This document shows positions 1 through 64,000 of a stretch of DNA of 64,000 nt, piece after piece (within the stretch, counting starts at the first letter, position 1; each line of letters begins with the position of its first letter). The notes under the pieces were generated by a model. That model made no database searches, was not told where the DNA came from, and saw only the letters and a program-made list of their open reading frames with translations. A program made the translations under genes and the position numbers. Origin of the DNA: Halocatena salina (lineage in GTDB: Archaea > Halobacteriota > Halobacteria > Halobacteriales > Haloarculaceae); the NCBI RefSeq assembly GCF_023115355.1, contig NZ_CP096019.1, positions 310,001-374,000 of the forward strand, read 5' to 3'.

Positions 1-202
1 TCCGACAGAGGTCGGTGCTGTCATGCGGTTCGCTACATCCAACTCCGAGGGCAACCCACTTCATCAATCGCCCAATGAGCCTGTTGGCTCTGCGATTAAT
101 ATATGGCCACATTGACCACGCGCGTCATTACTCATGAGCGATAGCGGCGACCACCACGCGGTCACGGAGGAGACAGCTGACGCTTTAGGAGGACACACTT
201 TT

Positions 203-220
203 GTATATACATGACTATAC
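203..220 (+). promoter_or_regulatory. TATA-like promoter overlapping an inverted repeat GTATA-N8-TATAC
   Basis: The AT-rich site reads GTATA, eight bases, TATAC, and begins 33 bases before the RHH start codon. That spacing fits a haloarchaeal TATA box with a leaderless or near-leaderless transcript. The inverted repeat is conserved in the second repeat copy (37115-37132) although neighbouring bases differ. The RHH antitoxin is a plausible autoregulator of this site, which is inference. Confidence 0.5.
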
Positions 221-235
221 ACTAATTGGGAACGC

Positions 236-526
236 ATGAGCACCGATCGAAAAGAGGAGATGATCACCGTTCGACTCGATAGCTCGCTCAAAGCAAAGAT
301 GGACGAGCGTGAGGAGATCAACTGGAGTGGCGTCGCGCGCAAGGCCATCCGAACCACCATCGAGGATTTGGAAACGATGGACGAGATCGCGGCGAGTAAC
401 CAGCTGACTGAGCAAGAGGCCCACGAGATCGCCGAAAGCATCACCGACGCCGCCAACAGGCGAGCACGGGACGCTAGCGAAGAGGACGATCACTCGAAAA
501 ACAGCGGCACGGTCGCCACACAATGA
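236..526 (+). CDS. Ribbon-helix-helix (CopG/VapB-like) antitoxin, copy 1
   Basis: This 96-aa protein has a basic/hydrophobic alternating N-terminus (ITVRLDSSLKAKMDE) typical of the RHH beta strand and first helix. An Asn-Trp-Ser-Gly turn and a second helix follow, then an acidic C-terminal tail that would contact a toxin. It lies directly upstream of a PIN-domain gene, the usual antitoxin-toxin order. It probably binds its own promoter and neutralises the toxin. The start ATG sits just behind a TATA-like box. A nearly identical copy lies at 37147-37437. RHH assignment is firm; pairing with the PIN protein is from context. Confidence 0.8.
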   Translation: MSTDRKEEMITVRLDSSLKAKMDEREEINWSGVARKAIRTTIEDLETMDEIAASNQLTEQEAHEIAESITDAANRRARDASEEDDHSKNSGTVATQ

Positions 527-609
527 CGATGGCACCCACAGGGACCGTTCCAACGCACCCTCTGAGAGTGGTTTCTGACGGAGACGCGGCGGCAGACGAA
601 TCGAATTGA
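523..609 (+). CDS. Possible 28-codon linking ORF between antitoxin and toxin
   Basis: The ATG overlaps the stop of the RHH gene (ATGA), and the frame closes with TGA at 607-609, whose last base begins the ATG of the PIN gene. The frame runs Met-Thr-Met-Ala-Pro to Asp-Glu-Ser-Asn. It is open in both repeat copies, although several bases differ between copies. It could be a translational coupler or a small accessory antitoxin; it could also be chance. I recognise no family. Confidence 0.35.
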   Translation: MTMAPTGTVPTHPLRVVSDGDAAADESN

Positions 610-1088
610 TGAACGACGAGCACGTTTCGTACCCGGCGAGGATCGTTATCGATGCAAACACGCTCATTTCGGCAACGTTGACGCCCGGGATCACCCGAGA
701 GATGCTCCTCACAACCGAGGATGAACTCTACTCACCCGCGTTCATTCGTGACGAACTGGACAAGCATCGGGCCGTGCTCAGGGACAAGTCCGGCCTTGCA
801 GACGCAGACCTTGACACACTCCTCGATGCGCTTTTCACGCCGATCGAGACCCTTCCGGAGGATCGTACAACCCGGTATCACAAGCAAGCAGAGCAAGCAA
901 TGGACGAGATCGATGTCAAGGACGCGCTCTATGTCGCTGCTGCGCTCGAACTCAACGCAGCAATCTGGAGTAATGACCCCGATCTCCACGAACAGACGCT
1001 GACGCCAGCTCTCACAACAGAGGCAATGGTCGCACGAGTCCGGCAGGCACAACGAGAGACCGGTGATGCGTCCGACCGGGAAGAGTGA
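609..1088 (+). CDS. PIN-domain toxin (VapC-like ribonuclease), copy 1
   Basis: This 159-aa protein begins with the PIN strand VIDANTLISA, which carries the first catalytic Asp. The middle part (DEIDVKDALYVAAALE) and the late SNDPDLH segment supply the other acidic residues of the metal site. PIN toxins are Mg-dependent endoribonucleases that usually cut tRNA or rRNA. The ATG at 609 follows a TTG in frame; I chose the ATG. It is the intact copy: the equivalent gene at 37520 carries a 2-bp deletion. It is part of the repeat that flanks the island, so it may stabilise the element by addiction. Confidence 0.8.
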   Translation: MNDEHVSYPARIVIDANTLISATLTPGITREMLLTTEDELYSPAFIRDELDKHRAVLRDKSGLADADLDTLLDALFTPIETLPEDRTTRYHKQAEQAMDEIDVKDALYVAAALELNAAIWSNDPDLHEQTLTPALTTEAMVARVRQAQRETGDASDREE

Positions 1089-1128
1089 TGCACTCTATGC
1101 GTCGCTTTGACGAGTGACACGGCGCTAT

Positions 1129-1389
1129 CTATCCGTCGAATTCTATTTCATCTGCTGTGGCCTCACCTGTAATGAACGATTCACCGAGCGCTGTAAGCCG
1201 GTAGTTCGAGGCATCCACTCGTTGCAGAAGTTCGGCGTCTGTGAGCGTTCGACATCGTCGAGAGATGTACTCTCCCGTGTAATCGATATTCGCGGCGATC
1301 ACTGAGGGGGATGCAACAATTTCCTTCTCGTAGAGAAACTCCATGATGCGCTCATCCCCTTGAGTCATCCAATCTATCCGTGGCCGCAT
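1129..1389 (-). CDS. PhiH1-repressor-like winged-helix regulator
   Basis: This 86-aa protein resembles the haloarchaeal PhiH1 repressor family. An N-terminal MTQGDERIMEFLYE helix precedes a helix-turn-helix (SPSVIAANIDYTGEYISRRC) and a wing ending in NYRLTALGESFI. I chose the ATG at 1389 because the family usually begins with a short lead before the MT.GDE motif; an upstream in-frame start would add nine residues. Its 3' part lies within the direct repeat, and a truncated partner survives at 38038-38153. Such repressors control viral or plasmid genes in haloarchaea, which fits the island. It diverges from the DUF7344 gene at 1592. Confidence 0.75.
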   Translation of the reverse strand: MRPRIDWMTQGDERIMEFLYEKEIVASPSVIAANIDYTGEYISRRCRTLTDAELLQRVDASNYRLTALGESFITGEATADEIEFDG

Positions 1390-1440
1390 GTGCCTTCGAA
1401 TACACAGAATGACCACCTTACACCAGGTGAAAACCTGTCT

Positions 1441-1470
1441 CTAGACACCGAAAACAGAACTGCTAGACAC
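1441..1470. promoter_or_regulatory. Two direct CTAGACAC repeats between divergent regulators
   Basis: CTAGACAC occurs at 1441-1448 and 1463-1470, with starts 22 bp apart, about two helical turns. The repeats lie upstream of the PhiH1-like repressor (minus) and the DUF7344-like gene (plus). The spacing would place bound proteins on the same face of the helix. I infer an operator for one of these regulators; no family-specific consensus is known to me. Confidence 0.35.
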
Positions 1471-1591
1471 AGATTTTTGATGTTGAACATGGTATAATCA
1501 CTCATGGTAGAGCGATCAATTGACCACCGTACACACCAATCGAGGTATTGGGATGGGGTATGCCGTCAGGTGCAGTATCGTCACTCCGGAT

Positions 1592-1981
1592 ATGAGTAAC
1601 TCGGAAGAGGCGCTGTCGGCACTCTATCACGCTCTTCGAGCGCCTCGACGACGAGCTGTTATTCACTTTCTCCAGCAGAACGATGACGAGGTGATAACGA
1701 CGCGCGAATTGGCTCGACAGATCGCAAGCCGTGAACAAGGTCTTACTGACCAACAAGCCACTGGAGAGCCGTATCGGAACGTCTACAACGCACTGTCTCA
1801 GACGCATTTACCGACACTAGCGCGCGCTGGCATCATCATCTACGACCCACAGCGCCAGACGGTCCTTCACGGAAAACGGTTCGAGCTTGCGGCACTCCTT
1901 CTTGAGATCAACACGCCCACTGTCAAGACGTTTGGTTCAATGACGGAGGAAAATGACGACGACCCCCACAATCACCGATAG
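1592..1981 (+). CDS. DUF7344-like haloarchaeal winged-helix protein
   Basis: This 129-aa protein starts MSNSEEALSALYHALRAP and continues RRRAVIHFLQQNDDEVITTR, the pattern of the haloarchaeal DUF7344 HTH domain. The second half carries the recognition helix and wing (YNALSQTHLPTLARAGIIIY), where short-range regulators usually read DNA. In-frame codons upstream of 1592 encode non-conserved sequence, so I use the ATG at 1592. It is likely a local transcription regulator of the downstream nuclease-TFB-recombinase operon, which starts 66 bp later. Function is inferred from fold and context. Confidence 0.65.
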   Translation: MSNSEEALSALYHALRAPRRRAVIHFLQQNDDEVITTRELARQIASREQGLTDQQATGEPYRNVYNALSQTHLPTLARAGIIIYDPQRQTVLHGKRFELAALLLEINTPTVKTFGSMTEENDDDPHNHR

Positions 1982-2047
1982 AGTATATCGATTCCTCTCA
2001 TTGGTGCGTTCGATGGTGCCGAGAAACAGCCGATCTCGTCCAAAGTC

Positions 2048-3136
2048 ATGGAGTCGATAGACGACGGTTCAACCGGGCGTGAGCGATCAGTTCTTGATGA
2101 GCTACTTGCTGCACTCTCAGAAACCCAATTTCAGCACTGGTACAAGGAGCGTCAGTATCGGAAGAACATCGAGGAGGGAACCCCACACTACAATGAATCT
2201 GGGTTCGTTCCCAGTCCAGAACGACATAGCCCCAGTAAACTCCTCCAGTGCCACCGAAAAATCACGTATCAACAGTGTAACGCACCAGCAGAACAACCGG
2301 AGCCGAAGGGCATCTTCTGGTTCGGAGCCCAGTTCGAGACGGAGATCGCGATTCCATTCCTACGATACGCGGCCACAGAACAGAGCACCTACGTTCGCAA
2401 CACGGATTGGATCGAGTATTCCGTCGATACTGTCGACGAATCTTTAGAGATCAAGGGTTCCACAGATCCAGTCATCGTCGACTCGGGCGCGGTTCCACTC
2501 CTACCAACTGAGATCAAGACCAAACAATCACTCAACCATGTGTCTTCGCCAATGCGACACCATACTGCGCAGCTTCACGCGTACATGGTTGGTCTCTCCG
2601 AGAAATACGATATAGATCTGACAACGGGACTCATCGTCTACGGAAGTCGGGAGTCGCTGGAGATACAAACGTTCGAGATCGAATTTAACGAACGTTTCTG
2701 GAACGACGTTGTGTTGGACTGGGCTACGGATCACACGAAACACCGTCTTCAAGAAGATCTGCCGCCCGCTAAGCCGGAGTCAAACTGGGAGTGTAAATTC
2801 TGCTCATACCGCGAGCGCTGTGGAAAAGGTACTACATCGTACGATGATGCTGGCGTTTCTGGGTTCCTCCCTGGATTTACTGGCTATCCACGAGCGAGAG
2901 TGATCGAATATCTCGAAGGGAATCCTGATGCGGTTCTCACGCCGGCCCTCGCGCTCCAATACCCAGATCTCGCAGAGAGATACGAGGTTGCCGACTGGTA
3001 CTGTGATGCATGTAGCTCCCGAATCGAGTGGGACGTGGTCACTTCGGCAACAGAACCGCTGTGTCCACACTGTGCAGAGGAGGGGGAACTCACCGTGTTA
3101 TCGAGACCACCTCAGCAACATCAGGTAGACGAATGA
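2048..3136 (+). CDS. Cas4/RecB-like PD-(D/E)XK exonuclease with Fe-S cysteines and C-terminal zinc ribbon
   Basis: This 362-aa protein has a first cysteine in LLQCHRK (about residue 75). A nuclease core follows, with GSTDPVIV supplying Asp and TEIKTKQSL supplying Glu-X-Lys (about residues 137-160). A cluster CKFCSYRERCGKG follows at about 255-267. One early plus three late cysteines is the 4Fe-4S arrangement of Cas4 and AddB-type nucleases. The last 60 residues add a CxxC...CPHC zinc-ribbon-like unit, which is unusual. There is no CRISPR array or other cas gene in the window, so this is more likely a virus or plasmid replication/recombination nuclease. Its stop overlaps the next start (ATGA). 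Confidence 0.75.
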   Translation: MESIDDGSTGRERSVLDELLAALSETQFQHWYKERQYRKNIEEGTPHYNESGFVPSPERHSPSKLLQCHRKITYQQCNAPAEQPEPKGIFWFGAQFETEIAIPFLRYAATEQSTYVRNTDWIEYSVDTVDESLEIKGSTDPVIVDSGAVPLLPTEIKTKQSLNHVSSPMRHHTAQLHAYMVGLSEKYDIDLTTGLIVYGSRESLEIQTFEIEFNERFWNDVVLDWATDHTKHRLQEDLPPAKPESNWECKFCSYRERCGKGTTSYDDAGVSGFLPGFTGYPRARVIEYLEGNPDAVLTPALALQYPDLAERYEVADWYCDACSSRIEWDVVTSATEPLCPHCAEEGELTVLSRPPQQHQVDE

Positions 3137-3930
3137 GTGATCTGAAACCGCCTGAATCGGTCTCTGAAGTCAAGTGCCCTGCTTGCAGCGCGAATTCGAT
3201 GGATCAGACGTACGAACAGTTCGAGGCCGTCTGTAACAAGTGTGGCTACGTCGTACACGACGCCTCTGATGTGACGAACCAGCCGGAGAAAGCGATTGCA
3301 GACCTAACGGAAACGCCAGAAACGCTCTCCCCTTCGTGGCTCAATTACTGCACAGTCCAGAATGCAACCGAAGACCGATTGGCCCGCGGGATCGACGTAT
3401 TGGATGGGATCGGCGACAGTCTAGAGATCGGTGTCGACGTTCGATTTCGAGGTGCCGAGCTATACGGTGAATCTATTCGAGAGAAGCTTACAGATGGTCG
3501 AGATGCTGATGTGATCGTAACAGCCGCCCTCTACTGCGCCGCGAAAGAGCACGGTGTGCCACTACCATCGGTAGTACTCATCGATACGGCCGGGATCAAC
3601 TCGCGAACGTTCTATCGAGTAGTACGCGTACTGGATGACTCGCTCGATCTTGCTCTCCCGACGCCCGTACCTAGTGATTACCTGCCCTACTTCAGTTCGA
3701 CGTTGGGACTCAGTGAACGACAAGAGCACGAAAGCCAGCGGCTACTAAACGAGATCAGTACAAAATACGCTACGTCGGGGAAGAATCCAGTTGGATTCGT
3801 GGCGGCAATAGTGTATACGATTCTCGCTGGCGAGCGAACACAGAGCGAGATCAGTGATGCAGCGGGCATTTCTCAGGAAACGCTGCGCGTCAGGATCGCG
3901 GAGTGCAGAGAGGTGGGGATCCTTGAGTGA
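3133..3930 (+). CDS. Divergent TFB-like transcription initiation factor
   Basis: This 265-aa protein starts with a TFIIB zinc ribbon (CPAC about residue 15, then CNKCGYVV about residue 37). Two cyclin-like repeats follow: ALYCAAKEHGVPLPSVVLID, and a second that includes NPVGFVAAIVYTILAG and an HTH-like GISQETLRVRI. It is shorter than cellular TFBs (about 320 aa), and the B-reader/linker stretch is hardly recognisable. Its start overlaps the stop of the nuclease gene by ATGA, and its 3' end overlaps the recombinase start. It may redirect RNA polymerase to promoters of the element, which is inference. Confidence 0.75.
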   Translation: MSDLKPPESVSEVKCPACSANSMDQTYEQFEAVCNKCGYVVHDASDVTNQPEKAIADLTETPETLSPSWLNYCTVQNATEDRLARGIDVLDGIGDSLEIGVDVRFRGAELYGESIREKLTDGRDADVIVTAALYCAAKEHGVPLPSVVLIDTAGINSRTFYRVVRVLDDSLDLALPTPVPSDYLPYFSSTLGLSERQEHESQRLLNEISTKYATSGKNPVGFVAAIVYTILAGERTQSEISDAAGISQETLRVRIAECREVGILE

Positions 3931-4855
3931 GCCGAGATGGAGAGCGGCTCATTCCTCCGAAGCCCAAGAGCAGAGTGATGTCGCTATCTACGCCCGGACC
4001 TCATCGAGAAATCAGCGCTTCGGGTATTCGTTGAACGAACAGGTTCGGGTGTGTATCGAGCACTGTGAGATGTTGGGCTGGACAGTCGCCTTCATCTACA
4101 AAGACGAAGCGGAGAGTGGAAAGGACACGGATAGACCGATGTTTCAGAAGTTGCTGCGGGCAGCCAAACAGAGACATTTCGACGTGATCATGTTCTGGAA
4201 GTTGGATCGCTTCTCCCGGAGTCTCATGCACGCAGTCCAGCTAGAGACGGAGGTGCGGACACACGGAGTGGGGTTGTACAGCGTTACCGAACAGATCGAT
4301 ACGACATCAGCGGCTGGCCGCTTCAACTTCCGGAACATTGCGAGCGCTGCCGAGTTCGAACGAGACATGATCCAGCAGCGAACGCAGATGGGACTCAGAG
4401 CGCTTGCGCTCGATCATAAGTGGCCGAACGATCAACCACCGCTCGGGTACGCAAAACGCGCTGATGGCACACTACGGCTTGAGAAGTCTGAAGCCGAGCT
4501 AGTTCGGGAGATATTCGACCTGTATCTTCAAGAACGATCGATGCCTGCGGTCGCAGAGCTGCTCAACGGAAGAGAAACAACCACCAAAGCGGGAAACCGA
4601 TGGTGTGCCCGCGCAGTTGGAGACGTTCTCCGCAACAGCATCTATATCGGGGAGTACGAAGTCGGTGATATAGTTGAGACCGTCCCCGAATATCGCATCG
4701 TCGATGACGATGTCTTCCAGCGGGTTACTGCTGTGAGACATCGTTTTCGGAGAGAGAAAGAGAAACGGACTTCGATGCCCGCCTCCCGTAAAGAGAGAAT
4801 CGTCAACGAGATGCTCGACACATACGATGAGTATTTGCAGAGCTATCGCTGCTGA
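3923..4855 (+). CDS. Serine recombinase (resolvase/invertase family with Recombinase domain)
   Basis: The N-terminal catalytic domain shows YARTSSRNQ with the nucleophilic Ser at about residue 27, then FWKLDRFSRSL and the arginine-rich EFERDMIQQRTQMGL. A Recombinase domain follows (PPLGYAKRADG, then AVGDVLRNSIYIGEY). At about 310 aa it lacks the zinc ribbon and coiled coil of large phage-type integrases. I place the start at a TTG at 3923, which overlaps the TFB stop; the real start could be slightly different. It is the last gene of an overlapping three-gene operon and converges on another serine recombinase with 25 bp between them. Confidence 0.8.
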   Translation: MSEPRWRAAHSSEAQEQSDVAIYARTSSRNQRFGYSLNEQVRVCIEHCEMLGWTVAFIYKDEAESGKDTDRPMFQKLLRAAKQRHFDVIMFWKLDRFSRSLMHAVQLETEVRTHGVGLYSVTEQIDTTSAAGRFNFRNIASAAEFERDMIQQRTQMGLRALALDHKWPNDQPPLGYAKRADGTLRLEKSEAELVREIFDLYLQERSMPAVAELLNGRETTTKAGNRWCARAVGDVLRNSIYIGEYEVGDIVETVPEYRIVDDDVFQRVTAVRHRFRREKEKRTSMPASRKERIVNEMLDTYDEYLQSYRC

Positions 4856-4880
4856 ATATTCATCGTCATCTCAGGAGAAT

Positions 4881-6305
4881 TCAGTTGTTGGTCAGTTGCT
4901 CGCGCAGTCCACGGAGTTGGGGAATCTCTTGAAGGAGTTTCATATGGCTGTACTCACTGTCTCTCGGCCATTTTCTCGTGGTGCTACATTCCTTACACCG
5001 ATACATGTACGCAGATAGTGACGTACCGGTTAGATCCCGTTGTCCGTTTTTTACCATCTCATTACTACCACAGTTCTCACACCTGAGTGTGACAGCTGGA
5101 CTCGATTCGACGACACCGAACAGGTCGAATTCCTCGATGAAATCCACGATTTCTTCCGTGTCGTCGTTCATGGCATGGATTTCGTTTTTTCGTTCGATGA
5201 TTGCTTGGACCTCATCGAACGTCTCTTCTTCAATCATCTGCAATGCTGGATCGTCAATCACCCGCGTGCCGTGATAGTCACTGGCGGCTTCAGCTGATAC
5301 CTGGGGCCTCCCAATGTACGCGTGCTCCTGTAGACAGGTTTTGATTCGATGTCCATCGAATACGGGACCGTACTCGTTCTCGATCCGTCGTTTTGTCTCT
5401 GCGTAATTTTCACAGTCAATGAATTCGTGGAAGGTCTCTTGAACGACTGGAGCCAGCTCTGGGTCCTTCTCGATCCAGCCGTCCTCTGTCGCCGAATATC
5501 CTAGTGGAATAATTGGATTGTATGCTCGCCAATCTTTCTCGTCAATGAAACTGCGGATGACGGATTCGTTTGCTTTCCGGAGCCGCATCTCATTCATCAG
5601 CTGGCCCATCAACGACATCAGGTGTGTCCGTAGGAGACCTTGGGTACTACTGATATCCTGCTCACCGGATGGCGTCACCAGTGTCACGTCACACTCCGTC
5701 TGGAGGAGATAGATGAAATAGAGCGTTTCAGCTGCTGCTCGTCCGATCCGACTGATGTCTTGAACGAGGAGATAGGAAACAGCCTCCTTTTGCGCCTGCT
5801 GAAACACCTCTTGAATCCCATCTCGATCGAAGCTCGTCCCTGTCTCTCCTTTGTCTCGAATCGGCTCACACTCAAGGGAAATTCCTTCGTTGTCGGCAAT
5901 CTCCCTCAGGATAGCGATCTGCGATTCGAGACTCGTACCATCGGTGACTTGTTTCTGAGTGCTGACGCGGGCGTAGATGATCCCCGTATGACGATCCTTG
6001 TCTGGTTCATTTTGCGGTGGATCGTCGGGAGATACCGAATCTAAGTCCGAGTCCTCGGACTCAAACGCTGTAAGACGTGATTGATTCGATCGAGCATCTG
6101 ACTCCTTCTTGGATGAGGGTTGACGCTCTAAATGGACTCGTGGAATCCAACGCTTTAAGCTCTGTACTCGGCTTCTTATATGAGATAGGATACGGTCACC
6201 CTTCCCTGATCGCATCCTACCTTCTTTAAGTGTTCTGTACCAGATCGTGGGTTTGTTATAAAGCGTCGCATGGGAGGGGCGTTTTTGTTCACTGTGGCCG
6301 TTCAC
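4881..6305 (-). CDS. Second serine recombinase, with C-terminal zinc ribbon
   Basis: This 474-aa protein has about 100 basic/acidic low-complexity residues. The resolvase core follows (IIYARVSTQKQVTDG with the catalytic Ser, LLVQDISRIGR, NEMRLRKANES), then a Recombinase domain (IPLGYSATEDG). Near residue 410 it has CENCG...CKECSTTRKW, a zinc-ribbon pair. Its GTG start overlaps the stop of the upstream tyrosine recombinase (GTGA), so the two are cotranslated; an internal ATG (MRSGKGD) is an alternative start. It is only distantly similar to the convergent enzyme at 3923. It could act in integration, resolution or inversion. Confidence 0.8.
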   Translation of the reverse strand: MNGHSEQKRPSHATLYNKPTIWYRTLKEGRMRSGKGDRILSHIRSRVQSLKRWIPRVHLERQPSSKKESDARSNQSRLTAFESEDSDLDSVSPDDPPQNEPDKDRHTGIIYARVSTQKQVTDGTSLESQIAILREIADNEGISLECEPIRDKGETGTSFDRDGIQEVFQQAQKEAVSYLLVQDISRIGRAAAETLYFIYLLQTECDVTLVTPSGEQDISSTQGLLRTHLMSLMGQLMNEMRLRKANESVIRSFIDEKDWRAYNPIIPLGYSATEDGWIEKDPELAPVVQETFHEFIDCENYAETKRRIENEYGPVFDGHRIKTCLQEHAYIGRPQVSAEAASDYHGTRVIDDPALQMIEEETFDEVQAIIERKNEIHAMNDDTEEIVDFIEEFDLFGVVESSPAVTLRCENCGSNEMVKNGQRDLTGTSLSAYMYRCKECSTTRKWPRDSEYSHMKLLQEIPQLRGLREQLTNN

Positions 6306-7450
6306 AGGTACCCACCCCCAGAACTCTCCTCTCGAGTCTTGTCCAAGATTCGCTGGCGGAGAGCCCGCTTCTCTTCGTCAGTCCGTTCGTCGTAGTGCTT
6401 CTCAATTATCTCTCTACTAACATCACACCGTTCGCTGAGTGTTCGATCAGGAACGCCTTCCTGACGTTTCTGAGTGAGGTACCCGTGACGAAGTGCGTAT
6501 GGTGGCCGACTGGAGGGACACCGTGATGCAGCATCGTCTCGTTGAGCTGCTTCACAAGCGTCGATATCGCGATCATGGGGACACTCTCCAGAAAGAGTAC
6601 ACGGGCGACTCCACTTGTAGACGTGTTTTCGCATCGTTGATTTCGAGAGTCGACCGTGATTCGAGGTGATAAAGGGTGACCGTCCACTTTCCGTCGTGAC
6701 TTCGATCCTGTTGTTATCGATATAGTCACGGAAAACCTGCGCAACGTCATCGGAAATAGAGATCTGGCCTTCGCCCTTCACACCGTTTTTCAGGGATGTT
6801 TCCTCGGGTCGATGATGGAATTCAACGTACGGATTGTCACGGTTGAGATGGAGATCTTCGAGATCAAGTGAGTGGAGACAGCCAGGGCGTCGGCCTGTAT
6901 GAGCATGAAATGCCCAAATGACGTGCGTACGAGTTGCGTACTCGTACTTCTTGAAATACTCCAAAATTGATCTAAGTCGATCTGGATCGAGCCGAACATC
7001 TCGAACGCCGTCAGTCTCGTTGAGTTCTGGGACATTGATCTTTTCGTGGAAGCCCGCAGGAACACCTTCGATTTGTCCAAGAAACCGGAAGAAGTCACGA
7101 AGGAGATACATATCATCCCTAAGCGTTTTGTTTGACAGCGGAGTGGTTTGATCGGTCGATTCGGTACGCCGCCACTGGCGGTACTCCTGAAGCTGACGTC
7201 CGTCGAGGTCGTTCAAGTTCTCGATCTGCAGTGTGTCACAGAAGTGTTCAAAGTGTGTGAGCTTCCGCCGATATTCAGCAATTGTATTAGGACGGATATC
7301 CGTCGATTTGTTTTCCAAGAATCGGGTGATCGCTTCTTCGGGAGTGATCGGTTGCAGACTTCCAGGCGCGTTCTCGTCTAATTCACGCACATGCTCGACT
7401 AAATCTGGATCCAACGCCTGTAGAACTTCGATTACGTCCGATTGGCTCAC
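6302..7450 (-). CDS. Tyrosine recombinase (XerC/phage integrase-like), left
   Basis: This 382-aa protein has a SAM-like N-terminal domain (NTIAEYRRKLTHFEHFCDTL). The catalytic domain shows AHTGRRPG (first Arg), YALRHGYLT (second Arg box, with Tyr in place of the usual first His) and EIIEKHYDER (nucleophilic Tyr). Between boxes lies a Cys/His-rich insert (CTLSGECPHDRD, then CEAAQ...CPSS), probably metal-binding and also present in the second integrase at 35690-36700. It forms an operon with the serine recombinase downstream. It probably drives integration or excision of the island or a sub-element. Confidence 0.85.
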   Translation of the reverse strand: MSQSDVIEVLQALDPDLVEHVRELDENAPGSLQPITPEEAITRFLENKSTDIRPNTIAEYRRKLTHFEHFCDTLQIENLNDLDGRQLQEYRQWRRTESTDQTTPLSNKTLRDDMYLLRDFFRFLGQIEGVPAGFHEKINVPELNETDGVRDVRLDPDRLRSILEYFKKYEYATRTHVIWAFHAHTGRRPGCLHSLDLEDLHLNRDNPYVEFHHRPEETSLKNGVKGEGQISISDDVAQVFRDYIDNNRIEVTTESGRSPFITSNHGRLSKSTMRKHVYKWSRPCTLSGECPHDRDIDACEAAQRDDAASRCPSSRPPYALRHGYLTQKRQEGVPDRTLSERCDVSREIIEKHYDERTDEEKRALRQRILDKTREESSGGGYL

Positions 7451-7867
7451 GCTCGTTTCACCTCAGTTGGAACCGCTATCTGTGTGTTCGCGTCACGATA
7501 CTCAGGATCGCGAGAGATGTGTCTCATCATAGTCTGTCCCGTGCTGGTTGGACGATCTAAACGTCAGCAGACCACGACGTGATCAACGACTCTATGAATC
7601 CAGCTGGAACGGGTAGAATCCCCTCCGTCTGAACCCAGCTTACTTGTCGGTTGCTGACGATGCTATTACTAACGCGCTCAAGGACCCAAGTACGGAGCTA
7701 GCGTGATCCAACCAGCTATTGTATGGTTTTGTCTCCACACTGAGTCATTCCTATGGTGAAAATAAACGGACTAGACTAGTGTACTAGTACTAGATGTACG
7801 CTTGTTATTTGATGCTAAAGTCGTGTGCATCTGCGATGCTAGCATATAGCAAGATAGAATTTGAAGA
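7451..7867. promoter_or_regulatory. Intergenic region with a cluster of CTAG palindromes
   Basis: This 417-bp gap lies upstream of the left tyrosine recombinase and downstream of the helicase gene. I see no gene. At 7771-7793 four CTAG tetramers fall within 23 bp, including the perfect palindrome GTACTAGTAC at 7781-7790. CTAG is generally scarce in haloarchaeal DNA, so the clustering is notable. It could be an operator, a recombinase crossover site or an origin element; this is inference. Confidence 0.35.
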
Positions 7868-9892
7868 TTAGTCCTCCTCAAGACGAAGAAAATAGAGCGT
7901 CGCACCACTTCGAAGGAGATAGTTCGACCGATCATCGATTCGGCATCGATGAAGTGCTTCGTCACCATCCCAACGATACTGGTCTGCCCCTCCAGTCGCA
8001 GCATCCTCATATCGTATTATTAAATCTTCATCTAGACTCCGTAGTATTGAACGAATATGATCATTAGAAACATCCCCTGTGTCACCCCGATTCTGTTCGT
8101 AGAGTTGTTCGGTGATCTTCGTATTGAGTGTAGAGGCAGTCTGTTTACTGAATTGGTCCTCATCCCATGCAGCATTGATCAAGGCTTCTATACCGAGGAC
8201 TTCTTTCAATGCGTTGCGTTCGTCTTTGATCGTGTACTCTATTGAGGCTGACAAAAACTCAGGAAGTGCTTGTGTATTCACGTACACAGTCGTAGTGTCT
8301 TCTATCTCATCGGATCGACCGAACCGAAGAATTGCTTGAAACACTTTATTGCTGGTAAAATGACGATAGATGTCGTCTCCGAATCCTGTGAACCCTGTGA
8401 GCCCCCCATCCGGAGATCGGTTCGGCTCTGTTGCCTCTCCACAGAGAACCGACCACTGGGTGACGATATCGTCACCAGGATATGGACAGCCAGAGACGAA
8501 TCCGAGAGATTCCTCTGCGAATTTGTTCGAACTCGTGATAGATGCATAATTTAGGGCACACAGATCGCCCGTACTATATTCAGACGTAGTGCAATCTGGA
8601 TCGGACTTGATACACTGCTCAAACCACGAACTGTTTGATCTCGAGCGGTATTCTTCGAGTGCTTTCTTCGGAGCAATTACTGGGTAGGTCGAATCCTCAA
8701 TGATCCGAACAGCTTTGAACCGCTTGTCGTCTCGGCTGGAGACATTTCCACCGGAATAGAGATTAGACCCATCGGCAAGCTGGACGAGCTGCATGTCGAA
8801 TGCATCTCTAAGGTACGTATCCAGCCGATCGCGCGGAAGGATCTGTTTCGTTGTAAAGCTACAGTCGTAGACTGCCTCCCACATTTTCTCTGTGGGCAGT
8901 GCATCAAGACCCACAACCTGCTTCGCAGAGGTAAGGCGTGGTGGATCAAGGATCACCATCTCACCCGAATTCCGATCTCGAGCACACTGCACCCCTCTAC
9001 TCACGCCTGCAGCTTCCCAATGGTCGGGTGCATGTACGTGTTCCATGCCTAGACTCTTCTTTTCCATCAATAAGAGACTCAACGTGAGAAGTGGCGTCAG
9101 AACATGCGTCGTCTCGAAAGGGCTAGGGGTTATTTCGAGTAACTCGCGGGCACTTTCTCGGTCTACCCCTGTATCCTTCAACCAATCAACTGCGGTCAAT
9201 AATCGATCAGATTGCTCAATGCGAGCCTCAATGATATCGGTAATGTCGTTGAGAGGGAGGGAGTCATGGGATGTGAGAAAGTGAGAGACCAAGTCAGCAG
9301 GATCATCGCGGATGTTGTTATCTGACGGGAATCGGTTGAGAAACGGACCTGAGTTGAATTCGTCAAGGATCACCACTCGATCGGCTATGTATTTCTCATT
9401 GAGAGCGTGTTGATGATTGCCGATGAGAAGGTCGACATTCTCGTACTCGGTTTCGTCTTGTAGCCGTCTATACTTTTGAACGTACTTGCATCCAGTTCTC
9501 CCTTCTTCGTCTTTATTGGCGGTTACGCACGGCGTATAGACGGTTTCTGGGCTTACATTGTGAACCTCCACTGCCGTCATTCCTTTGGCGTACAATTGCC
9601 GAGCTTTCTGTGTCTCACCGCTATTTTCGTTACAGAATGTTGAACAATCCCGATATGGACTAGGAATCGTTCTATACGTGATGGTGCCCGTATCGCGAGC
9701 AAACGTTCGCGCTTGTTCATAGAGGTCTCTCCTCGATGCTAGATACGTAACGTTGCAGTCGGTTTCTGCACTCAGTCGAACTGCGTTGCGTGTTTTACCA
9801 CTGCTAGGTGGAGCTTCGATTAAGACGGGTTCCTCACAGTGAATCGCTTCCTCAATAGCATCCTTCGTGGCCTTACGGATTGACTTTAACAT
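7868..9892 (-). CDS. SF2-type helicase-like ATPase with a four-cysteine insert
   Basis: This 674-aa protein has a Walker A (LIEAPPSSGKT, residues 24-34) and a Walker B (VVILDEFNSG, about 175). Between them lie four cysteines: DCSTFC at about 82-87, TPCVTAN at about 120 and TGCKYV at about 135. That arrangement recalls the Fe-S domain of XPD/DinG-family helicases. The C-terminal half has helicase-like elements (LGFVSGCPYPGDD, FQAILRFGRSDE). No biochemical family name is certain. It is transcribed toward the integrases and probably serves replication or maintenance of the element. ATG at 9892. Confidence 0.6.
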   Translation of the reverse strand: MLKSIRKATKDAIEEAIHCEEPVLIEAPPSSGKTRNAVRLSAETDCNVTYLASRRDLYEQARTFARDTGTITYRTIPSPYRDCSTFCNENSGETQKARQLYAKGMTAVEVHNVSPETVYTPCVTANKDEEGRTGCKYVQKYRRLQDETEYENVDLLIGNHQHALNEKYIADRVVILDEFNSGPFLNRFPSDNNIRDDPADLVSHFLTSHDSLPLNDITDIIEARIEQSDRLLTAVDWLKDTGVDRESARELLEITPSPFETTHVLTPLLTLSLLLMEKKSLGMEHVHAPDHWEAAGVSRGVQCARDRNSGEMVILDPPRLTSAKQVVGLDALPTEKMWEAVYDCSFTTKQILPRDRLDTYLRDAFDMQLVQLADGSNLYSGGNVSSRDDKRFKAVRIIEDSTYPVIAPKKALEEYRSRSNSSWFEQCIKSDPDCTTSEYSTGDLCALNYASITSSNKFAEESLGFVSGCPYPGDDIVTQWSVLCGEATEPNRSPDGGLTGFTGFGDDIYRHFTSNKVFQAILRFGRSDEIEDTTTVYVNTQALPEFLSASIEYTIKDERNALKEVLGIEALINAAWDEDQFSKQTASTLNTKITEQLYEQNRGDTGDVSNDHIRSILRSLDEDLIIRYEDAATGGADQYRWDGDEALHRCRIDDRSNYLLRSGATLYFLRLEED

Positions 9893-10311
9893 AGTTCTTC
9901 ACAAAGTGAGTTAGTTGAGTCGTCTACTTGCCGAGGATGTGTCCAACCAGCCACGGCAAACAGATGACAGATTCCACGAGTGGGGGACCTTAACGTTCTC
10001 GTTACCGCGATTTATTATCATAGTACACTCTAAATATTGTCGATATTGCCGCGAGGAACTCAGGAGTTTCTTTGAGTTTCCTTGTTAATGTTGCACAAAG
10101 ACGGTTGTTGGATTGTCGTCACCAAACTCATCTGCTGCTGTCTAAAAATTCAATTAGTATTGAACGAACAAACGCTGTGCAGTGAAGTTCACAAAGAGCG
10201 CGGAAACGCCACATGGAAGGAACACACTGACTAGTTCGAGCTGTTCGATAGAGGGCGGTGATCCCAACCACTCGTTACTATATATGTCTCGGATTATTTG
10301 TTACGTATACG
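9893..10311. other. Intergenic region without a recognised gene
   Basis: This 419-bp stretch lies between the divergent helicase and HAD genes. It is AT-richer than its neighbours. A TATA-like tract (tactatatatg) lies 30-40 bases before the HAD start. I see no ORF, RNA or repeat that I can support. Confidence 0.5.
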
Positions 10312-11004
10312 ATGTCTGATTTGGCAAAGAAACAGGTCGTCATTCTCGATCTTGATCGGACGATTTGTACGTACAGTCGATCAAAGGAGGAGGTTCTAAT
10401 GCGTGCGTTCGAAGAGTGTGGGTTGGAGTCGTTTTTCACGATCGAGGCGTTCGAGGCAGCGATGGAGACGTTTGAAGGTGATGATGCGGTAACGACGAAG
10501 TCGGACTGCCGTCGTAAAAGCTGTGAAGCACTGGCAGTTGAACATGGCTATGCTCGCTCTATCGGCACCGAACTCGGAGAGGTGTACTCTCATCGGTGGA
10601 GATACGGTCCGGTTGAGTTCCTTGACGGGTCTGAGACGGCGCTCTCGATGCTCGCCGACCAGTACGAGCTCAGTCTCATAACGAACGCCGAAGAAGCAGT
10701 CCAGCGGCCGAAACTGGAGCATCTCGACATCCGTCCCCTGTTCGAGACGATCGTCTACGCCGGGCATGACACCGAATATAAGCCGCATCCAGAACCGTTC
10801 GAACGGGCGTTACAGGAACGAGGCGTAGTTTCTGACGACGCGCTCTATGTTGGCGATAACTTCGAGTCCGATGTGCTCGGTGCTGACGCTGTTGGGATTG
10901 ACACGGTGTGGGTGTCCAACGAGTCCCCACCAACCGACGCCGAGACACTACCAACCGTCCAGATTGGCTCGTTAGCGGAGCTCCCATCGCTTCTCGGTGT
11001 GTAA
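10312..11004 (+). CDS. HAD-superfamily hydrolase
   Basis: This 230-aa protein has motif I DLDRTI (nucleophile and acid Asp in DxD), motif II LITNAEE (Thr), Lys in YKPHPEPFE (motif III) and motif IV GDNFESDVLGA. The helical cap lies between residues 20 and 100. It resembles phosphoglycolate-phosphatase-type or haloacid dehalogenase-like small-molecule phosphatases. The substrate cannot be read from the sequence. The start at 10312 places motif I at about residue 12, normal for the family, and discards 18 unlikely upstream residues. It appears to be monocistronic cargo in the island. Confidence 0.8.
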   Translation: MSDLAKKQVVILDLDRTICTYSRSKEEVLMRAFEECGLESFFTIEAFEAAMETFEGDDAVTTKSDCRRKSCEALAVEHGYARSIGTELGEVYSHRWRYGPVEFLDGSETALSMLADQYELSLITNAEEAVQRPKLEHLDIRPLFETIVYAGHDTEYKPHPEPFERALQERGVVSDDALYVGDNFESDVLGADAVGIDTVWVSNESPPTDAETLPTVQIGSLAELPSLLGV

Positions 11005-11136
11005 TCGTCGAATGGGCACTTGACTAGCTCTCACTCAGAGAAGCAGCAACGAAGACGGCACAGGAGATAGCGAACACAGTAGTATATAAACAGACCACAA
11101 CAATTATACTTGATGGATATCTTTTTGCACTAAAGT

Positions 11137-11460
11137 ATGACATCGATAGAAGACAACGACAAATACGTCGTTTATCACGGGATCGAGGACGGAGCAGCGA
11201 TATTTTCGCTATTTACGCGTGATCCTGATTTAGACTTCGATAGAGCAGTCCGTCGAATGACAATGGATCCAGACGATGTGCCACCGGAAACTGAATTTGA
11301 AGATCACTTCTGGGTCGAGATAGAAGAAAATGAGATTGTAACTCTACAATTTGATCCCGAATTCACTGAGGAGAAAAAAGAAACATACGAAGAGGTGGAA
11401 AAAATACATCAAGAAATGCAGGAAGCCAGTCGACAGGAGTTAAATGACGACGACGAATGA
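11137..11460 (+). CDS. Small acidic protein coupled to the MBL-fold gene
   Basis: This 107-aa protein is rich in Asp and Glu, with a globular first half (YVVYHGIEDGAAIFSLFTRD) and a charged C-terminal helix. No family is recognised. It overlaps the start of the ComEC-like MBL protein by 17 bp, so the two are translated together and probably work together. Its DNA is clearly AT-richer than the surrounding chromosome. A TATA-like stretch (agtatataaac) lies about 50 bases upstream. Confidence 0.6.
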   Translation: MTSIEDNDKYVVYHGIEDGAAIFSLFTRDPDLDFDRAVRRMTMDPDDVPPETEFEDHFWVEIEENEIVTLQFDPEFTEEKKETYEEVEKIHQEMQEASRQELNDDDE

Positions 11461-13366
11461 TTCTGAACCACTTGCTAATGGAGTGTGGGAGAAATATACC
11501 CTTGATGTTGAACAAGCTGATGCACATGTGATCATATCTCCAAAAGGAACAACAACAGTAATAGACGCTGACGAGGAACAGATCGCAGATGGGTTAGATC
11601 AGATATTCGCTGATCGAGTTACAGATGATGGAACTGAGCCACAGACAATCGATCATTTTGCGGTGACACATATCCATGATGACCACGTTGATGGTGTTCG
11701 GGTGCTCAAAGATACCGGCTACACCATCGATCAAGCATATCAACCAAGCGCTATTCGATACGAGACTGGAAAGGATGGTCGAGTCAAAAGGGCCGTATTA
11801 GGTGCATATTTTGAGGCATTATCTGATCACGGGATCGAACCCAATGAAATCAACCAGCTCACTGAGGGCGACCCAATACTCGAAGAGGAAGACACCACCC
11901 TCACAGCTCTCTCCCCTCCAGCAACCGCGAAGACGGTTGAGACGACGAGCCAGACCTCTGGCCATTGGTGTACGCTCAAGCCGGAAAAGGCGAACGGTAA
12001 CGGCGTCGTCTGTAAGTTTGAGGGTCCGAACGGCGTTTCGGGACTGTTTATGGGCGATGTAGGCGATGAGAGTGCTCACAATGCCGAAAGCTGGCTGGTC
12101 GAACAGCACGATGAATCCGACAGCGACGTGGATCTGAACACCAACATCCTGTTTCTCGGTCACCACGGCTCAAAGAACTCAACGGGTGAGAAGTTTCTCA
12201 ACGAGGTCGATCCCGCGCACGTTGTGATTTCGAGCGGGCTCGACAACAACTACACCAGTAAGAATCAGTATGACGGTCACCCACACGACGAAACCCTCAA
12301 ACGCCTCCACGAGCGGGAGATCGATGTTCACTGGACGGCCGTCCACGGAACGGTAGACACGACCGTCGAAGAGGAGAACATCACACTCGATCACGACACC
12401 ACGATCGAAACCACCGACGCGGCCGACATCGCCGCGCTGAAATACTACGGGCAGGAGAACGATCTCGACCAGGAGGCTCTCGCCGAGATTGAGGAAATCA
12501 CGCGCTCGGAGCTGCCTGAAGAGACACCCGAGTGGGTGAATGAGGTCTCGCTCGTCACTGAACAGTCCACGATTGATCCGGAGAAAATCGAGGAACTCCA
12601 TGAGCTGGAAACCGAACGGAAAGATCTCAAAGCGGAGAAATACCAACTCGAAGAGACTCGCGACGAACTCCATGAAACGAAGACTGACCTCGAACAGGAG
12701 TATGAAACCGATACAGGGTTGACTGAGCGTCTCACTGGGGCTGTTGGTTCACTCTGGGATGGTAAAACCACTGGCGATGGGATGTCCCAGAAGGACACGA
12801 CAGTCGACCACCGAGAAGAGGAACCGGACCCCACCGAAGATGAGGGACATGATCGTCCGTCCACAGACGCAGACACACACCCCAGTGAGGCTGAGGCCGA
12901 TCCACAGGACGGCGACGCCGAGCAGTCAGATGATATTGATGCCACGATTGCCGCCTACGAACAGCGAAACGCCGTGCTGAGAGCCGAGGTCACCGAACTC
13001 ACCGAACAGGTTGAGGACCTGATGGCTCATGTCGGGACGCTTGAACAGGAAATCTCCTCTCCAGGTCTGCTCGATCGTCTCACCGCGGCTATCAGTTCCG
13101 ATACGGGCGATACCCAGCCGACTGAAATCCGACGCGCACGCTTTTCGGAAACAGCCTCCTCGCTGGCGGACACTGACACGGAGACGACGACGGAAGAGAC
13201 AGAATCGACGGATCAAGAGCACGCCAAAACCACCAGAGAAAAGGAAACGACTCAAGAGCAAGCGCAACCGACAGCCCACACGTCCGACCAGACGCGTTCT
13301 ACATCGACACATCAGGAACAAGATTCCAGCAGAGATCGCTCCGATGAGAGTGGATTCTCACTCTAA
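11444..13366 (+). CDS. ComEC/Rec2-type metallo-beta-lactamase protein with coiled-coil tail
   Basis: This 640-aa protein has an MBL domain in residues 1-310. It shows the metal motif THIHDDHVDG (HxHxDH, about residue 79), a later Asp (LFMGDVGDES) and a His box LGHHGSKNS, as in the ComEC C-terminal hydrolase domain. No ComEC membrane channel is present. Residues about 370-430 and 495-545 look like coiled coil, and the rest is acidic, Thr/Glu-rich and probably disordered. Stand-alone ComEC-type MBL proteins with small partner genes occur in conflict loci, where they are suspected nucleases or nucleotide hydrolases. Codon composition changes sharply near 11880, from AT-rich to GC-rich, suggesting a mosaic gene. 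Confidence 0.75.
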   Translation: MTTTNDSEPLANGVWEKYTLDVEQADAHVIISPKGTTTVIDADEEQIADGLDQIFADRVTDDGTEPQTIDHFAVTHIHDDHVDGVRVLKDTGYTIDQAYQPSAIRYETGKDGRVKRAVLGAYFEALSDHGIEPNEINQLTEGDPILEEEDTTLTALSPPATAKTVETTSQTSGHWCTLKPEKANGNGVVCKFEGPNGVSGLFMGDVGDESAHNAESWLVEQHDESDSDVDLNTNILFLGHHGSKNSTGEKFLNEVDPAHVVISSGLDNNYTSKNQYDGHPHDETLKRLHEREIDVHWTAVHGTVDTTVEEENITLDHDTTIETTDAADIAALKYYGQENDLDQEALAEIEEITRSELPEETPEWVNEVSLVTEQSTIDPEKIEELHELETERKDLKAEKYQLEETRDELHETKTDLEQEYETDTGLTERLTGAVGSLWDGKTTGDGMSQKDTTVDHREEEPDPTEDEGHDRPSTDADTHPSEAEADPQDGDAEQSDDIDATIAAYEQRNAVLRAEVTELTEQVEDLMAHVGTLEQEISSPGLLDRLTAAISSDTGDTQPTEIRRARFSETASSLADTDTETTTEETESTDQEHAKTTREKETTQEQAQPTAHTSDQTRSTSTHQEQDSSRDRSDESGFSL

Positions 13367-13637
13367 CGGTAGTGGACACGAACACTCGCCGTTGGTATCG
13401 GTACACTCCCCACATTATTCTCTTCCAACGCGCATTTCAGAACATCTGCATTCTGATTTCATCACGCCCGTCATCTCAAACATCATAGAAAAAATTATTA
13501 TAGTATAAATGTATACTGTTCAGATAATGGTACACAGACCAGCCTATCTCCTCCCCCCGCGGGTGTCCTTTACAACTGCTCTTCTTAACATCCCGACTAT
13601 TGTTCATTTTTCTGCCGAGATGCTTCCCGTAATCCTA

Positions 13638-14885
13638 ATGGACCGATACGATTATGATCGGCTTCGAGCACGGACACTCCAAGCTGCGGCGGGGAATCTG
13701 AAAGGACTTTATCTCACTATGGCATTCGATGAATTACGTCGGCGCGATGTGATTCAACTGGTCGATTACGCAACGTTTCATTCACCAGTAACCCAAGAAC
13801 GGTCGCTTCAACGGACTCAAGCACTACTGAGGAACACTCCAGAAGACGTTCATCACCGTTTGGCAGTGGACGCACTTGATGAGTGGATTGACTATGGTCG
13901 AGGAGCGTACCAAAAACCGTTCCGTGAAGCAATTGGTGAGGAAACTAGCTCGTTTGTTGATCTCCGTTCAGATGAGGAACACCAACAACGAAAGCTAAAA
14001 CGCGGCACGAGTAATCCAGTTCGACGGAACGAGAAAACACTCAATAAAGGGATGGCTGCGCTTGCTATTCGCCAACAGACCCAACAGCAGTTGAATCTTG
14101 ATGTTCGGGGGGTCATTTGTAGCTCCCAGTATGAGATTATCGATGACTTTCTCTCATCCGCTACCCAATCGTCTGGACCGGGTACTGATCGATGTCGTCC
14201 CAGTATTGATACCGATGAGATAGCAGCATTAGAACCCGTCAGACGGACTGTAGGCATTAATACATCTATGATTTCACAAACACAAGACCTTCTTTCCGTC
14301 ACGAGTCGGGTGACGACCGAGATCGCTGGAGTACAGCATAACGACTGGTTTATGCTTTCTCCGTCGTTCGCTATTCCGAACTATCAAGACATATTTGACT
14401 TCGACATGATCCATCGACAGGCACGTACGTATGACATTGAGCGCCTTGTTGCAGAAATAGAGAGTGTTATCAATACGTTAGATGCAAGTAGAGCAGACGA
14501 GACGTCGCCGAATGAGTTACAGTATGATGCTGGGTGGGTGGCTGAACAATTTGGTTTGTCCTCACCTACGAACACTGACCAACCAGCGGGACTAACAGAT
14601 ATGGTTGAGTATCTATTCACCCTGTCAAACTACGCCCGAGAATTACGCACCCTCACTGAGAGAGAAACTGTCTCAGAAGCTGCTGCATTGATCGGAGTCA
14701 GCATCGTTGAAAGTGGCCGATACCACGAAGATGAGGCAGTGTATCAGCGATGTATGGAAATGTTACACCGACTGGCCCCCGAATCCTTCGATGATATGAA
14801 ACCAGCTCAGTTTCGAAAGGAACGTCAAAGTATCACGTGGAGGGATTCTGTTGATTGGTTTGAAGCGGTTGATCGTTGGCGGTAG
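13638..14885 (+). CDS. Uncharacterised haloarchaeal protein
   Basis: I do not recognise this 415-aa protein. It is mostly helical by composition, with no membrane segments and no obvious catalytic motif. The reading frame is open from 13509, but the first 43 codons there encode hydrophobic sequence unlike the rest, and 13638 begins MDRYDYDRLRARTLQAAAGN, which looks like a normal N-terminus. An AT-rich tract at 13480-13510 may be its promoter. It lies between the MBL gene and the IPP isomerase, both on the same strand, with gaps too large to suggest an operon. Confidence 0.55.
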   Translation: MDRYDYDRLRARTLQAAAGNLKGLYLTMAFDELRRRDVIQLVDYATFHSPVTQERSLQRTQALLRNTPEDVHHRLAVDALDEWIDYGRGAYQKPFREAIGEETSSFVDLRSDEEHQQRKLKRGTSNPVRRNEKTLNKGMAALAIRQQTQQQLNLDVRGVICSSQYEIIDDFLSSATQSSGPGTDRCRPSIDTDEIAALEPVRRTVGINTSMISQTQDLLSVTSRVTTEIAGVQHNDWFMLSPSFAIPNYQDIFDFDMIHRQARTYDIERLVAEIESVINTLDASRADETSPNELQYDAGWVAEQFGLSSPTNTDQPAGLTDMVEYLFTLSNYARELRTLTERETVSEAAALIGVSIVESGRYHEDEAVYQRCMEMLHRLAPESFDDMKPAQFRKERQSITWRDSVDWFEAVDRWR

Positions 14886-14959
14886 TATCAGATGTATGAC
14901 AACCAAACACGTCCGCAGAACCAAACAGTTGAAGCGTTCCATCTCTCTAACCATAGGAG

Positions 14960-16021
14960 ATGGAACACCAGACTTCTGACCGGAAAGACGATCACATCGA
15001 TATTATTCTCCGAGAAGATGTCGAGACTTCTGGGACCGGTTTCTCAGATGTGCAACTACTCCACGAAGCGCTTCCGGAATTGCATCAAGACCACATCGAT
15101 ACATCGGTTGAGTTCTGTGGTCAAGACCTCACTGCGCCGGTGATCATCGAAAGCATGACTGGCGGCCATCCGAATACGACCAAGATCAATCGTTCGTTGG
15201 CCAAAGCCGCACAGAGAACCGGCATTGCGATGGGTGTTGGGAGCCAACGTGCCGGGCTTGAGAACCCCGATAACGATGAGTTGATGGAGTCGTTTACTGT
15301 GGTCCGAGATGTGGCACCTGATGCGTTCATCTACGGAAACATCGGTGCTGCACAGCTTTCGGAGTACGGTGTCTCGGGTGTCGAACAGGCTGTATCGATG
15401 ATCGACGCTGACGCACTGGCGATCCATCTGAACTTCCTCCAAGAGGCCGCTCAGCCGGAGGGTGATACTGACGCGAGAGGTTGCTTGGAACAAATCTCGA
15501 TCATCGCGTCTGATCTGAGCGTTCCTGTGATAGTCAAGGAAACCGGCAACGGAATTTCCGAGGAAACCGCCAGTCAACTCACCGCAGCTGGTGTCGATGT
15601 TCTTGACGTTGCTGGGAAAGGAGGAACGACGTGGTCTGGTATCGAGGCCTACCGTGCGCGCGCAGCCGGAGCGAATCGCCATGCCAAGATCGGGAAGCGC
15701 TTTCAGAGCTGGGGCATTCCAACCGCGGTGAGTACAGCCCGTGCAGCTGCTGTCCATCCTTGCGTGGTCGCAAGTGGAGGCGTTCGATCAGGGTTGGACA
15801 TCGCAAAGGCAATCGCACTGGGTGCATGTGCTGGCGGGATGGCGAAACCGTTCCTCCAACCAGCGACAACAGGTGCTGACGCTGTTGTAGATCTTATTGA
15901 GGATACCATCGCAGAGATCCGAACAGCTATGTTCGTCTCCGGAGCAGTATCAGTTGACGCATTACAGGAGACTGACTACGCAGTAGTGGGCCGAACGAAG
16001 GAATTCCTTGAGCAATTCTGA
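14960..16021 (+). CDS. fni: Type-2 isopentenyl-diphosphate delta-isomerase (FMN-dependent)
   Basis: This 353-aa protein is of normal family length. It interconverts IPP and DMAPP, needed for archaeal isoprenoid lipids, carotenoids and quinones. Visible signatures are [13 protein letters not shown] at the N-terminus, [11 protein letters not shown], the FMN-site stretch [49 protein letters not shown] and [14 protein letters not shown]. The ATG at 14960 starts just before the conserved Arg-Lys-Asp-Asp-His. An essential lipid-pathway gene inside an accessory island suggests a second, transferred copy. Family assignment is secure. Confidence 0.92.
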
Positions 16022-16029
16022 GTATCTCC

Positions 16030-16488
16030 CTACTCAATACGGGCCTCAACAGTGTATGTAACACTCCCGTTCGTACGCACGGTTGTCACCCATCCTTCGA
16101 TCGGGTGCCCATCAGTTTCGTTTTGACGAACGGCTCCCTCAATGACGGTCACATCTCTTGTGGATCTGTCGTCGGGCTCCGGTCGTGTCATAATTGTCTG
16201 TTCTGTTTCGATATGGTAGTAGTTGATATCATCACCCATTCCCGTTATACGCAACATCTTCTCATCGTTCTGATCGTGGCACGGGGTATGGTTCGCCGGA
16301 GAACTAGTATAGGTCGCATCTGTTGGAGTCGCAGACTGGGCCAGACGAGGCCCATCGAGCAGTCCGACGACACCACAGAGAGCAGTGTGTTTCAGGAATC
16401 GCCGTCGACTTGCGGCCTCAATCTGTGAATTCTCGTCCTCTGTACGTTGTCTCGTGGATTGCTTCTCGGTCATCACCGTGTCCTCCAT
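16030..16488 (-). CDS. Tat-exported small protein of unknown function
   Basis: This 152-aa protein has a twin-arginine signal (SRRRFLKHTALCGVVGLLDG, about residues 28-47) ending near Ala-Gln-Ser-Ala. The mature part of about 95 residues looks like a beta-rich domain (INYYHIETEQTIM, then VTTVRTNGSVTYTVEARIE). A Cys in the signal region (TALCG) is early for a lipobox, so I favour a secreted form. It is the last gene of a three-gene minus-strand set, starting 18 bp after the 484-aa gene stops. No family is recognised. Confidence 0.65.
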   Translation of the reverse strand: MEDTVMTEKQSTRQRTEDENSQIEAASRRRFLKHTALCGVVGLLDGPRLAQSATPTDATYTSSPANHTPCHDQNDEKMLRITGMGDDINYYHIETEQTIMTRPEPDDRSTRDVTVIEGAVRQNETDGHPIEGWVTTVRTNGSVTYTVEARIE

Positions 16489-16506
16489 CTGGTGTATTTG
16501 AACGAG

Positions 16507-17961
16507 TTATTCTGGAAATGCAGCCTGAGGATCGTTTAACCACGCGGTAAGCTCTTCTACTGTTGCGTTCTCCCCAAGGAGAGCCGTGGCGGCGGTTTCA
16601 CACGCCGCTGGCAAGCACTGGGCAATGTCATCTGAGGATGGAAGAGAGAAGGCGAAGACAGAGCTTTCAGCGAGCGGTGTTCCTCGGATAATTCTTTCAA
16701 TCTCTGCCTCTCGTTCAGATCGAATACGACCAAGTCCACTTTCGTTCCCGAACGCGGTCAGAAACTGTCGTCGAAACAGAGCCCGTCGCACAGCGATCAG
16801 ACTGTCCTCAGTGGCCACGTTAGGATTCAGTGAGTACCAGGCTCGTTCGAGTGTGAACGTGCCCTCAACAAGTTTGAGTCGAACGACTTCGATGACCGGC
16901 CCCCGAAGTCGTTCGTGCAGAAGATCAACGTACATGGTCCGTGTCTCGGTATCGGAAACGATTGCATCGTGAGGCGCCGCCGCCGGTGAACAGGTGTGGT
17001 GAAAATCATCAGCGGTAATCTCTTGTAGCGATCGTCCCGCACGAAGCTCGTGAATAACATAAACCAACCAAAGATCACAGTATTGCTCACTGACGGGTGA
17101 TCGGAGTGTTTTGTCCAACTGATCGAACTCAACGTCGTGGTTCCTCATGAGTCGCCAGAGTGTCGCTTCAGTTCCTCGAAGAGCAGTCACACGAGATTCA
17201 ACAGCCCGTTGGACGGCTGGATCAGCCATCGTATAGTCCTCGGTCAACATCGCCAGCAACTCAACGATGAATCGACTCGGTGTTGTATACAGCACTGCTA
17301 ATCGATCAAGGAACTCCATGTCGGTCCATGTGCGTGCTTCTGCCCCGACGAGAATAGACCGATAGTACAATTCGAATTCCTTCCACAGGGCGGTGTCGGG
17401 ATCTAATAAACATTGCACGTGCTCACGTTCATGCCGGCGGATGTTCTCTTTGAGGAGAGTCGCTGCTTGCGTCGCGACAGTGTCATCGAACGACTCGTAC
17501 AGCCCCGGTATGAGAAGATCCTGGCGGAGAGCATCACGGCTTTCGGCATCAACAGTGGCCCGGCTGTGGATCAGGTCAATGAGTGCCCGCTCGTCGATAT
17601 CGGTGAGGAGCATTGATCGGGATAAGGAGTCTACACTCATCCCCATATGGCCGTGCATCCCTAGCGCACCACGAACGTGGACATCAGGTGTGGTTCCCTT
17701 GATAGTCGGCTCACCAGTGGGGACGAACGTTAGCATCGATGAAGCAGCGTGTGAAGATGTCTGGTGCTTCGTTGATTGATGTACAGCTACTCCAGCTATC
17801 TCAAGCGGCATCTCAATAGTGAAAATCGGCTTTTTGGTCTCGATCAGTTCACCCAGCCAACTGGTCTGGCTGTTTCGAATTCGGGTGATGTCGGTAGACG
17901 CCTGACCAAACGTCGGACCGAGTTCGATCGTGATAGTTCTCGAAGAGTCTCTGGTGGTCAT
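16507..17961 (-). CDS. Unknown 484-aa protein in a regulator operon
   Basis: I do not recognise this protein. It is predominantly helical after about residue 120, with no signal peptide or membrane segments. A His/Glu-containing stretch (RRHEREHVQCLLD, about residues 186-198) is the only motif that could bind metal. Its start ATG shares one base with the stop of the upstream winged-helix gene (TGATG), showing translational coupling. The Tat-exported protein follows. The set diverges from the split-dikinase operon, so it may act in the same pathway. Confidence 0.6.
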   Translation of the reverse strand: MTTRDSSRTITIELGPTFGQASTDITRIRNSQTSWLGELIETKKPIFTIEMPLEIAGVAVHQSTKHQTSSHAASSMLTFVPTGEPTIKGTTPDVHVRGALGMHGHMGMSVDSLSRSMLLTDIDERALIDLIHSRATVDAESRDALRQDLLIPGLYESFDDTVATQAATLLKENIRRHEREHVQCLLDPDTALWKEFELYYRSILVGAEARTWTDMEFLDRLAVLYTTPSRFIVELLAMLTEDYTMADPAVQRAVESRVTALRGTEATLWRLMRNHDVEFDQLDKTLRSPVSEQYCDLWLVYVIHELRAGRSLQEITADDFHHTCSPAAAPHDAIVSDTETRTMYVDLLHERLRGPVIEVVRLKLVEGTFTLERAWYSLNPNVATEDSLIAVRRALFRRQFLTAFGNESGLGRIRSEREAEIERIIRGTPLAESSVFAFSLPSSDDIAQCLPAACETAATALLGENATVEELTAWLNDPQAAFPE

Positions 17962-19100
17962 CAGTTGTGGGACTGATTCTCGGTCTCTTCGACCGGTCCC
18001 AATGGGTACACACCGGAGTCCACATCAAGCAGCCAGTACGGCGTCAGCTGTCTGCTCGTATCGTGCTCATCAACGATTCGGCTCAGCCGTGCGAGTAGTT
18101 CTTCAGCTGTCATCTCCCTGATCGGTAGTATAGGCTGTACCTCCTGTTGATCATGTGGTGTATCATTTGTGTCCTCACGAGTCACACAGTACCCAAGCAC
18201 GACTGTCGGTGATTCCTGTATATTTCTCTTGCCCGTAGGTTGCGGCTGACCACCACTGAATCCCTGTGGCTGGAACTGATTGGTAATATCACCCGTAACA
18301 GATTGACGGTGAGAGTGCTCATCCTCTCCAGTCGGAAGACGATGGCTTTCACCTGATTCACTACGGTTTTTAGTATCGTTACCCGCAGTTAGAGCATTCC
18401 CCTCAGCTCCGTCACTCACGTTGATCTTATCTTGTTCACGGAGTAACTGGGTGATCTCATGAAACAACCGTACGTGTTCCTGCCCTTTTTCGGTGAGTTC
18501 GATCTGGCTCCCATCGAACGAAAGCACTTCCGCCTCATTGAAGCGTTGGACCGCCTGCCGAACCTGCTTTGTCGTTACACTCTCACCTCGCTCTTGCCGT
18601 CGCGTATCGATATCTGAGACGACATCATCGATCCACACCGGCTGCGGTGTTCCGATAAGTCCATCAAGATCACTCCGTTCATACAACGAATCGAGGAGTA
18701 AAAACGGGAGTGTACTCCGAGAGTCGTGCAAGGGGGTAAGCATTCCTGCGACTGCGTCTTTGTCAGCCTCTTCCTGCCACTCAACAGCATGAAGATCACA
18801 GCCTAGTCGATCCATCATCCCGCTAATCAGGCCGATGATGGATTCTCCGGCATCCGTGACGGTGTAGCGAGATCCTCGCTTTGCTATAAGTGGAACGGGA
18901 AGCGACGCTAACGATCGAATGTAAGACGAAACGGTTGATTGGGTCCGGCCGATAGCCGCAGCGATCTCGGCCTGATCCTCGGTTGTGGTATCGTACATAA
19001 CGAGAAGCGACGCCAGTGTTGGTGGTGTCAGTGTCCGCAGAATCTCCCCAGTAGCAACGATTACGGGTGTTGGTCGGTCAGTAGTGTTCGGATGAGGCAT
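17961..19100 (-). CDS. Winged-helix transcription regulator with long acidic linker
   Basis: This 379-aa protein has an N-terminal HTH at about residues 22-75 (ASLLVMYDTTTEDQAEIAAA, then RTQSTVSSYIRSL, wing RYTVTDAGESI). A middle region resembles a second winged helix (TTKQVRQAVQRFNEAEVLSF, then IELTEKGQEHV). A disordered Gly/Gln/Ser-rich stretch at about 245-300 precedes a small C-terminal domain. It probably controls the divergent operon starting at 19252 and its own operon. The ATG at 19100 leaves about 150 bp of shared promoter region. The ligand or signal is unknown. Confidence 0.65.
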   Translation of the reverse strand: MPHPNTTDRPTPVIVATGEILRTLTPPTLASLLVMYDTTTEDQAEIAAAIGRTQSTVSSYIRSLASLPVPLIAKRGSRYTVTDAGESIIGLISGMMDRLGCDLHAVEWQEEADKDAVAGMLTPLHDSRSTLPFLLLDSLYERSDLDGLIGTPQPVWIDDVVSDIDTRRQERGESVTTKQVRQAVQRFNEAEVLSFDGSQIELTEKGQEHVRLFHEITQLLREQDKINVSDGAEGNALTAGNDTKNRSESGESHRLPTGEDEHSHRQSVTGDITNQFQPQGFSGGQPQPTGKRNIQESPTVVLGYCVTREDTNDTPHDQQEVQPILPIREMTAEELLARLSRIVDEHDTSRQLTPYWLLDVDSGVYPLGPVEETENQSHN

Positions 19101-19251
19101 GGCCAGGGTGACTCACATTCTCCTATTGTACGTTTGGCAAACCATCGCATGCACATAGAAGCCCGATACATATGAAAATTATGTCTACTAGCACCAATAC
19201 TATACCTTATACCCAAATATTTATCTTCTACTTCGAATAAAGCTAGTATAG
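19101..19251. promoter_or_regulatory. Divergent promoter region between regulator and dikinase operons
   Basis: This 151-bp AT-rich spacer separates the two operons. A TATA-like AAATATTTATC (about 19215-19225) lies roughly 30 bases before the ATG at 19252, giving a leaderless arrangement. Runs such as TATACCTTATAC (19201-19212) form an imperfect repeat that could be an operator. This is inferred from sequence only. Confidence 0.4.
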
Positions 19252-19575
19252 ATGTGCGATATTGAAAGGCGACGAGCGGTAGAGAAGATGCAACAGGACC
19301 AACCGAACAATGAGACACACAAGGTCGATATAGCACAGTTTGTCGACGAGCAGTACTGCCCAAACTTCACGATTAAGCACGGACTCGACTCGACGACAGA
19401 CGATGCGTTCTACTTCGCGTTCGTCTGTTCTGGCAGTGAATACCCGAATCCATTGAAAGGCGATCCTCACGAGTTTCAGGATCAGCCGCTTCGCTGTGTA
19501 CGCTGTACTCGCGTCTCGGTTCTGGTTGGATCGGCACTTGAACAGTTCGCCGAGGAGGTGTACTATGCTGGGTGA
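19252..19575 (+). CDS. Small cysteine-containing protein heading the dikinase operon
   Basis: This 107-aa protein has VDEQYCPNFTI and a late CVRCTRVSVLVGSA. The three cysteines may bind zinc. No family is recognised. The ATG at 19252 fits the TATA spacing; an internal ATG at 19288 is possible. It overlaps the start of the swivel-domain gene at 19565 by 11 bp, so the two are coupled. It could be an adaptor or substrate-recognition subunit, which is inference. Confidence 0.6.
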   Translation: MCDIERRRAVEKMQQDQPNNETHKVDIAQFVDEQYCPNFTIKHGLDSTTDDAFYFAFVCSGSEYPNPLKGDPHEFQDQPLRCVRCTRVSVLVGSALEQFAEEVYYAG

Positions 19576-21028
19576 GACTCGTGAAAGACAGTGGAAGCAG
19601 ATCAACTTCCGGACTGTCAAGACGGTTCTTGGCATGGAATTTCTCCATGAACTCTACAATAGATACCACCCAGAGATCAACTGTCTCCGATTCAAGAACA
19701 CGGTCATAGCGACGGAGGGAAAGCAGGTCACCAGCTACGCTCCGAAGGATGAATGGGAATTCATGGGGAAATGGTTCGGAAAACGATTTCTTAAGAAAGA
19801 CCAAGCGGTTATTGACAATTTGCAGTCATACCTCGACCGACCGAAAGAGAGGTTCCATCGGTTCCTTGAGGAGATGGAGACGGCAGACATCACAGAGCTG
19901 GATAACGAGGAACTCGCTATGGCCCTCATTGATATCCAGTTCGTCCCGCTGACCGAACTCTACACAGTCAATCACGTCCAGATAGAACACGCACTGAATG
20001 GGGCGATCGATACCCTTCTTGAAAGGGAATTCGACGATGAAGAGGAGTTCAATAAAGCCAAGTCGACACTCATCTATGCAGACAAGTTGACCGTTGGTGT
20101 TGAAGAGAAGCAAGCGTTCTACGAACTGGTCAAAGACGGTCTTGAACTGGGAATAGACACCATCGAACAGGGAGACGGAAACGCTGTTACTGCTGTCCGT
20201 GATCATTTCGAGGAGTACAGATACATTCATAGCGCGTACGGAGCCGAGCCATACGAATTCGAGTACTACGTTGAACGCTATAACGATCTCGCGGACAAAG
20301 GGATCGCACATATCGAGACCACCCTTCAGCAGATCGAAGCAGCTGACAAGCGGGCTGCTCATCGACGGGAGGAATATCTATCGAAGATCGACCACAACGA
20401 GCAGTTGAAAGAGCTTGTTGAGTTGATGGCCAGCGTCGGAACCCTTCGTGACAGAAACAAGGCATTGCTTGGCCAAAGCACGAAGTACAGAGAGCAACTC
20501 CTCAACGAAATCAGTGAACGATCCGGTGTGCCACGTGAAGAACTCAACTGGTATTTCCTTACGGAGCTGTGCAAGCTATTGGACAACGGCTCACGGATCG
20601 ATGACGAAACGATAGCGTCGCGAAAGGTTGGTATGGTCTTCACCCGCAACGAACTCGTCGATACAAACGCATCGTTTGCCATCGAAGACGACGCTACCGG
20701 TGTGTTAGCTGGCGAGTGTGCCTCGGTTGGGACATACGAAGGAGTGGTTCGTGTCGTTCGAGATAGCAGCGACAACGATCGAATGAATCTCGGCGATGTC
20801 ATGGTCGCACCGGGCACAGATTTTGACCTCATCAACGCGATGCAACGGGCCGGTGCTATCGTGACGGAGGAGGGTGGAATCCTAAGCCACGCCGCAGTCA
20901 TCAGTCGAGAGCTGGACATCCCGTGTCTCATCGGAGTCGAAAAGGCGACTGAACTGCTTGAAGGCGGGAAACGCGTCCGTGTTGATGCCGATGGGGGCGA
21001 AATAACGGTGCTGGGTGATCAAATATGA
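19565..21028 (+). CDS. Split PEP-synthase/rifampin-phosphotransferase-like protein: helical domain plus phosphohistidine swivel domain
   Basis: In this 487-aa protein the first roughly 370 residues are helical and charged. The C-terminal 110 residues are a PEP-utiliser mobile domain: GECASVGTYEGVVRVV, VMVAPGTDFDLINAMQRAGA and EEGGILSHAAVISREL, whose His (about residue 442) is the phosphate-carrying residue. In PEP synthase, PPDK and rifampin phosphotransferase this domain shuttles phosphate from an ATP-grasp domain to a substrate site. Here the ATP-grasp partner is encoded separately at 21570. No PEP/pyruvate TIM barrel is present, so the helical part may form the acceptor site, as in rifampin phosphotransferase. 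It starts at 19565 inside the preceding gene and ends in an ATGA overlap. Confidence 0.8.
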   Translation: MLGETRERQWKQINFRTVKTVLGMEFLHELYNRYHPEINCLRFKNTVIATEGKQVTSYAPKDEWEFMGKWFGKRFLKKDQAVIDNLQSYLDRPKERFHRFLEEMETADITELDNEELAMALIDIQFVPLTELYTVNHVQIEHALNGAIDTLLEREFDDEEEFNKAKSTLIYADKLTVGVEEKQAFYELVKDGLELGIDTIEQGDGNAVTAVRDHFEEYRYIHSAYGAEPYEFEYYVERYNDLADKGIAHIETTLQQIEAADKRAAHRREEYLSKIDHNEQLKELVELMASVGTLRDRNKALLGQSTKYREQLLNEISERSGVPREELNWYFLTELCKLLDNGSRIDDETIASRKVGMVFTRNELVDTNASFAIEDDATGVLAGECASVGTYEGVVRVVRDSSDNDRMNLGDVMVAPGTDFDLINAMQRAGAIVTEEGGILSHAAVISRELDIPCLIGVEKATELLEGGKRVRVDADGGEITVLGDQI

Positions 21029-21573
21029 CACGAATCGTTTTTCTCCGTCATTTCGAGACACAGATCGACGAAGAGAAACCCGTCTCTGAATGGGAACTGA
21101 CTGAAGACGGCGAAATAGCCATGCAGAAACTACTCGAAAGTCCCACCATCGACGGACTGACGAGGGTGTATTCCAGCCCAGAGCACAAGGCCCGCTACAC
21201 GGCCCAGGCCGTCGCTGCGGAGCAAGATATCGACTGTCGAACGGTGGATGCGCTTCGAGAGGCCGACAGGAGCGGAGAGGGCTTCATCGAGGATCCGGAT
21301 GAGTACGTGCGCATGGTCGGTGAACTGCTTAGGAACCCGACCGTGCCGTTCGAATGGGAAGACAGGATTGATGTCGAGAATCGCATCAGAACGTTCCTCG
21401 ATACAGTTGGTCCGGATGAAGGCCGAGTGATGGCCGTTTCTCACGGAATCTTCTTGTCTGTGCTCTTTTCGCAGTGCCGAGATGAGAAACCGCTTGCGTT
21501 CTGGAAAGAGCTTGGTTTCGGGGAGATCATCGAAGTAGATCGAGCTGAGTTGGTGGAGGTCTTCGAGACATGA
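21025..21573 (+). CDS. Histidine-phosphatase-superfamily protein (phosphoglycerate mutase/SixA-like)
   Basis: This 182-aa protein starts MTRIVFLRHFETQ, the Arg-His-X-Glu catalytic motif with the nucleophile His9. It continues with YSSPEHKARYTAQAV and a second catalytic His in VMAVSHGIFL. Enzymes of this fold remove phosphate from small metabolites or from phosphohistidine (SixA). It is fused by ATGA overlaps to the swivel-His gene before and the ATP-grasp gene after. It may therefore strip phosphate from the carrier histidine or act on the product of the dikinase. The substrate is unknown. Confidence 0.85.
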   Translation: MTRIVFLRHFETQIDEEKPVSEWELTEDGEIAMQKLLESPTIDGLTRVYSSPEHKARYTAQAVAAEQDIDCRTVDALREADRSGEGFIEDPDEYVRMVGELLRNPTVPFEWEDRIDVENRIRTFLDTVGPDEGRVMAVSHGIFLSVLFSQCRDEKPLAFWKELGFGEIIEVDRAELVEVFET

Positions 21574-22361
21574 GTCTCGTCTCTTTGGCCGATGTCAACC
21601 CGAACGCCGTCGAGCAGTACGGAGGGAAGGCCACCACACTCGCCAGGCTTATCCAAGAAGGGTATACCGTTCCGGACGGGATCGCTGTGGAGGCACAGTT
21701 CTCTCACAACGGCCATCTCCACAGGATCGGTGACCGAGTTGAGGAGTGGGCGCGGTCCCGAGGATCTACTCCAGTTATTGTCCGGAGCAGCGCCAACATC
21801 GAAGATGGAGCAGCAAACAGCTTTGCTGGGCTGTTTGAGAGCTTCATCGTACCGCCTGATGATGTCTTGGATGCAGTTGAGCGCTGTTACAGCTTCATTG
21901 ATTCCACCAGGGTCACAACGTACAGCCAGACGTTCGGAATTGATCCGGAGACGATTCGGCTTGGTGTCATCGTTCAGGAAGTAGTAGATGCCGATGCCTG
22001 CGGAGTCTGTTTCACAACCCATCCAGTCCGGGACGATGATACGGTGGTTATCGAGGCAGCTGCTGGTATCGGCTACTCGGAACAAGATGATGTGACACCC
22101 GATCGCTTCGTTGTCTCCCAAGACGGGGAGCTGGTAACGAAAGATGTCTCAGTGCAACAGTATACGACTGCGCTGACTGAGGACGGACTCATCGACCGAG
22201 AATCAGCCATAGAGAGGCAGGTTGTTACCGATAGCACGGTCGTACGCATCGCTGAACAATGTCTGGGCATCGAGAAAGCGCTTAGCTACCAAGCAGATAT
22301 CGAATGGGCCGTACGGGATGGAACGGTGTTCATCCTGCAAGCCCGTCCTATCACGACATGA
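21570..22361 (+). CDS. Stand-alone ATP-grasp domain of a PEP-synthase/rifampin-phosphotransferase-type dikinase
   Basis: This 263-aa protein corresponds to the PPDK_N nucleotide-binding domain only. It has GGKATTLARLIQEGYTVPDG near the N-terminus, VIVRSSANIEDGAANSFAGL, LGVIVQEVVDADACGV, VVIEAAAGIG and the terminal DIEWAVRDGTVFILQARPIT. These match ATP-binding Lys, Arg and Glu positions of the family. It would transfer the beta phosphate of ATP to the swivel His of the 19565 product. The split order (swivel before ATP-grasp) is the reverse of the fused enzymes. It starts by ATGA overlap with the phosphatase gene. Confidence 0.85.
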   Translation: MSLVSLADVNPNAVEQYGGKATTLARLIQEGYTVPDGIAVEAQFSHNGHLHRIGDRVEEWARSRGSTPVIVRSSANIEDGAANSFAGLFESFIVPPDDVLDAVERCYSFIDSTRVTTYSQTFGIDPETIRLGVIVQEVVDADACGVCFTTHPVRDDDTVVIEAAAGIGYSEQDDVTPDRFVVSQDGELVTKDVSVQQYTTALTEDGLIDRESAIERQVVTDSTVVRIAEQCLGIEKALSYQADIEWAVRDGTVFILQARPITT

Positions 22362-22419
22362 GCAGTTTGATAACCAATACTACTGGCCGAATCCAACGAC
22401 GAATGTCCAATCAGCACGC

Positions 22420-23664
22420 ATGATCTCGAATTGGTGGCGTTTCCCCTCGTGGCTTCCAGTACAGCGATCGAAAGCCATCATTGACGCCTACGGACTTGGT
22501 CTGTTATTTTCAGCGAACGTATTCGGAGCTGGCTCGGTATACATCCTTTCGAATACTGGAGCGAATTTCGGCTTCACTCTCCTGTGGACGTTACCGCTTG
22601 CGTTGTTCGTCGACATGGGTATGCACGAAATGTCCGGCCGACTTGCCACGATTGACAAACCGCTCATGGAGTACATCCGCAATACGATCGGGACGGGTCC
22701 GTCCAAGGTCGTCTCCGTCGGACTCGCGTTTATCATGCATTTTTGGGCGATTTCGAACTACGCGGTGGCAGGCACTGCACTCGTGTGGTTGACACCGATC
22801 AACAATACCTATCTCGGGATGATACTTGCTGCTGGTAGTGGGATCGCCATTCTTGAACTTCGGGTGTACGACCGTATTGAGGCTGCGATCACGACACTCA
22901 TATTTGCTGTGTTCGGTATCTACCTTGTTCTCGTTTTCGGGATCAATCTCCCGGTACAGCAGGTTGCAACTGGGCTGGTCCCAGCACTGACAAGCGACAT
23001 TGGATATCTGGTGACCATCGTCGGGCTGTTTGGGACAACAGTCTACTACCCGAACTTCTTTATCCAGTCAAGTATCCGCCCCACGAAGGGATGGACAGAG
23101 ATGGCCTTATACCGACGGGATAATTTCGTTGGAATCACCTTTGTTATCCTTCTCAGCATAGCCGTTATCTCCGTTTCGGCGGCAGTCTTAGAACCAGGCA
23201 CACCAACTCTTACCAGTCCTGGTACACCACTGGCATCGATACTTGGGTCAACAGCACTGACTGTGTTCGTCTTCGCGGTGTTTCTGGCGTCGTTCACCTC
23301 AGCAACCGGAACGCTGTTCGGTGCCGGGTTCCTGGTTCCGCAGGCGTGGGGATACACGACCGTTTTCGGTGACTATCTGTTTCGACGGATCGTCCAAGCA
23401 CTGATTGTCCTATCGGTCATCTTTGCAATCCTGCTGTTGGAAGTCACCGATATGAGTACGGTTCGTCTTGCCCTCGTGATGCCTGCTGTGAACGGTCTCA
23501 TCGGGTTACCGATCACCGCACTTGCACTCTATTTCGCAAACCGGAAGTTCTTCGACCATCCGCTGTTGCTTCGAATCTACTTCGCTCTCCTCGTTGGATT
23601 GATGTTCGTGCTAGGGCTGCTAACAGCGCAGGGTCTTCACGGACAGATCATTCATTGGATATGA
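22420..23664 (+). CDS. Nramp-family-like membrane transporter lacking canonical metal motifs
   Basis: This 414-aa protein has about eleven hydrophobic helices. The first (AYGLGLLFSANVFGAGSVYI) and the sixth (LFGTTVYYPNFFIQSS) align by position with Nramp TM1 and TM6. In true Nramp proteins these carry Asp-Pro-Gly-Asn and Met-Pro-His; here they read Phe-Gly-Ala-Gly and Tyr-Pro-Asn, so transition-metal ligands are absent. Nramp-related magnesium or aluminium transporters show comparable losses. I chose the ATG at 22420, since the upstream in-frame extension lies in the preceding gene. It follows the dikinase operon by 58 bp and probably belongs to it; it may move the substrate or product. Confidence 0.7.
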   Translation: MISNWWRFPSWLPVQRSKAIIDAYGLGLLFSANVFGAGSVYILSNTGANFGFTLLWTLPLALFVDMGMHEMSGRLATIDKPLMEYIRNTIGTGPSKVVSVGLAFIMHFWAISNYAVAGTALVWLTPINNTYLGMILAAGSGIAILELRVYDRIEAAITTLIFAVFGIYLVLVFGINLPVQQVATGLVPALTSDIGYLVTIVGLFGTTVYYPNFFIQSSIRPTKGWTEMALYRRDNFVGITFVILLSIAVISVSAAVLEPGTPTLTSPGTPLASILGSTALTVFVFAVFLASFTSATGTLFGAGFLVPQAWGYTTVFGDYLFRRIVQALIVLSVIFAILLLEVTDMSTVRLALVMPAVNGLIGLPITALALYFANRKFFDHPLLLRIYFALLVGLMFVLGLLTAQGLHGQIIHWI

Positions 23665-23764
23665 ATATTTGACTCCTTGAATCGCTGTAAGACAATGGAT
23701 TTCACTGTTCGACGATATACTTAATATTATAGAATATTCATATAAGAACGGTCTCACGGAACTC

Positions 23765-23905
23765 CTAGTACCATTCCCGCGCTCGCCCAGCAGTGTCGAG
23801 CGAGCGCTTGACGAAGGTGTTGACGGTTTCTGTCATCGCTCGCTGTCCGTAGAGATCGTCATCGATCCGAGCGTTGTAGGCGTAATCGTACGGTGCATGG
23901 ACACA
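23765..23905 (-). pseudogene. Remnant of an IS transposase C-terminus
   Basis: Read on the minus strand, 46 codons before a stop give a sequence including YNARIDDDLYGQRAMTETVN and VKRSLDTAGRAREWY. This matches the C-terminal part of haloarchaeal IS5/ISH-type transposases as I recall them. The frame breaks upstream, and a coding-like stretch continues in another frame to about 23990, suggesting decay by frameshift. The final few residues usual after REWY are missing. It marks an old insertion between the dikinase and defence-like modules. Confidence 0.55.
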
Positions 23906-24105
23906 ATGTTTGGCTCAGCTTTGGCGTCTTGGTCGTGGTTAGTGGGCTGTGGATCCTCGACGGATTGCCGCCGTTTTTCATTAAGCTGCTGTTAGTCAGA
24001 ACGCTCATAGCGTTTCTCACGTACAACCGACAGTGCACCGAACCATTGACCCAAGCCGGCCACTTGGTCGATCTGTACCACTCCTCGTTCCAGAGATCGA
24101 CTCTG

Positions 24106-24888
24106 TCAGTCCACACACCGCATGTCAATAATCCCATCAGGAATATGGGGACCTCCATCGGCGTGGACGTACCACCACTCTGGGATCATCTCACGTCCGG
24201 ACTGTGGATTCGGATCGAAACATCCCTTTGGGAAGGTTGGGAGATTTTCGAGAGAGGTCAACACCTTGTTCGGCCACGTTGCGTTTTCGGCCTGCTCGTG
24301 ATCTTTGATAATCAGGTACAGGATGCCGACGAAATCCATAGGCGGCGACGGTATCCGGGGAAAGTCAGGATACTCTTCCAACAATTCGTCCTCATTCGTA
24401 ATCCGGTACTCTTGATTGAGCACTCCGATGCCAATCGCTGTCGGTGCATACTGTACGTGAAAAATCGGGTGCCGTGCGTCTGGCTCCGACTCGAAGTCGT
24501 AGTGCATCCCCTGTTTGATCTCTGCTGGGAACCGACCATCATCTTCCCGGTCACTCTGTCTCCGGAGATACGACACCCGTGTAGTCGACTTGTCAATCTC
24601 ATATCGGATGCCATCATCATGCTCTCGGCCACGGATAGTCAGCTCAGGCCGGAAACAGATATCGAACAGGTCGTCAGGCCTGTCCCGACGGTACTGCAGT
24701 CCACTGATCTTGAAATAGGTTGGAACCTCAACCTGGAGTTTTCCTTCATATTTCGAGACGTTGATGTTGTCGGAGTTTCCCTCAGCTTTGATCCCTTGGG
24801 AACCCTTGAACCGATTCCAAAACGACTTGTACGCTATTTTAATCTCATACAAGTCTTCGCTGTCCAGATCAACGATTTCTCCGGGCAT
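24106..24888 (-). CDS. Unknown protein, last gene of the defence-like operon
   Basis: This 260-aa protein is cytosolic by composition and not a family I recognise. Visible features are a well-structured core with HYDFESEPDARHPIFHVQYA (His-Pro and a second His, about residues 129-148) and a C-terminal Trp-Trp segment (MIPEWWYVHADGG). The His/Asp/Glu content leaves a nuclease or other effector possible but unproven. It follows the receiver-like gene by 8 bp and ends the one-strand operon, a position often held by an effector or specificity subunit. A long ORF on the opposite strand is a shadow. Confidence 0.6.
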   Translation of the reverse strand: MPGEIVDLDSEDLYEIKIAYKSFWNRFKGSQGIKAEGNSDNINVSKYEGKLQVEVPTYFKISGLQYRRDRPDDLFDICFRPELTIRGREHDDGIRYEIDKSTTRVSYLRRQSDREDDGRFPAEIKQGMHYDFESEPDARHPIFHVQYAPTAIGIGVLNQEYRITNEDELLEEYPDFPRIPSPPMDFVGILYLIIKDHEQAENATWPNKVLTSLENLPTFPKGCFDPNPQSGREMIPEWWYVHADGGPHIPDGIIDMRCVD

Positions 24889-24896
24889 AATAGATA

Positions 24897-25979
24897 TTAA
24901 CTTAGTGTCCAGGGCTCCAGTCGAGCCAGTTCATCCCGCGAAATCCGTGACCGGGTGGCACCCATCGGAATCCAGCCCTCGGGATTCTTCGAATGCTCCT
25001 CACACACCGATTTTTCCTTGATGATACAGTAATACCGGGCATCTTCGTGATTCTCCGATTCACCGTCATGGCAGACAGCCTGCTCAATCTCCGGTAACTC
25101 CAATCGCCGGAATATGGTCTGGCCCAATGGCATCTCCGTGTCGGTGTCGGTCATATGTTCCGCTCGGATTTTGTCGACCTTCGGCGTCCACCACCACCGA
25201 CCGAGTTCCGAGAACGGCCCCTCGTACAGGGCGTTGTTAAACGGCTCTTGATATGCCAGAGCCTCGCAGAACGATTCGTGATCGACATTAAGATAAGCGG
25301 CCAAGGCGATCGGGTTCAGTAGGGCCCCCGGAAACTCGAGGAGTTCGTTGTGTATCCAATACCCCAGATGGGTGGTCGACCGGCGGATGAGATCATCACG
25401 ATTCATATCCGGTCCACCGCCCATCAATGCACCAGGATTCCCCCAAGAATATTGATCGAGTTTCCCGCGGACACCGCGCGGAGCGTCCAAAATCTCTGGA
25501 ATGGCAGGTTGGGACTCTGTTCCGAGCGCGTCTGCAAATGAATTCCTGATCTGGTTGAATCCTTTGGCAATGTTCGCTGCGTCGCGAGCGACTTCTTCTG
25601 GCCCCTTGCTAGGATTTATTTTGATTCTATCTTCTTCATATACTTTGACGCGGCGCTCATCTTCTAGTCCACTATCGATCCGGTGATAAATGCAAAGCGG
25701 TAGATCGTGGTCTTCACAGAGCTGGCGGACGTGTTCTCTCCGGACTTGATTACTTGCTGCTGTTAGGTCATAATCAAGAACAATAAGTAACGGGAAATGT
25801 GGACTTTTGACCCGATTCTCCAGTTCATCCATTACCCCATCCGTATCAAATGGAGTATCGTGATCGAATCGCTGTAATGATAATTCATCCAATAATTCCT
25901 CTTCGAGAGGTGCTCGAATATCCTTAAAATTCTCGTCGATATCCTCGAACACAAGTACTCTGTCATCGAACGCAGTCAT
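24897..25979 (-). CDS. Receiver-like (response-regulator) protein with long C-terminal domain
   Basis: In this 360-aa protein residues 1-125 follow the receiver pattern: RVLVFEDIDEN with the acidic pair, LLIVLDYDL with Asp69 or Asp71 as the likely phospho-acceptor, LPLCIYHR and RIKINPSK with the conserved Lys region. Residues 130-360 form an unknown domain with two late cysteines (AVCHDG, SVCEEH) and several Trp. Its start overlaps the stop of the double-GHKL gene (ATGA), the common arrangement for a kinase and its receiver. I infer that it is the partner of that kinase-like protein. Receiver assignment is moderate; the output domain is unknown. Confidence 0.6.
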   Translation of the reverse strand: MTAFDDRVLVFEDIDENFKDIRAPLEEELLDELSLQRFDHDTPFDTDGVMDELENRVKSPHFPLLIVLDYDLTAASNQVRREHVRQLCEDHDLPLCIYHRIDSGLEDERRVKVYEEDRIKINPSKGPEEVARDAANIAKGFNQIRNSFADALGTESQPAIPEILDAPRGVRGKLDQYSWGNPGALMGGGPDMNRDDLIRRSTTHLGYWIHNELLEFPGALLNPIALAAYLNVDHESFCEALAYQEPFNNALYEGPFSELGRWWWTPKVDKIRAEHMTDTDTEMPLGQTIFRRLELPEIEQAVCHDGESENHEDARYYCIIKEKSVCEEHSKNPEGWIPMGATRSRISRDELARLEPWTLS

Positions 25980-28198
25980 CGTGTTAGCCTCACCTCAAAG
26001 GCGGTTTCAAACTCATCCGGTGAGTCGACGAGTGATATCTTACCACCAACACGCTCCACGACTTGTTTGACGATATACAGTCCGAGCCCAGATCCAACAC
26101 TAGTCGGACCTTCAACATCTGTCGTGGAGTACATCGGTTCGAAAATGCGTGTCCGTTCTTCCTTTGAGATGCCGACGCCATTATCAATCACTCGCACCTT
26201 ATGCCAGTCACTCGTATTTTCGGCTTCAAATCGGATCTTACGACCGTCGTCACCAATCGAATCCTCGACGACGGCCTTGATAGCGTTCGTGTATAAATTG
26301 ATCAGAACACCGCTGTAGAGACCAACATTCACCTCGGGCGTCTCTAGTCCGAACCTGATCGCGTTCTCCACCTCTATCTCCCGTCGCTCGGTGTACCGTT
26401 CAAACTTTTCAATAATCATGTTCACTTGTGGCTTGGGCTTGAAACTGGAGTCAGATCCGGATGAGATCTGTTCGACGAACGCCTGGGAGTAACTCAGATG
26501 CGTCTCGAAATCCTCCACTGCCTGTTCTGTATGCTCAATCCGGTCTTGGAACTCGTCGCTGCGGTCCTTCGGTGGTACTTGCTTCCAGTGATCGAGCATG
26601 TCCTTCGCTGAGTCCAAGATCAGGGTTGTCTCATGACTCATGAACGCGGACACGACTCCGAGTAAGTTCATCGATTCAACGGCTTCCCGGGCCTCTTTCT
26701 CGGCCTCATGGTGCTCTTCAACCTGTATCTCAATATCCTCGACTTGGTCAAGTAGTTCCTGTTGTGTTGCTTCCCCGATATCGTCGCTCTCCTGTACAAA
26801 TTCTTTGGTCGAGCTAATTGTGGACGTGGTCTTGTCTTTCTTCTCTTCAGCCTTCTTTTTCTTTTGCTTCTGCTCCTCAAGTCGGTCGATAACACCGAGG
26901 ATTTCGAGGCTCCCCCGCGTGATATCAACGAGCTGTTCGTAGGCGTCGTTTTCGACGAAGCCTTGCCGGTCCATTGACGGCATGAGCCGATCTTTCATCA
27001 CTGTACTGGCAATCTCCTCAGACCGGTAGCTGGAGACGTGGATAGCTCCAAGCACCTGAACTTTCCGCGGTAATTGGAGCATGGCTTGGCTTTCAGTGAT
27101 TTTCCGTTCGCCTTCCGGGAATAATGCCTCGGTTATGGGTGACTCCCAGTTCCGCGAGCGGCGGGCCTGCGCTTGGGATAGACCGAGCCAGTCATCTCCT
27201 TGATCGCCGTATGGGGGCATGCGGAAGTTGTTATCGACAATTCGGATGCCGCCGTTCTCGCTCAGCCAGCTACGGGCCTTTCGTCCGTCCGCAGTCCGCA
27301 TCCCGGCTAGTACACCTTTCCGTCGTGGAATCCACCGAATTTCGCCTTCAATATCGCCGACGAGGTTCTCATCCAGTTCGTATTTGTAGGTGCGGGACTC
27401 GCCGCCTTCGTAGTCGTACTCGTATATTAAGGTTTGACCGTCGACGGTGATTTCTACCTTAGCAACGTATCGTTCGTAGATTTCCTGCGCAACGCTGGTT
27501 CGCGGGGAGCCCTTCCCGGGTGGGGCGAAGTAGACGTTGAATCCAGGGTCTTCATCGTCACTTCCCTCGATTTCCGAAGGTGAAGATTCATACGGTGCCG
27601 ATACGATGTCGAGGACTTTGGCCGAGACTTCCTCCAGTTCTTCCTCGGTCCACTCGTCCTGCAGGTCGGAGATGCGGAGTGTCGTGCCCTCCTCTTCTGC
27701 TGTTGCGCTGGCCTCAATCCGGTAGCTAACTTCCATCTCTTGAAGGCCAGTCCCACTCTCGAACGCTTCCCAGTCGAAATTGGCGATGAGGCGGCGATAC
27801 TCGTCCGCTTCCTCGTAGTAAGCAATAGTCCGGAGCTCTAGGAACAGTCCAAGGTTCCGGACAGCAAACCTGCCGACGCCTTTTGACCCCTGTACTTCCC
27901 GGCTGTAACGCCGCGATGTGGGGTTTCTGTCCCGATTTGAGGTAGCGATAGTCATCCAGAAGTCTTTGAATTCCGCCTCAGTCATTCCATGGCCGTTGTC
28001 CTTGATTATGAGTGCGCTGTTGTTGTCGTTAATCCAGATATTGCACCGGGTTGCGTCGGCGTCGTAGGCATTCTTGATTAGTTCGGCAAGTGCGACATGG
28101 CTGGTGGCGATCAGACGTTCACCCAACTCGGACAGAAGTTGGCTGTCGCTGGTGAATCGAGTTTGCTCCTGTTTGATGATTTGCTGGGACTCAGACAC
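25976..28198 (-). CDS. Double-GHKL ATPase: MutL/MORC/Hsp90-like N-terminus and histidine-kinase-like C-terminus
   Basis: In this 740-aa protein the N-terminal GHKL domain has ALAELIKNAYDADA (N-box), IIKDNGHGM (G1) and QGSKGVGRFAVRNLG (G2), as in MutL, MORC and Hsp90 relatives. A beta-rich middle follows, then a coiled coil rich in Lys and Glu (about 435-510). Next come a DHp-like helix with FMSHETTLIL (candidate phospho-His) and a second GHKL with NLYTNAIKAV, VRVIDNGVGIS, FEPMYST and GSGLGLYIVKQVV. It thus combines a conformational ATPase with a sensor-kinase core. MutL/MORC-like ATPases next to methylases and helicases are known in restriction-like operons. It is followed by a receiver-like gene. 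Confidence 0.8.
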   Translation of the reverse strand: MSESQQIIKQEQTRFTSDSQLLSELGERLIATSHVALAELIKNAYDADATRCNIWINDNNSALIIKDNGHGMTEAEFKDFWMTIATSNRDRNPTSRRYSREVQGSKGVGRFAVRNLGLFLELRTIAYYEEADEYRRLIANFDWEAFESGTGLQEMEVSYRIEASATAEEEGTTLRISDLQDEWTEEELEEVSAKVLDIVSAPYESSPSEIEGSDDEDPGFNVYFAPPGKGSPRTSVAQEIYERYVAKVEITVDGQTLIYEYDYEGGESRTYKYELDENLVGDIEGEIRWIPRRKGVLAGMRTADGRKARSWLSENGGIRIVDNNFRMPPYGDQGDDWLGLSQAQARRSRNWESPITEALFPEGERKITESQAMLQLPRKVQVLGAIHVSSYRSEEIASTVMKDRLMPSMDRQGFVENDAYEQLVDITRGSLEILGVIDRLEEQKQKKKKAEEKKDKTTSTISSTKEFVQESDDIGEATQQELLDQVEDIEIQVEEHHEAEKEAREAVESMNLLGVVSAFMSHETTLILDSAKDMLDHWKQVPPKDRSDEFQDRIEHTEQAVEDFETHLSYSQAFVEQISSGSDSSFKPKPQVNMIIEKFERYTERREIEVENAIRFGLETPEVNVGLYSGVLINLYTNAIKAVVEDSIGDDGRKIRFEAENTSDWHKVRVIDNGVGISKEERTRIFEPMYSTTDVEGPTSVGSGLGLYIVKQVVERVGGKISLVDSPDEFETAFEVRLTR

Positions 28199-28296
28199 GG
28201 TAGCTGCTTATACTATGATAGTCATGGCTAATAAATTATTGAAATCTATTACACCAAGCCACCTTTATCCGCATTCATTGATTAATGGTGTATAGT

Positions 28297-28710
28297 TTAT
28301 AATCTTAAACCAGAAATATCTTCTGGTAGATACTTTTCATAGTCAAAATACCCATTCTCCTCAATCTCACCTGAGATCACCTGCAGACCGCCCTCGAAAT
28401 AACGAATCATCGCCTCTTGCAGTTTGTCTGCGTCCCGATCCGGGTGACGGATTTCGATCAACGTTTTCAGAACATCGTACGGGTCCACTGACTCCGTCGA
28501 CGTCCGATACGGATCTGGTCCGCTAGGTTCCAGCATCTTCTCATCCGCAACCCCGACAGCTATCGCTGTATCCACAACCCGGCCCGTATTGATGCTCACG
28601 TCCTCGCCCTGGAACTCCTCAAAGATATTCCTCCGAACCGTCTCCCACGCATCACGACTCGCACGGATCGTGAATCCTCCCTCGATATTGTCGAAACTCC
28701 CGTTCGGCAT
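28297..28710 (-). CDS. Small unknown protein downstream of the DndD-like ATPase
   Basis: I do not recognise this 137-aa protein. The N-terminus (GGFTIRASRDAWETVRRNIF) looks like a strand-helix unit as in small DNA-binding or oligomerising proteins, and the C-terminus (ENGYFDYEKYLPEDISGLRL) is acidic. It starts one base after the DndD-like gene ends, so it is coupled to it. It may be a partner subunit, as small proteins are in Dnd-type systems; this is inference. Confidence 0.6.
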   Translation of the reverse strand: MPNGSFDNIEGGFTIRASRDAWETVRRNIFEEFQGEDVSINTGRVVDTAIAVGVADEKMLEPSGPDPYRTSTESVDPYDVLKTLIEIRHPDRDADKLQEAMIRYFEGGLQVISGEIEENGYFDYEKYLPEDISGLRL

Positions 28711-28711
28711 C

Positions 28712-30664
28712 TTACTTCACCTCCAGTTGTGAGTTCATCTCTTCATCCGGCCTGATCCGATAATGCTTCCCGATATCCGTCTTGATCGCCGGCCACAGCT
28801 TCTGCAGCTCTGCATCCGTCACCAACAGAATCAGGCCTTCATCTAGTGTGGTGAAGAAGTCACCCTGCGCCTTGCTGTTCTGTAGGTCCAGCCGCCCAGC
28901 CACCGTGTCAAAGACAATCGTTGTCGAATACTTAGCCCATTCATTCAGCCCGAAAATGAAGCTGAGTGCTGTGAGCTGCGCCTCACCAGCAGATGGCGGC
29001 CGATCATCCATAGCCTTCCGTTCTCCGCCCTGCTTGATCAGTTCCAGTACGAAGGAGTCCTCTTCCCCGGGATCGCCCCGAAAATCAATGCCCCTATATC
29101 GACCTTTGATAAACTCCGACTGCGATACCTGCTCAAACACCGCATTCATCTCTTGCTTGATCTTGTCCCGTTTCTGCTGGATATGCTCGTGCCGGATCGT
29201 GTCGAGATGATCGATTGCCATCTCGGCTGCCTTGATCTTCGCCCGAATCCTCTTGTACGCTTGCTCCCCATCCTTCCGCTGTTTCTCATTCCTCTTCTGC
29301 TCAATCTCGTTGTCTAGCTCTTGAGTCCGTTCACGAACATCGTTCCACTCATCATCCAGTTCTTCCTGTTTCCGGTTCAGACTCCGCAGCATCTCCTCGT
29401 ACTGCTCCTTCTGCCCTTCCTGTGGCCGCCCACCATATTCCTGTAACAGTTCATTCTGTTCCTGCTCCTTCGTCCGAATATCTTCTCGCAGTTCCTGCAC
29501 CCGGTTTGCCGCCCTTACTGGGGAAACATTCGGCCGCGGCGCATCTGATAACCGCCGATGCTTTTCCCGACAGTCCGTAACCTTTCGGGTCAGCTCGACC
29601 TCTGTTTCCTCGACTTCATCCTGGAAGTTGACATCAGGGACCTTCTGAACGTGATCGTTGCCACAGATCGGGCACTCACCTTCCTTCTGGACCTGTCGCT
29701 GTAACCGTTGGACGATATCCTGCTTCTGGAGTGTCGACCGCAACTTTTCGTAGTGTTCTTCTTGCTCCCGTAGCTGCTCTCGTGCCTCTGCGATCGGCTC
29801 AGACAGGATTCCGACATGGATATCCTCCCAAGCTTCCTTCATCTTCTCCGCAGTCTCACGCTGTTCACGTTCCAGATTTCGTATCTCTTCATCGTACGTA
29901 TTTAGCTCATCAATCAGTTCCTCGTTGTACTGCTCCAGTTCCCCCCGGGTCTCCTCGATATCGTCGGCGACCTCCTGCCGTTCCTCACGTAGTTCCTCAC
30001 GGCGCTCTCGAAGTTCCCGACGTTCCTCCCGTAGTTCACTGATACGATCATCAAGTTCGCTGCGCTCATCGCGCTCGTTTTCGATCCGGTCCCGTTCCGG
30101 CTCGTACCGGTCTTTGATTAAGGACTGCAGATCCTCTCGGGCGTTGATGATCGCCTCGTGTTTCAAGACAGTCTCTATATCATCTTTCACCTCAACCCCT
30201 GTGTCGTCATCGATCAGGTTCTGGATTATTTCCCCATCTAGAAAGAAAAAATCCTTCAGCTGCTCAGGCAGCAGGTCACGGATGTACTCATCCGCGTCTT
30301 CGCCTTCCCGCCGGGTATCGCCGTCGATAATGAGCACCCGTTTCTCGTGGGCCTCCTTTCGATCTTGATTGAACCGATCGATCTCTCGGTGCAGGATGTG
30401 GTCGCGGCCCTCTTCCTCGAACTTTATTCGGACTCCCATCCGCTCGTCGCCGTTCTCCCGAGCAGTTTCATTCCAGTTGGTTTTGTAGTTCGTTGTTGGG
30501 CCTTCACCACCGTATAATCCCCATTGAACCGCACGATGGAAACTCGTCTTCCCGGCGCCCTGTGGCCCCTCAATAATGTGAATATGGCCGTCCGTATCCA
30601 CCAGATCGACCTCGACATTCCGATACGGCCTGAAATTAGTGATTTCAATATGGCGAAGTTGCAT
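28712..30664 (-). CDS. DndD/Rad50-like ABC ATPase with zinc hook
   Basis: This 650-aa protein begins LRHIEITNFRPYRNVEV and has Walker A EGPQGAGKTSFH (about residue 33). It has the DndD-type LKDFFFLDGEIIQNL segment, long coiled coils (about 185-310 and 350-500) and a Rad50-like zinc hook CPICG at about 338. The ATPase signature is PSAGEAQLTALSF, and Walker B/D-loop is IVFDTVAGRLD, where GRLD is characteristic of DndD-like proteins rather than Rad50. Such ATPases act in phosphorothioate-linked and other antiviral systems, sensing or remodelling DNA. No dndA-E or ssp sulphur genes are nearby. It sits between a 61-aa and a 137-aa gene in the same operon. Confidence 0.85.
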   Translation of the reverse strand: MQLRHIEITNFRPYRNVEVDLVDTDGHIHIIEGPQGAGKTSFHRAVQWGLYGGEGPTTNYKTNWNETARENGDERMGVRIKFEEEGRDHILHREIDRFNQDRKEAHEKRVLIIDGDTRREGEDADEYIRDLLPEQLKDFFFLDGEIIQNLIDDDTGVEVKDDIETVLKHEAIINAREDLQSLIKDRYEPERDRIENERDERSELDDRISELREERRELRERREELREERQEVADDIEETRGELEQYNEELIDELNTYDEEIRNLEREQRETAEKMKEAWEDIHVGILSEPIAEAREQLREQEEHYEKLRSTLQKQDIVQRLQRQVQKEGECPICGNDHVQKVPDVNFQDEVEETEVELTRKVTDCREKHRRLSDAPRPNVSPVRAANRVQELREDIRTKEQEQNELLQEYGGRPQEGQKEQYEEMLRSLNRKQEELDDEWNDVRERTQELDNEIEQKRNEKQRKDGEQAYKRIRAKIKAAEMAIDHLDTIRHEHIQQKRDKIKQEMNAVFEQVSQSEFIKGRYRGIDFRGDPGEEDSFVLELIKQGGERKAMDDRPPSAGEAQLTALSFIFGLNEWAKYSTTIVFDTVAGRLDLQNSKAQGDFFTTLDEGLILLVTDAELQKLWPAIKTDIGKHYRIRPDEEMNSQLEVK

Positions 30665-30678
30665 CGTTCCTCCTGTGA

Positions 30679-30864
30679 TTACACGTCCTCCGCGTCGTTG
30701 AGATATTCCTCGGTGTATTCGTCCATTTGATCCAGCTTCCCGTACCGGGGTTGCTGGATCTTATCAACCTGCCAGTCGAGGATATTCTTCAGGAGATTCT
30801 GCTCACTCAGGTCGGAAATCTCTTCATCGATAAGACGCTCCAGATCAGGATCTAGGCTCGGCAT
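30679..30864 (-). CDS. 61-aa acidic protein within the defence-like operon
   Basis: The gene begins 2 bp after the PLD-helicase ends and stops 14 bp before the DndD-like gene starts, so it is clearly placed in the operon. The product is helical and acidic (LDPDLERLIDEEISDLSEQN at the start, MDEYTEEYLNDAEDV at the end). It has no catalytic motif. It may be a small bridging subunit between helicase and ATPase. No family is recognised. Confidence 0.55.
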   Translation of the reverse strand: MPSLDPDLERLIDEEISDLSEQNLLKNILDWQVDKIQQPRYGKLDQMDEYTEEYLNDAEDV

Positions 30865-30866
30865 GC

Positions 30867-32978
30867 TTATTGGTACATCGCTAATGCATTTTGCAACCTA
30901 ATAAGTATCAGGTCATTCCTCTCCCAGTTATATGCTTCCTTGTTCATTCGCCGCACACGATTGATTTCCTTCTCGATTAGACTGATTTCATACCCTGAGA
31001 GGTCAGTATCGCCGTTCTCAAGTAATTCCTGAGACACGGGAAGTGTGATGAAATCATGGATAACTGCTTTTCGATCCTCCTCGGACTTACGCAGGACGCG
31101 TCCCCGTCGCTGGACCGCTTCTCGATATGATAATGAATTTGATATTAAAATGGCAGAATCACATTGCGGAATGTCGACTCCTTCCGTCAGAACATCGATC
31201 GATGTCAAGGTATCAATCGTCCCGTTCTCGAAGTCTTCCCGGAAATTATCTCGATCTTCCGGGGAAAGGCTCCCAAAAAATAGCCCAACACGGCGAGTTG
31301 AGTTCTCGTCGATCGCCCGCTTAACTCGCCGTGCATGTGCCCGGGTGTTACAGAAAATCATCGTCTTCTTCCCAGCATCACTAATAATATCGGTGACCAC
31401 CGAATCCTTCGCAGTTGCTTCCTTGGCGATATTCGCTCGCTTCATGATCTTCCCACGGAGCGGCTGGTGCTGATCCGCCGTTTCCAGCAACGGTTGGTCG
31501 TCGTATTCCTGATGCTTCTGATACATGTCCATAATCTGCTTCGACAGCTTGAGATACTCATCGCGTTCGTATCTAGTCAGAGAAACTATATGTACGTAAT
31601 ACCGGTATTCGCTTAGCACCTCGTAGTCGTGAATCGCCTCTTCAAGCAGGATTACATCCCGCATCGATCCAAAATAGGACTCTATGAACTGGTCACCTTC
31701 ATCATCCCGTTCCGGTGTCGCGCTAAGCCCGAGGCGGCCCCCAGCCGCGTCGAACTGACGGAGAATGCCCCGGCGCTGTTCCGCTCCGACGTTGTGTACC
31801 TCATCGGCAATGAGAACCCGCTGCTCTGGGTGAGTATGATCCGACACGATATCGAACAGGTCCCCCATCGTCGTCGGATGCATCGTTGAGACAGCAATCA
31901 AGGGCGTAGACTGATCCGAGACTAACGCCTGATATAGTATTTTCCGCCAGCTCGGGTTCTCGCCGACACACCGGATGACGCGGGACATTGGGAAGAATTG
32001 GCCGATATTATCCTGATTATCCCATTGTTCAACGAGATCCGTCGTCGGTGCTAGCACGATGACGACACTATCCGGTGCTGCGATATCACGTGCCGCGAAC
32101 AGAGAGGTCCACGTCTTCCCTGCGCCAGTGGCGTGCTCCAGTAGAATTCGGTTCCTGTTCTCTTTGAACCGCTCGATTGCGCGCTGCTGATATGGGTATG
32201 GATTGGGAAGTTCCGCTCCGCCGTCATCGTCTTCCTGGAGCTCCTCGTTGATCTGGGCCACGACCACTTCCCAGTCCGGTTCCGTATCGGGCTTGAACTG
32301 CAGCAGGTCCCGTTCGATCGCCTCCGGCAGTTTCATCACTATGGAGTCCAGTGCATCGTCAAACCACAACTGCTCAAACTCCTCGCGGTGGCTCGAAACC
32401 CGTCGCTGTTCATCCCATTTCTCCTCCGTGTTTGATACCCAGCTCCGGTTGACGCTGATCGACTCGCGGTTCCGTCGGAGAGCTTTGAATGATTCGTTCG
32501 GCGAGCCGACAATCGAGATGCTGTCACCCTGAGTATCCGTAAAAATCGCCAGCTTCTGGTGCCACGCACCGTATTCGTTGCCACGGACATTCCCTTCCTC
32601 ATCACGGACTGCACCGAGCTTAAAATCCAGATGTCCTTCGGCAACCAGCCACGCCAATGCCTCTGAGACAGCCTCCGAGTATCCGTCCCTGATCGCATCC
32701 CAGTTAATTATGTCAATCAGGACGTCATCGGCCTGCCCGCGCTCAATCGCGTCGGTATCCTCCTCAAACAACTCGACACCGGTTATAATCCTCATCACGC
32801 CGTCGTTCTTGACGAAGGTCTCCAGCCCCTCCGCAAAAATTGAGAGTACTGCAGAGCTGAAATCGCCCGTAATTCGGTCGTACTGGATACTATTCTCCAG
32901 TGCTGGGATAAAGACATCCCGTAAATGGTCATGGTGTCCTGGGTAATATCCTTTCCACGATCGATCTCGGATCCCCAT
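30867..32978 (-). CDS. SF2 helicase with N-terminal phospholipase-D-like nuclease domain
   Basis: In this 703-aa protein the N-terminal 230 residues resemble the PLD/endonuclease fold, with a His-X-Lys pair in AWHQKLAIF and a following GSPNES. The helicase part has YPYQQRAIERF (Q-motif region), EHATGAGKTWTS (Walker A), LAPTTDLVEQW, LIADEVHNVG (DEVH box), LGLSATPERDDEG and the C-terminal REAVQRRGRVLRKS (arginine fingers). PLD-helicase fusions occur in many antiphage and restriction-like loci, as DNA translocases that cleave. It lies 31 bp downstream of the methylase gene and 2 bp upstream of the 61-aa gene. Confidence 0.85.
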   Translation of the reverse strand: MGIRDRSWKGYYPGHHDHLRDVFIPALENSIQYDRITGDFSSAVLSIFAEGLETFVKNDGVMRIITGVELFEEDTDAIERGQADDVLIDIINWDAIRDGYSEAVSEALAWLVAEGHLDFKLGAVRDEEGNVRGNEYGAWHQKLAIFTDTQGDSISIVGSPNESFKALRRNRESISVNRSWVSNTEEKWDEQRRVSSHREEFEQLWFDDALDSIVMKLPEAIERDLLQFKPDTEPDWEVVVAQINEELQEDDDGGAELPNPYPYQQRAIERFKENRNRILLEHATGAGKTWTSLFAARDIAAPDSVVIVLAPTTDLVEQWDNQDNIGQFFPMSRVIRCVGENPSWRKILYQALVSDQSTPLIAVSTMHPTTMGDLFDIVSDHTHPEQRVLIADEVHNVGAEQRRGILRQFDAAGGRLGLSATPERDDEGDQFIESYFGSMRDVILLEEAIHDYEVLSEYRYYVHIVSLTRYERDEYLKLSKQIMDMYQKHQEYDDQPLLETADQHQPLRGKIMKRANIAKEATAKDSVVTDIISDAGKKTMIFCNTRAHARRVKRAIDENSTRRVGLFFGSLSPEDRDNFREDFENGTIDTLTSIDVLTEGVDIPQCDSAILISNSLSYREAVQRRGRVLRKSEEDRKAVIHDFITLPVSQELLENGDTDLSGYEISLIEKEINRVRRMNKEAYNWERNDLILIRLQNALAMYQ

Positions 32979-33009
32979 CTAATCGGGCTTATATTCTACA
33001 TGAAAGACC

Positions 33010-35157
33010 TTAATCCGTTCCCCGCCGAGGAAGGTCTAACGTCTGCTGTCCGGGACTAATCACCTCGATTACTTTTTCATCAAGTTCCTGCATCTCTGCG
33101 TCGACGTTCCTGTCGTTATCCCGGGACGCCTCACACACCTCCCGAAACTTCCGGGACAATGCCGTCGCCTCTCCCGTGGACAGGTCGTCAGGGTCGACAA
33201 TGGGGAGGTCCTTCAGCTCGTTCGGCTCAATCTTGTGCAGTCCACGGGAGTAAGTGCGGCCACTCCGTTTGGCGATAGCGTTCGCTACACTGCTGTTCAG
33301 ATAGGCGAGCAGTGCTTCAACCTCCGTATCCTCATATCCGTCGAGGAAGACGTTGTGCAGATTGTTGAGACTGACTACACCCGCCTTGTTGTGGATGAAT
33401 TGGAAGCCGTCTTTGCTCATGTAGGTGACGAGGATGGATGCCGCGTCCCGTTGATCGACGACGTACCATGGCGTCCGGTTTTGCGCGAGATAGCTGTTGG
33501 CGGCTCCGTTCTCTTCACCGTGTTCCAGGTATGCCTGTAACTCCGGGTCGTCAATGTCGGTGATTGGTTCGCCGTCCTCGTCATAACAGTAGAGCAACCA
33601 CGCTTCATCCCCGTCGCGCAGCCACTGCTTCCAGTTCTCGTGTTCTCGGAGGTCATAATCTGATACGCCCTTCGTTCGCCGAATCAAGGGGACGAGATAC
33701 TCCTCGTTAAGCCCCCATTCGTCGACTTCGGCCTGTGTCAGACAGAAGTAGTCATTTTTTCCGGTTGCGATACCACGCTTGATATCAGCGATCTCCCGGA
33801 ACGGCTTCAGGCCGGGAATGGCGTCAACTGATTCTGGATCGATGTACTCGGTCCAGTTGAACTCGGGCATGAGTTCGCGTTGCGCTACCTGATTCACAAA
33901 CCCATACGACATTTTGCCCTGCACATCGCCACCCACTGCCTCAAATAGTGGTTCTGCTCCTGGCCACTTGTCAGCTCGCACGAACGTAGTCGCGCAGTTA
34001 CTCTCCTCGTCTACGTTTTTCTCCAGAAACGTGATGCACGGATCAGTATCGACATTCTCGAATACTGGAATATCACCGTCCAGCAGGATCATCCCGTGGA
34101 TGTCGAAATGATCGAGTAGGAATGTTCGGAGAGTAATGCCGTAGTTCGTTTCCAGGAACCGGGCAGGGGTGATGAACGCCATACGGCCACCGGCGTTCAG
34201 GAATTGTGCCGCATGGACGAAGAAGTAGTGATACATCGGTGCTTTCTGCGAGATCTCCATCCCAGCCTCGTCTTCCGCGATACGGTTGATGCGATTCTTC
34301 TTCTCACGACTCAGCTCGTGACTTCGGGAATACGGCGGATTGGAGACAACAGCGTCCATTTTCGGGGGGACGTGGGGGTTCTGCTGGTCGGGCCGTTGTG
34401 GTTGGCCTTCGGTGCTTGTCTCCATGAAGTCGTCCTGGATGAAGTTTGGTGATCCTTCCCCGTTGGTGAGTTTCAGCGCAGTCGACGACATCACGGTCGC
34501 CAACTCACTCAGATCTACTCCCCACATTTCATCGACATGAGCGTCTCCCTCGGCGGTGTGTTTTGCGTCGTACATCGCTGCGGTCAACACGCCTGCCCCG
34601 ATTCCGGGATCAAGAACCTGGTCACCACCCCGCTGGACGGCCCAGTCTGCCATGAATTCGGCAATATACATCGGAGTCCGAAACTGGCCGAGTCGGCGTC
34701 GTGCCTCCTGTGGCACCAATGATTCAAAGATACGCCCTACTTCGTCAATGGAGGCCTCACGGTTAATGAGGTGGTGTCGTGCCTCAAGTAGTGGGGCAAA
34801 CACAGATTCGCCGACGGGTTCGATGAGGCAGTCGAGAACATTCTCCTTAAACGCCTGATCCTGAGTTTCGGCATGTGCATGTGTCAGGCATGAATAAAGA
34901 TCTGTATTACTGGAAAGTGGCTGAAGGTCCTTTCCGGCATCACGGTAGAGTTTGTAAAGTGTGATTTTGAGCAAACAGTTGAAGCAAGCCAACTGACAAA
35001 CAGTCCCCTCGGGATCGGTGACGCGTGTGAGACCATGGGATTCCATCCATTCTGATAATTTGTGAGAAAATTGGGGATCAGAATTGACATCGATATTTTT
35101 ATCAATATTCTCAGCAACATCCCTGATGGCAGATATTAAAGTTGTTTCCTTGCTCAT
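33010..35157 (-). CDS. N6-adenine DNA methyltransferase (type I/IIG-like, Eco57I-type)
   Basis: This 715-aa protein has RRLGQFRTPMYIAEFMADW before the SAM-binding motif I (VLDPGIGAGVLTAAMYD, about residue 181). Motif IV is NPPYSR (about residue 276), typical of amino-methyltransferases of adenine. The second half resembles a target-recognition region (FREIADIKRGIATGKNDYFC, then AYLNSSVANAIAKRSGR). There is no nuclease motif that I can see, so it probably marks self DNA while other operon members attack unmarked DNA. It is the first clear gene of the eight-gene operon. ATG at 35157. Confidence 0.85.
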   Translation of the reverse strand: MSKETTLISAIRDVAENIDKNIDVNSDPQFSHKLSEWMESHGLTRVTDPEGTVCQLACFNCLLKITLYKLYRDAGKDLQPLSSNTDLYSCLTHAHAETQDQAFKENVLDCLIEPVGESVFAPLLEARHHLINREASIDEVGRIFESLVPQEARRRLGQFRTPMYIAEFMADWAVQRGGDQVLDPGIGAGVLTAAMYDAKHTAEGDAHVDEMWGVDLSELATVMSSTALKLTNGEGSPNFIQDDFMETSTEGQPQRPDQQNPHVPPKMDAVVSNPPYSRSHELSREKKNRINRIAEDEAGMEISQKAPMYHYFFVHAAQFLNAGGRMAFITPARFLETNYGITLRTFLLDHFDIHGMILLDGDIPVFENVDTDPCITFLEKNVDEESNCATTFVRADKWPGAEPLFEAVGGDVQGKMSYGFVNQVAQRELMPEFNWTEYIDPESVDAIPGLKPFREIADIKRGIATGKNDYFCLTQAEVDEWGLNEEYLVPLIRRTKGVSDYDLREHENWKQWLRDGDEAWLLYCYDEDGEPITDIDDPELQAYLEHGEENGAANSYLAQNRTPWYVVDQRDAASILVTYMSKDGFQFIHNKAGVVSLNNLHNVFLDGYEDTEVEALLAYLNSSVANAIAKRSGRTYSRGLHKIEPNELKDLPIVDPDDLSTGEATALSRKFREVCEASRDNDRNVDAEMQELDEKVIEVISPGQQTLDLPRRGTD

Positions 35158-35456
35158 GAGTAGACTTGAAAGGATCCTTGTTGGATAGTACTGTTATGAA
35201 CCACCCATATTAAGATAGTGTTGATAAAGACAGCCATCTCCCCTCCAATCACTTGAACAACCTGCTTCCGCGACCGTTCAGGGATCGTCTCAACCTGCTC
35301 GTGGATCAGATTACTGAATCCGATATCACCTCCAACCGCGCCGTGAATAAAACTACGTCGGGACGCCAGCTCGTGAATTGGCGTACTCAATCCACCGAGG
35401 TCGGCATAGCTTACCCCATCGCATGCATGATCAAACCAACGGTCCCTCCAACCCAA
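35154..35456 (-). CDS. Possible small ORF overlapping the methylase start
   Basis: This open frame of 100 codons ends in a TGA that overlaps the ATG of the methylase gene (ATGA), as in coupled genes. It could start at TTG 35456 or at later codons. The sequence is not strongly acidic and no family is recognised. One hydrophobic stretch (MAVFINTILIWVV) could cross the membrane. Coding status is doubtful. The rest of the gap up to 35689 holds no gene that I can support. Confidence 0.25.
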   Translation of the reverse strand: MGWRDRWFDHACDGVSYADLGGLSTPIHELASRRSFIHGAVGGDIGFSNLIHEQVETIPERSRKQVVQVIGGEMAVFINTILIWVVHNSTIQQGSFQVYS

Positions 35457-35689
35457 CTGGGATCACCATCCCGAATAGGCTGTAATCCCCGGCGCCGACG
35501 CTTGATCCGCTCTCAACTATCACTACGACACGACGGTGAACGACGCAAGGTGGGCGATACTCTCATCCTATTCATCGGAGACCCGCCCCAAACTCCCATG
35601 AGAGGTATGAAACGTCGTTCTTCGAAATACAATCCACGACACTGCCTGCCAAATCCGTCTGATCGGGTGGGACCTGTCACGCGGTACGT

Positions 35690-36700
35690 TCAAAAACCGT
35701 CCAGATATCGACGACGCTGCTCCATTTTTTCTCGTTCAGTCCGCCGATCGTAGTGTTTGTCGATCACTCTCTGGGTGACGTTTGCTCGATCGCTGACAGC
35801 CTTCTCTGGTATTTCCTTGTGAAGATAATGGGTGATGCTTCCACGACGAATCGCGTGTGGACTCACACTCGATGGACAGCTCGACGCATGATCACGATCT
35901 GTCGCCGGACACTCCGCTGGATCACGGTTATGCGGGCACGGTATGCCATATGTACAGGGTCTCGTCCACTGATAGACGTAGTCTCGAAGAACCGACTTGC
36001 TCACCCGTCCATAATGCGTAGCGAGCAGTGGCTGTCGTCCATGATCGTCACAGACGGACGGCCGTCGGTCAGCAATCCAATCGTCTAGTAATTCACAGAT
36101 CTGATCGGAGAGTGCAACCATCCGTTCGCCTCGTTCCTTGTTCTTAATCGGTGTTCCCGTTTTTGGGCGATGACTGACCACAACGTACCGATCGTCGGAG
36201 TGATAGTCGTCGACATCGAGCGCGTGGACCGCACCGATGCGCATCATCGTGTGCCACATCAGCGCAATACTCACATGCGCAAGCGTTGCGTATTCGTACT
36301 TTTCTAGATACGTCAGAATGCTCTCTGCGTGTTCGGCATCCAACATCACGTCGCGTGTGTTCTCCGTCGGTGCAAGCGTCGGTGACTGCACTTTGGTACT
36401 TAAATCCCGTTCAACTCCTTCGATCGATTCTAACCATCGAATGAAGACGCGGAGCGTATCCATCTGGGTTTTCTCCGAGACTGGCCGTAGATCTCCCTCG
36501 TTGCGTCGCCACAATCGATACAGATGGAGCTGTCGGCCGCTCAGGTCGTTGAGGTTTTCGATGTCTTCCTGATCGCACCAACGGAGGAAATGGCCAAGAC
36601 GGGAGCTGTGCGAATAGAGCGTCGCCTGCGACAACTCCGCTTGTCGGTCTGCGAGGTAGAAGTCGAGCGCAGTTTCCGGGTCGATCGGTTTGAGACTCAT
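35690..36700 (-). CDS. Tyrosine recombinase (integrase), right
   Basis: In this 336-aa protein the SAM-like N-terminal domain (LYSHSSRLGHFLRWCDQEDI) precedes the catalytic part with MWHTMMRIGAVH (Arg), SPHAIRRGSITH (His-X-X-Arg) and RVIDKHYDRR (Tyr nucleophile). A Cys/His insert (CTYGIPCPHNRD, then CPATDRDHASSCPSS) parallels that of the left integrase at 6302-7450. Here the first catalytic His is retained, unlike the left enzyme. It lies about 210 bp from the right direct repeat, so it is the best candidate for the island integrase. ATG at 36700. Confidence 0.88.
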   Translation of the reverse strand: MSLKPIDPETALDFYLADRQAELSQATLYSHSSRLGHFLRWCDQEDIENLNDLSGRQLHLYRLWRRNEGDLRPVSEKTQMDTLRVFIRWLESIEGVERDLSTKVQSPTLAPTENTRDVMLDAEHAESILTYLEKYEYATLAHVSIALMWHTMMRIGAVHALDVDDYHSDDRYVVVSHRPKTGTPIKNKERGERMVALSDQICELLDDWIADRRPSVCDDHGRQPLLATHYGRVSKSVLRDYVYQWTRPCTYGIPCPHNRDPAECPATDRDHASSCPSSVSPHAIRRGSITHYLHKEIPEKAVSDRANVTQRVIDKHYDRRTEREKMEQRRRYLDGF

Positions 36701-37114
36701 GAGTACCTATCCAGCGACCACAGACAGCACCCACCGATTCAGAATGCCCGATATCGTACGAGTCACAGCCACCAAGGGAATCCATTCGTCGCCCGAACGA
36801 GCGCCCTCAGCGCCCGTTCGTTTTCCGAACGATTCGAATCCAAGGGACGGCAGTGTGGTGTATATAACGCTACCGTCGTTTGCAGCTGAGAGTTCGTTCG
36901 GTTTCGGGTCGATTCCAACAGAGGTCGGTGCTGTCATGCGGTTCGCTACATCCAACTCTGGGGGCAACCCACTTCATCAATCGCTCACTGAGCCTGTTGG
37001 CTCTGCGATTAATATATGGCCACAGTGACGACGCGCGTTATTACTCATGAGCGATAGCGGCGACCACCACGCGGTCACGGAGGAGACAACTGACGCTTTA
37101 GGAGGCAGACTTTT

Positions 37115-37132
37115 GTATATACACGACTATAC
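37115..37132 (+). promoter_or_regulatory. Second copy of the GTATA-N8-TATAC operator/TATA site
   Basis: This is the same inverted repeat and position relative to the RHH start (32 bases) as at 203-220. A base change in the central spacer (ACG for ATG) leaves both arms intact. Confidence 0.5.
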
Positions 37133-37146
37133 ACAATTGAGAACCC

Positions 37147-37437
37147 ATGAGCACCGATCGAAAAGAGGAGATGATCACCGTTCGACTCGACAGCTCGCTC
37201 AAAGCAAAGATGGACGAGCGTGAGGAGATCAACTGGAGTGGCGTCGCGCGCAAGGCTATCCGAACCACCATCGAGGATCTGGAAACGATGGACGATATTG
37301 CGGCGAGTAATCAGCTGACTGAGCGAGAGGCACACGAGATCGCCGAAAGTATCACTGACTCTGCCAACAGGCGAGCACGGGACGCTAGTGACGAGGACGA
37401 TCACTCGAAAAACAGCGGCACGGTCGCCACACAATGA
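37147..37437 (+). CDS. Ribbon-helix-helix antitoxin, copy 2
   Basis: This 96-aa protein is nearly identical to the 236-526 product, with a few conservative changes (for example Asp for Glu in the middle, Ser for Ala later). The RHH strand and helices are intact, so it should still be functional. Its toxin partner in this copy is disrupted. Keeping the antitoxin while the toxin decays is a common fate. It could neutralise the toxin from the other copy. Confidence 0.8.
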   Translation: MSTDRKEEMITVRLDSSLKAKMDEREEINWSGVARKAIRTTIEDLETMDDIAASNQLTEREAHEIAESITDSANRRARDASDEDDHSKNSGTVATQ

Positions 37438-37519
37438 CGCTGGTACCCACAGGGACCGTTCCAACGCACCCTCTGAGAGTGGTTTCTGACGGAGACGCGG
37501 CAGCAGACGAATCGAATTG

Positions 37520-37997
37520 ATGAACGACGAGCACGTTTCGTACCCGGCGAGGATCGTTATCGATGCAAACACACTCATTTCGGCGACGTTGACGCCCGGG
37601 ATCACCCGAGAGATGCTCCTCACAACCGAGGATGAACTCTACTCACCCGCGTTCATTCGTGACGAACTGGACAAGCATCGTGCCGTGCTCAGGGATAAGT
37701 CCGGCCTTGCAGACGCAGACCTTGACGCACTCCTCGACACGCTTTTCACGCCGATCGAGACCCTTCCGGAGGATCGTACAACCCGGTATCACAAGCAAGC
37801 AGAGCAAGCAATGAACGAGATCGATGTCAAGGACGCTCTATGTCGCTGCCGCGCTCGAACTCGACGCAGCAATCTGGAGTAATGACCCCGATCTCCACGA
37901 ACAGACGCTGACGCCAGCTCTCACAACAGAGGCAATGGTCGCACGAGTCCGGCAGGAACAACGAGAGACCGGTGATGCGTTCGATCAAGAAGTGTGA
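37520..37997 (+). pseudogene. PIN-domain toxin copy 2, frameshifted
   Basis: This is collinear with the intact toxin at 609-1088. Near 37835 two bases are missing: the intact copy reads GACGCGCTCTAT, here GACGCTCTAT. The frame shifts after about codon 105, and translation ends at 37880-37882. The lost part includes the last catalytic acids of the PIN fold (the SNDPDLH region), which remains visible in another frame to the original stop at 37997. The product should be inactive. Confidence 0.85.
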
Positions 37998-38037
37998 CGC
38001 ATCCTCTTTTTCGTTTGCACGAGGGGCACGGTGCTGT

Positions 38038-38153
38038 CTATCCGTCCAATCCTATCTCTTCTGCTGTGGCTTTGCCTGTAATGAATGATTCACCGAGCGC
38101 TGTAAGGCGGTAGTTCGAGGCATCCACTCGTTGCAGAAGTTCGGCGTCTGTGA
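38038..38153 (-). pseudogene. Truncated PhiH1-repressor-like gene (3' part only)
   Basis: Read on the minus strand it encodes the last 38 residues of the repressor (AELLQRVDASNYRLTALGES onward) and the stop. It matches the gene at 1129-1389. The helix-turn-helix half is absent because the repeat ends at 38153. This truncation fixes the right boundary of the duplicated segment. Confidence 0.8.
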
Positions 38154-38383
38154 TGTAGCAAAAGCACGACAAGCTACGCTTCCAACTCCACTGATATTTT
38201 ATAAGAGTCGGATAGTACCTATGCCTAAAATGTAATCATAAATATTTTTTATTCTCCTAAACAATACTAATATAGATAAAATAATTTATAATATTTGGGT
38301 TGTATTTGTTTTTGTCTGTCGGCTACTCGACTGTCCTACTCGCATCGGGGGGTGGTCGTGTCCGACGATGGAGTGCAACGACA

Positions 38384-39268
38384 ATGACTGACGACAGCTC
38401 ACGCGGATCGAGAGACGCACCGACCAACAACCGACTCCGGCGGAGGCACTTTCTGCAGACCGCAGGGGTTACTCTCGGGGGCATATGGGCCGCTTCGACG
38501 GCGAGTGCTGCGGTCGATTCGAAGCAGGTGCACACACAAGCGTTCGACGGCAATGAATGGACGCTCAGTTGGCGTGAGGAGTTCGATACTGGGTCTATCG
38601 ACCAAGGTGTCTGGAACTTCGAGACCGGCAACAACGACGGCTGGGGGAACAACGAACTCCAGTACTACCAACGTGAGAACGCGTGGATCGAGAACGATCA
38701 ACTCGTCATCGAGGCCCGCGAACAAGGGGTCGATGGGTATGAGTACACTTCTGCGCGCATGACCACTGCAGGTAAGTACGAAAAGCAGTACGGGCGCGTA
38801 GACGTGCGTGCTCGTCTCCCACAGGGGCAAGGAATATGGCCTGCGATCTGGATGCTCGGTGCCGATATTGGGTCGGTTGGATGGCCAAACTGCGGCGAAA
38901 TCGATATCATGGAACTCATTGGGAGCGATGTCGACACTGTCCACGGTACTATCCACGGTCCCAGTTACTCCGGCGGCAACAGCATCGGTGGCAGCTACAC
39001 CAACGGTTCGTTCGCCGACGCATATCACGTCTTCCAGCTCACATGGTATCCCGACGCGATCAAGTTCTTCGTCGACGGCCAGCACTACTTTACGGTCACT
39101 CTCTATGATGTGCAGGATTCGGGATACGAATGGGTGTTCGACAACGGATCATTTTTCCTCATCTTGAACGTCGCTGTCGGCGGCGACTGGCCCGGCTATC
39201 CCGATGCCAGTACGTCGTTCCCCCAGCGCATGGAGGTCGATTACATCCGGGTTTACGATTGGGTGTAG
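38384..39268 (+). CDS. Tat-exported GH16 endo-beta-glucanase (laminarinase-like)
   Basis: This 294-aa protein has a twin-arginine signal (NNRLRRRHFLQTAGVTLG) that ends near Ala-Ser-Ala. The GH16 jelly-roll domain follows: LSWREEFDTGSIDQGVWNF, GWGNNELQYYQREN, RLPQGQGIWPAIWMLG, and the catalytic GEIDIMELIG with both Glu residues and the Asp between them. The C-terminus ends with the usual MEVDYIRVYDW. It should hydrolyse beta-1,3- or mixed-linked glucans outside the cell. The start at 38384 places the RR motif at about residue 22. It is the first chromosomal-type gene beyond the island and has an unusually AT-rich upstream region. Confidence 0.9.
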   Translation: MTDDSSRGSRDAPTNNRLRRRHFLQTAGVTLGGIWAASTASAAVDSKQVHTQAFDGNEWTLSWREEFDTGSIDQGVWNFETGNNDGWGNNELQYYQRENAWIENDQLVIEAREQGVDGYEYTSARMTTAGKYEKQYGRVDVRARLPQGQGIWPAIWMLGADIGSVGWPNCGEIDIMELIGSDVDTVHGTIHGPSYSGGNSIGGSYTNGSFADAYHVFQLTWYPDAIKFFVDGQHYFTVTLYDVQDSGYEWVFDNGSFFLILNVAVGGDWPGYPDASTSFPQRMEVDYIRVYDWV

Positions 39269-39297
39269 CCTGACGGCTCCGTGACGGAACCGTTTTC

Positions 39298-39942
39298 TCA
39301 CGACACATCGGACACTGGTGGCTCTTGCTCTCGCATTTCGGTGTGAATGGTTTTAGTGATGAGATCGACTGCGCTGTGGTTGAGTCCTTCAGGAATGATA
39401 ACGTCGGCGTGCTCTTTTGTCGGTTCGACGTGTCGCTCGTGCATCGGTTTAACCGTCGTGAGATACTGATTCATGACGCCTTCGAGGGTGCGATCGCGTT
39501 CGATGACGTCGCGTCGAATTCGGCGAAGGATGCGAACGTCGGCGTCGGTTTGGACGTAGATACACAGATCATACAGTTCGCGCAGGCGCTCTTCGAACAG
39601 CGAGAGAATGCCCTCCACGATCAGGATCTCGGTCGGCTCGACCCGAACACGTTCGTCCGTGCGGTTGTGAACGGTGAAATCGTACTGTGGCATCTCGATA
39701 GGGGTACCGTCGAGGAGCGTCTCGATCTGTTCAGCCAGTAGTTCCCACTCGAACGCCGAGGGATGATCGTAGTTCACCTGATCGCGTTCCTCAACCGGGA
39801 GATGGGAGTGATCCTGATAGTAGTTATCGAGCGGGAGGATCGATACCGCTTCACCGACCGTTTCACCGACCTCGCGCGCGACAGCTGTCTTTCCTGCACC
39901 CGTCCCACCCGCGATTCCGATCACGAACGAGGGAGCTGTCAT
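39298..39942 (-). CDS. udk: Uridine kinase
   Basis: This 214-aa protein has Walker A GIAGGTGAGKTAVA, the family stretch LDNYYQDHSHLP, YDHPSAFEWELL, MPQYDFTVHNRT and LIVEGILSLFEERLRELYDL, then RRIRRDVIERDR. It phosphorylates uridine and cytidine with GTP or ATP in pyrimidine salvage. The frame stays open far upstream, but the conserved N-terminus begins at the ATG at 39942. It is convergent with the GH16 gene. Confidence 0.9.
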   Translation of the reverse strand: MTAPSFVIGIAGGTGAGKTAVAREVGETVGEAVSILPLDNYYQDHSHLPVEERDQVNYDHPSAFEWELLAEQIETLLDGTPIEMPQYDFTVHNRTDERVRVEPTEILIVEGILSLFEERLRELYDLCIYVQTDADVRILRRIRRDVIERDRTLEGVMNQYLTTVKPMHERHVEPTKEHADVIIPEGLNHSAVDLITKTIHTEMREQEPPVSDVS

Positions 39943-40099
39943 TGGCTTTGTTGAGAACCCAACTCGTTTAAACTGCTCTATCGATCCGTCTTCCTTTGTG
40001 TGAACAGCACACACCGATTGAGCGTGTTCACGCCGATTAGTCGGTCGCGACGACTGCTTTTCAGTAGAGTTATGTCCTGTTCGGAAACGACACACACCT

Positions 40100-40873
40100 G
40101 TGTGGCCGAATCTTCGCTCCGAGGATGATCGCGTTTCTCGCAGAACGGTCCTCTCCGCAATCGGTGCGGGGCTGTTCGCAAGCAGTGCTGGCTGTGTCCA
40201 TCCACTTCCCCCTCCACAAGGGGTACTCATACAAAAAGGAATCTTCGGGGAGCATAACAATCGACGGGTTCCAGTGCTCAAAGCCGGGAACAACGAGATC
40301 AAAATCGAGATTGAAGACGAGGTGCTCCAATCCGAATTCCCTCGATCCGAAGAACCAGCGAACACCACGATCTCACCGTCGCTCCATAACAAACTCAAGC
40401 GCAAATACAACGATGTCCACTACTACGTCCAACTTCGCAAACTGAACGGTCACGGACCGCTCGTCGAAACCAGCTCTGGAGAAAAACCGAGACAACCCGC
40501 GATCGGTGGCACGCCTCGGTATCTCCTTTCGCGGGAGATGTTCGGAAAGTTGCTCTCGGGCGATCGGATCGAGTACACACTGGATATGTTTGATAACCAG
40601 AGAATAAGCGCTATAACACTGATAATTCGGGAAGGTACGATACGGAAAAAGTTCTCCAAGGCGGATACAGCGAACGATGTCCCCTCCTACCGTATCACGG
40701 TCGATCACGGGGAGGGACCGAACGGCGATCCGTTCATCCAAACGTACTACGCTTCCGAAAAGGCGTACAACAACGCCCAGATCGATGATCAGACGTATTT
40801 CGAAGTTATCTTCGAAAATCGGGTCAGACCGACGATAGGAAGCTTTTCTCCCGATCCGTACGGAAGCCTGTAA
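40100..40873 (+). CDS. Tat-type lipoprotein of unknown function
   Basis: This 257-aa protein has a twin-arginine signal SRRTVLSAIGAGLFASSAGC, with a lipobox Cys near residue 32, so it should be membrane-anchored on the outside. The mature part is beta-rich and of no recognised family (VPVLKAGNNEIKIEIEDEVL, then DMFDNQRISAITLIIREG). The start is a GTG at 40100 and no nearer ATG gives a complete signal, so the start is tentative. Confidence 0.6.
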   Translation: MWPNLRSEDDRVSRRTVLSAIGAGLFASSAGCVHPLPPPQGVLIQKGIFGEHNNRRVPVLKAGNNEIKIEIEDEVLQSEFPRSEEPANTTISPSLHNKLKRKYNDVHYYVQLRKLNGHGPLVETSSGEKPRQPAIGGTPRYLLSREMFGKLLSGDRIEYTLDMFDNQRISAITLIIREGTIRKKFSKADTANDVPSYRITVDHGEGPNGDPFIQTYYASEKAYNNAQIDDQTYFEVIFENRVRPTIGSFSPDPYGSL

Positions 40874-40892
40874 CGGTTCGTCTCCTGAACGA

Positions 40893-41249
40893 TCAGAGAC
40901 GGCGTCGTTCGGACGTTGACTGCTGGTTAGGCGTTGACCGTCCGTTGAGCAGATCGATAGAATCGATCATCGAGGAGCCAGTATACTGGCAAGATCTTAA
41001 CACGTATTCTACGTCTTCTGCGGTGAAGTAATAGCAGTATCCGACACCAGTGAGGACCATCAGGACGAACGAATAGAACACCAACGCGGTGTAGATATCT
41101 GCCTCAAAAAGGGCAAAATAAATGCCATTAATGAGCAAAAATACGCCGAGTAGCTGTAAGGCCATGTTGGTGCGCTCTACCCATTCCTTCGACTGCCCGA
41201 CGGCCGGTGTTCGAGAAGTCGCGCCATTCAACGATTCCATGCCTTTCAA
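40893..41249 (-). CDS. Small membrane protein with two to three predicted helices
   Basis: This 118-aa protein has hydrophobic segments MALQLLGVFLLINGIYFALF and ALVFYSFVLMVLTGVGYCYY, followed by a charged C-terminus. No family is recognised. Start at 41249 or at the second Met (41240). It is convergent with the lipoprotein gene, 20 bp away. Confidence 0.55.
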   Translation of the reverse strand: MKGMESLNGATSRTPAVGQSKEWVERTNMALQLLGVFLLINGIYFALFEADIYTALVFYSFVLMVLTGVGYCYYFTAEDVEYVLRSCQYTGSSMIDSIDLLNGRSTPNQQSTSERRRL

Positions 41250-41498
41250 TTGGGATTACGTACCCAAGAAGCTTCGTCAGACATCCGTCACACACCAAAC
41301 ATCCCATCTGATAACACATCATAGGACACCTAATTCATCAGTTGAAGAGCTTCATGAATGATTGAACCGAAGAATTGGAGATTCGGTCGAAACAGAGATG
41401 TTCTTCAATTATGAATACATGAATATGTATAATCGTCGTCTTTGTGACGACAACCCCCATCACACAATCCTTTTATCAGGGGATCTACGACCGTTAAC

Positions 41499-42989
41499 AT
41501 GGCGAAGGAACCGCACGACCAGACCTTTCTGGAGAAGTTGAACGTACCGGAGGCGTTGACGTTCGACGACGTTCTTTTGCGTCCGACCGAAAGTCACATC
41601 GAGCCAGAAGAAGCTGACACGCGGACAAACGTTTCAAAAAACGTTGAATTATCCGTTCCAGTGTTGTCGGCGGCGATGGACACGGTGACCGAAAGCGGGA
41701 TGGCGACCGAGATGGCTCGCCAGGGTGGACTCGGTGTCCTCCATCGCAATATGCCGATCGAAGAGACCGTTCGGTCAGTCGAGCGCGTCAAACGCGCAGA
41801 CGAACTGATCATCCGTGATGTCGTGACGGCAAACCCCGACCAGACGGTACAGGAAGTCGACCGAATGATGAACGAGAAGGGAGTCAGCGGTGCTCCCGTC
41901 GTCGATGAGGACGGTGTGGTTTTGGGCATCATCTCCGGGACTGATATCCGACCGTACCTAGAGGTCGGTGACCGTGATGAGGTACGCGAGGCGATGACCG
42001 ACGAGGTCATCACGGCTGCCGACGACGTGACCGCCCGAGAAGCGCTTGAACTGATGTATGAGCACAAGATCGAGCGCGTGCCGATCGTCGACGAATCGGG
42101 AATACTCACCGGGCTGGTGACGATGCAGGGCATCCTCCAGCGCCGTGAGTACGACGACGCCGCTCGTGATGAGGACGGTCGCCTCCGTGTCGGGGTTGCT
42201 GTCGGACCGTTCGAAGACGACCGCGCGGTCGCTGCCGACGACGCTGGTGCTGACGTGCTGTTCATTGACTGTGCGCACGCGCACAACCGTTCGGTCATCG
42301 AGAGTGCCCGAGAGATCACATCGACGGTCGAAGCCGACGTGGTCGTCGGGAACATTGGAACATCGGAGGCCGCACGGGCACTCGTCGACTTCGCTGATGG
42401 ATTGAAAGTCGGGATCGGTCCAGGAAGTATCTGTACCACGCGCGTCGTCAGCGGTGCCGGGATGCCCCAAATGACTGCCATCGCCAACGTCGCAGATGTG
42501 GCAAATCAACACGATGTGCCCGTCATTGCCGATGGTGGAATTCGGTACTCGGGTGATGCGATCAAAGCTATCGCGGCCGGTGCGGACGTGGTCATGCTCG
42601 GCTCTTATTTTGCCGGTACAGACGAGGCTCCCGGGCGAATCATCACCAGAAACGGGAAAAAATACAAGCAGTACCGAGGGATGGGAAGTGTCGGCGCGAT
42701 GCAGTCGGGCGGCGGTGACCGCTACCTGAAAGAGGCCGACGAAGACGAAGAGTACGTGCCCGAGGGCGTCGAAGCCGCAACACCGTACAAAGGCAGTCTC
42801 GAAAGCGAACTCCACCAGCTCGTTGGTGGGATGCAGTCCGGGATGGGATATGTGGGTGCCGAATCCATCGCCGACGTTAAAGATGACGCCGAGTTCGTGC
42901 GCGTCTCACCCGCCGGCCAAACCGAAGGCCATCCTCACGATGTAGTGATCACCGACGAAGCACCGAATTACAAACCACGCGAGAACTGA
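41499..42989 (+). CDS. guaB: Inosine-5'-monophosphate dehydrogenase
   Basis: This 496-aa protein oxidises IMP to XMP, the first committed step of GMP synthesis. It has [18 protein letters not shown] near the start and [16 protein letters not shown]. Two CBS domains lie at about 95-210 ([14 protein letters not shown], then [19 protein letters not shown]). The catalytic loop is [15 protein letters not shown] with the nucleophilic Cys, followed by the flap [17 protein letters not shown]. The ATG at 41499 is preceded by an AT-rich tract suggestive of a promoter. Its stop is just before the tRNA-Lys gene on the other strand. Confidence 0.95.
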
Positions 42990-42990
42990 C

Positions 42991-43064
42991 CGGGCTGAGA
43001 GGGATTTGAACCCTCGGCCGTCTGGTTAAGAGCCAGATGCTCTGCCTGGCTGAGCTATCAGCCC
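42991..43064 (-). tRNA. tRNA-Lys (anticodon CTT)
   Basis: Read on the minus strand: acceptor stem GGGCTGA/TCAGCCC, D arm beginning TAGCTCAGCC, anticodon stem TCTGG/CCAGA around loop CTCTTAA (anticodon CTT) and T arm GAGGG-TTCAAAT-CCCTC. Discriminator G; CCA is not encoded. No intron is seen. It reads AAG codons. I see no repeat of its 3' end at the island edges, so it does not appear to be the attachment site. Confidence 0.95.
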
Positions 43065-43159
43065 TCATCATCGCATTACGGGGGTTGATTGATATACGTT
43101 TCCTTTGCTGACCGCAAAGAAGAGAGTTTCAAGTGTGTCGGACCCCCAAGTTGGGTACC

Positions 43160-44608
43160 ATGAGTACCGCCATTACGATGGCGTCGATGTCTACCTACGC
43201 GATTCTTGGGTGTGGAAGTGTCGGTCACGCCGTTGCTGAAGAACTCGAACGCGAACAAAAAGACGTGCTCATTCTCGATAAGGACGAAGATCGCGTCGAA
43301 GCCCTCAGGGATCAAGATCTCGACGCCCGAACCGCAGACATCCGCGAATCGGCGGTCGCCGAATCCATCGCTGACCGAGATGTGATCCTCATCATGGCCA
43401 CGGATGTAGAGACGAACAAAACGGCCGTGAAACATCTCCGGGAGCAGTCAGGCGAGCGGTACATCGTCGTTCGTGCGTCAGATCCCGTCTCGGCGGACGA
43501 GTTCACGGACTTGGGAGCCGATGTCGTGATCAATCCGTCGACGGTCATCGCCGACTCTGCGCTCCGAGCGCTCGAATCCGGCGAACTGGAGTACAAAACG
43601 GGCGAACTCGTCGATAGCATCGACAGCACGACATCCAAGATGGCAATCCTCACGCATCATCGACCAAATCCGGACGCGATCGCCAGCGCTGTCGCCCTGC
43701 AAGCGATCGCAGATGACCGGGATGTCGACGCCGACGTGATTTACGACGGCGAGATGTCGCTCCAAGAGAACAGGGCATTCGTCAATTTGTTGGGAATCGA
43801 TCTCGTCTCGAAAGCGGACATCTCTCTTGATACGTACGACACGATCACGCTCATTAACCACGCCCACGCCACCGAACCGGCGGTAGACGGCGTCGTCGAC
43901 ATCTACATTGATCACGCTGAACCTCAGTTCGAGATGGAAGTCGCGTTTTCAGATATCCGCCCGAACGTGTCCTCTTCATCGACGATTCTCACGAAATATC
44001 TCCAAACCCTCGATCTCACAGTCAGCGAGGAGGTCGCAACGGCTCTATTGTATGGGATCCGTGCCGAAACGCTCGATTTCAAGCGCGATACGACGCCGGC
44101 GGATCTCACGGCCGCGGCGTACCTCTACCCGTTTGCCGATCACGACACCTTAGAACAGGTCGAAGCACCGAGTATGAGTCCTGAAACGCTCGACGTGCTC
44201 GCAGAAGCCATCCACAACCGAGAGGTGAAAGGGAGCCACCTCGTCACGAACGCTGGCTTCGTGCGAGATCAGGACGCGCTTGGCCAAGCTGCCCAGCGAC
44301 TCCTCAATCTCGAAGGGATCACTACCAGCGCCGTCTTCGCCATCACTGACGACGCAATCTATCTCGCCGCCCGATCGAAAGACATCCGGATGAACATCGG
44401 TTCCGTACTCGAAGATGCCTTCGGTGACATTGGAGAAACCGCCGGTCACTCGACCGACGCTAGTGCCACTATTCCACTCGGAATCTTCACAGGGATCGAA
44501 ACGAGCGAGGAAAACCGCGGCACACTCCTCTCTCTCGTGGAAAAAGCCGTCAGAACCAAGCTCTTCGAAGCACTGGGAGTCGAAACGAGCGACGGGAACG
44601 GTTCGTAA
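43160..44608 (+). CDS. TrkA-N/DHH-DHHA1 fusion protein
   Basis: This 482-aa protein has an N-terminal Rossmann domain (YAILGCGSVGHAVAEELE, about residue 13), as in KTN/TrkA-N regulators. A DHH phosphoesterase follows, with ILTHHRPNPDAIASAVALQ, INHAHATEP and DIYIDHAEPQ as metal motifs. The DHHA1 end has GHSTDASATIPLG. DHH proteins of this type hydrolyse small nucleotides, oligoribonucleotides or cyclic dinucleotides; a nucleotide-sensing domain at the front suggests ligand control. I chose the ATG at 43160, but MSTYAILGCG at codon 10 is also plausible. It diverges from tRNA-Lys. Confidence 0.85.
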   Translation: MSTAITMASMSTYAILGCGSVGHAVAEELEREQKDVLILDKDEDRVEALRDQDLDARTADIRESAVAESIADRDVILIMATDVETNKTAVKHLREQSGERYIVVRASDPVSADEFTDLGADVVINPSTVIADSALRALESGELEYKTGELVDSIDSTTSKMAILTHHRPNPDAIASAVALQAIADDRDVDADVIYDGEMSLQENRAFVNLLGIDLVSKADISLDTYDTITLINHAHATEPAVDGVVDIYIDHAEPQFEMEVAFSDIRPNVSSSSTILTKYLQTLDLTVSEEVATALLYGIRAETLDFKRDTTPADLTAAAYLYPFADHDTLEQVEAPSMSPETLDVLAEAIHNREVKGSHLVTNAGFVRDQDALGQAAQRLLNLEGITTSAVFAITDDAIYLAARSKDIRMNIGSVLEDAFGDIGETAGHSTDASATIPLGIFTGIETSEENRGTLLSLVEKAVRTKLFEALGVETSDGNGS

Positions 44609-44621
44609 TCGCCGGCTGACC

Positions 44622-44918
44622 TTACTCTGCGGCCTCCGTTTGGTCGCTCGGTTGTTTGAGTCGATCGATGGTGTCGTTGACGATAACGACGTCACCGACC
44701 GACCGTACCCAACGATAGGGAACGACGACCCCTTGGCCCTCCGAAACGTACTCTTCGAAAAGTGCCCTGTTGATTTCCCCCAGCGCAAGACCAGTCACTA
44801 TTTCGGCATCGAGATCAAGTTTGAGATCGTCGACGCGACCGATGAACGTTCCACTGGCCGAGTACACATCGTGATCGATGAGGGCCGTGATCTCCCGTGG
44901 TTCCGATTCGGTCACCAT
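44622..44918 (-). CDS. PRC-barrel domain protein
   Basis: This 98-aa protein has the PRC-barrel pattern: REITALIDHDVYSASGTFIG, VDDLKLDLDAEIVTGLAL and VVVPYRWVRSVGDVVIVND. Small PRC-barrel proteins in archaea are common and include a cell-division family (CdpB). It is convergent with the DHH gene, 13 bp away. Its specific role is not known. Confidence 0.8.
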   Translation of the reverse strand: MVTESEPREITALIDHDVYSASGTFIGRVDDLKLDLDAEIVTGLALGEINRALFEEYVSEGQGVVVPYRWVRSVGDVVIVNDTIDRLKQPSDQTEAAE

Positions 44919-44980
44919 ACGCGAGCGTCGATGCGAAGCATCTTAACCGTTTGTGGATCTCAGACCGATGCGAGAAGGTA

Positions 44981-45745
44981 TCAACCGGGTGAATAGATCG
45001 AAAGCGATTCGTTCTGCATCTCTTCGTAGTAGTCCATCGCCCACGCGACTGCCTCCGGAGTATCGTTGATGATACTTCCACGAACACCATCCGGACCGTA
45101 CACCCGCAGTTCGATGACCGTTCGTTCATCGGATTCGACGATGGTCGTGCCAAACGGCGGCTCAGTGTCTATCTGTCCAAGTTCGGTTTGTTCGGTGGTA
45201 AGGGCCGCGACGAGCTCGTCGTTTTGGCCAGTGACGAGTTGCTCGACGAGCGACGAGGAGATGACGAGTGATAGTTCGGTCCCGTCCATCACTCGTTCGT
45301 AGAGCAGATCGAGATACGGTTCGGAAATTGCTGATGGAACGGATCGAATCCGTCGTGCGCCATCGAGGAGCCGCTCGATTCGAGCGGAGTGAGACCGGTC
45401 ACCGGTGGTGTGGACGATTTCGGCGTCTGCGACTACCGCAGGAACGAGCGGCACATCCGAGTCGAGCACGGAGAGCAACTCGATCGCCTCCTGAATGCAT
45501 GCCATTCGCCGTTCAAACCGGTCGTACGCCTTGAGTGCCAGCCGACCGGTAAGCGTCGTCAAATACTCATCTTCGTCCTGTTCGATGTATCCTCGCGATT
45601 GGAGATCGTACACGGCCCTATTGATTGTCGATTCGGACACCTCAAGCGTAGCACCAAGGCTGTCAGTGTCTTGAGGGTCGCCATCCAACTCCCGAAGAAG
45701 CGTTATGCGGTTCAAAAGGAGCTGTGACGGCTCCGTATCTTCCAT
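44981..45745 (-). CDS. Winged-helix regulator with FilR1/DUF1724-like effector domain
   Basis: This 254-aa protein has an N-terminal HTH (SLGATLEVSESTINRAVYDL, wing YIEQDEDEYLTTLTGRLAL). The C-terminal region (IRSVPSAISEPYLDLLYERV, then LVISSSLVEQLVTG) is typical of haloarchaeal regulators with a FilR1 (DUF1724) sensor domain. It is likely a repressor or activator of unknown target. It is separated from the PRC-barrel gene by 62 bp on the same strand. Confidence 0.8.
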   Translation of the reverse strand: MEDTEPSQLLLNRITLLRELDGDPQDTDSLGATLEVSESTINRAVYDLQSRGYIEQDEDEYLTTLTGRLALKAYDRFERRMACIQEAIELLSVLDSDVPLVPAVVADAEIVHTTGDRSHSARIERLLDGARRIRSVPSAISEPYLDLLYERVMDGTELSLVISSSLVEQLVTGQNDELVAALTTEQTELGQIDTEPPFGTTIVESDERTVIELRVYGPDGVRGSIINDTPEAVAWAMDYYEEMQNESLSIYSPG

Positions 45746-45865
45746 CGCGTAAATAGTTACTTGCCAGTACTAAAAGTAATGCGGTAAAAGATCCTCGTGT
45801 CCCCCATAAGTAAGGGAAAATTTTATATACTATTACCCAACTTCGAGTCAGATATTCAGGGAGTA

Positions 45866-45982
45866 AGGTGATATACATGCAGGCACATGGATGAATTGCC
45901 GGATGCCTCTGACACCCCGGCAGCTATCCTATCGGTGGCGGTACTGCCCGATCCGCCACGGATTCCGAAACACGAGCCATAG
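45866..45982 (+). other. Possible small transcript with minicistron and 31-codon ORF
   Basis: A TATA-like TTTTATATAC lies at about 45821-45830. AGGTGAT (45866-45872), a strong Shine-Dalgarno match, precedes an ATG at 45877 that encodes only five codons. That frame stops at 45892-45894, overlapping a second ATG (45887) that opens 31 codons to TAG at 45980-45982 (MDELPDASDTPAAILSV at its start). A hairpin GTGGCGG-N11-CCGCCAC (45935-45959) lies inside. This could be a small protein, leader peptide or regulatory RNA. I recognise no homologue. Confidence 0.3.
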
Positions 45983-45994
45983 AGCTATAGCTCT
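45981..45994. terminator. Perfect 14-bp palindrome between convergent units
   Basis: AGAGCTATAGCTCT at 45981-45994 is a perfect palindrome with a following T/A-containing tract. It sits immediately after the small ORF and 29 bp from the end of the DUF5816-like gene. It may be a bidirectional transcription stop or a protein site. The assignment as terminator is inferred. Confidence 0.3.
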
Positions 45995-46022
45995 CTAAGA
46001 ATTCCTGACATCGATGCACGGA

Positions 46023-46256
46023 TCATTCGTGTGCTGCATCCCATTCTTCAGCTTTGTGAAGATTGCTACAATTGTCACATTTGATACGTCCCATAGAATC
46101 AACAGCAGTGTCAAATGACTCACAATTTGAACAGAAAAAGCCCCACCGTTTCTGATCGGTGTTGTATACGACGTAGAAGGGGGCTTTCGATCCTCGTTCG
46201 GCCTGTGTGAAATCGACGTACAGCGTCTCTCCCCCGGGATGGGTTCGCTCCTCCAT
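46023..46256 (-). CDS. DUF5816-like small zinc-ribbon protein
   Basis: This 77-aa protein starts MEERTHPGGETLYVDFTQAE and continues GSKAPFYVVYNTDQKRWGF. Two CxxC pairs (CSNC and CDNC) suggest a zinc ribbon, and it ends EEWDAAHE. This matches the haloarchaeal DUF5816 family as I recall it. The start at 46256 gives the usual N-terminus; a further in-frame start adds nine residues. The function is unknown. Confidence 0.75.
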   Translation of the reverse strand: MEERTHPGGETLYVDFTQAERGSKAPFYVVYNTDQKRWGFFCSNCESFDTAVDSMGRIKCDNCSNLHKAEEWDAAHE

Positions 46257-46765
46257 ACGCCAGTATCGGGGATCGAGCAACATATACTGGTCGGATGATA
46301 GCAGTCAAAAGCCGACAACAACGAACCCAGCCTGCAAATTCAACAGTTACAGCGTTCGTGATCGCCGCTATACCTCGTTGACGCAGCCCTGATCGGAGCA
46401 GTTCGAAAACGAGGAGAAACGACCCGGCAACTGCCAGCCAAGCGCATTTTGAATCGGCTGTCAACCACTCTGTGTCGGTTGTCCTGTCACACCACAACCG
46501 ACAGCATTGCCACGTTCCGTGGCGCTCATTCGAGTATCTAACGGGGATCACGCTGCCATCCATTTGGCTGGTCGACGTGAGTGGTCCCCCTCATTGACAG
46601 CGTGCTCGCTGGGTTGGTGTGTCGACATGATTTGCCGCGTTGAGATCAATGGTGTAATGCCGTGAACTACCCGAATAACCGGGCGATCGTGGTCGCTTGC
46701 AGGTGATGGAGGCCTGACGCAACCCAAAGTCACTTTTAGCTTAGTGCCATAGGTAGGGTAACTCT
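46257..46765. other. Intergenic region upstream of the PAN gene
   Basis: This stretch of about 509 bp holds no gene I can support. Several overlapping frames are open on the minus strand, but none has a convincing start or family. A TATA-like CTTTTAGCTTA at about 46733-46743 lies some 25-30 bases before the PAN start and is likely its promoter. Confidence 0.45.
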
Positions 46766-47986
46766 ATGTCCCGTAGTCCTTCGTTGCCGGATCGACCGCA
46801 GTTGGAACTTGATCCGGAAATGCCGCCGGCCGAGCGCCTCGATGCGCTGCAGCAGCATTATTGTCGTATTCTAGAAGTAAATGAACAGCTCGACGACCAG
46901 CTCCAGTCCGCCCAGTCACAACAGGGCGCACTTCGTGAGGACGTCGAACAATTGCAGCGGGAAAACGAGACACTGAAGACCTCTGCTCAGTACATCGCCA
47001 CCGTTGAGGAGGTCATTGACGACCAAGTCGTGATCAAACAGCACGGCAACAATCAGGAGGTTTTGACCGATCTCTCCCCTCGACTGCAAGAACAGATCGA
47101 TGCTGGCGATCGCGTTTCGATCAGCGATTCGTTCACCGTCCAGACGGTTCTTAGCAGTGAGACGGATTCGCGGGCACAAGCGATGGAAGTTACACAGCGC
47201 CCGAGCGTCACATACGAGGACATCGGTGGACTGAACGAAGAGATCCTCGAGGTCCGAGAAACGGTCGAGGAGCCGTTGCTCGATCCCGATCAGTTCGATG
47301 CGGTGGGGATCGATCCACCGTCAGGGGTGTTGTTGCATGGGCCGCCGGGGACGGGGAAGACGATGTTGGCCAAAGCGGTCGCCAACCAGACGGAGGCGAC
47401 GTTCATCAAGATGGCCGGCTCGGAACTCGTCCAGAAGTTCATCGGAGAAGGTGCGCGGTTGGTACGGGATCTGTTCGAGTTGGCCGCAGAACGCGAGCCA
47501 GCAGTGCTGTTCATCGACGAAATCGATGCGATCGCTGCAAAACGCACCGATTCGAAAACCTCCGGAGACGCCGAGGTCCAGCGGACCATGATGCAGTTGC
47601 TCTCGGAGATGGACGGCTTCGACGACCGCGGCGAGATCAGCATCATCGCCGCCACAAACCGCTTCGATATGCTCGATCGCGCCATCCTCCGCCCCGGACG
47701 GTTCGACCGCCTCATCGAAGTCCCAAAACCAGATCAAGAGGGTCGCAAACGGATCATCGAGATCCATGCGTCCGAGATGGATCTCAGCGACGATATCGAG
47801 TACGACGAGCTCGCGACGATGACCGAGGGATTCAGCGGTGCTCAACTGTCGAGCTTAGTCACCGAAGCTGGGATGTTTGCAGTGCGGGACGAACGGACGA
47901 CGGTACGGGCCGAGGATTTCGAGGCGGCTTATGACAAGCTAGACGACGAAGAAGACACAACGGTACGAACTGCTACGTTCTACTGA
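46766..47986 (+). CDS. pan: Proteasome-activating nucleotidase (AAA ATPase)
   Basis: This 406-aa protein has an N-terminal coiled coil (about residues 20-75), an OB-fold (YIATVEEVIDDQVVIKQHGN) and an AAA core. The core has Walker A GPPGTGKTMLAKAVA, the pore loop KFIGEGARLV, Walker B LFIDEIDAIAAKR, sensor 1 IIAATNRFDMLD and arginine fingers ILRPGRFDR. It unfolds substrates and feeds them to the 20S proteasome. The C-terminus ends Thr-Ala-Thr-Phe-Tyr, a variant of the HbYX docking motif. Promoter and ATG position fit a leaderless transcript. Confidence 0.95.
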   Translation: MSRSPSLPDRPQLELDPEMPPAERLDALQQHYCRILEVNEQLDDQLQSAQSQQGALREDVEQLQRENETLKTSAQYIATVEEVIDDQVVIKQHGNNQEVLTDLSPRLQEQIDAGDRVSISDSFTVQTVLSSETDSRAQAMEVTQRPSVTYEDIGGLNEEILEVRETVEEPLLDPDQFDAVGIDPPSGVLLHGPPGTGKTMLAKAVANQTEATFIKMAGSELVQKFIGEGARLVRDLFELAAEREPAVLFIDEIDAIAAKRTDSKTSGDAEVQRTMMQLLSEMDGFDDRGEISIIAATNRFDMLDRAILRPGRFDRLIEVPKPDQEGRKRIIEIHASEMDLSDDIEYDELATMTEGFSGAQLSSLVTEAGMFAVRDERTTVRAEDFEAAYDKLDDEEDTTVRTATFY

Positions 47987-48036
47987 TTCCTGACGGTCGA
48001 AACCGTCCTATCATTCGAGCGGGACGGGTGCTAGTT

Positions 48037-50289
48037 CTAATTCGTTTGTGCGTCGACGGCAGCGATACTAGCGAGGTTGACAATGTCGGCGACTTCGTCG
48101 CCGCGCTGGAGGATGTGAACGGGTTTGGCCATTCCTACCAGCATGGGACCGATCGCGTCGGCACCCCCCAGACGCTGGAGTAGCTTGTAGCCGATGTTCC
48201 CCGCTTCGAGGTTTGGAAACACGAGGACGTTTGCGGGTTCATCCAGCTCGGCGAAGTCGTACGTACCCGTTAACATCTCCTCGATCACCGCGGTGTCAGC
48301 CTGCATTTCGCCGTCGACCGGGAAGTCGACCGAGGGATCGACGCGCAACTGATTGGCCGCCTCTCGTGGTTTGACGGTGCCTTCAGTACGCACGCTGCCG
48401 AAATCCGAGTACGAGAGGAACGCCACTCGGGGAGAGACGTTGAACCGGCGGGCAAGTGCCGCGGTGTGTTGGGCAATTTCGGCTAGTACCGCAGCATCCG
48501 GATCCTGATTCACCGTCGCGTCTGCACAGAACACCACTCGATTTTTGAACGTCAACAGATACACTCCGGCCGCGTAGTCAGCTTCGGGAGCAGTTCCGAT
48601 CACCTGCAAGGGAGGGCGCAACGCTGATGGGTAGTGATGGGTCAATCCTGCCAACAATCCGTCCGCATCTCCGACGTCCACCATCACACTTCCCAAGTAG
48701 TTTCCATCGCGGATCAGATCGTCGGCTTCACGACGGGTCATTCCCTTGCGTTTTCGCAGTTCGTACAACCGATCTGCGTACGCCGTCAACGAATCTTCAT
48801 TCGGATCAACGATCTCCGGATCCATCTCCAGTCTGAGCGAGGTGGCGGTGTCGTGAATCGCATCCCTGTCGCCGATGAGGATGGGCTGTGCGATGTTCTG
48901 CTCGATGAGCTGGTGGGCTGCTCGAATGACTTTTTCGTTGGTGCCTTCTGCGAGGACGATGCGCTGGTCGGCGGATTTGGCTTTGTTGAGCACCACTCGC
49001 ATCATCTCGCGGGATTTACCGAGACGAGCTTCCAGTTGCTCGCGGTAGCTCGGCTGTTCGATGGTCTCGCGGGCGACTCCGCTGTCTACAGCCGCTTGAG
49101 CGACTGCTCCCGACACCTCGAACAACACTCGCGGATCCAGCGGCTTGGGAATGATGTACTCCGAGCCGAACTGGAGGGGCTGGTCGCCGTACGCTTTGAC
49201 TACTGCATCGGGAACGTCCTGTCGGGCCAAGTCGGCAAGCGCGCGCGCTGCAGCGACTTTCATCTGTTCGTTGATCTCGCTCGCGCGAACGTCCAAGGCA
49301 CCCCGGAAGATGAACGGGAACCCCAACACGTTGTTCACCTGATTGGGATAATCAGACCGGCCCGTCGCCATGATCACCGTATCCTCGCGGGCGGTTTTGG
49401 CTTCCTCGTAGCCGATCTCCGGATCGGGGTTCGCCATAGCGAACACGATTGGATCCCGTGCCATCGACCGGATCATCTCTTGGCTGACGATCCCACCGAC
49501 CGACAGCCCCACGAACACGTCTGCATCGGCCATCGCATCCGAGAGATCACCGCCCGGGATGTCCCGTGCGAACTCTTGTTTGAAATTGTTGATCTCTCCA
49601 CTTGCCACCCGCGACTGGGTGATGATCCCCGAGGAATCACACATCGTGATGTTTTCCTTTTTAGCGCCGAGGGAGACGTAAAATCGCGCTGTGGCGATCG
49701 CGCTCGCGCCTGCGCCGGAAAAGACGATGTCAAGCTCCGAAAGCTGTTTATCAGCGATTTCGGCGGCGTTCACCAGGGCAGCCCCAGAGATGATAGCGGT
49801 ACCGTGTTGGTCGTCGTGGAACACGGGGATATCCATCCGTTCGCGTAACCGTCGTTCGATCTCGAAACACGCCGGTGCCGCGATGTCCTCGAGATTGATT
49901 CCGCCGAACGTCGGCTCCATCGCCGCGACTGCGTCCACGAACGCGTCCACATCGGATTCGTCGAGCTCAATGTCGAACACGTCGATGTCCGCGAACCGCT
50001 TGAACAGTACGCCTTTGCCTTCCATCACCGGCTTCGAGGCTTGAGCGCCGATGTCGCCCAGCCCTAACACCGCGCTGCCGTTCGATACCACGCTCACCAA
50101 GTTTCCTTTGGTCGTGTACTGGTAGGCCGCTGCTGGATCCTCATCGATCGCGCGGCACGGAGCAGCCACACCCGGTGAGTACGCCAAGCTTAGATCGCGT
50201 TGGGTACTCGTCGGTTTTGTCGTCGACATCGCTATCTTCCCTTCTGGAGATCGCCGGTGATACGCCAGCGAATCCTCATCTAGTCCCAT
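48037..50289 (-). CDS. maeB: NADP-dependent malic enzyme with C-terminal phosphotransacetylase-like domain
   Basis: This 750-aa protein has an N-terminal malic-enzyme part ([59 protein letters not shown]) and an NAD-binding middle ([20 protein letters not shown]). A phosphotransacetylase-like domain fills residues about 425-750 ([40 protein letters not shown]). This is the MaeB architecture. It decarboxylates malate to pyruvate, giving NADPH; the transacetylase domain is usually regulatory. It is convergent with PAN. ATG at 50289. Confidence 0.95.
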
Positions 50290-50435
50290 GTTCGCCCTCT
50301 GCAGAGGAACCCTAAATAACTATCTCGATACACTCTCTCAATCATACGGGCAGTTACTCCGCGTCCCTCCCAAAACGAAACGAGGGGCACCACCAAGTGA
50401 GGGGATTCAAATGGTCTCAGAACGGAGCAACGTGT

Positions 50436-51326
50436 ATGAGGGTTCGATTCCGTCGGCTCATTGTGGTCACGACGGGGCTGACGTACGTTCTCATGTTGCT
50501 GGGCATCTACACTGCCGCGTTCGGTGCCGGACTGACGTGCGGTGCACGGTGGCCGTTCTGTGATGGGTGGCTGGGGCTGTTCCCGGCGAACCTTCCGAGT
50601 TTCATCGAGTGGTTCCACCGACTCGTCGCCATGATTACCGGCTTTGTCATCCTCGGGGCAGCGTACGCCGGCTGGACGCGACAGGACGATCGTCGGGTGG
50701 CATGGGCGATCACACTCGCAGTGGGATTGTTACCGCTTCAGATTGGGCTGGGAGCGGTGACGGTAACGCTCAGTGGTGTATTCCCGTGGGGTTATGCACC
50801 GAGTGTACAGCTTTTACATTACACCGTTGCGCTCGCCATTCTCGCCTTGTTGACGGTGGCAACAGCACTCACGATCTCTTCGCCTCCGAGGGGAGAAACC
50901 GAGCGTCGGCAGTTCCGATCCCGGCTTCGCTGGGGAACTCTAGCCGCGCTCGTTTTACTGCCCGTACAGTATCTGTTCAACTACGGAACCGTGTTCGTGT
51001 ACTCGCCGGTAGTACAGATCGTCTACTACGCGCTGTCTCTGTTGTTGTTCGGCGTGCTCGTCTCCATGGCTGTCTGGACCGCGCGAGTTGTATCACCGAT
51101 CTCGATGCGGCGGCTCGGTCACGTGAGCCAGCTATCGACGGCCGGAACAGTGGTACTCGCAGCACAAATGCTGGTTGATCGACAGCTGTGGGGATCCGTC
51201 TCACCGATGGTGTCCGACGGTCTCACGTTCGTGTTGGGTCTCATCCTCATCGCTACAGGATGGCTCGTCTTCCGAGGAACCGGTCGATCACCCGGTCAAG
51301 AGTCCACAGTTCACGAGTCCGAGTGA
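50436..51326 (+). CDS. ctaA: Heme A synthase (COX15/CtaA)
   Basis: This 296-aa protein has about eight hydrophobic helices. Conserved His residues lie in IEWFHRLVAMITG and LLHYTVALAILAL, and a CGARWPFC pair follows the first helix, as in CtaA proteins with a redox disulphide. It oxidises heme O to heme A for terminal oxidases. The start at ATG 50436 (MRVRFRRL) gives a normal first helix; the upstream in-frame extension is basic and unlikely. It diverges from maeB and converges on rfcL. Confidence 0.88.
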   Translation: MRVRFRRLIVVTTGLTYVLMLLGIYTAAFGAGLTCGARWPFCDGWLGLFPANLPSFIEWFHRLVAMITGFVILGAAYAGWTRQDDRRVAWAITLAVGLLPLQIGLGAVTVTLSGVFPWGYAPSVQLLHYTVALAILALLTVATALTISSPPRGETERRQFRSRLRWGTLAALVLLPVQYLFNYGTVFVYSPVVQIVYYALSLLLFGVLVSMAVWTARVVSPISMRRLGHVSQLSTAGTVVLAAQMLVDRQLWGSVSPMVSDGLTFVLGLILIATGWLVFRGTGRSPGQESTVHESE

Positions 51327-51372
51327 GAACCTAGTTCGTCATCCGTAAACCGCGGTGACTCCGTTCGTCGAT

Positions 51373-52803
51373 TCACACGAAATCCCCGAGACCAGTCTGT
51401 TGATCGTCGTTCTCGGGGTCGGGATCGTCCGTCTGGTCGGTGTCCCCTGTTCCGTTAGACTCTCCTGTCTCGTCGGAGTCAACAGTTTCCTCAGTCGTCG
51501 AATCGTCAGCGGTATCGTTCCCGTCCATGGGGTCAGGCATCGATCGTAGCCGCTGGGCCTCCTCAACGATCGATTCGACTTTTTTCGTGTTTTCACCGCT
51601 TCCAGTGACGAAAGCGACGTGTTCGGTGTCGAGATCGTAGCGGGCGGCCATGGTGACAGTGAGTTCGCGGTTAGTACAGTGGTGAGTCATCGTAGCGAGG
51701 TAGGGTAGTACCTCCTTGCGGGCGGTTGCGATACTCGTTCCACTCGACGTAGCGATCCCCTGAGCGACGTAGTCCCGTTTGGCTCGGGTGCTTTTCGATC
51801 GGCCGAGCTTCGACCAGTAGCTGGGAGGACTGTAGCGCGTCCAGCCGCCTTTGGGTTCTTGACGCGCGGCAGCGACGCCCGCGGTCGTGTTGTCGCTCAC
51901 GTATCGCCAGTAGGAGTAGTTCTGTGTCGCACGGACGCGTCCGAGCCATCGATCGGCAGCTGCGAGGCGTTCGTATGCGTCAGCAAGCTCCGCCCCGTGG
52001 TAGTCCTTCGGAACGTTGTCCTCGATCCAGTTGACGACATCGTCCGGCGTTTCGTCCACATCGTACGAAAATTCGAGCGCACCCCGGGCATCCTTCTCTT
52101 TGAAGACGGCATCGAGCAACTGAAAGATCCCCTCCGTTCGATCACGGTCACCAGTCACGACGTTGGATTCTTCGATCCGTCCACGGTTGCCAGCGATCGC
52201 TTGGAGATCGTTCACCGCGCCCCGGAGATCCCCGCTGTTGGTCTCTGCGATCGCATCAAGCGCCGACGACTCGTATTCGATGTCTTCTTTCCGGCAGATG
52301 TCCCTAAGCACGGGGACGATCGACCGCGCCGAAACGTCTCGAAACTCGATCTCCTGACAGGCGTTCCGGAGCGCGTTCGACATGTCGTAATACTCGTTTG
52401 CGATGAGCACCATCGGTTGTTGGGTCTCTTTGACGAGTTGGGTGACGGCACGCGCACCACCTCGATCGGCGTTGCCGTGGATATTGTCCGCTTCATCCAG
52501 GATCACGAGCTGTCGTCCGGTGCCCGATAGGGACTGATTCATCGCAGCACCACCCGCGACCCGATCGATCGCGTCCGCAGTGCGCTGGTCGCTGGCGTTG
52601 AGCTCGATGGTCGACCAATTCATATCGTTTGCGAGCGCGTGAGCTGCGGATGTCTTTCCGACGCCCGGACTGCCGTGGAGGATGACACTCTCTCTGTGTT
52701 CATCCCACGACTCGGCCCACTCGCGGAGCGCATCGCGGGCTTTGTTGTTCCCCCGGACTTCGGCCAGTGTGGTCGGGCGGTATTTCTCGGTCCAATCAGT
52801 CAT
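51373..52803 (-). CDS. rfcL: Replication factor C large subunit
   Basis: This 476-aa protein starts MTDWTEKYRPTTLAEVRGNN, with Walker A LHGSPGVGKTSAAH, Walker B LVILDEADNIHG and sensor/lid elements. The C-terminus is very acidic and ends QQTGLGDFV, which resembles a PCNA-interacting peptide. It loads PCNA on primed DNA together with the small RFC subunit. Confidence 0.95.
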   Translation of the reverse strand: MTDWTEKYRPTTLAEVRGNNKARDALREWAESWDEHRESVILHGSPGVGKTSAAHALANDMNWSTIELNASDQRTADAIDRVAGGAAMNQSLSGTGRQLVILDEADNIHGNADRGGARAVTQLVKETQQPMVLIANEYYDMSNALRNACQEIEFRDVSARSIVPVLRDICRKEDIEYESSALDAIAETNSGDLRGAVNDLQAIAGNRGRIEESNVVTGDRDRTEGIFQLLDAVFKEKDARGALEFSYDVDETPDDVVNWIEDNVPKDYHGAELADAYERLAAADRWLGRVRATQNYSYWRYVSDNTTAGVAAARQEPKGGWTRYSPPSYWSKLGRSKSTRAKRDYVAQGIATSSGTSIATARKEVLPYLATMTHHCTNRELTVTMAARYDLDTEHVAFVTGSGENTKKVESIVEEAQRLRSMPDPMDGNDTADDSTTEETVDSDETGESNGTGDTDQTDDPDPENDDQQTGLGDFV

Positions 52804-52933
52804 CGTTCCACCGGCACACCACCATTCCGTTCGTATGCGACCCGTTCGAGCACATTCGTTACCTGCTCTCGGAGGGGTTCGAACTTAACGCTGAGGTTGT
52901 TCGGAGTCAGTCACGCTTGATCATCGACCGTGT

Positions 52934-53287
52934 TCAGATCGAGACGGGCGCGAACCCTTCGTACGATCCATCACTCGACACGACAGTGTCGCCGTCCGAT
53001 TCGACGAGATAGAGCGCGTCGAAGGAGGTGAACCCGTGCTCTTCGACGTGGCTCGCCGCCGCAACGACCGTCTCGGCATCACCCCGAACGTCGATGAGAC
53101 TGGAAGCATTAGCAATGACACGCTCAGTATTTAATTCTTATAGGTACGCGACGAAAAGAAGCTCGATGAGTGTGAACTGCGATGTCCAGAGTGACTCCCG
53201 GTGTTCGTGATACGCCGTCTCGGCGGCGTCACTGAACCAATCGTCGTCTTTGATGAGGGCGAGCAGAAAATCAGTTTCGACGTACAT
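52934..53287 (-). pseudogene. VapC-type PIN toxin with an in-frame stop
   Basis: Translation from the ATG at 53287 gives MYVETDFLLALIKDDDWF and a normal PIN start. A TAA interrupts at codon 50 (53140-53138). The same frame continues with ERVIANASSLIDVRGDAE and FTSFDALYLVESDGDTVVSS to a stop at 52936-52934, total 118 codons. One nonsense codon therefore splits an otherwise complete toxin. The ATG follows directly on the antitoxin stop. A small deletion around the stop is also possible. Confidence 0.75.
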
Positions 53288-53518
53288 TCACCTACCAGTC
53301 TCGTCAAGCGCGTCACGTCGCGCGTGTTCGCGGAGTTCATCGACCGACTGCTCAACGCCTGCGAACTCCTCTCGGAGTGCTGAGAGCGGATCGTCCGCGA
53401 TGGGAATGAGTTTAATGCTATCGTGTAGCTCAACGATGTGGTAACGCTCCCCGTGCCGCTCTCGTATCGCTTTGGAAAGCGTGAGCCGACCGCGACTATC
53501 GAGCGTTGTCTCCGACAT
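53288..53518 (-). CDS. AbrB/SpoVT-type antitoxin (VapB-like)
   Basis: This 76-aa protein begins SETTLDSRGRLTLSKAIRER and HIVELHDSIKLIPIADDP, the swapped-hairpin AbrB fold. A helical tail (EEFAGVEQSVDELREHARRD) that would bind the toxin follows. The stop abuts the ATG of the interrupted VapC. With the toxin broken, it is an orphan antitoxin that may still bind its promoter. Confidence 0.8.
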   Translation of the reverse strand: MSETTLDSRGRLTLSKAIRERHGERYHIVELHDSIKLIPIADDPLSALREEFAGVEQSVDELREHARRDALDETGR

Positions 53519-53689
53519 ACCTAATGCAAGGATGGGAATAAATGAAAATATATCTCTGAAAAATGATATTTTCTACAGACAGTTTCGGTATCGCTGCCCT
53601 CCGCTTCGATAGGGAATGCTGTACACCGCCCACGTCATACATTCACACAGCTACAGAACGCTTATCATCGTTTCGTGATAGTATCAACT

Positions 53690-54274
53690 ATGTTTCCGGA
53701 GACGATCGAGACCGATCGGCTGGTACTCGACCGGTTGACAATGGAACACCTGTTTGAGTGTTACGAGCACGCGTCTGTCGACGCCCCCCACATCGAGGAG
53801 ATCACGCGACACCTCAACTGGTCGCCCCACCGGTCGCTGAACGAGACCCGAACGTTCATCGAGCGCCAACAGGAGGTGTGGGAGGACGGTGAGGGTGCAA
53901 CGTACGTGGTGTATCCACAGGAGACCGAAGCCAACGCCGGTGAGTTCGGTGGAACGACGGGACTCGGAATCGACTGGAAACGGCGAGTGGGAACGCTTGG
54001 ACTCTGGTTACGTAAGCCGCTGTGGGGTCGGGGCTACTCCGGTGAGCGGGCGGATGCGCTGCTAGAATTGGCGTTCGAGCGGCTGGATCTGGATCTCGTG
54101 ACTGTCAGCCACCATCCAGACAACGACAGCTCCCAGCGCGCGATCCGAAAATACGTCGAGGCACACGGCGGTCGCCGTGAGGGACAACTCCGCAACCACC
54201 TCGCGACCCAAGACGGCACTGTTATGGACGTGGTGCGCTACAGCATCGCCCAGTCCGAGTACCGAAATCACTAG
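53690..54274 (+). CDS. GNAT-family N-acetyltransferase (RimJ/RimL-like)
   Basis: This 194-aa protein begins MFPETIETDRLVLDRLTMEH, typical of the RimJ/RimL group. Acetyl-CoA binding follows in LGLWLRKPLWGRGYSGERAD, and YVEAHGGRREGQLRNH near the end. It probably acetylates a protein N-terminus or small amine. The start at 53690 is preferred over an upstream in-frame codon because it begins the conserved block. Confidence 0.85.
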   Translation: MFPETIETDRLVLDRLTMEHLFECYEHASVDAPHIEEITRHLNWSPHRSLNETRTFIERQQEVWEDGEGATYVVYPQETEANAGEFGGTTGLGIDWKRRVGTLGLWLRKPLWGRGYSGERADALLELAFERLDLDLVTVSHHPDNDSSQRAIRKYVEAHGGRREGQLRNHLATQDGTVMDVVRYSIAQSEYRNH

Positions 54275-54382
54275 TTGTCATGACCAGTAAGGCAAAAAAT
54301 TATTCGTGAGCTAAACAGTTGCATACAGAATTATAACAAAGTTAGAGCGCGAAATAATCACTGTTATAATGCATGACGCTCA

Positions 54383-55312
54383 ATGAGCGGTATGGCCGCC
54401 ATCGAACTCCAAGGCGTAACAAAACGGTTTGGAGAGGTCACCGCCCTGAATGACCTCGATCTTACAGTAGAGAACGGCGAGATATACGGCTTTTTAGGTC
54501 CAAACGGTGCTGGAAAATCGACGACGATCAACGTGTTGCTCGATTTCGTGCGCCCGACAGCCGGAAGTGCGCGGGTGCTTGGTTATGACGCCCGCGAGGA
54601 GAGCACCCAGATCAGACAGCGCGTCGGCGTGTTGCCCGACGGCTATCACGTGTACGATCGGCTTACCGGCCGTCAACACCTCCAGTTCGCCATCGATTCG
54701 AAGAACGCCGACGATGACCCTGACGAGTTGCTATCACGGGTCGGTATCGCCGACGCCGCGGATCGGAAGGCAGGCGGCTACTCGAAAGGAATGGCCCAAC
54801 GACTTGTACTCGGAATGGCGCTCGTCGGGGAGCCAGACCTACTTATCCTAGACGAGCCATCGACGGGACTAGATCCCGCAGGCGCTCGCGAGATGCGTGA
54901 AATCATCCGTGAGGAGTGCAATCGCGGTGCCTCCGTGTTCTTTTCGAGTCATATCCTCGGTCAGGTCGATTCGATCTGTGACCGAGTTGGCATCCTTCGG
55001 GAGGGTAAACTCGTCGCGGAGGACACGATCAATGGACTGCGCGATGCGATCGGAACTCAGTCGACGTTAGTTGTCCACGTCGACCGGATACCAGACGACA
55101 TCGAACAGCGGCTCCGGGCGCTCAGCGGCGTGTCAGGGGTCATGGTCGACGGGACGGCCATTACGGTCGAATCGAGTGACGACTCGAAATCTGCGGTGTT
55201 GAGTACGATCGAAGAGAGCGGTGCGACCGTCGAGGACTTCGCTACCGAAGACGCGAGTCTCGAAGATCTGTTTATGGCGTACACCAACGACGAACAGCGG
55301 GTGGTCGCATGA
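54383..55312 (+). CDS. ABC transporter ATP-binding protein
   Basis: This 309-aa protein has Walker A GPNGAGKSTTINVL, signature YSKGMAQRLVLGMALVGEP, Walker B LLILDEPSTGLDPAG and a switch His (SSHILGQVDSICD). The C-terminal part of about 90 residues is the domain often found in ABC-2 exporters. It overlaps the permease gene by ATGA. The start could be 54383 or the ATG at 54392. An AT-rich stretch (54290-54370) likely holds its promoter. Confidence 0.9.
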   Translation: MSGMAAIELQGVTKRFGEVTALNDLDLTVENGEIYGFLGPNGAGKSTTINVLLDFVRPTAGSARVLGYDAREESTQIRQRVGVLPDGYHVYDRLTGRQHLQFAIDSKNADDDPDELLSRVGIADAADRKAGGYSKGMAQRLVLGMALVGEPDLLILDEPSTGLDPAGAREMREIIREECNRGASVFFSSHILGQVDSICDRVGILREGKLVAEDTINGLRDAIGTQSTLVVHVDRIPDDIEQRLRALSGVSGVMVDGTAITVESSDDSKSAVLSTIEESGATVEDFATEDASLEDLFMAYTNDEQRVVA

Positions 55313-56157
55313 GCTGGGCGATCGTCGCACAGAAGGACTTCCGTGACGCCGGACGCTCGAAGCTGCTGTGGGTCGTGTCGTTACTGTTCATCCTGTTTGC
55401 AGCTGGCAGTGCGTTCCTGTACGCCCAGATCCCGGCGATCCAACAAGGCGGTGCGAACGACGTCATCTCTTCGCTCGGATTCGTCGATTTCTTACAAACC
55501 CCCGTCACAATGCTCGTTCCGATCATCGGGCTGATGCTCGGATACAAGGCCATTTCGGGAGAGGTCGAGAACGGCAGCGTGAAGCTTCTCCTGTCGCTGC
55601 CTCACCGTCGGTCAAGTGTCGTGATGGGTAAGCTCATCGGTCGGGTATCCGTGCTGACGGTGTCGATCGTCGTCGGATTCGCTGTTGCCACGGCCGTTAT
55701 GTTGGCCCTGTATCCCGAAATGTCCCCGGGCCGATTCGCGTTGTTCGTGCTGTTGGCCGTCTTGTTCGGTGCTGCCTACGTGAGCATCGGGATCGGATTC
55801 TCCGCGCTGACGAAATCCACGACGAAGGCCGGAGCCGGCATCTTCGGCGTCTATCTCCTGTTCAACTGGCTGTGGGAAACGATCGGAATCGGGATCGACT
55901 GGATCATCAGCGGAACGTTCTTTTTCAGGCAGGGCATTCCGGACTGGTTTCTGTTGTACACACAGTTGAGTCCGAACGGCGCGTTCAGCACTGTGACGGC
56001 GGCAATGGTTTCAGAGGCTAGCTTCAATGAGGTATTCACGTCTCAGCCCGGCGATCCGTTCTACCTCTCGGCGTGGTTCGCGCTGCTCATTCTCATAGCT
56101 TGGATCGTCCTTCCGGCCGCGCTTGGCACCCTCCGATTCCGGAGCGTGGATCTGTAA
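55309..56157 (+). CDS. ABC-2-type transporter permease
   Basis: This 282-aa protein has six hydrophobic segments, beginning LLWVVSLLFILFAAGSAFLY and TMLVPIIGLMLGYKAISGE, where the latter includes the GEVENGSVKLLLS loop common to ABC-2/NosY-like permeases. Coupled to the ATPase by ATGA. The substrate is unknown; such pairs export small molecules, lipids or copper-related factors. Confidence 0.88.
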   Translation: MSWAIVAQKDFRDAGRSKLLWVVSLLFILFAAGSAFLYAQIPAIQQGGANDVISSLGFVDFLQTPVTMLVPIIGLMLGYKAISGEVENGSVKLLLSLPHRRSSVVMGKLIGRVSVLTVSIVVGFAVATAVMLALYPEMSPGRFALFVLLAVLFGAAYVSIGIGFSALTKSTTKAGAGIFGVYLLFNWLWETIGIGIDWIISGTFFFRQGIPDWFLLYTQLSPNGAFSTVTAAMVSEASFNEVFTSQPGDPFYLSAWFALLILIAWIVLPAALGTLRFRSVDL

Positions 56158-56225
56158 CGCTCCCGGTCGTCACTACCCGTTCGAACGAAGGCAAACGATT
56201 ACCCGATCCAGTTCGTGGAGAGCGT

Positions 56226-57317
56226 ATGGCACAGGAGTTGCGACAGCCACCGCTGGGCGATGTCCACATGGACCGTGGGGCATCTCTCACATCGTTCGGC
56301 GGCTGGGAGATGCCGGTCGAGTTCGAATCGATCAAAACCGAACATGAGGCCGTTCGGGAGTCGATCGGCAAATTCGACGTCTCACACATGGGCGAGATCG
56401 AGGTTCGTGGGCCGGACGCGGACGAGCTCACACAACGACTCACCACGAACGATGTGACCGCTCTCGAGCCGGGGGACGGTCAGTACTCGGCAGTCACCGA
56501 CGAACGCGGGATCATGCTGGACGATACGGTCGTCTACAACCGTCCGGACGACGAAGGATACCTGTTCGTTCCAAACGCCGGTCACGACGAGGAGCTGTAC
56601 GACCATTGGCGTTCCCACCGCGAGAAGTGGGATCTCGATTGTACGGTTGCGAACGTCACCGAACGATACGCGATGATCGCCGTTCAGGGACCTGAGAGCG
56701 AGGCGCGCGTCGGTGCGGTGATCGAGACCGCCCGCGATCTCGGACGGTTCAAAATCCAGTCGGTGTCCATCGCAGGCGTGGACTGTCTCTGTTCGCGGAC
56801 GGGATACACCGGCGAGGACGGCTTCGAACTGCTCTGTCCGTGGGAGGACACACGAGCAGTGTGGGACGCCATAGACGGTCAGCCCTGCGGACTCGGGGCG
56901 CGGGATACGCTCCGGATCGAACAGGGGTTTTTGCTGTCGGGACAGGATTTTGATCCGGAATCGAACCCACGAACGCCGTATGAAGCGGGTATCGGTTTCG
57001 TCGTCGATACCGATACGCAGTTCTTGGGACGGGACGTGCTCGTCGATGCTACGCCGAACGAGCAGTTCGTCGGGATCGAACTCACCGAGCGCGGCGTGCC
57101 ACGCAACGGATACGCGGTCGAGAGCGCCGACGGCACGCCGATCGGAACCGTAACCAGTGGGACACTCAGCCCGACGCTCGGCGTTCCGATCGGGTTAGGA
57201 TACGTGTCCACGGATCACGCCGAGCCGGGAACGGAGATCCGAGTTGTCATTCGTGACGATCGAAAGGCAGGACTCATCAAGAACCCGCCCTTTGAGCACC
57301 CAACTGTCGAACAATGA
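56226..57317 (+). CDS. gcvT: Glycine cleavage system T protein (aminomethyltransferase)
   Basis: This 363-aa protein has [80 protein letters not shown] and [15 protein letters not shown]. It transfers the methylene group to tetrahydrofolate and releases ammonia from the H-protein arm. ATG 56226 is the conserved start; the longer frame runs into the permease gene. It overlaps gcvH by ATGA. The P protein genes are not in this window. Confidence 0.95.
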
Positions 57318-57703
57318 GCTTCGAGATACCAGAGGACTGCTACTACCTAGAAACACACGAATGGGCGCGTATTGACGAGCAAGCCGGAACCGCGCGCGTC
57401 GGAATCTCTGAATTCGCACAAGACGAACTCGGTGACATCGTGTTCGTCGAGCTACCGGAGCCGGACGAGGAAATCGATCAAGACGGCGAACTCGGCGTGG
57501 TGGAATCGATCAAAGCCGTCTCGGATCTGTATTCACCGCTGTCGGGAACCGTTGCTACGGTGAACGAAGCAGTGTTCGACGAACCCGAACGCCTCAACGA
57601 CGATCCCTACGGCGATGGGTGGCTACTCGAACTCGATGAGATCGACGCGTCCGAAAGTGACGCGCTTCTCACTGCCGAGGAGTACGAACAGCAGATCGAG
57701 TAA
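57314..57703 (+). CDS. gcvH: Glycine cleavage system H protein (lipoyl carrier)
   Basis: This 129-aa protein of normal length has [34 protein letters not shown] and the lipoylation site [17 protein letters not shown] (Lys). It carries the aminomethyl intermediate between P, T and L proteins. Translationally coupled to gcvT. Confidence 0.95.
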
Positions 57704-57726
57704 GTCAGTTCCCGTTCTGCGTACGG

Positions 57727-59076
57727 TCAGTCATCGTCCGAAGCATCCGATCCCGTGATTCCGGCGTTTGCCGCCGTCGGCTTTGTATTCGGAGATGAAT
57801 ACTGAGGAGATCGGTCTGACCGTGACGGCCGTTCTTCGAAGCCAGGATCAAACAGCTGAAGCGCGGTGTTGATCGTCGACCAGTCGTCGCGTTCTGCGGC
57901 GTCACGGAGGCTTTTCGTCGGTGCAGCGAGCAGTTGTCCGACGAGTGCATCCGCGAGCGATTCGACGGTTTCGCGCTGTTCAGCGGTGAGTTCATCCGCT
58001 GCATCGAGCTGTGAGAGCGCAGTCTGTAGCTCTCGTTGTTTGATGCGTTCTGCCCCCTCATACATGGCGGCGATGACCTCATCTGCCTGCTTTCGTTTGT
58101 ACTGAGTGAGAAGCCGGTCGATCGCCTCATCGATCATCTCCTCGACCTGTCGGGCGGCCCCGCGGCGGGCTTCTGTCGTCTCGGCCGTAATCGATTCGAG
58201 TGCGTCGAGATCGTACAGCTCCACGCCCGGAAATGAGCCGACGGTCGGAGCGATATCACGAGGCTGAGCGATATCGATGAGTAGCGTCGGATCATCACTT
58301 GCGTTCACCATCGAGCGGTCGATGATCGGGGTATCGCTACCTGTGGCGCTGACGACGATGTCACAGTCCGCGATCGTGTCCGAAAGCGAATCGAGACCGA
58401 TGGCACGGGCACCGTCAAGGGCATCCACGAGGTGCTCGGCGTGTTCGGTGGTTCGGTTGGCGACGATGAGCTGGTTCACGTCGGGAGCGAGCGCGCTCGC
58501 CGCGATCGTACCCATCTCACCCACACCGACGACCATCGCCGTCGCAGAGGCAAGTTCGGTTTCCCGGTTGGCCAACTCCACGGCCGCACTTCCCAACGAA
58601 ACGACGCCTTCGTTGATCGTCGTCTCACTTCTCGCCCGCTCTCCAACGTGGATTGCCTTCGTCAACCCCGTTTCAAGCACGGGCCCGACGGCGTCCATCG
58701 ACCGTGCGGTCAGATACGCATCCCGTAACTGACCGAGGATCTGGTCTTCGCCGAGGACGAGCGATTCTAGGCCACAGGCGACGCGCATCAGGTGTCGTAG
58801 CGATCCCTCGTGGTCCAGTTCACTGATAGCCGCGTCGGAAACGTCGGGGCGGACCGTTTCGAGAGCCTCCCGACCGGTAGCAGACGAATCAGTGACGACG
58901 TAGGTTTCGACCCGGTTGCACGTCTGGATACAGACGGCTTCGGTGACAGCGGACTGATCGAGCACTGATTCGATGATTTCCGAGTCGGATCTCGAACACG
59001 CAGTCTCGATCGTGTCGATGTCGGCGTTGCTGTGGCTGATGCTCCATCCCGTGATGACGCCAGTCCCGGCAGTCAT
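57727..59076 (-). CDS. hemA: Glutamyl-tRNA reductase
   Basis: This 449-aa protein has ISHSNADIDTIE near the start, CIQTCNRVETYVV with the catalytic Cys, GEDQILGQLRDAYL, VGVGEMGTIAASALA (NADPH domain) and a C-terminal dimerisation helix. It makes glutamate-1-semialdehyde, the first step of tetrapyrrole synthesis. The ATG at 59076 overlaps the stop of the precorrin-2 dehydrogenase gene. Confidence 0.95.
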   Translation of the reverse strand: MTAGTGVITGWSISHSNADIDTIETACSRSDSEIIESVLDQSAVTEAVCIQTCNRVETYVVTDSSATGREALETVRPDVSDAAISELDHEGSLRHLMRVACGLESLVLGEDQILGQLRDAYLTARSMDAVGPVLETGLTKAIHVGERARSETTINEGVVSLGSAAVELANRETELASATAMVVGVGEMGTIAASALAPDVNQLIVANRTTEHAEHLVDALDGARAIGLDSLSDTIADCDIVVSATGSDTPIIDRSMVNASDDPTLLIDIAQPRDIAPTVGSFPGVELYDLDALESITAETTEARRGAARQVEEMIDEAIDRLLTQYKRKQADEVIAAMYEGAERIKQRELQTALSQLDAADELTAEQRETVESLADALVGQLLAAPTKSLRDAAERDDWSTINTALQLFDPGFEERPSRSDRSPQYSSPNTKPTAANAGITGSDASDDD

Positions 59077-59720
59077 TCCGTTTCACCCAGTTCAGAAGCG
59101 ATGACTTCGCTCACTGCTTGCTCCGTGTTCGTATGGCTATCACCTAAAGCCTTCCAAACGCGATCGGACCGCACGACAGCGCGGAGGGCCGATCGTCGTT
59201 GTTCCGGTGAGACGTCGTTTAGTGCCGCTCGAAGAGATCCCGTTACTCGTGCCATCTCACCTGCATCCTCGATGTGAGGCTCGATCCGTTCTCGGAGCAC
59301 GCGGGTCAGCGCCGGACTCCGTCCCCCCGTCGAGATGCCCACGACGACCGGTTCCGACCAGACGGTAGCGGGAACGGCGACATCAGAGACCGTTCTGTCG
59401 GCTCCAGCCGCCTGATCGGCTCGGTTGACGAGCACACCACGATCGTGGCCAGCGGTGGCGATCGCGTCATTCAGTGCCGTTCGATCGGTGGCTGCGACGA
59501 TCACCGCCGGATCGACGCGGTCGATCCAGTCACCGACAGCAGCCGGTTCGGGCGCGGCGCGGACGCGAGCCGCCGAGCCGAACGACTCCTCGACGAACGT
59601 GGGACTGACGACCACCACGTCGGCTTCGCGGTCGAATGTGCGGGCACGGCGCGCACCGACCCGCCCACCCCCAAAGACGAGCACCCGAGTACCGGTAAAA
59701 TCGTGTAACAGGGGAATCAC
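59073..59720 (-). CDS. Precorrin-2 dehydrogenase / sirohydrochlorin ferrochelatase (Met8p/CysG N-terminal type)
   Basis: This 215-aa protein begins VIPLLHDFTGTRVLVFGGGR, a Rossmann start, with ATDRTALNDAIATAG and VVVGISTGGRSPALTRVLRE. It oxidises precorrin-2 and may insert iron to form siroheme. I use the GTG at 59720, which overlaps the stop of the ahbAB gene (GTGA); the longer in-frame extension is not family-like. It lies between the siroheme decarboxylase and hemA, giving a complete route from siroheme to heme. Confidence 0.88.
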   Translation of the reverse strand: MIPLLHDFTGTRVLVFGGGRVGARRARTFDREADVVVVSPTFVEESFGSAARVRAAPEPAAVGDWIDRVDPAVIVAATDRTALNDAIATAGHDRGVLVNRADQAAGADRTVSDVAVPATVWSEPVVVGISTGGRSPALTRVLRERIEPHIEDAGEMARVTGSLRAALNDVSPEQRRSALRAVVRSDRVWKALGDSHTNTEQAVSEVIASELGETE

Positions 59721-60781
59721 GCTGACCCCGTGTCCGACAGCCGATCGTCGAGCCTGATGCCCGTTTTTTTCAACACCGACGTCGAGAACAGCGTGTCCCA
59801 CTGGTCGGCATCGACGTCCCAAAACTCGGCCATTCGATCTCGAATCGCCCGGATCCGTCGGTCGCTTTCGGCGTCAGTGCGACCGTGGGTCATCGCAAAG
59901 AAGTTGTACGGCCACACGTCCTCGTGGCGTGGACGCTCATAACAGTGGGTGACGTACTCCAAAGATGCGATCTCCGGTCCGACCGCTTCGACGAGATCGT
60001 CCGGGACGTTCCACACAGTCATCCCGTTTTCCGTATACCCGAGCGCGTAGTGGTTTGGAATCACGCCGATGCGCCGGATCTGCCCGCGCTCGTTGAATCG
60101 TGCGATCGTTTCGAGCGTCCAGTCGAGCGGCTGGTCGATGGCCCGCCCAACGTCGGCGTACGGTGTCTGTGTCAGTGGTAACCCGTCCTGAATCTCCCGG
60201 AGTAACACCCGTTCCGCAGGCGTGAGTCCCGTCTGCTCGGCGGAGATCGGATCGGGAGCGGGTCCTAACTCGGAGAGGTCGAGTCCGGTATCGCGTAGAG
60301 GTCCATCGATCGGAAACTTCGCCTCGACGCGGAACTCCCTCTGTTTTGGCATGTTGTACGTCGGCTGTCCGGTTTCAGACTCGATGGTGTCCAACACATT
60401 CTCTACGCGGTCGGCGTCGGCTACCGACACGACGAACCACATGTTGAGATGGGGGTGCTCGCGCTCGTAGTTGTGGGCGATCTCCCGGTGGTCATTGACC
60501 TGCCGTACGATCTCCTCGAACCGTTCTTCTGGGGCGTGCATAGCCACCAGCGTCGCCGTGCCCCCGATCGCTTCGGCGTTGATGAGCGGTCCGAACCGCG
60601 TGAGGACACCCTCTTCCGACAGCGTCCGGATCCGATCAAGAAGCTCGTTGGCTGTCACGTCGATCGATCGGTCACCGAGCGCGTCGGCCGCCGCTTCGAA
60701 CGGTCGTGCTGTAACCGGAAATCCGCCCTGAAACCCATTGATGATGGCCCGATCGGTACGGTCCAACTCCTCGGTGCTCAT
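59717..60781 (-). CDS. Siroheme decarboxylase with two Lrp/AsnC-type halves (AhbA-AhbB fusion)
   Basis: This 354-aa protein has two tandem copies of the Ahb/NirD-like unit. The first has RIRTLSEEGVLTRFGPLINA and HPHLNMWFVVSVAD. The second has RFNERGQIRRIGVIPNHYAL and HCYERPRHEDVWPYNFFAMT, with the His and Tyr residues typical of AhbB. AhbA and AhbB are usually separate subunits; here they are one chain. It decarboxylates siroheme to didecarboxysiroheme for archaeal heme. First gene of the ahb-precorrin-2 dehydrogenase-hemA operon. Confidence 0.88.
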   Translation of the reverse strand: MSTEELDRTDRAIINGFQGGFPVTARPFEAAADALGDRSIDVTANELLDRIRTLSEEGVLTRFGPLINAEAIGGTATLVAMHAPEERFEEIVRQVNDHREIAHNYEREHPHLNMWFVVSVADADRVENVLDTIESETGQPTYNMPKQREFRVEAKFPIDGPLRDTGLDLSELGPAPDPISAEQTGLTPAERVLLREIQDGLPLTQTPYADVGRAIDQPLDWTLETIARFNERGQIRRIGVIPNHYALGYTENGMTVWNVPDDLVEAVGPEIASLEYVTHCYERPRHEDVWPYNFFAMTHGRTDAESDRRIRAIRDRMAEFWDVDADQWDTLFSTSVLKKTGIRLDDRLSDTGSA

Positions 60782-60900
60782 GTGCTTTCTCCGGGCTTTC
60801 TTCCCATAAACGACGCGTTCGTCTCGAGGTACTGTCTCAGCGTGACCACAGGAGAAGATCCATTACAACAATCTAATGTTATGAATATAATGGAATAATA

Positions 60901-61026
60901 ATCGGTCGAATCGTCACCGTTACTCGAAGCGGGCAAGCAACGATCCCGAAAGAGATCGGGAACAGTTGGAGCTTCCCGTATCGGAGAAAGTCCGGTTCAT
61001 CCCCAACGAGGACTGTGTATCCGAAC
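60901..61026 (+). pseudogene. AbrB-type antitoxin fragment with a 1-bp deletion
   Basis: The frame at 60901 reads IGRIVTVTRSGQATIPKEI, a classic AbrB/VapB start. After the final Ile codon (60955-60957) it must shift by one base to continue REQLELPVSEKVRFIPNEDC. One missing C explains this. No start codon remains in frame immediately upstream, and no PIN gene follows. It is a relic of another toxin-antitoxin locus. Confidence 0.6.
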
Positions 61027-62430
61027 TCAATACGGAAGCACCAACAAGGCGACGCTCAGAAACGGGATAAGCAACAGCAGCATGGCGACAGCGTAGCCGA
61101 ACAGTTCACGGGCCTTGAGCCCGGTGATCGCTAGCAGGGGAAGCGCCCAGAACGGATTGAGCAGGTTGGTGTGTGCATCCCCGACGGCGTACGCGATCGT
61201 CGCCTGCCCGACCGGAACGCCCAACTGTTGTGCGGCGTCCACGACAGAGGGCCCGAGTACGATCCATTCCCCACCGCCCGAGGGCACGAAGAGGTTGACG
61301 ACCGAACCGGTGAGCCACGCGATAACGGGGAACGTCTCGGCTGTCGAGACCGACAGCAACGTTTCGGCCAGCCGCTCTGACAGTCCGGAGGCGTTCATCA
61401 TTCCTTGGATGCCCGCGAAAAAGGGAAACAGAAGGATGATCCCTGATGCGGCTGAGGCCGCTTCCTCGAACCGCTCGCGGTAGACGGCCGGCCGGGTGTA
61501 CAGGGCGACGCCGAGAAACAGGAAGCCGAAATTGACGACGTTCAGCGTGAGTGCATCCAGACCTTGGGTTACGAACAGGAACGCCACGTACGACAGCCCC
61601 GTCAGTGCGATCACCCCGCCGAGCACACGGCTGTTGTCGATGCGCTGGGCTGGGGCCTGTGGATCGGTCGGGGGATCGCTTCCAGCCCGGTCCCGGTCGA
61701 GTTCCTCGGCGGAAAGATACGTGGAGATGGATCGAGACCGGGCGGGAGAGGGAGTAAGCAGCGCCAATGCGACGGCGGCGTACCCGATTCCGAGAGTGGT
61801 CAACGCAAGCGCGTAGGGGTGGAAGATCGTTCGAGTGGTGCTGATGACGCCGTCAAGCACGCCGAGTTCAATGAACTCGTTTCCCTCGGTAGCGAGCAAC
61901 AGCGGCGCTGATCCCGACAGCCCCCAGTGCCACGTCAGTCCCAGTCCCATGTATCCCGCCACGCACAACAACGGGTAGTGGACGTCGACGCCGTTCTCAT
62001 CGGCAGCGATCCCCATCTCGCGGGCAAAAATGGCCCCGAGGATGAGACTGAACCCCCAGTGTACCCACGCCATGGCCATCGAGAACACGCCGACCATCAC
62101 GACCGCCTGCCGACCGGTCGATGGGAGCTGTGCCAGCTGCCGAAGTCTGCCGTTCACTCGTGGATGATACGCGATGACGAATCCAGTCATCAGAATGAGA
62201 ACCATCTGCATGCCGAACGAGAGAAACGTCCAAAACCCATCGAACCAATGGCCGACCATCGCGGTCGGCCCGACTCCTTCGAGAACGATACCTGCGACGA
62301 ACACCACGTAGCTCAGGATGATCGCAAACAGAAACGGACTCGGCATCCACCGCTCTACGACGCCCGCAAGCCGGTGGCCCGCCCGCTCGAACCAATTGCC
62401 GCTTCCCGCACTTGTCCATTCTGGCGACAT
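61027..62430 (-). CDS. Short-chain fatty acid transporter (AtoE family)
   Basis: This 467-aa protein has about twelve hydrophobic helices. The start RLAGVVERWMPSPFLFAIIL, the conserved GMQMVLILMTGFVIAY, the middle SGSAPLLLATEGNEF and the late NLFVPSGGGEWIVLGPSVVD are typical of the AtoE family. It probably imports acetoacetate or short-chain fatty acids. A charged cytoplasmic loop at about residues 230-265 is a local expansion. No atoDAB genes are adjacent. Confidence 0.88.
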   Translation of the reverse strand: MSPEWTSAGSGNWFERAGHRLAGVVERWMPSPFLFAIILSYVVFVAGIVLEGVGPTAMVGHWFDGFWTFLSFGMQMVLILMTGFVIAYHPRVNGRLRQLAQLPSTGRQAVVMVGVFSMAMAWVHWGFSLILGAIFAREMGIAADENGVDVHYPLLCVAGYMGLGLTWHWGLSGSAPLLLATEGNEFIELGVLDGVISTTRTIFHPYALALTTLGIGYAAVALALLTPSPARSRSISTYLSAEELDRDRAGSDPPTDPQAPAQRIDNSRVLGGVIALTGLSYVAFLFVTQGLDALTLNVVNFGFLFLGVALYTRPAVYRERFEEAASAASGIILLFPFFAGIQGMMNASGLSERLAETLLSVSTAETFPVIAWLTGSVVNLFVPSGGGEWIVLGPSVVDAAQQLGVPVGQATIAYAVGDAHTNLLNPFWALPLLAITGLKARELFGYAVAMLLLLIPFLSVALLVLPY

Positions 62431-62641
62431 ACTGATCGTGTATCTAATTGTATCTGCTTAATGGTTGGTACTGTACGGGATGGAGAACCGCTACCGTGTG
62501 GATCGAACGGTTCATAGCGAGATCATTTATTAGTACGTAAACAACGCGAAATCGACGACGTTCTCGCGTTCGATACTGATTTTAACGGGGTCGTTACTCG
62601 ATACGATACGCTCGATTACGTGTGACCTCTCTTTGTGATGG

Positions 62642-63706
62642 TTAGTACCATTCCTTCTCGATGAACTGGTCTGCGAGACTGAACGCACCTCGAGCAGCGG
62701 CCGTCTCGGGGTCTTCGGGCGCGATCACGTTGACCTTGTGTTGGAGTTCCTCGCCGAGCCGGCGTTCGAACGTTTCGGGTAACCCCGGAACCGCGGCCAT
62801 CCCACCGGTGAGAGCGATCGGTTCGTTGAGAACGTGTTTGTATACTTTCGTGTGATCGGTGGCCAGCTGTGGGAGGAACTCGTTTGCGATCGCGTCGACA
62901 GCGTCGTCGACGTACCGGTCGAGTGCGTCCATCACGCTGCGTTCGATGGTGAACTCGTGGGTCCCTCCGCCGGGTTGCTGGATAACGTCGGTAAACGGCC
63001 GAAAGTCGTTGAAATCACCGTGTTCCTCCTTATACTCTCTCGCCGTGGTCCCATCGATGTGGACCCGGCCTTGGGTCTCTTCCTCGACGTTGGTAGCGAT
63101 CCATCGGTCGACTTCGTTTCCAGCGATCGATCCCGTCGTGAACCGCGATAGCTGTTTTCCATGGCGGTATGCACACGCACCGATGTTCGTCGATCCCATA
63201 TTGATCGATATAAAAACGCGCCCGATCGCTGTCAGTTCCGAGCCGAACGCGGGAATCGATCCACACAACGACTCCGGATAGCCCCGGATGAGCCGACCAC
63301 CGATAGCGGTCCGTTCGATCACGTCGGTCAGGTTCCGCAATCCGGTTTCGTTGTTGATCGCCGGAATGGCGTACACTGCAACGCTGTTCGTCGGAAGGTC
63401 GTTCTCATCGACGATCTGCTCGAAAAACGTCGCCGTGGCCGCCGCCCGATCATCGTCCTCGGGGAGTCCCGTCCGCAGCATGAACTCCACCCGCTCGGGA
63501 TATTCGTACGCCGCTTTCTCACCGTAGATGACCTGCGTCGTTCCCGACAGGACATCCTCGTATTGGGCCAAACAGGTGAGTGTTGCGTGGGTCTCGATCC
63601 CCGACTCGTCCGGTCGAGCGATGACGGTTCGCGTACTCCCGATCTTGATCCCGATCGGAACTGGACCGTCTCGATCTCCCCGGACAGGCGGTGTCTCCCC
63701 AAGCAT
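62642..63706 (-). CDS. Actin/Hsp70-superfamily protein (salactin/volactin-like)
   Basis: This 354-aa protein has phosphate-1 PIGIKIGSTRTVIARP, phosphate-2 VFISINMGSTNIGACAY and an adenosine motif PIALTGGMAAVPGLP. The overall order resembles MreB/actin folds and haloarchaeal dynamic actins. It likely polymerises and may help position cell material or shape the cell. ATG at 63706; an upstream TTG adds five residues. The 211 bp downstream of it on the minus strand contain no gene I can support. Confidence 0.75.
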   Translation of the reverse strand: MLGETPPVRGDRDGPVPIGIKIGSTRTVIARPDESGIETHATLTCLAQYEDVLSGTTQVIYGEKAAYEYPERVEFMLRTGLPEDDDRAAATATFFEQIVDENDLPTNSVAVYAIPAINNETGLRNLTDVIERTAIGGRLIRGYPESLCGSIPAFGSELTAIGRVFISINMGSTNIGACAYRHGKQLSRFTTGSIAGNEVDRWIATNVEEETQGRVHIDGTTAREYKEEHGDFNDFRPFTDVIQQPGGGTHEFTIERSVMDALDRYVDDAVDAIANEFLPQLATDHTKVYKHVLNEPIALTGGMAAVPGLPETFERRLGEELQHKVNVIAPEDPETAAARGAFSLADQFIEKEWY

Positions 63707-63757
63707 ACGTCTCTCTTTCAAAGGCAGACGGATAAACGATCACAGATCGATCGTGGA

Positions 63758-64000
63758 TCAGGCATCGACGTGGCCTTTGAGTCGATGAACACGTTGGTAT
63801 AGCTGCCGTAGCAACTGGAGCGGGAACGATTCGTTGAGACGGTAGTCGGTACGTCCGTTCCGGATCGCTTCGGCGACTGCTTTGGGAGTGGATTTCTCGG
63901 TGTCAACCCGCGTGTACGCCCGTCCGACTTCGAAGGGGTAATGGGCGTCACTACCACCGATGAGAGGTGTGTCGTCCGCTTCAGACAGCTGTTGGATCTG
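63758..64000 (-). CDS. PHP-domain phosphoesterase, C-terminal end only (cut by the window edge)
   Basis: Read on the minus strand from the right edge, 80 codons before a stop include PLIGGSDAHYPFEVGRAYTR, the Asp-Ala-His motif of PHP metal-dependent phosphoesterases. A basic helical tail ending Lys-Gly-His-Val-Asp-Ala follows. The start lies outside the window. Many PHP proteins of this kind in haloarchaea hydrolyse small phosphoesters. It lies 51 bp upstream of the actin-like gene on the same strand. Confidence 0.75.
   Translation of the reverse strand, partial: QIQQLSEADDTPLIGGSDAHYPFEVGRAYTRVDTEKSTPKAVAEAIRNGRTDYRLNESFPLQLLRQLYQRVHRLKGHVDA

Follow-up and report, generated by a model that had tools for sequence, protein, structure and literature searches.

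Kinases whose ATP-grasp and swivel domains are encoded on separate genes are already known in bacteria as two-part RPH-type enzymes, and three of them, PpsAB (phenylphosphate synthase), CreHI and HpeHI, have been characterised (PMC12167813). The H subunits of these two-component aromatic dikinases are alike over their whole length, at approximately 45% identity (PMC12167813), and the Hpe gene cluster also encodes HpeD, a phosphatase that takes phosphate off the carboxylated product (PMC9618137). In the fused enzyme rifampin phosphotransferase (RPH), residues K22, R117, R666 and E667 are essential by mutagenesis, Arg666 and Glu667 being essential for the second half-reaction, and H825 is the carrier (PMC4844700). 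Split pairs in H-then-I order that were present in the collections we searched include the Azoarcus phenylphosphate synthase, beside ppc genes, and pairs in Thermomicrobium roseum and Deinococcus radiodurans. Short open frames in two further genomes (G018 and G144) were considered as split pairs and rejected, as they are compact fusions of ATP-grasp and swivel.

Here we describe a haloarchaeal set of this kind, located in a window of 64,000 nucleotides from Halocatena salina. Five genes are encoded on the forward strand between positions 19252 and 23664, in the order Cys protein, helical and swivel-His protein, histidine phosphatase, lone ATP-grasp and Nramp-fold transporter (Table 1). The frames of the 107-aa and 487-aa proteins share 11 nt, 4-nt ATGA overlaps occur at both the 487/182 and the 182/263 junction, and 58 nt separate the ATP-grasp stop from the transporter ATG; the ORF positions therefore bear out the gene set, overlaps and gap reported in the initial annotation. 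The divergent intergenic region carries a TTTATC-type promoter-like element approximately 30 nt upstream of the operon's first start codon, and the 379-aa winged-helix protein on its other side is a possible local regulator of the operon.

Table 1. Features of the operon and of its upstream neighbourhood (window coordinates).
Feature	Coordinates	Strand	Basis
Small Cys protein, 107 aa, zinc-ribbon-like	19252..19575	+	ORF; relatives compared
'H' subunit, 487 aa: helical substrate-domain-like part (residues 1-370) and swivel, H442	19565..21028 (ATG 19565)	+	Pfam, NCBIfam, alignments
Histidine phosphatase branch 1, 182 aa (R8-H9 ... E79 ... H140)	21025..21573	+	Pfam; nearest solved structure Atu0299 (2qni)
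'I' subunit, 263 aa: lone compact ATP-grasp (PPDK_N)	21570..22361	+	Pfam, PDB match, residue alignment
Nramp-fold transporter, 414 aa	22420..23664 (ATG 22420)	+	Pfam
Divergent intergenic region between HTH gene (-) and operon (+)	19101..19251	.	Strongly conserved in YIM A00013
Winged-helix regulator-like protein, 379 aa, divergent neighbour	17961..19100	-	Pfam; recurrent mobile platform

The 487-aa protein contains a Pfam PEP-utilizers swivel (residues 410-478, E 2e-20) with the complete signature T434-x2-GG-x3-H442, and H442 aligns with RPH H825. Similarity to the fused enzymes continues upstream of the swivel: hhalign aligned columns 293-486 with an RPH/YvkC-like profile (99% probability, E 9e-20), NCBIfam PRK06241 models matched residues 257-483 and 279-483, and in the PDB residues 260-483 matched RPH (5fbs). 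The hhalign alignment sets LRDRNK on FREYPK, so that R295, D296 and K299 fall at the positions of RPH Arg666, Glu667 and Lys670, with Asp in place of Glu. When this segment was shuffled, an R[ED]xxK motif alone still turned up in 11% of cases, and the weight of this apex motif thus lies in its aligned position and not in its mere presence. Residues 1-250 had no detectable homologue outside the window copy and that of a second genome, Halobacteriales archaeon YIM A00013 (G044; L039). A two-sequence AlphaFold2 model, with helices throughout residues 1-355, was unusable (pLDDT 38, pTM 0.22). The residues upstream of the swivel appear to form an RPH-type substrate domain with its apex motif, an assignment that is indirect because residues 1-250 lack relatives beyond these two genomes.

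The 263-aa protein matches Pfam PPDK_N (E 1e-41) and aligns with PEP synthase, RPH and PpsB. Its residues K20, R72 and E245 correspond to RPH K22, R117 and E297, S91 is a conservative counterpart of RPH T136, and Q257 and R259 are also present. To judge by its alignments the subunit is both compact and diverged: the stretch from the Lys segment to the VRSSA motif is shorter by many residues, a feature with parallels in Rubrobacter and Roseinatronobacter proteins and, in part, in that of D. radiodurans. The pair carries the hallmarks of the RPH-type superfamily, namely PPDK_N with the ATP-site Lys and Arg, the T-x2-GG-x3-H swivel and the apex motif, with residues 1-250 unmatched. The Pfam matches, the RPH-aligned residues and the homology upstream of the swivel agree with the earlier proposal that an ATP-grasp has been separated from a helical and swivel-His protein. 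The Pfam scan likewise upheld the absence of a PEP/pyruvate barrel, as no operon protein contains PEP_utilizers_C, the hallmark of PEP synthase and PPDK. The host genome encodes three further PPDK_N proteins in long open frames (790-921 aa), and the split ATP-grasp is therefore not the cell's only such enzyme.

Like HpeHI, CreHI and PpsAB, the window locus places the ATP-grasp and the substrate and swivel-His parts on separate, close genes, with H before I and without a pyruvate barrel, and like the HpeHI cluster it includes a phosphatase. The subunits themselves are different. The ATP-grasps of the Azoarcus and Thermomicrobium pairs measure 360-375 aa as compared with 263 aa here, and their H subunits approximately 604-611 aa as compared with 487 aa; against Azoarcus PpsA only 107 swivel columns align, at 34% identity, rather than the whole length. 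The characterised pairs also differ from the window locus in that Pfam and NCBIfam scans of its neighbouring genes recognised none of an aromatic pathway, and no catabolic or biosynthetic pathway gene that would name a substrate adjoins the operon. In a tree of ATP-grasp domains the 263-aa protein has a very long branch and does not group with PpsB; its nearest neighbour is the lone ATP-grasp of D. radiodurans (93/88), a weak join between long branches that was flagged as such. The D. radiodurans pair, on a plasmid (L155: 5501-6957 + 7019-7807), is alike in that a compact lone ATP-grasp, annotated at 262 aa, follows a helical and swivel gene; in the record this helical and swivel gene is split over two frames, and no phosphatase gene is adjacent. 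The window pair may resemble these split pairs in how it works, but its membership in the PpsAB/HpeHI clade is unsupported by the sequence comparisons.

With the fused RPH/YvkC dikinases the set shares three functional parts, the ATP-site K/R/E, the apex R-(E/D)-x-x-K and the swivel His, with homology spanning residues ~257-487 of the 487-aa protein. It differs from them in its division over two genes, in its compact ATP-grasp and in its N-terminal 250 residues, which are unrelated or strongly diverged, and rifampin is not expected to be its substrate. An interleaved phosphatase, a compact ATP-grasp and an unfamiliar substrate domain set it apart from the characterised split kinases; if our reading is correct, it suggests that an RPH-type enzyme has been split more than once.

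The 182-aa protein matches Pfam His_Phos_1 (E 5e-16) and, like SixA and other branch 1 phosphatases, keeps the RH motif and the second catalytic His. It differs from SixA in being closest to Atu0299-like proteins, in scoring below the cut-off of the SixA model (12.5 bits against 74.5, E 0.1) and in having Lys55 at what we take to be the position of the family's usual phosphate-pocket Arg. Relatives of this phosphatase are encoded in six records of the plasmid collection. Its gene lies between the two subunit genes with start/stop overlaps on both sides, which argues that kinase and phosphatase serve one process. The combination of split dikinase and phosphatase, pointed out in the initial annotation, has a precedent in HpeD (PMC9618137); HpeD is related to NagD, whereas the window enzyme is of the histidine-phosphatase type and is encoded between the subunits.

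On balance we favour a small-molecule dikinase of two components that is accompanied by its own phosphatase; the kinase set is probably an unusual haloarchaeal variant that phosphorylates, and then dephosphorylates, a small molecule. From the gene coupling, domains and conserved residues we infer the following chemistry. The lone ATP-grasp would present ATP, and H442 on the swivel of the 487-aa protein would attack the beta-phosphate, with loss of the gamma-phosphate, to yield phospho-His. The swivel would then move to the helical domain, where R295, D296 and K299 may position the phosphate so that it passes to a hydroxyl group on the small molecule, for a predicted net reaction of ATP + R-OH + H2O -> AMP + Pi + R-OPO3. 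By analogy with HpeD, the interleaved phosphatase would most likely dephosphorylate the product or an intermediate formed later, in which case the phosphate would be a temporary tag, and the Nramp-fold transporter may move the compound. Of the two possibilities raised initially, a phospho-carrier system or a novel small-molecule phosphotransferase, the second is thus the one we prefer, although the split itself is not new (PpsAB, CreHI, HpeHI; PMC12167813). If the favoured reading holds, the operon offers a small, testable system for the handling of a carrier phosphate and its product.

A phospho-carrier or regulatory relay, in which the ATP-grasp phosphorylates H442, the 487-aa protein serves as a phospho-switch and the phosphatase resets H442, is the main rival but in our view unlikely. 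The overlap of the phosphatase gene with both subunit genes would suit such a relay, and SixA, a member of the histidine phosphatase superfamily, dephosphorylates the phospho-His carrier NPr (PMC7948535, PMC6282199); by this analogy phospho-H442 is the second, less likely target of the phosphatase. A pure carrier, however, would have no use for a long helical part bearing a substrate-site motif of the RPH kind, the match to the SixA model is only marginal, and no partner acceptor protein is apparent. We give rather little credence to a further elaboration, by which the phosphatase would form a third subunit directed at the carrier His or at bound product, so that a mobile split dikinase on a defence-rich island, with a substrate domain unlike those of characterised dikinases, would interconvert two states of a metabolite, a signal or an antibiotic.

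A ligase resembling PigC/RedH, in which transient phosphorylation of one substrate drives a condensation and the phosphate is a leaving group, we regard as doubtful at best. Among NCBIfam models the ATP-grasp subunit does match that of PigC (prodigiosin ligase) best, at E 1e-40 but far below the family cut-off, and the split pair of D. radiodurans adjoins P450, MFS transporter and carbamoyltransferase genes. Against a ligase, genes for a second-substrate pathway were not found near the operon, and the phosphatase would waste the activated intermediate.

The dikinase reading draws further on comparison with YIM A00013, which carries the whole five-gene set. The two copies share 92% of residues in the 487-aa protein (dN/dS 0.15), 93% in the phosphatase (0.09), 92% in the ATP-grasp (0.14), 93% in the transporter (0.15) and 81% in the Cys protein (0.25). 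Together with the lack of internal stops in the YIM A00013 copies, these values show that the five frames are not due to chance and that both copies are under purifying selection, which speaks for a function. The gene overlaps are conserved, as is, strongly, the divergent upstream region of ~150 nt, and the counterparts of K20, R72, S91, R295, D296 and H442 are all kept, so that the swivel His and ATP-grasp residues on which the earlier proposal depended are retained. That the operon is a decaying or non-functional relic of a PEP synthase or RPH on a mobile element, as its extremely restricted distribution and the loss of one probable zinc ligand from the window Cys protein might suggest, is very improbable given intact kinase residues and overlaps, the lack of stops and the dN/dS of the kinase, phosphatase and transporter genes (0.09-0.15).

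The full set is very rare: it was found on a mobile island in only two genomes, both belonging to one genus. The lone ATP-grasp was present in 2 of 146 family genomes, and among 391 and 381 class genomes, samples drawn without YIM A00013, the five-gene set was found in its own genome only; the N-terminal region of the 487-aa protein gave the same result in the 391, apart from one chance-level match (E 6e-4). The genome_contigs collection contained the set at one locus, that of YIM A00013, and it was absent from the plasmid and viral-contig collections searched. The expectation that the same genes would occur together elsewhere was thus realised in YIM A00013 and in no other member of the family, class, plasmid or viral samples. 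Conserved linkage, although seen in two genomes, is supported by a single comparison, since these are closely related and their upstream flank (fni, 152-aa, HExxH 484-aa and HTH genes) is also syntenic.

Around the operon the island includes integrases at 6.3 and 35.7 kb, Pbe-type defence genes, an N6 methylase and a tRNA-Lys at 43 kb. An IS5 remnant lies just downstream of the operon, about where the synteny with YIM A00013 ends. PADLOC matched none of the five operon proteins to a known defence family.

The Cys protein and the transporter are only weakly tied to the kinase. The 107-aa Cys protein had no Pfam match. Its relatives show a C-x2-C ... C-x2-C pattern; in the window protein Ser occupies one of the ligand positions (CSGS), where the YIM A00013 copy reads CSGC. 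The relatives occur in other haloarchaeal mobile loci, for example adjoining GFO/IDH/MocA and AstE/AspA-type genes, and we accordingly no longer consider the protein to be kinase-specific. The recurrence of such proteins beside other enzymes in mobile loci gives the operon the look of cargo, carried within the island by a mobile platform that recurs.

Canonical Nramp proteins have the motifs DPGN in TM1 and MPH in TM6. The 414-aa transporter, which matches Pfam Nramp (PF01566, E 9e-31), has ANVFGAGS in TM1, with no DPGN-like motif, and YPN in TM6, and so departs from both divalent-metal motifs. It belongs to a widespread haloarchaeal Nramp-fold clade: matches to it were present in 134 of 292 genomes, the nearer relatives being 51-68% identical, and ten neighbourhoods of such relatives contained no match to the kinase genes. 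On one Natrinema plasmid, an RPH-like dikinase spread over two frames is followed by an Nramp-fold gene whose product is 31% identical to the 414-aa transporter, an arrangement that is at most a weak hint of a transporter-dikinase link.

The u458, HTH and HExxH proteins encoded upstream of the operon recur together at many loci of the same genus, and we conclude that this group is a haloarchaeal mobile platform whose cargo varies. TFIIB-like, PadR-like and TraD/TrwB-like genes adjoin it. On the other side of the operon, synteny with the related haloarchaeon YIM A00013 ends at about the IS5 transposase remnant. GC content climbs from ~52% to ~58% near tRNA-Lys(ctt), which likely marks an island boundary.

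Features flanking the operon and dikinase loci elsewhere
Feature	Location	Strand	Remark
u458, HTH, HExxH (484 aa) protein genes	window 13509-19100		recurrent group, cf. L116-L132
IS5 transposase remnant	window 23663-23912		directly downstream of transporter
Pbe-type (phosphorothioation-linked) defence genes	window 24106-32978	-	PbeC-like and PbeA-like scores
tRNA-Lys(ctt)	window 42991-43064		
RPH-like dikinase then Nramp-fold transporter, Natrinema plasmid	L090:3184-7799		
Split dikinase pair, D. radiodurans plasmid	L155:5501-7807		independent pair

The PbeC-like (650 aa) and PbeA-like (703 aa) proteins gave very high scores; their genes are adjoined by those for a 740-aa double-HATPase protein and for 260-aa and 360-aa proteins, and an N6 DNA methylase is encoded next, at 33-35 kb of the window.

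The Natrinema plasmid, where the dikinase is spread over two overlapping frames with the transporter next, is a possible second dikinase/Nramp pairing. In the D. radiodurans pair the helical-plus-swivel gene is broken into two frames and the lone ATP-grasp gene is intact; its neighbors encode an MFS transporter, a P450, TldD/PmbA and a carbamoyltransferase. Compact ATP-grasp plus swivel-His proteins of ~460 aa, lacking the substrate domain, are encoded in two haloarchaeal genomes (L052, L053; Pfam-checked) and, judged from match spans, appear on ~22 viral contigs (L133-L154).
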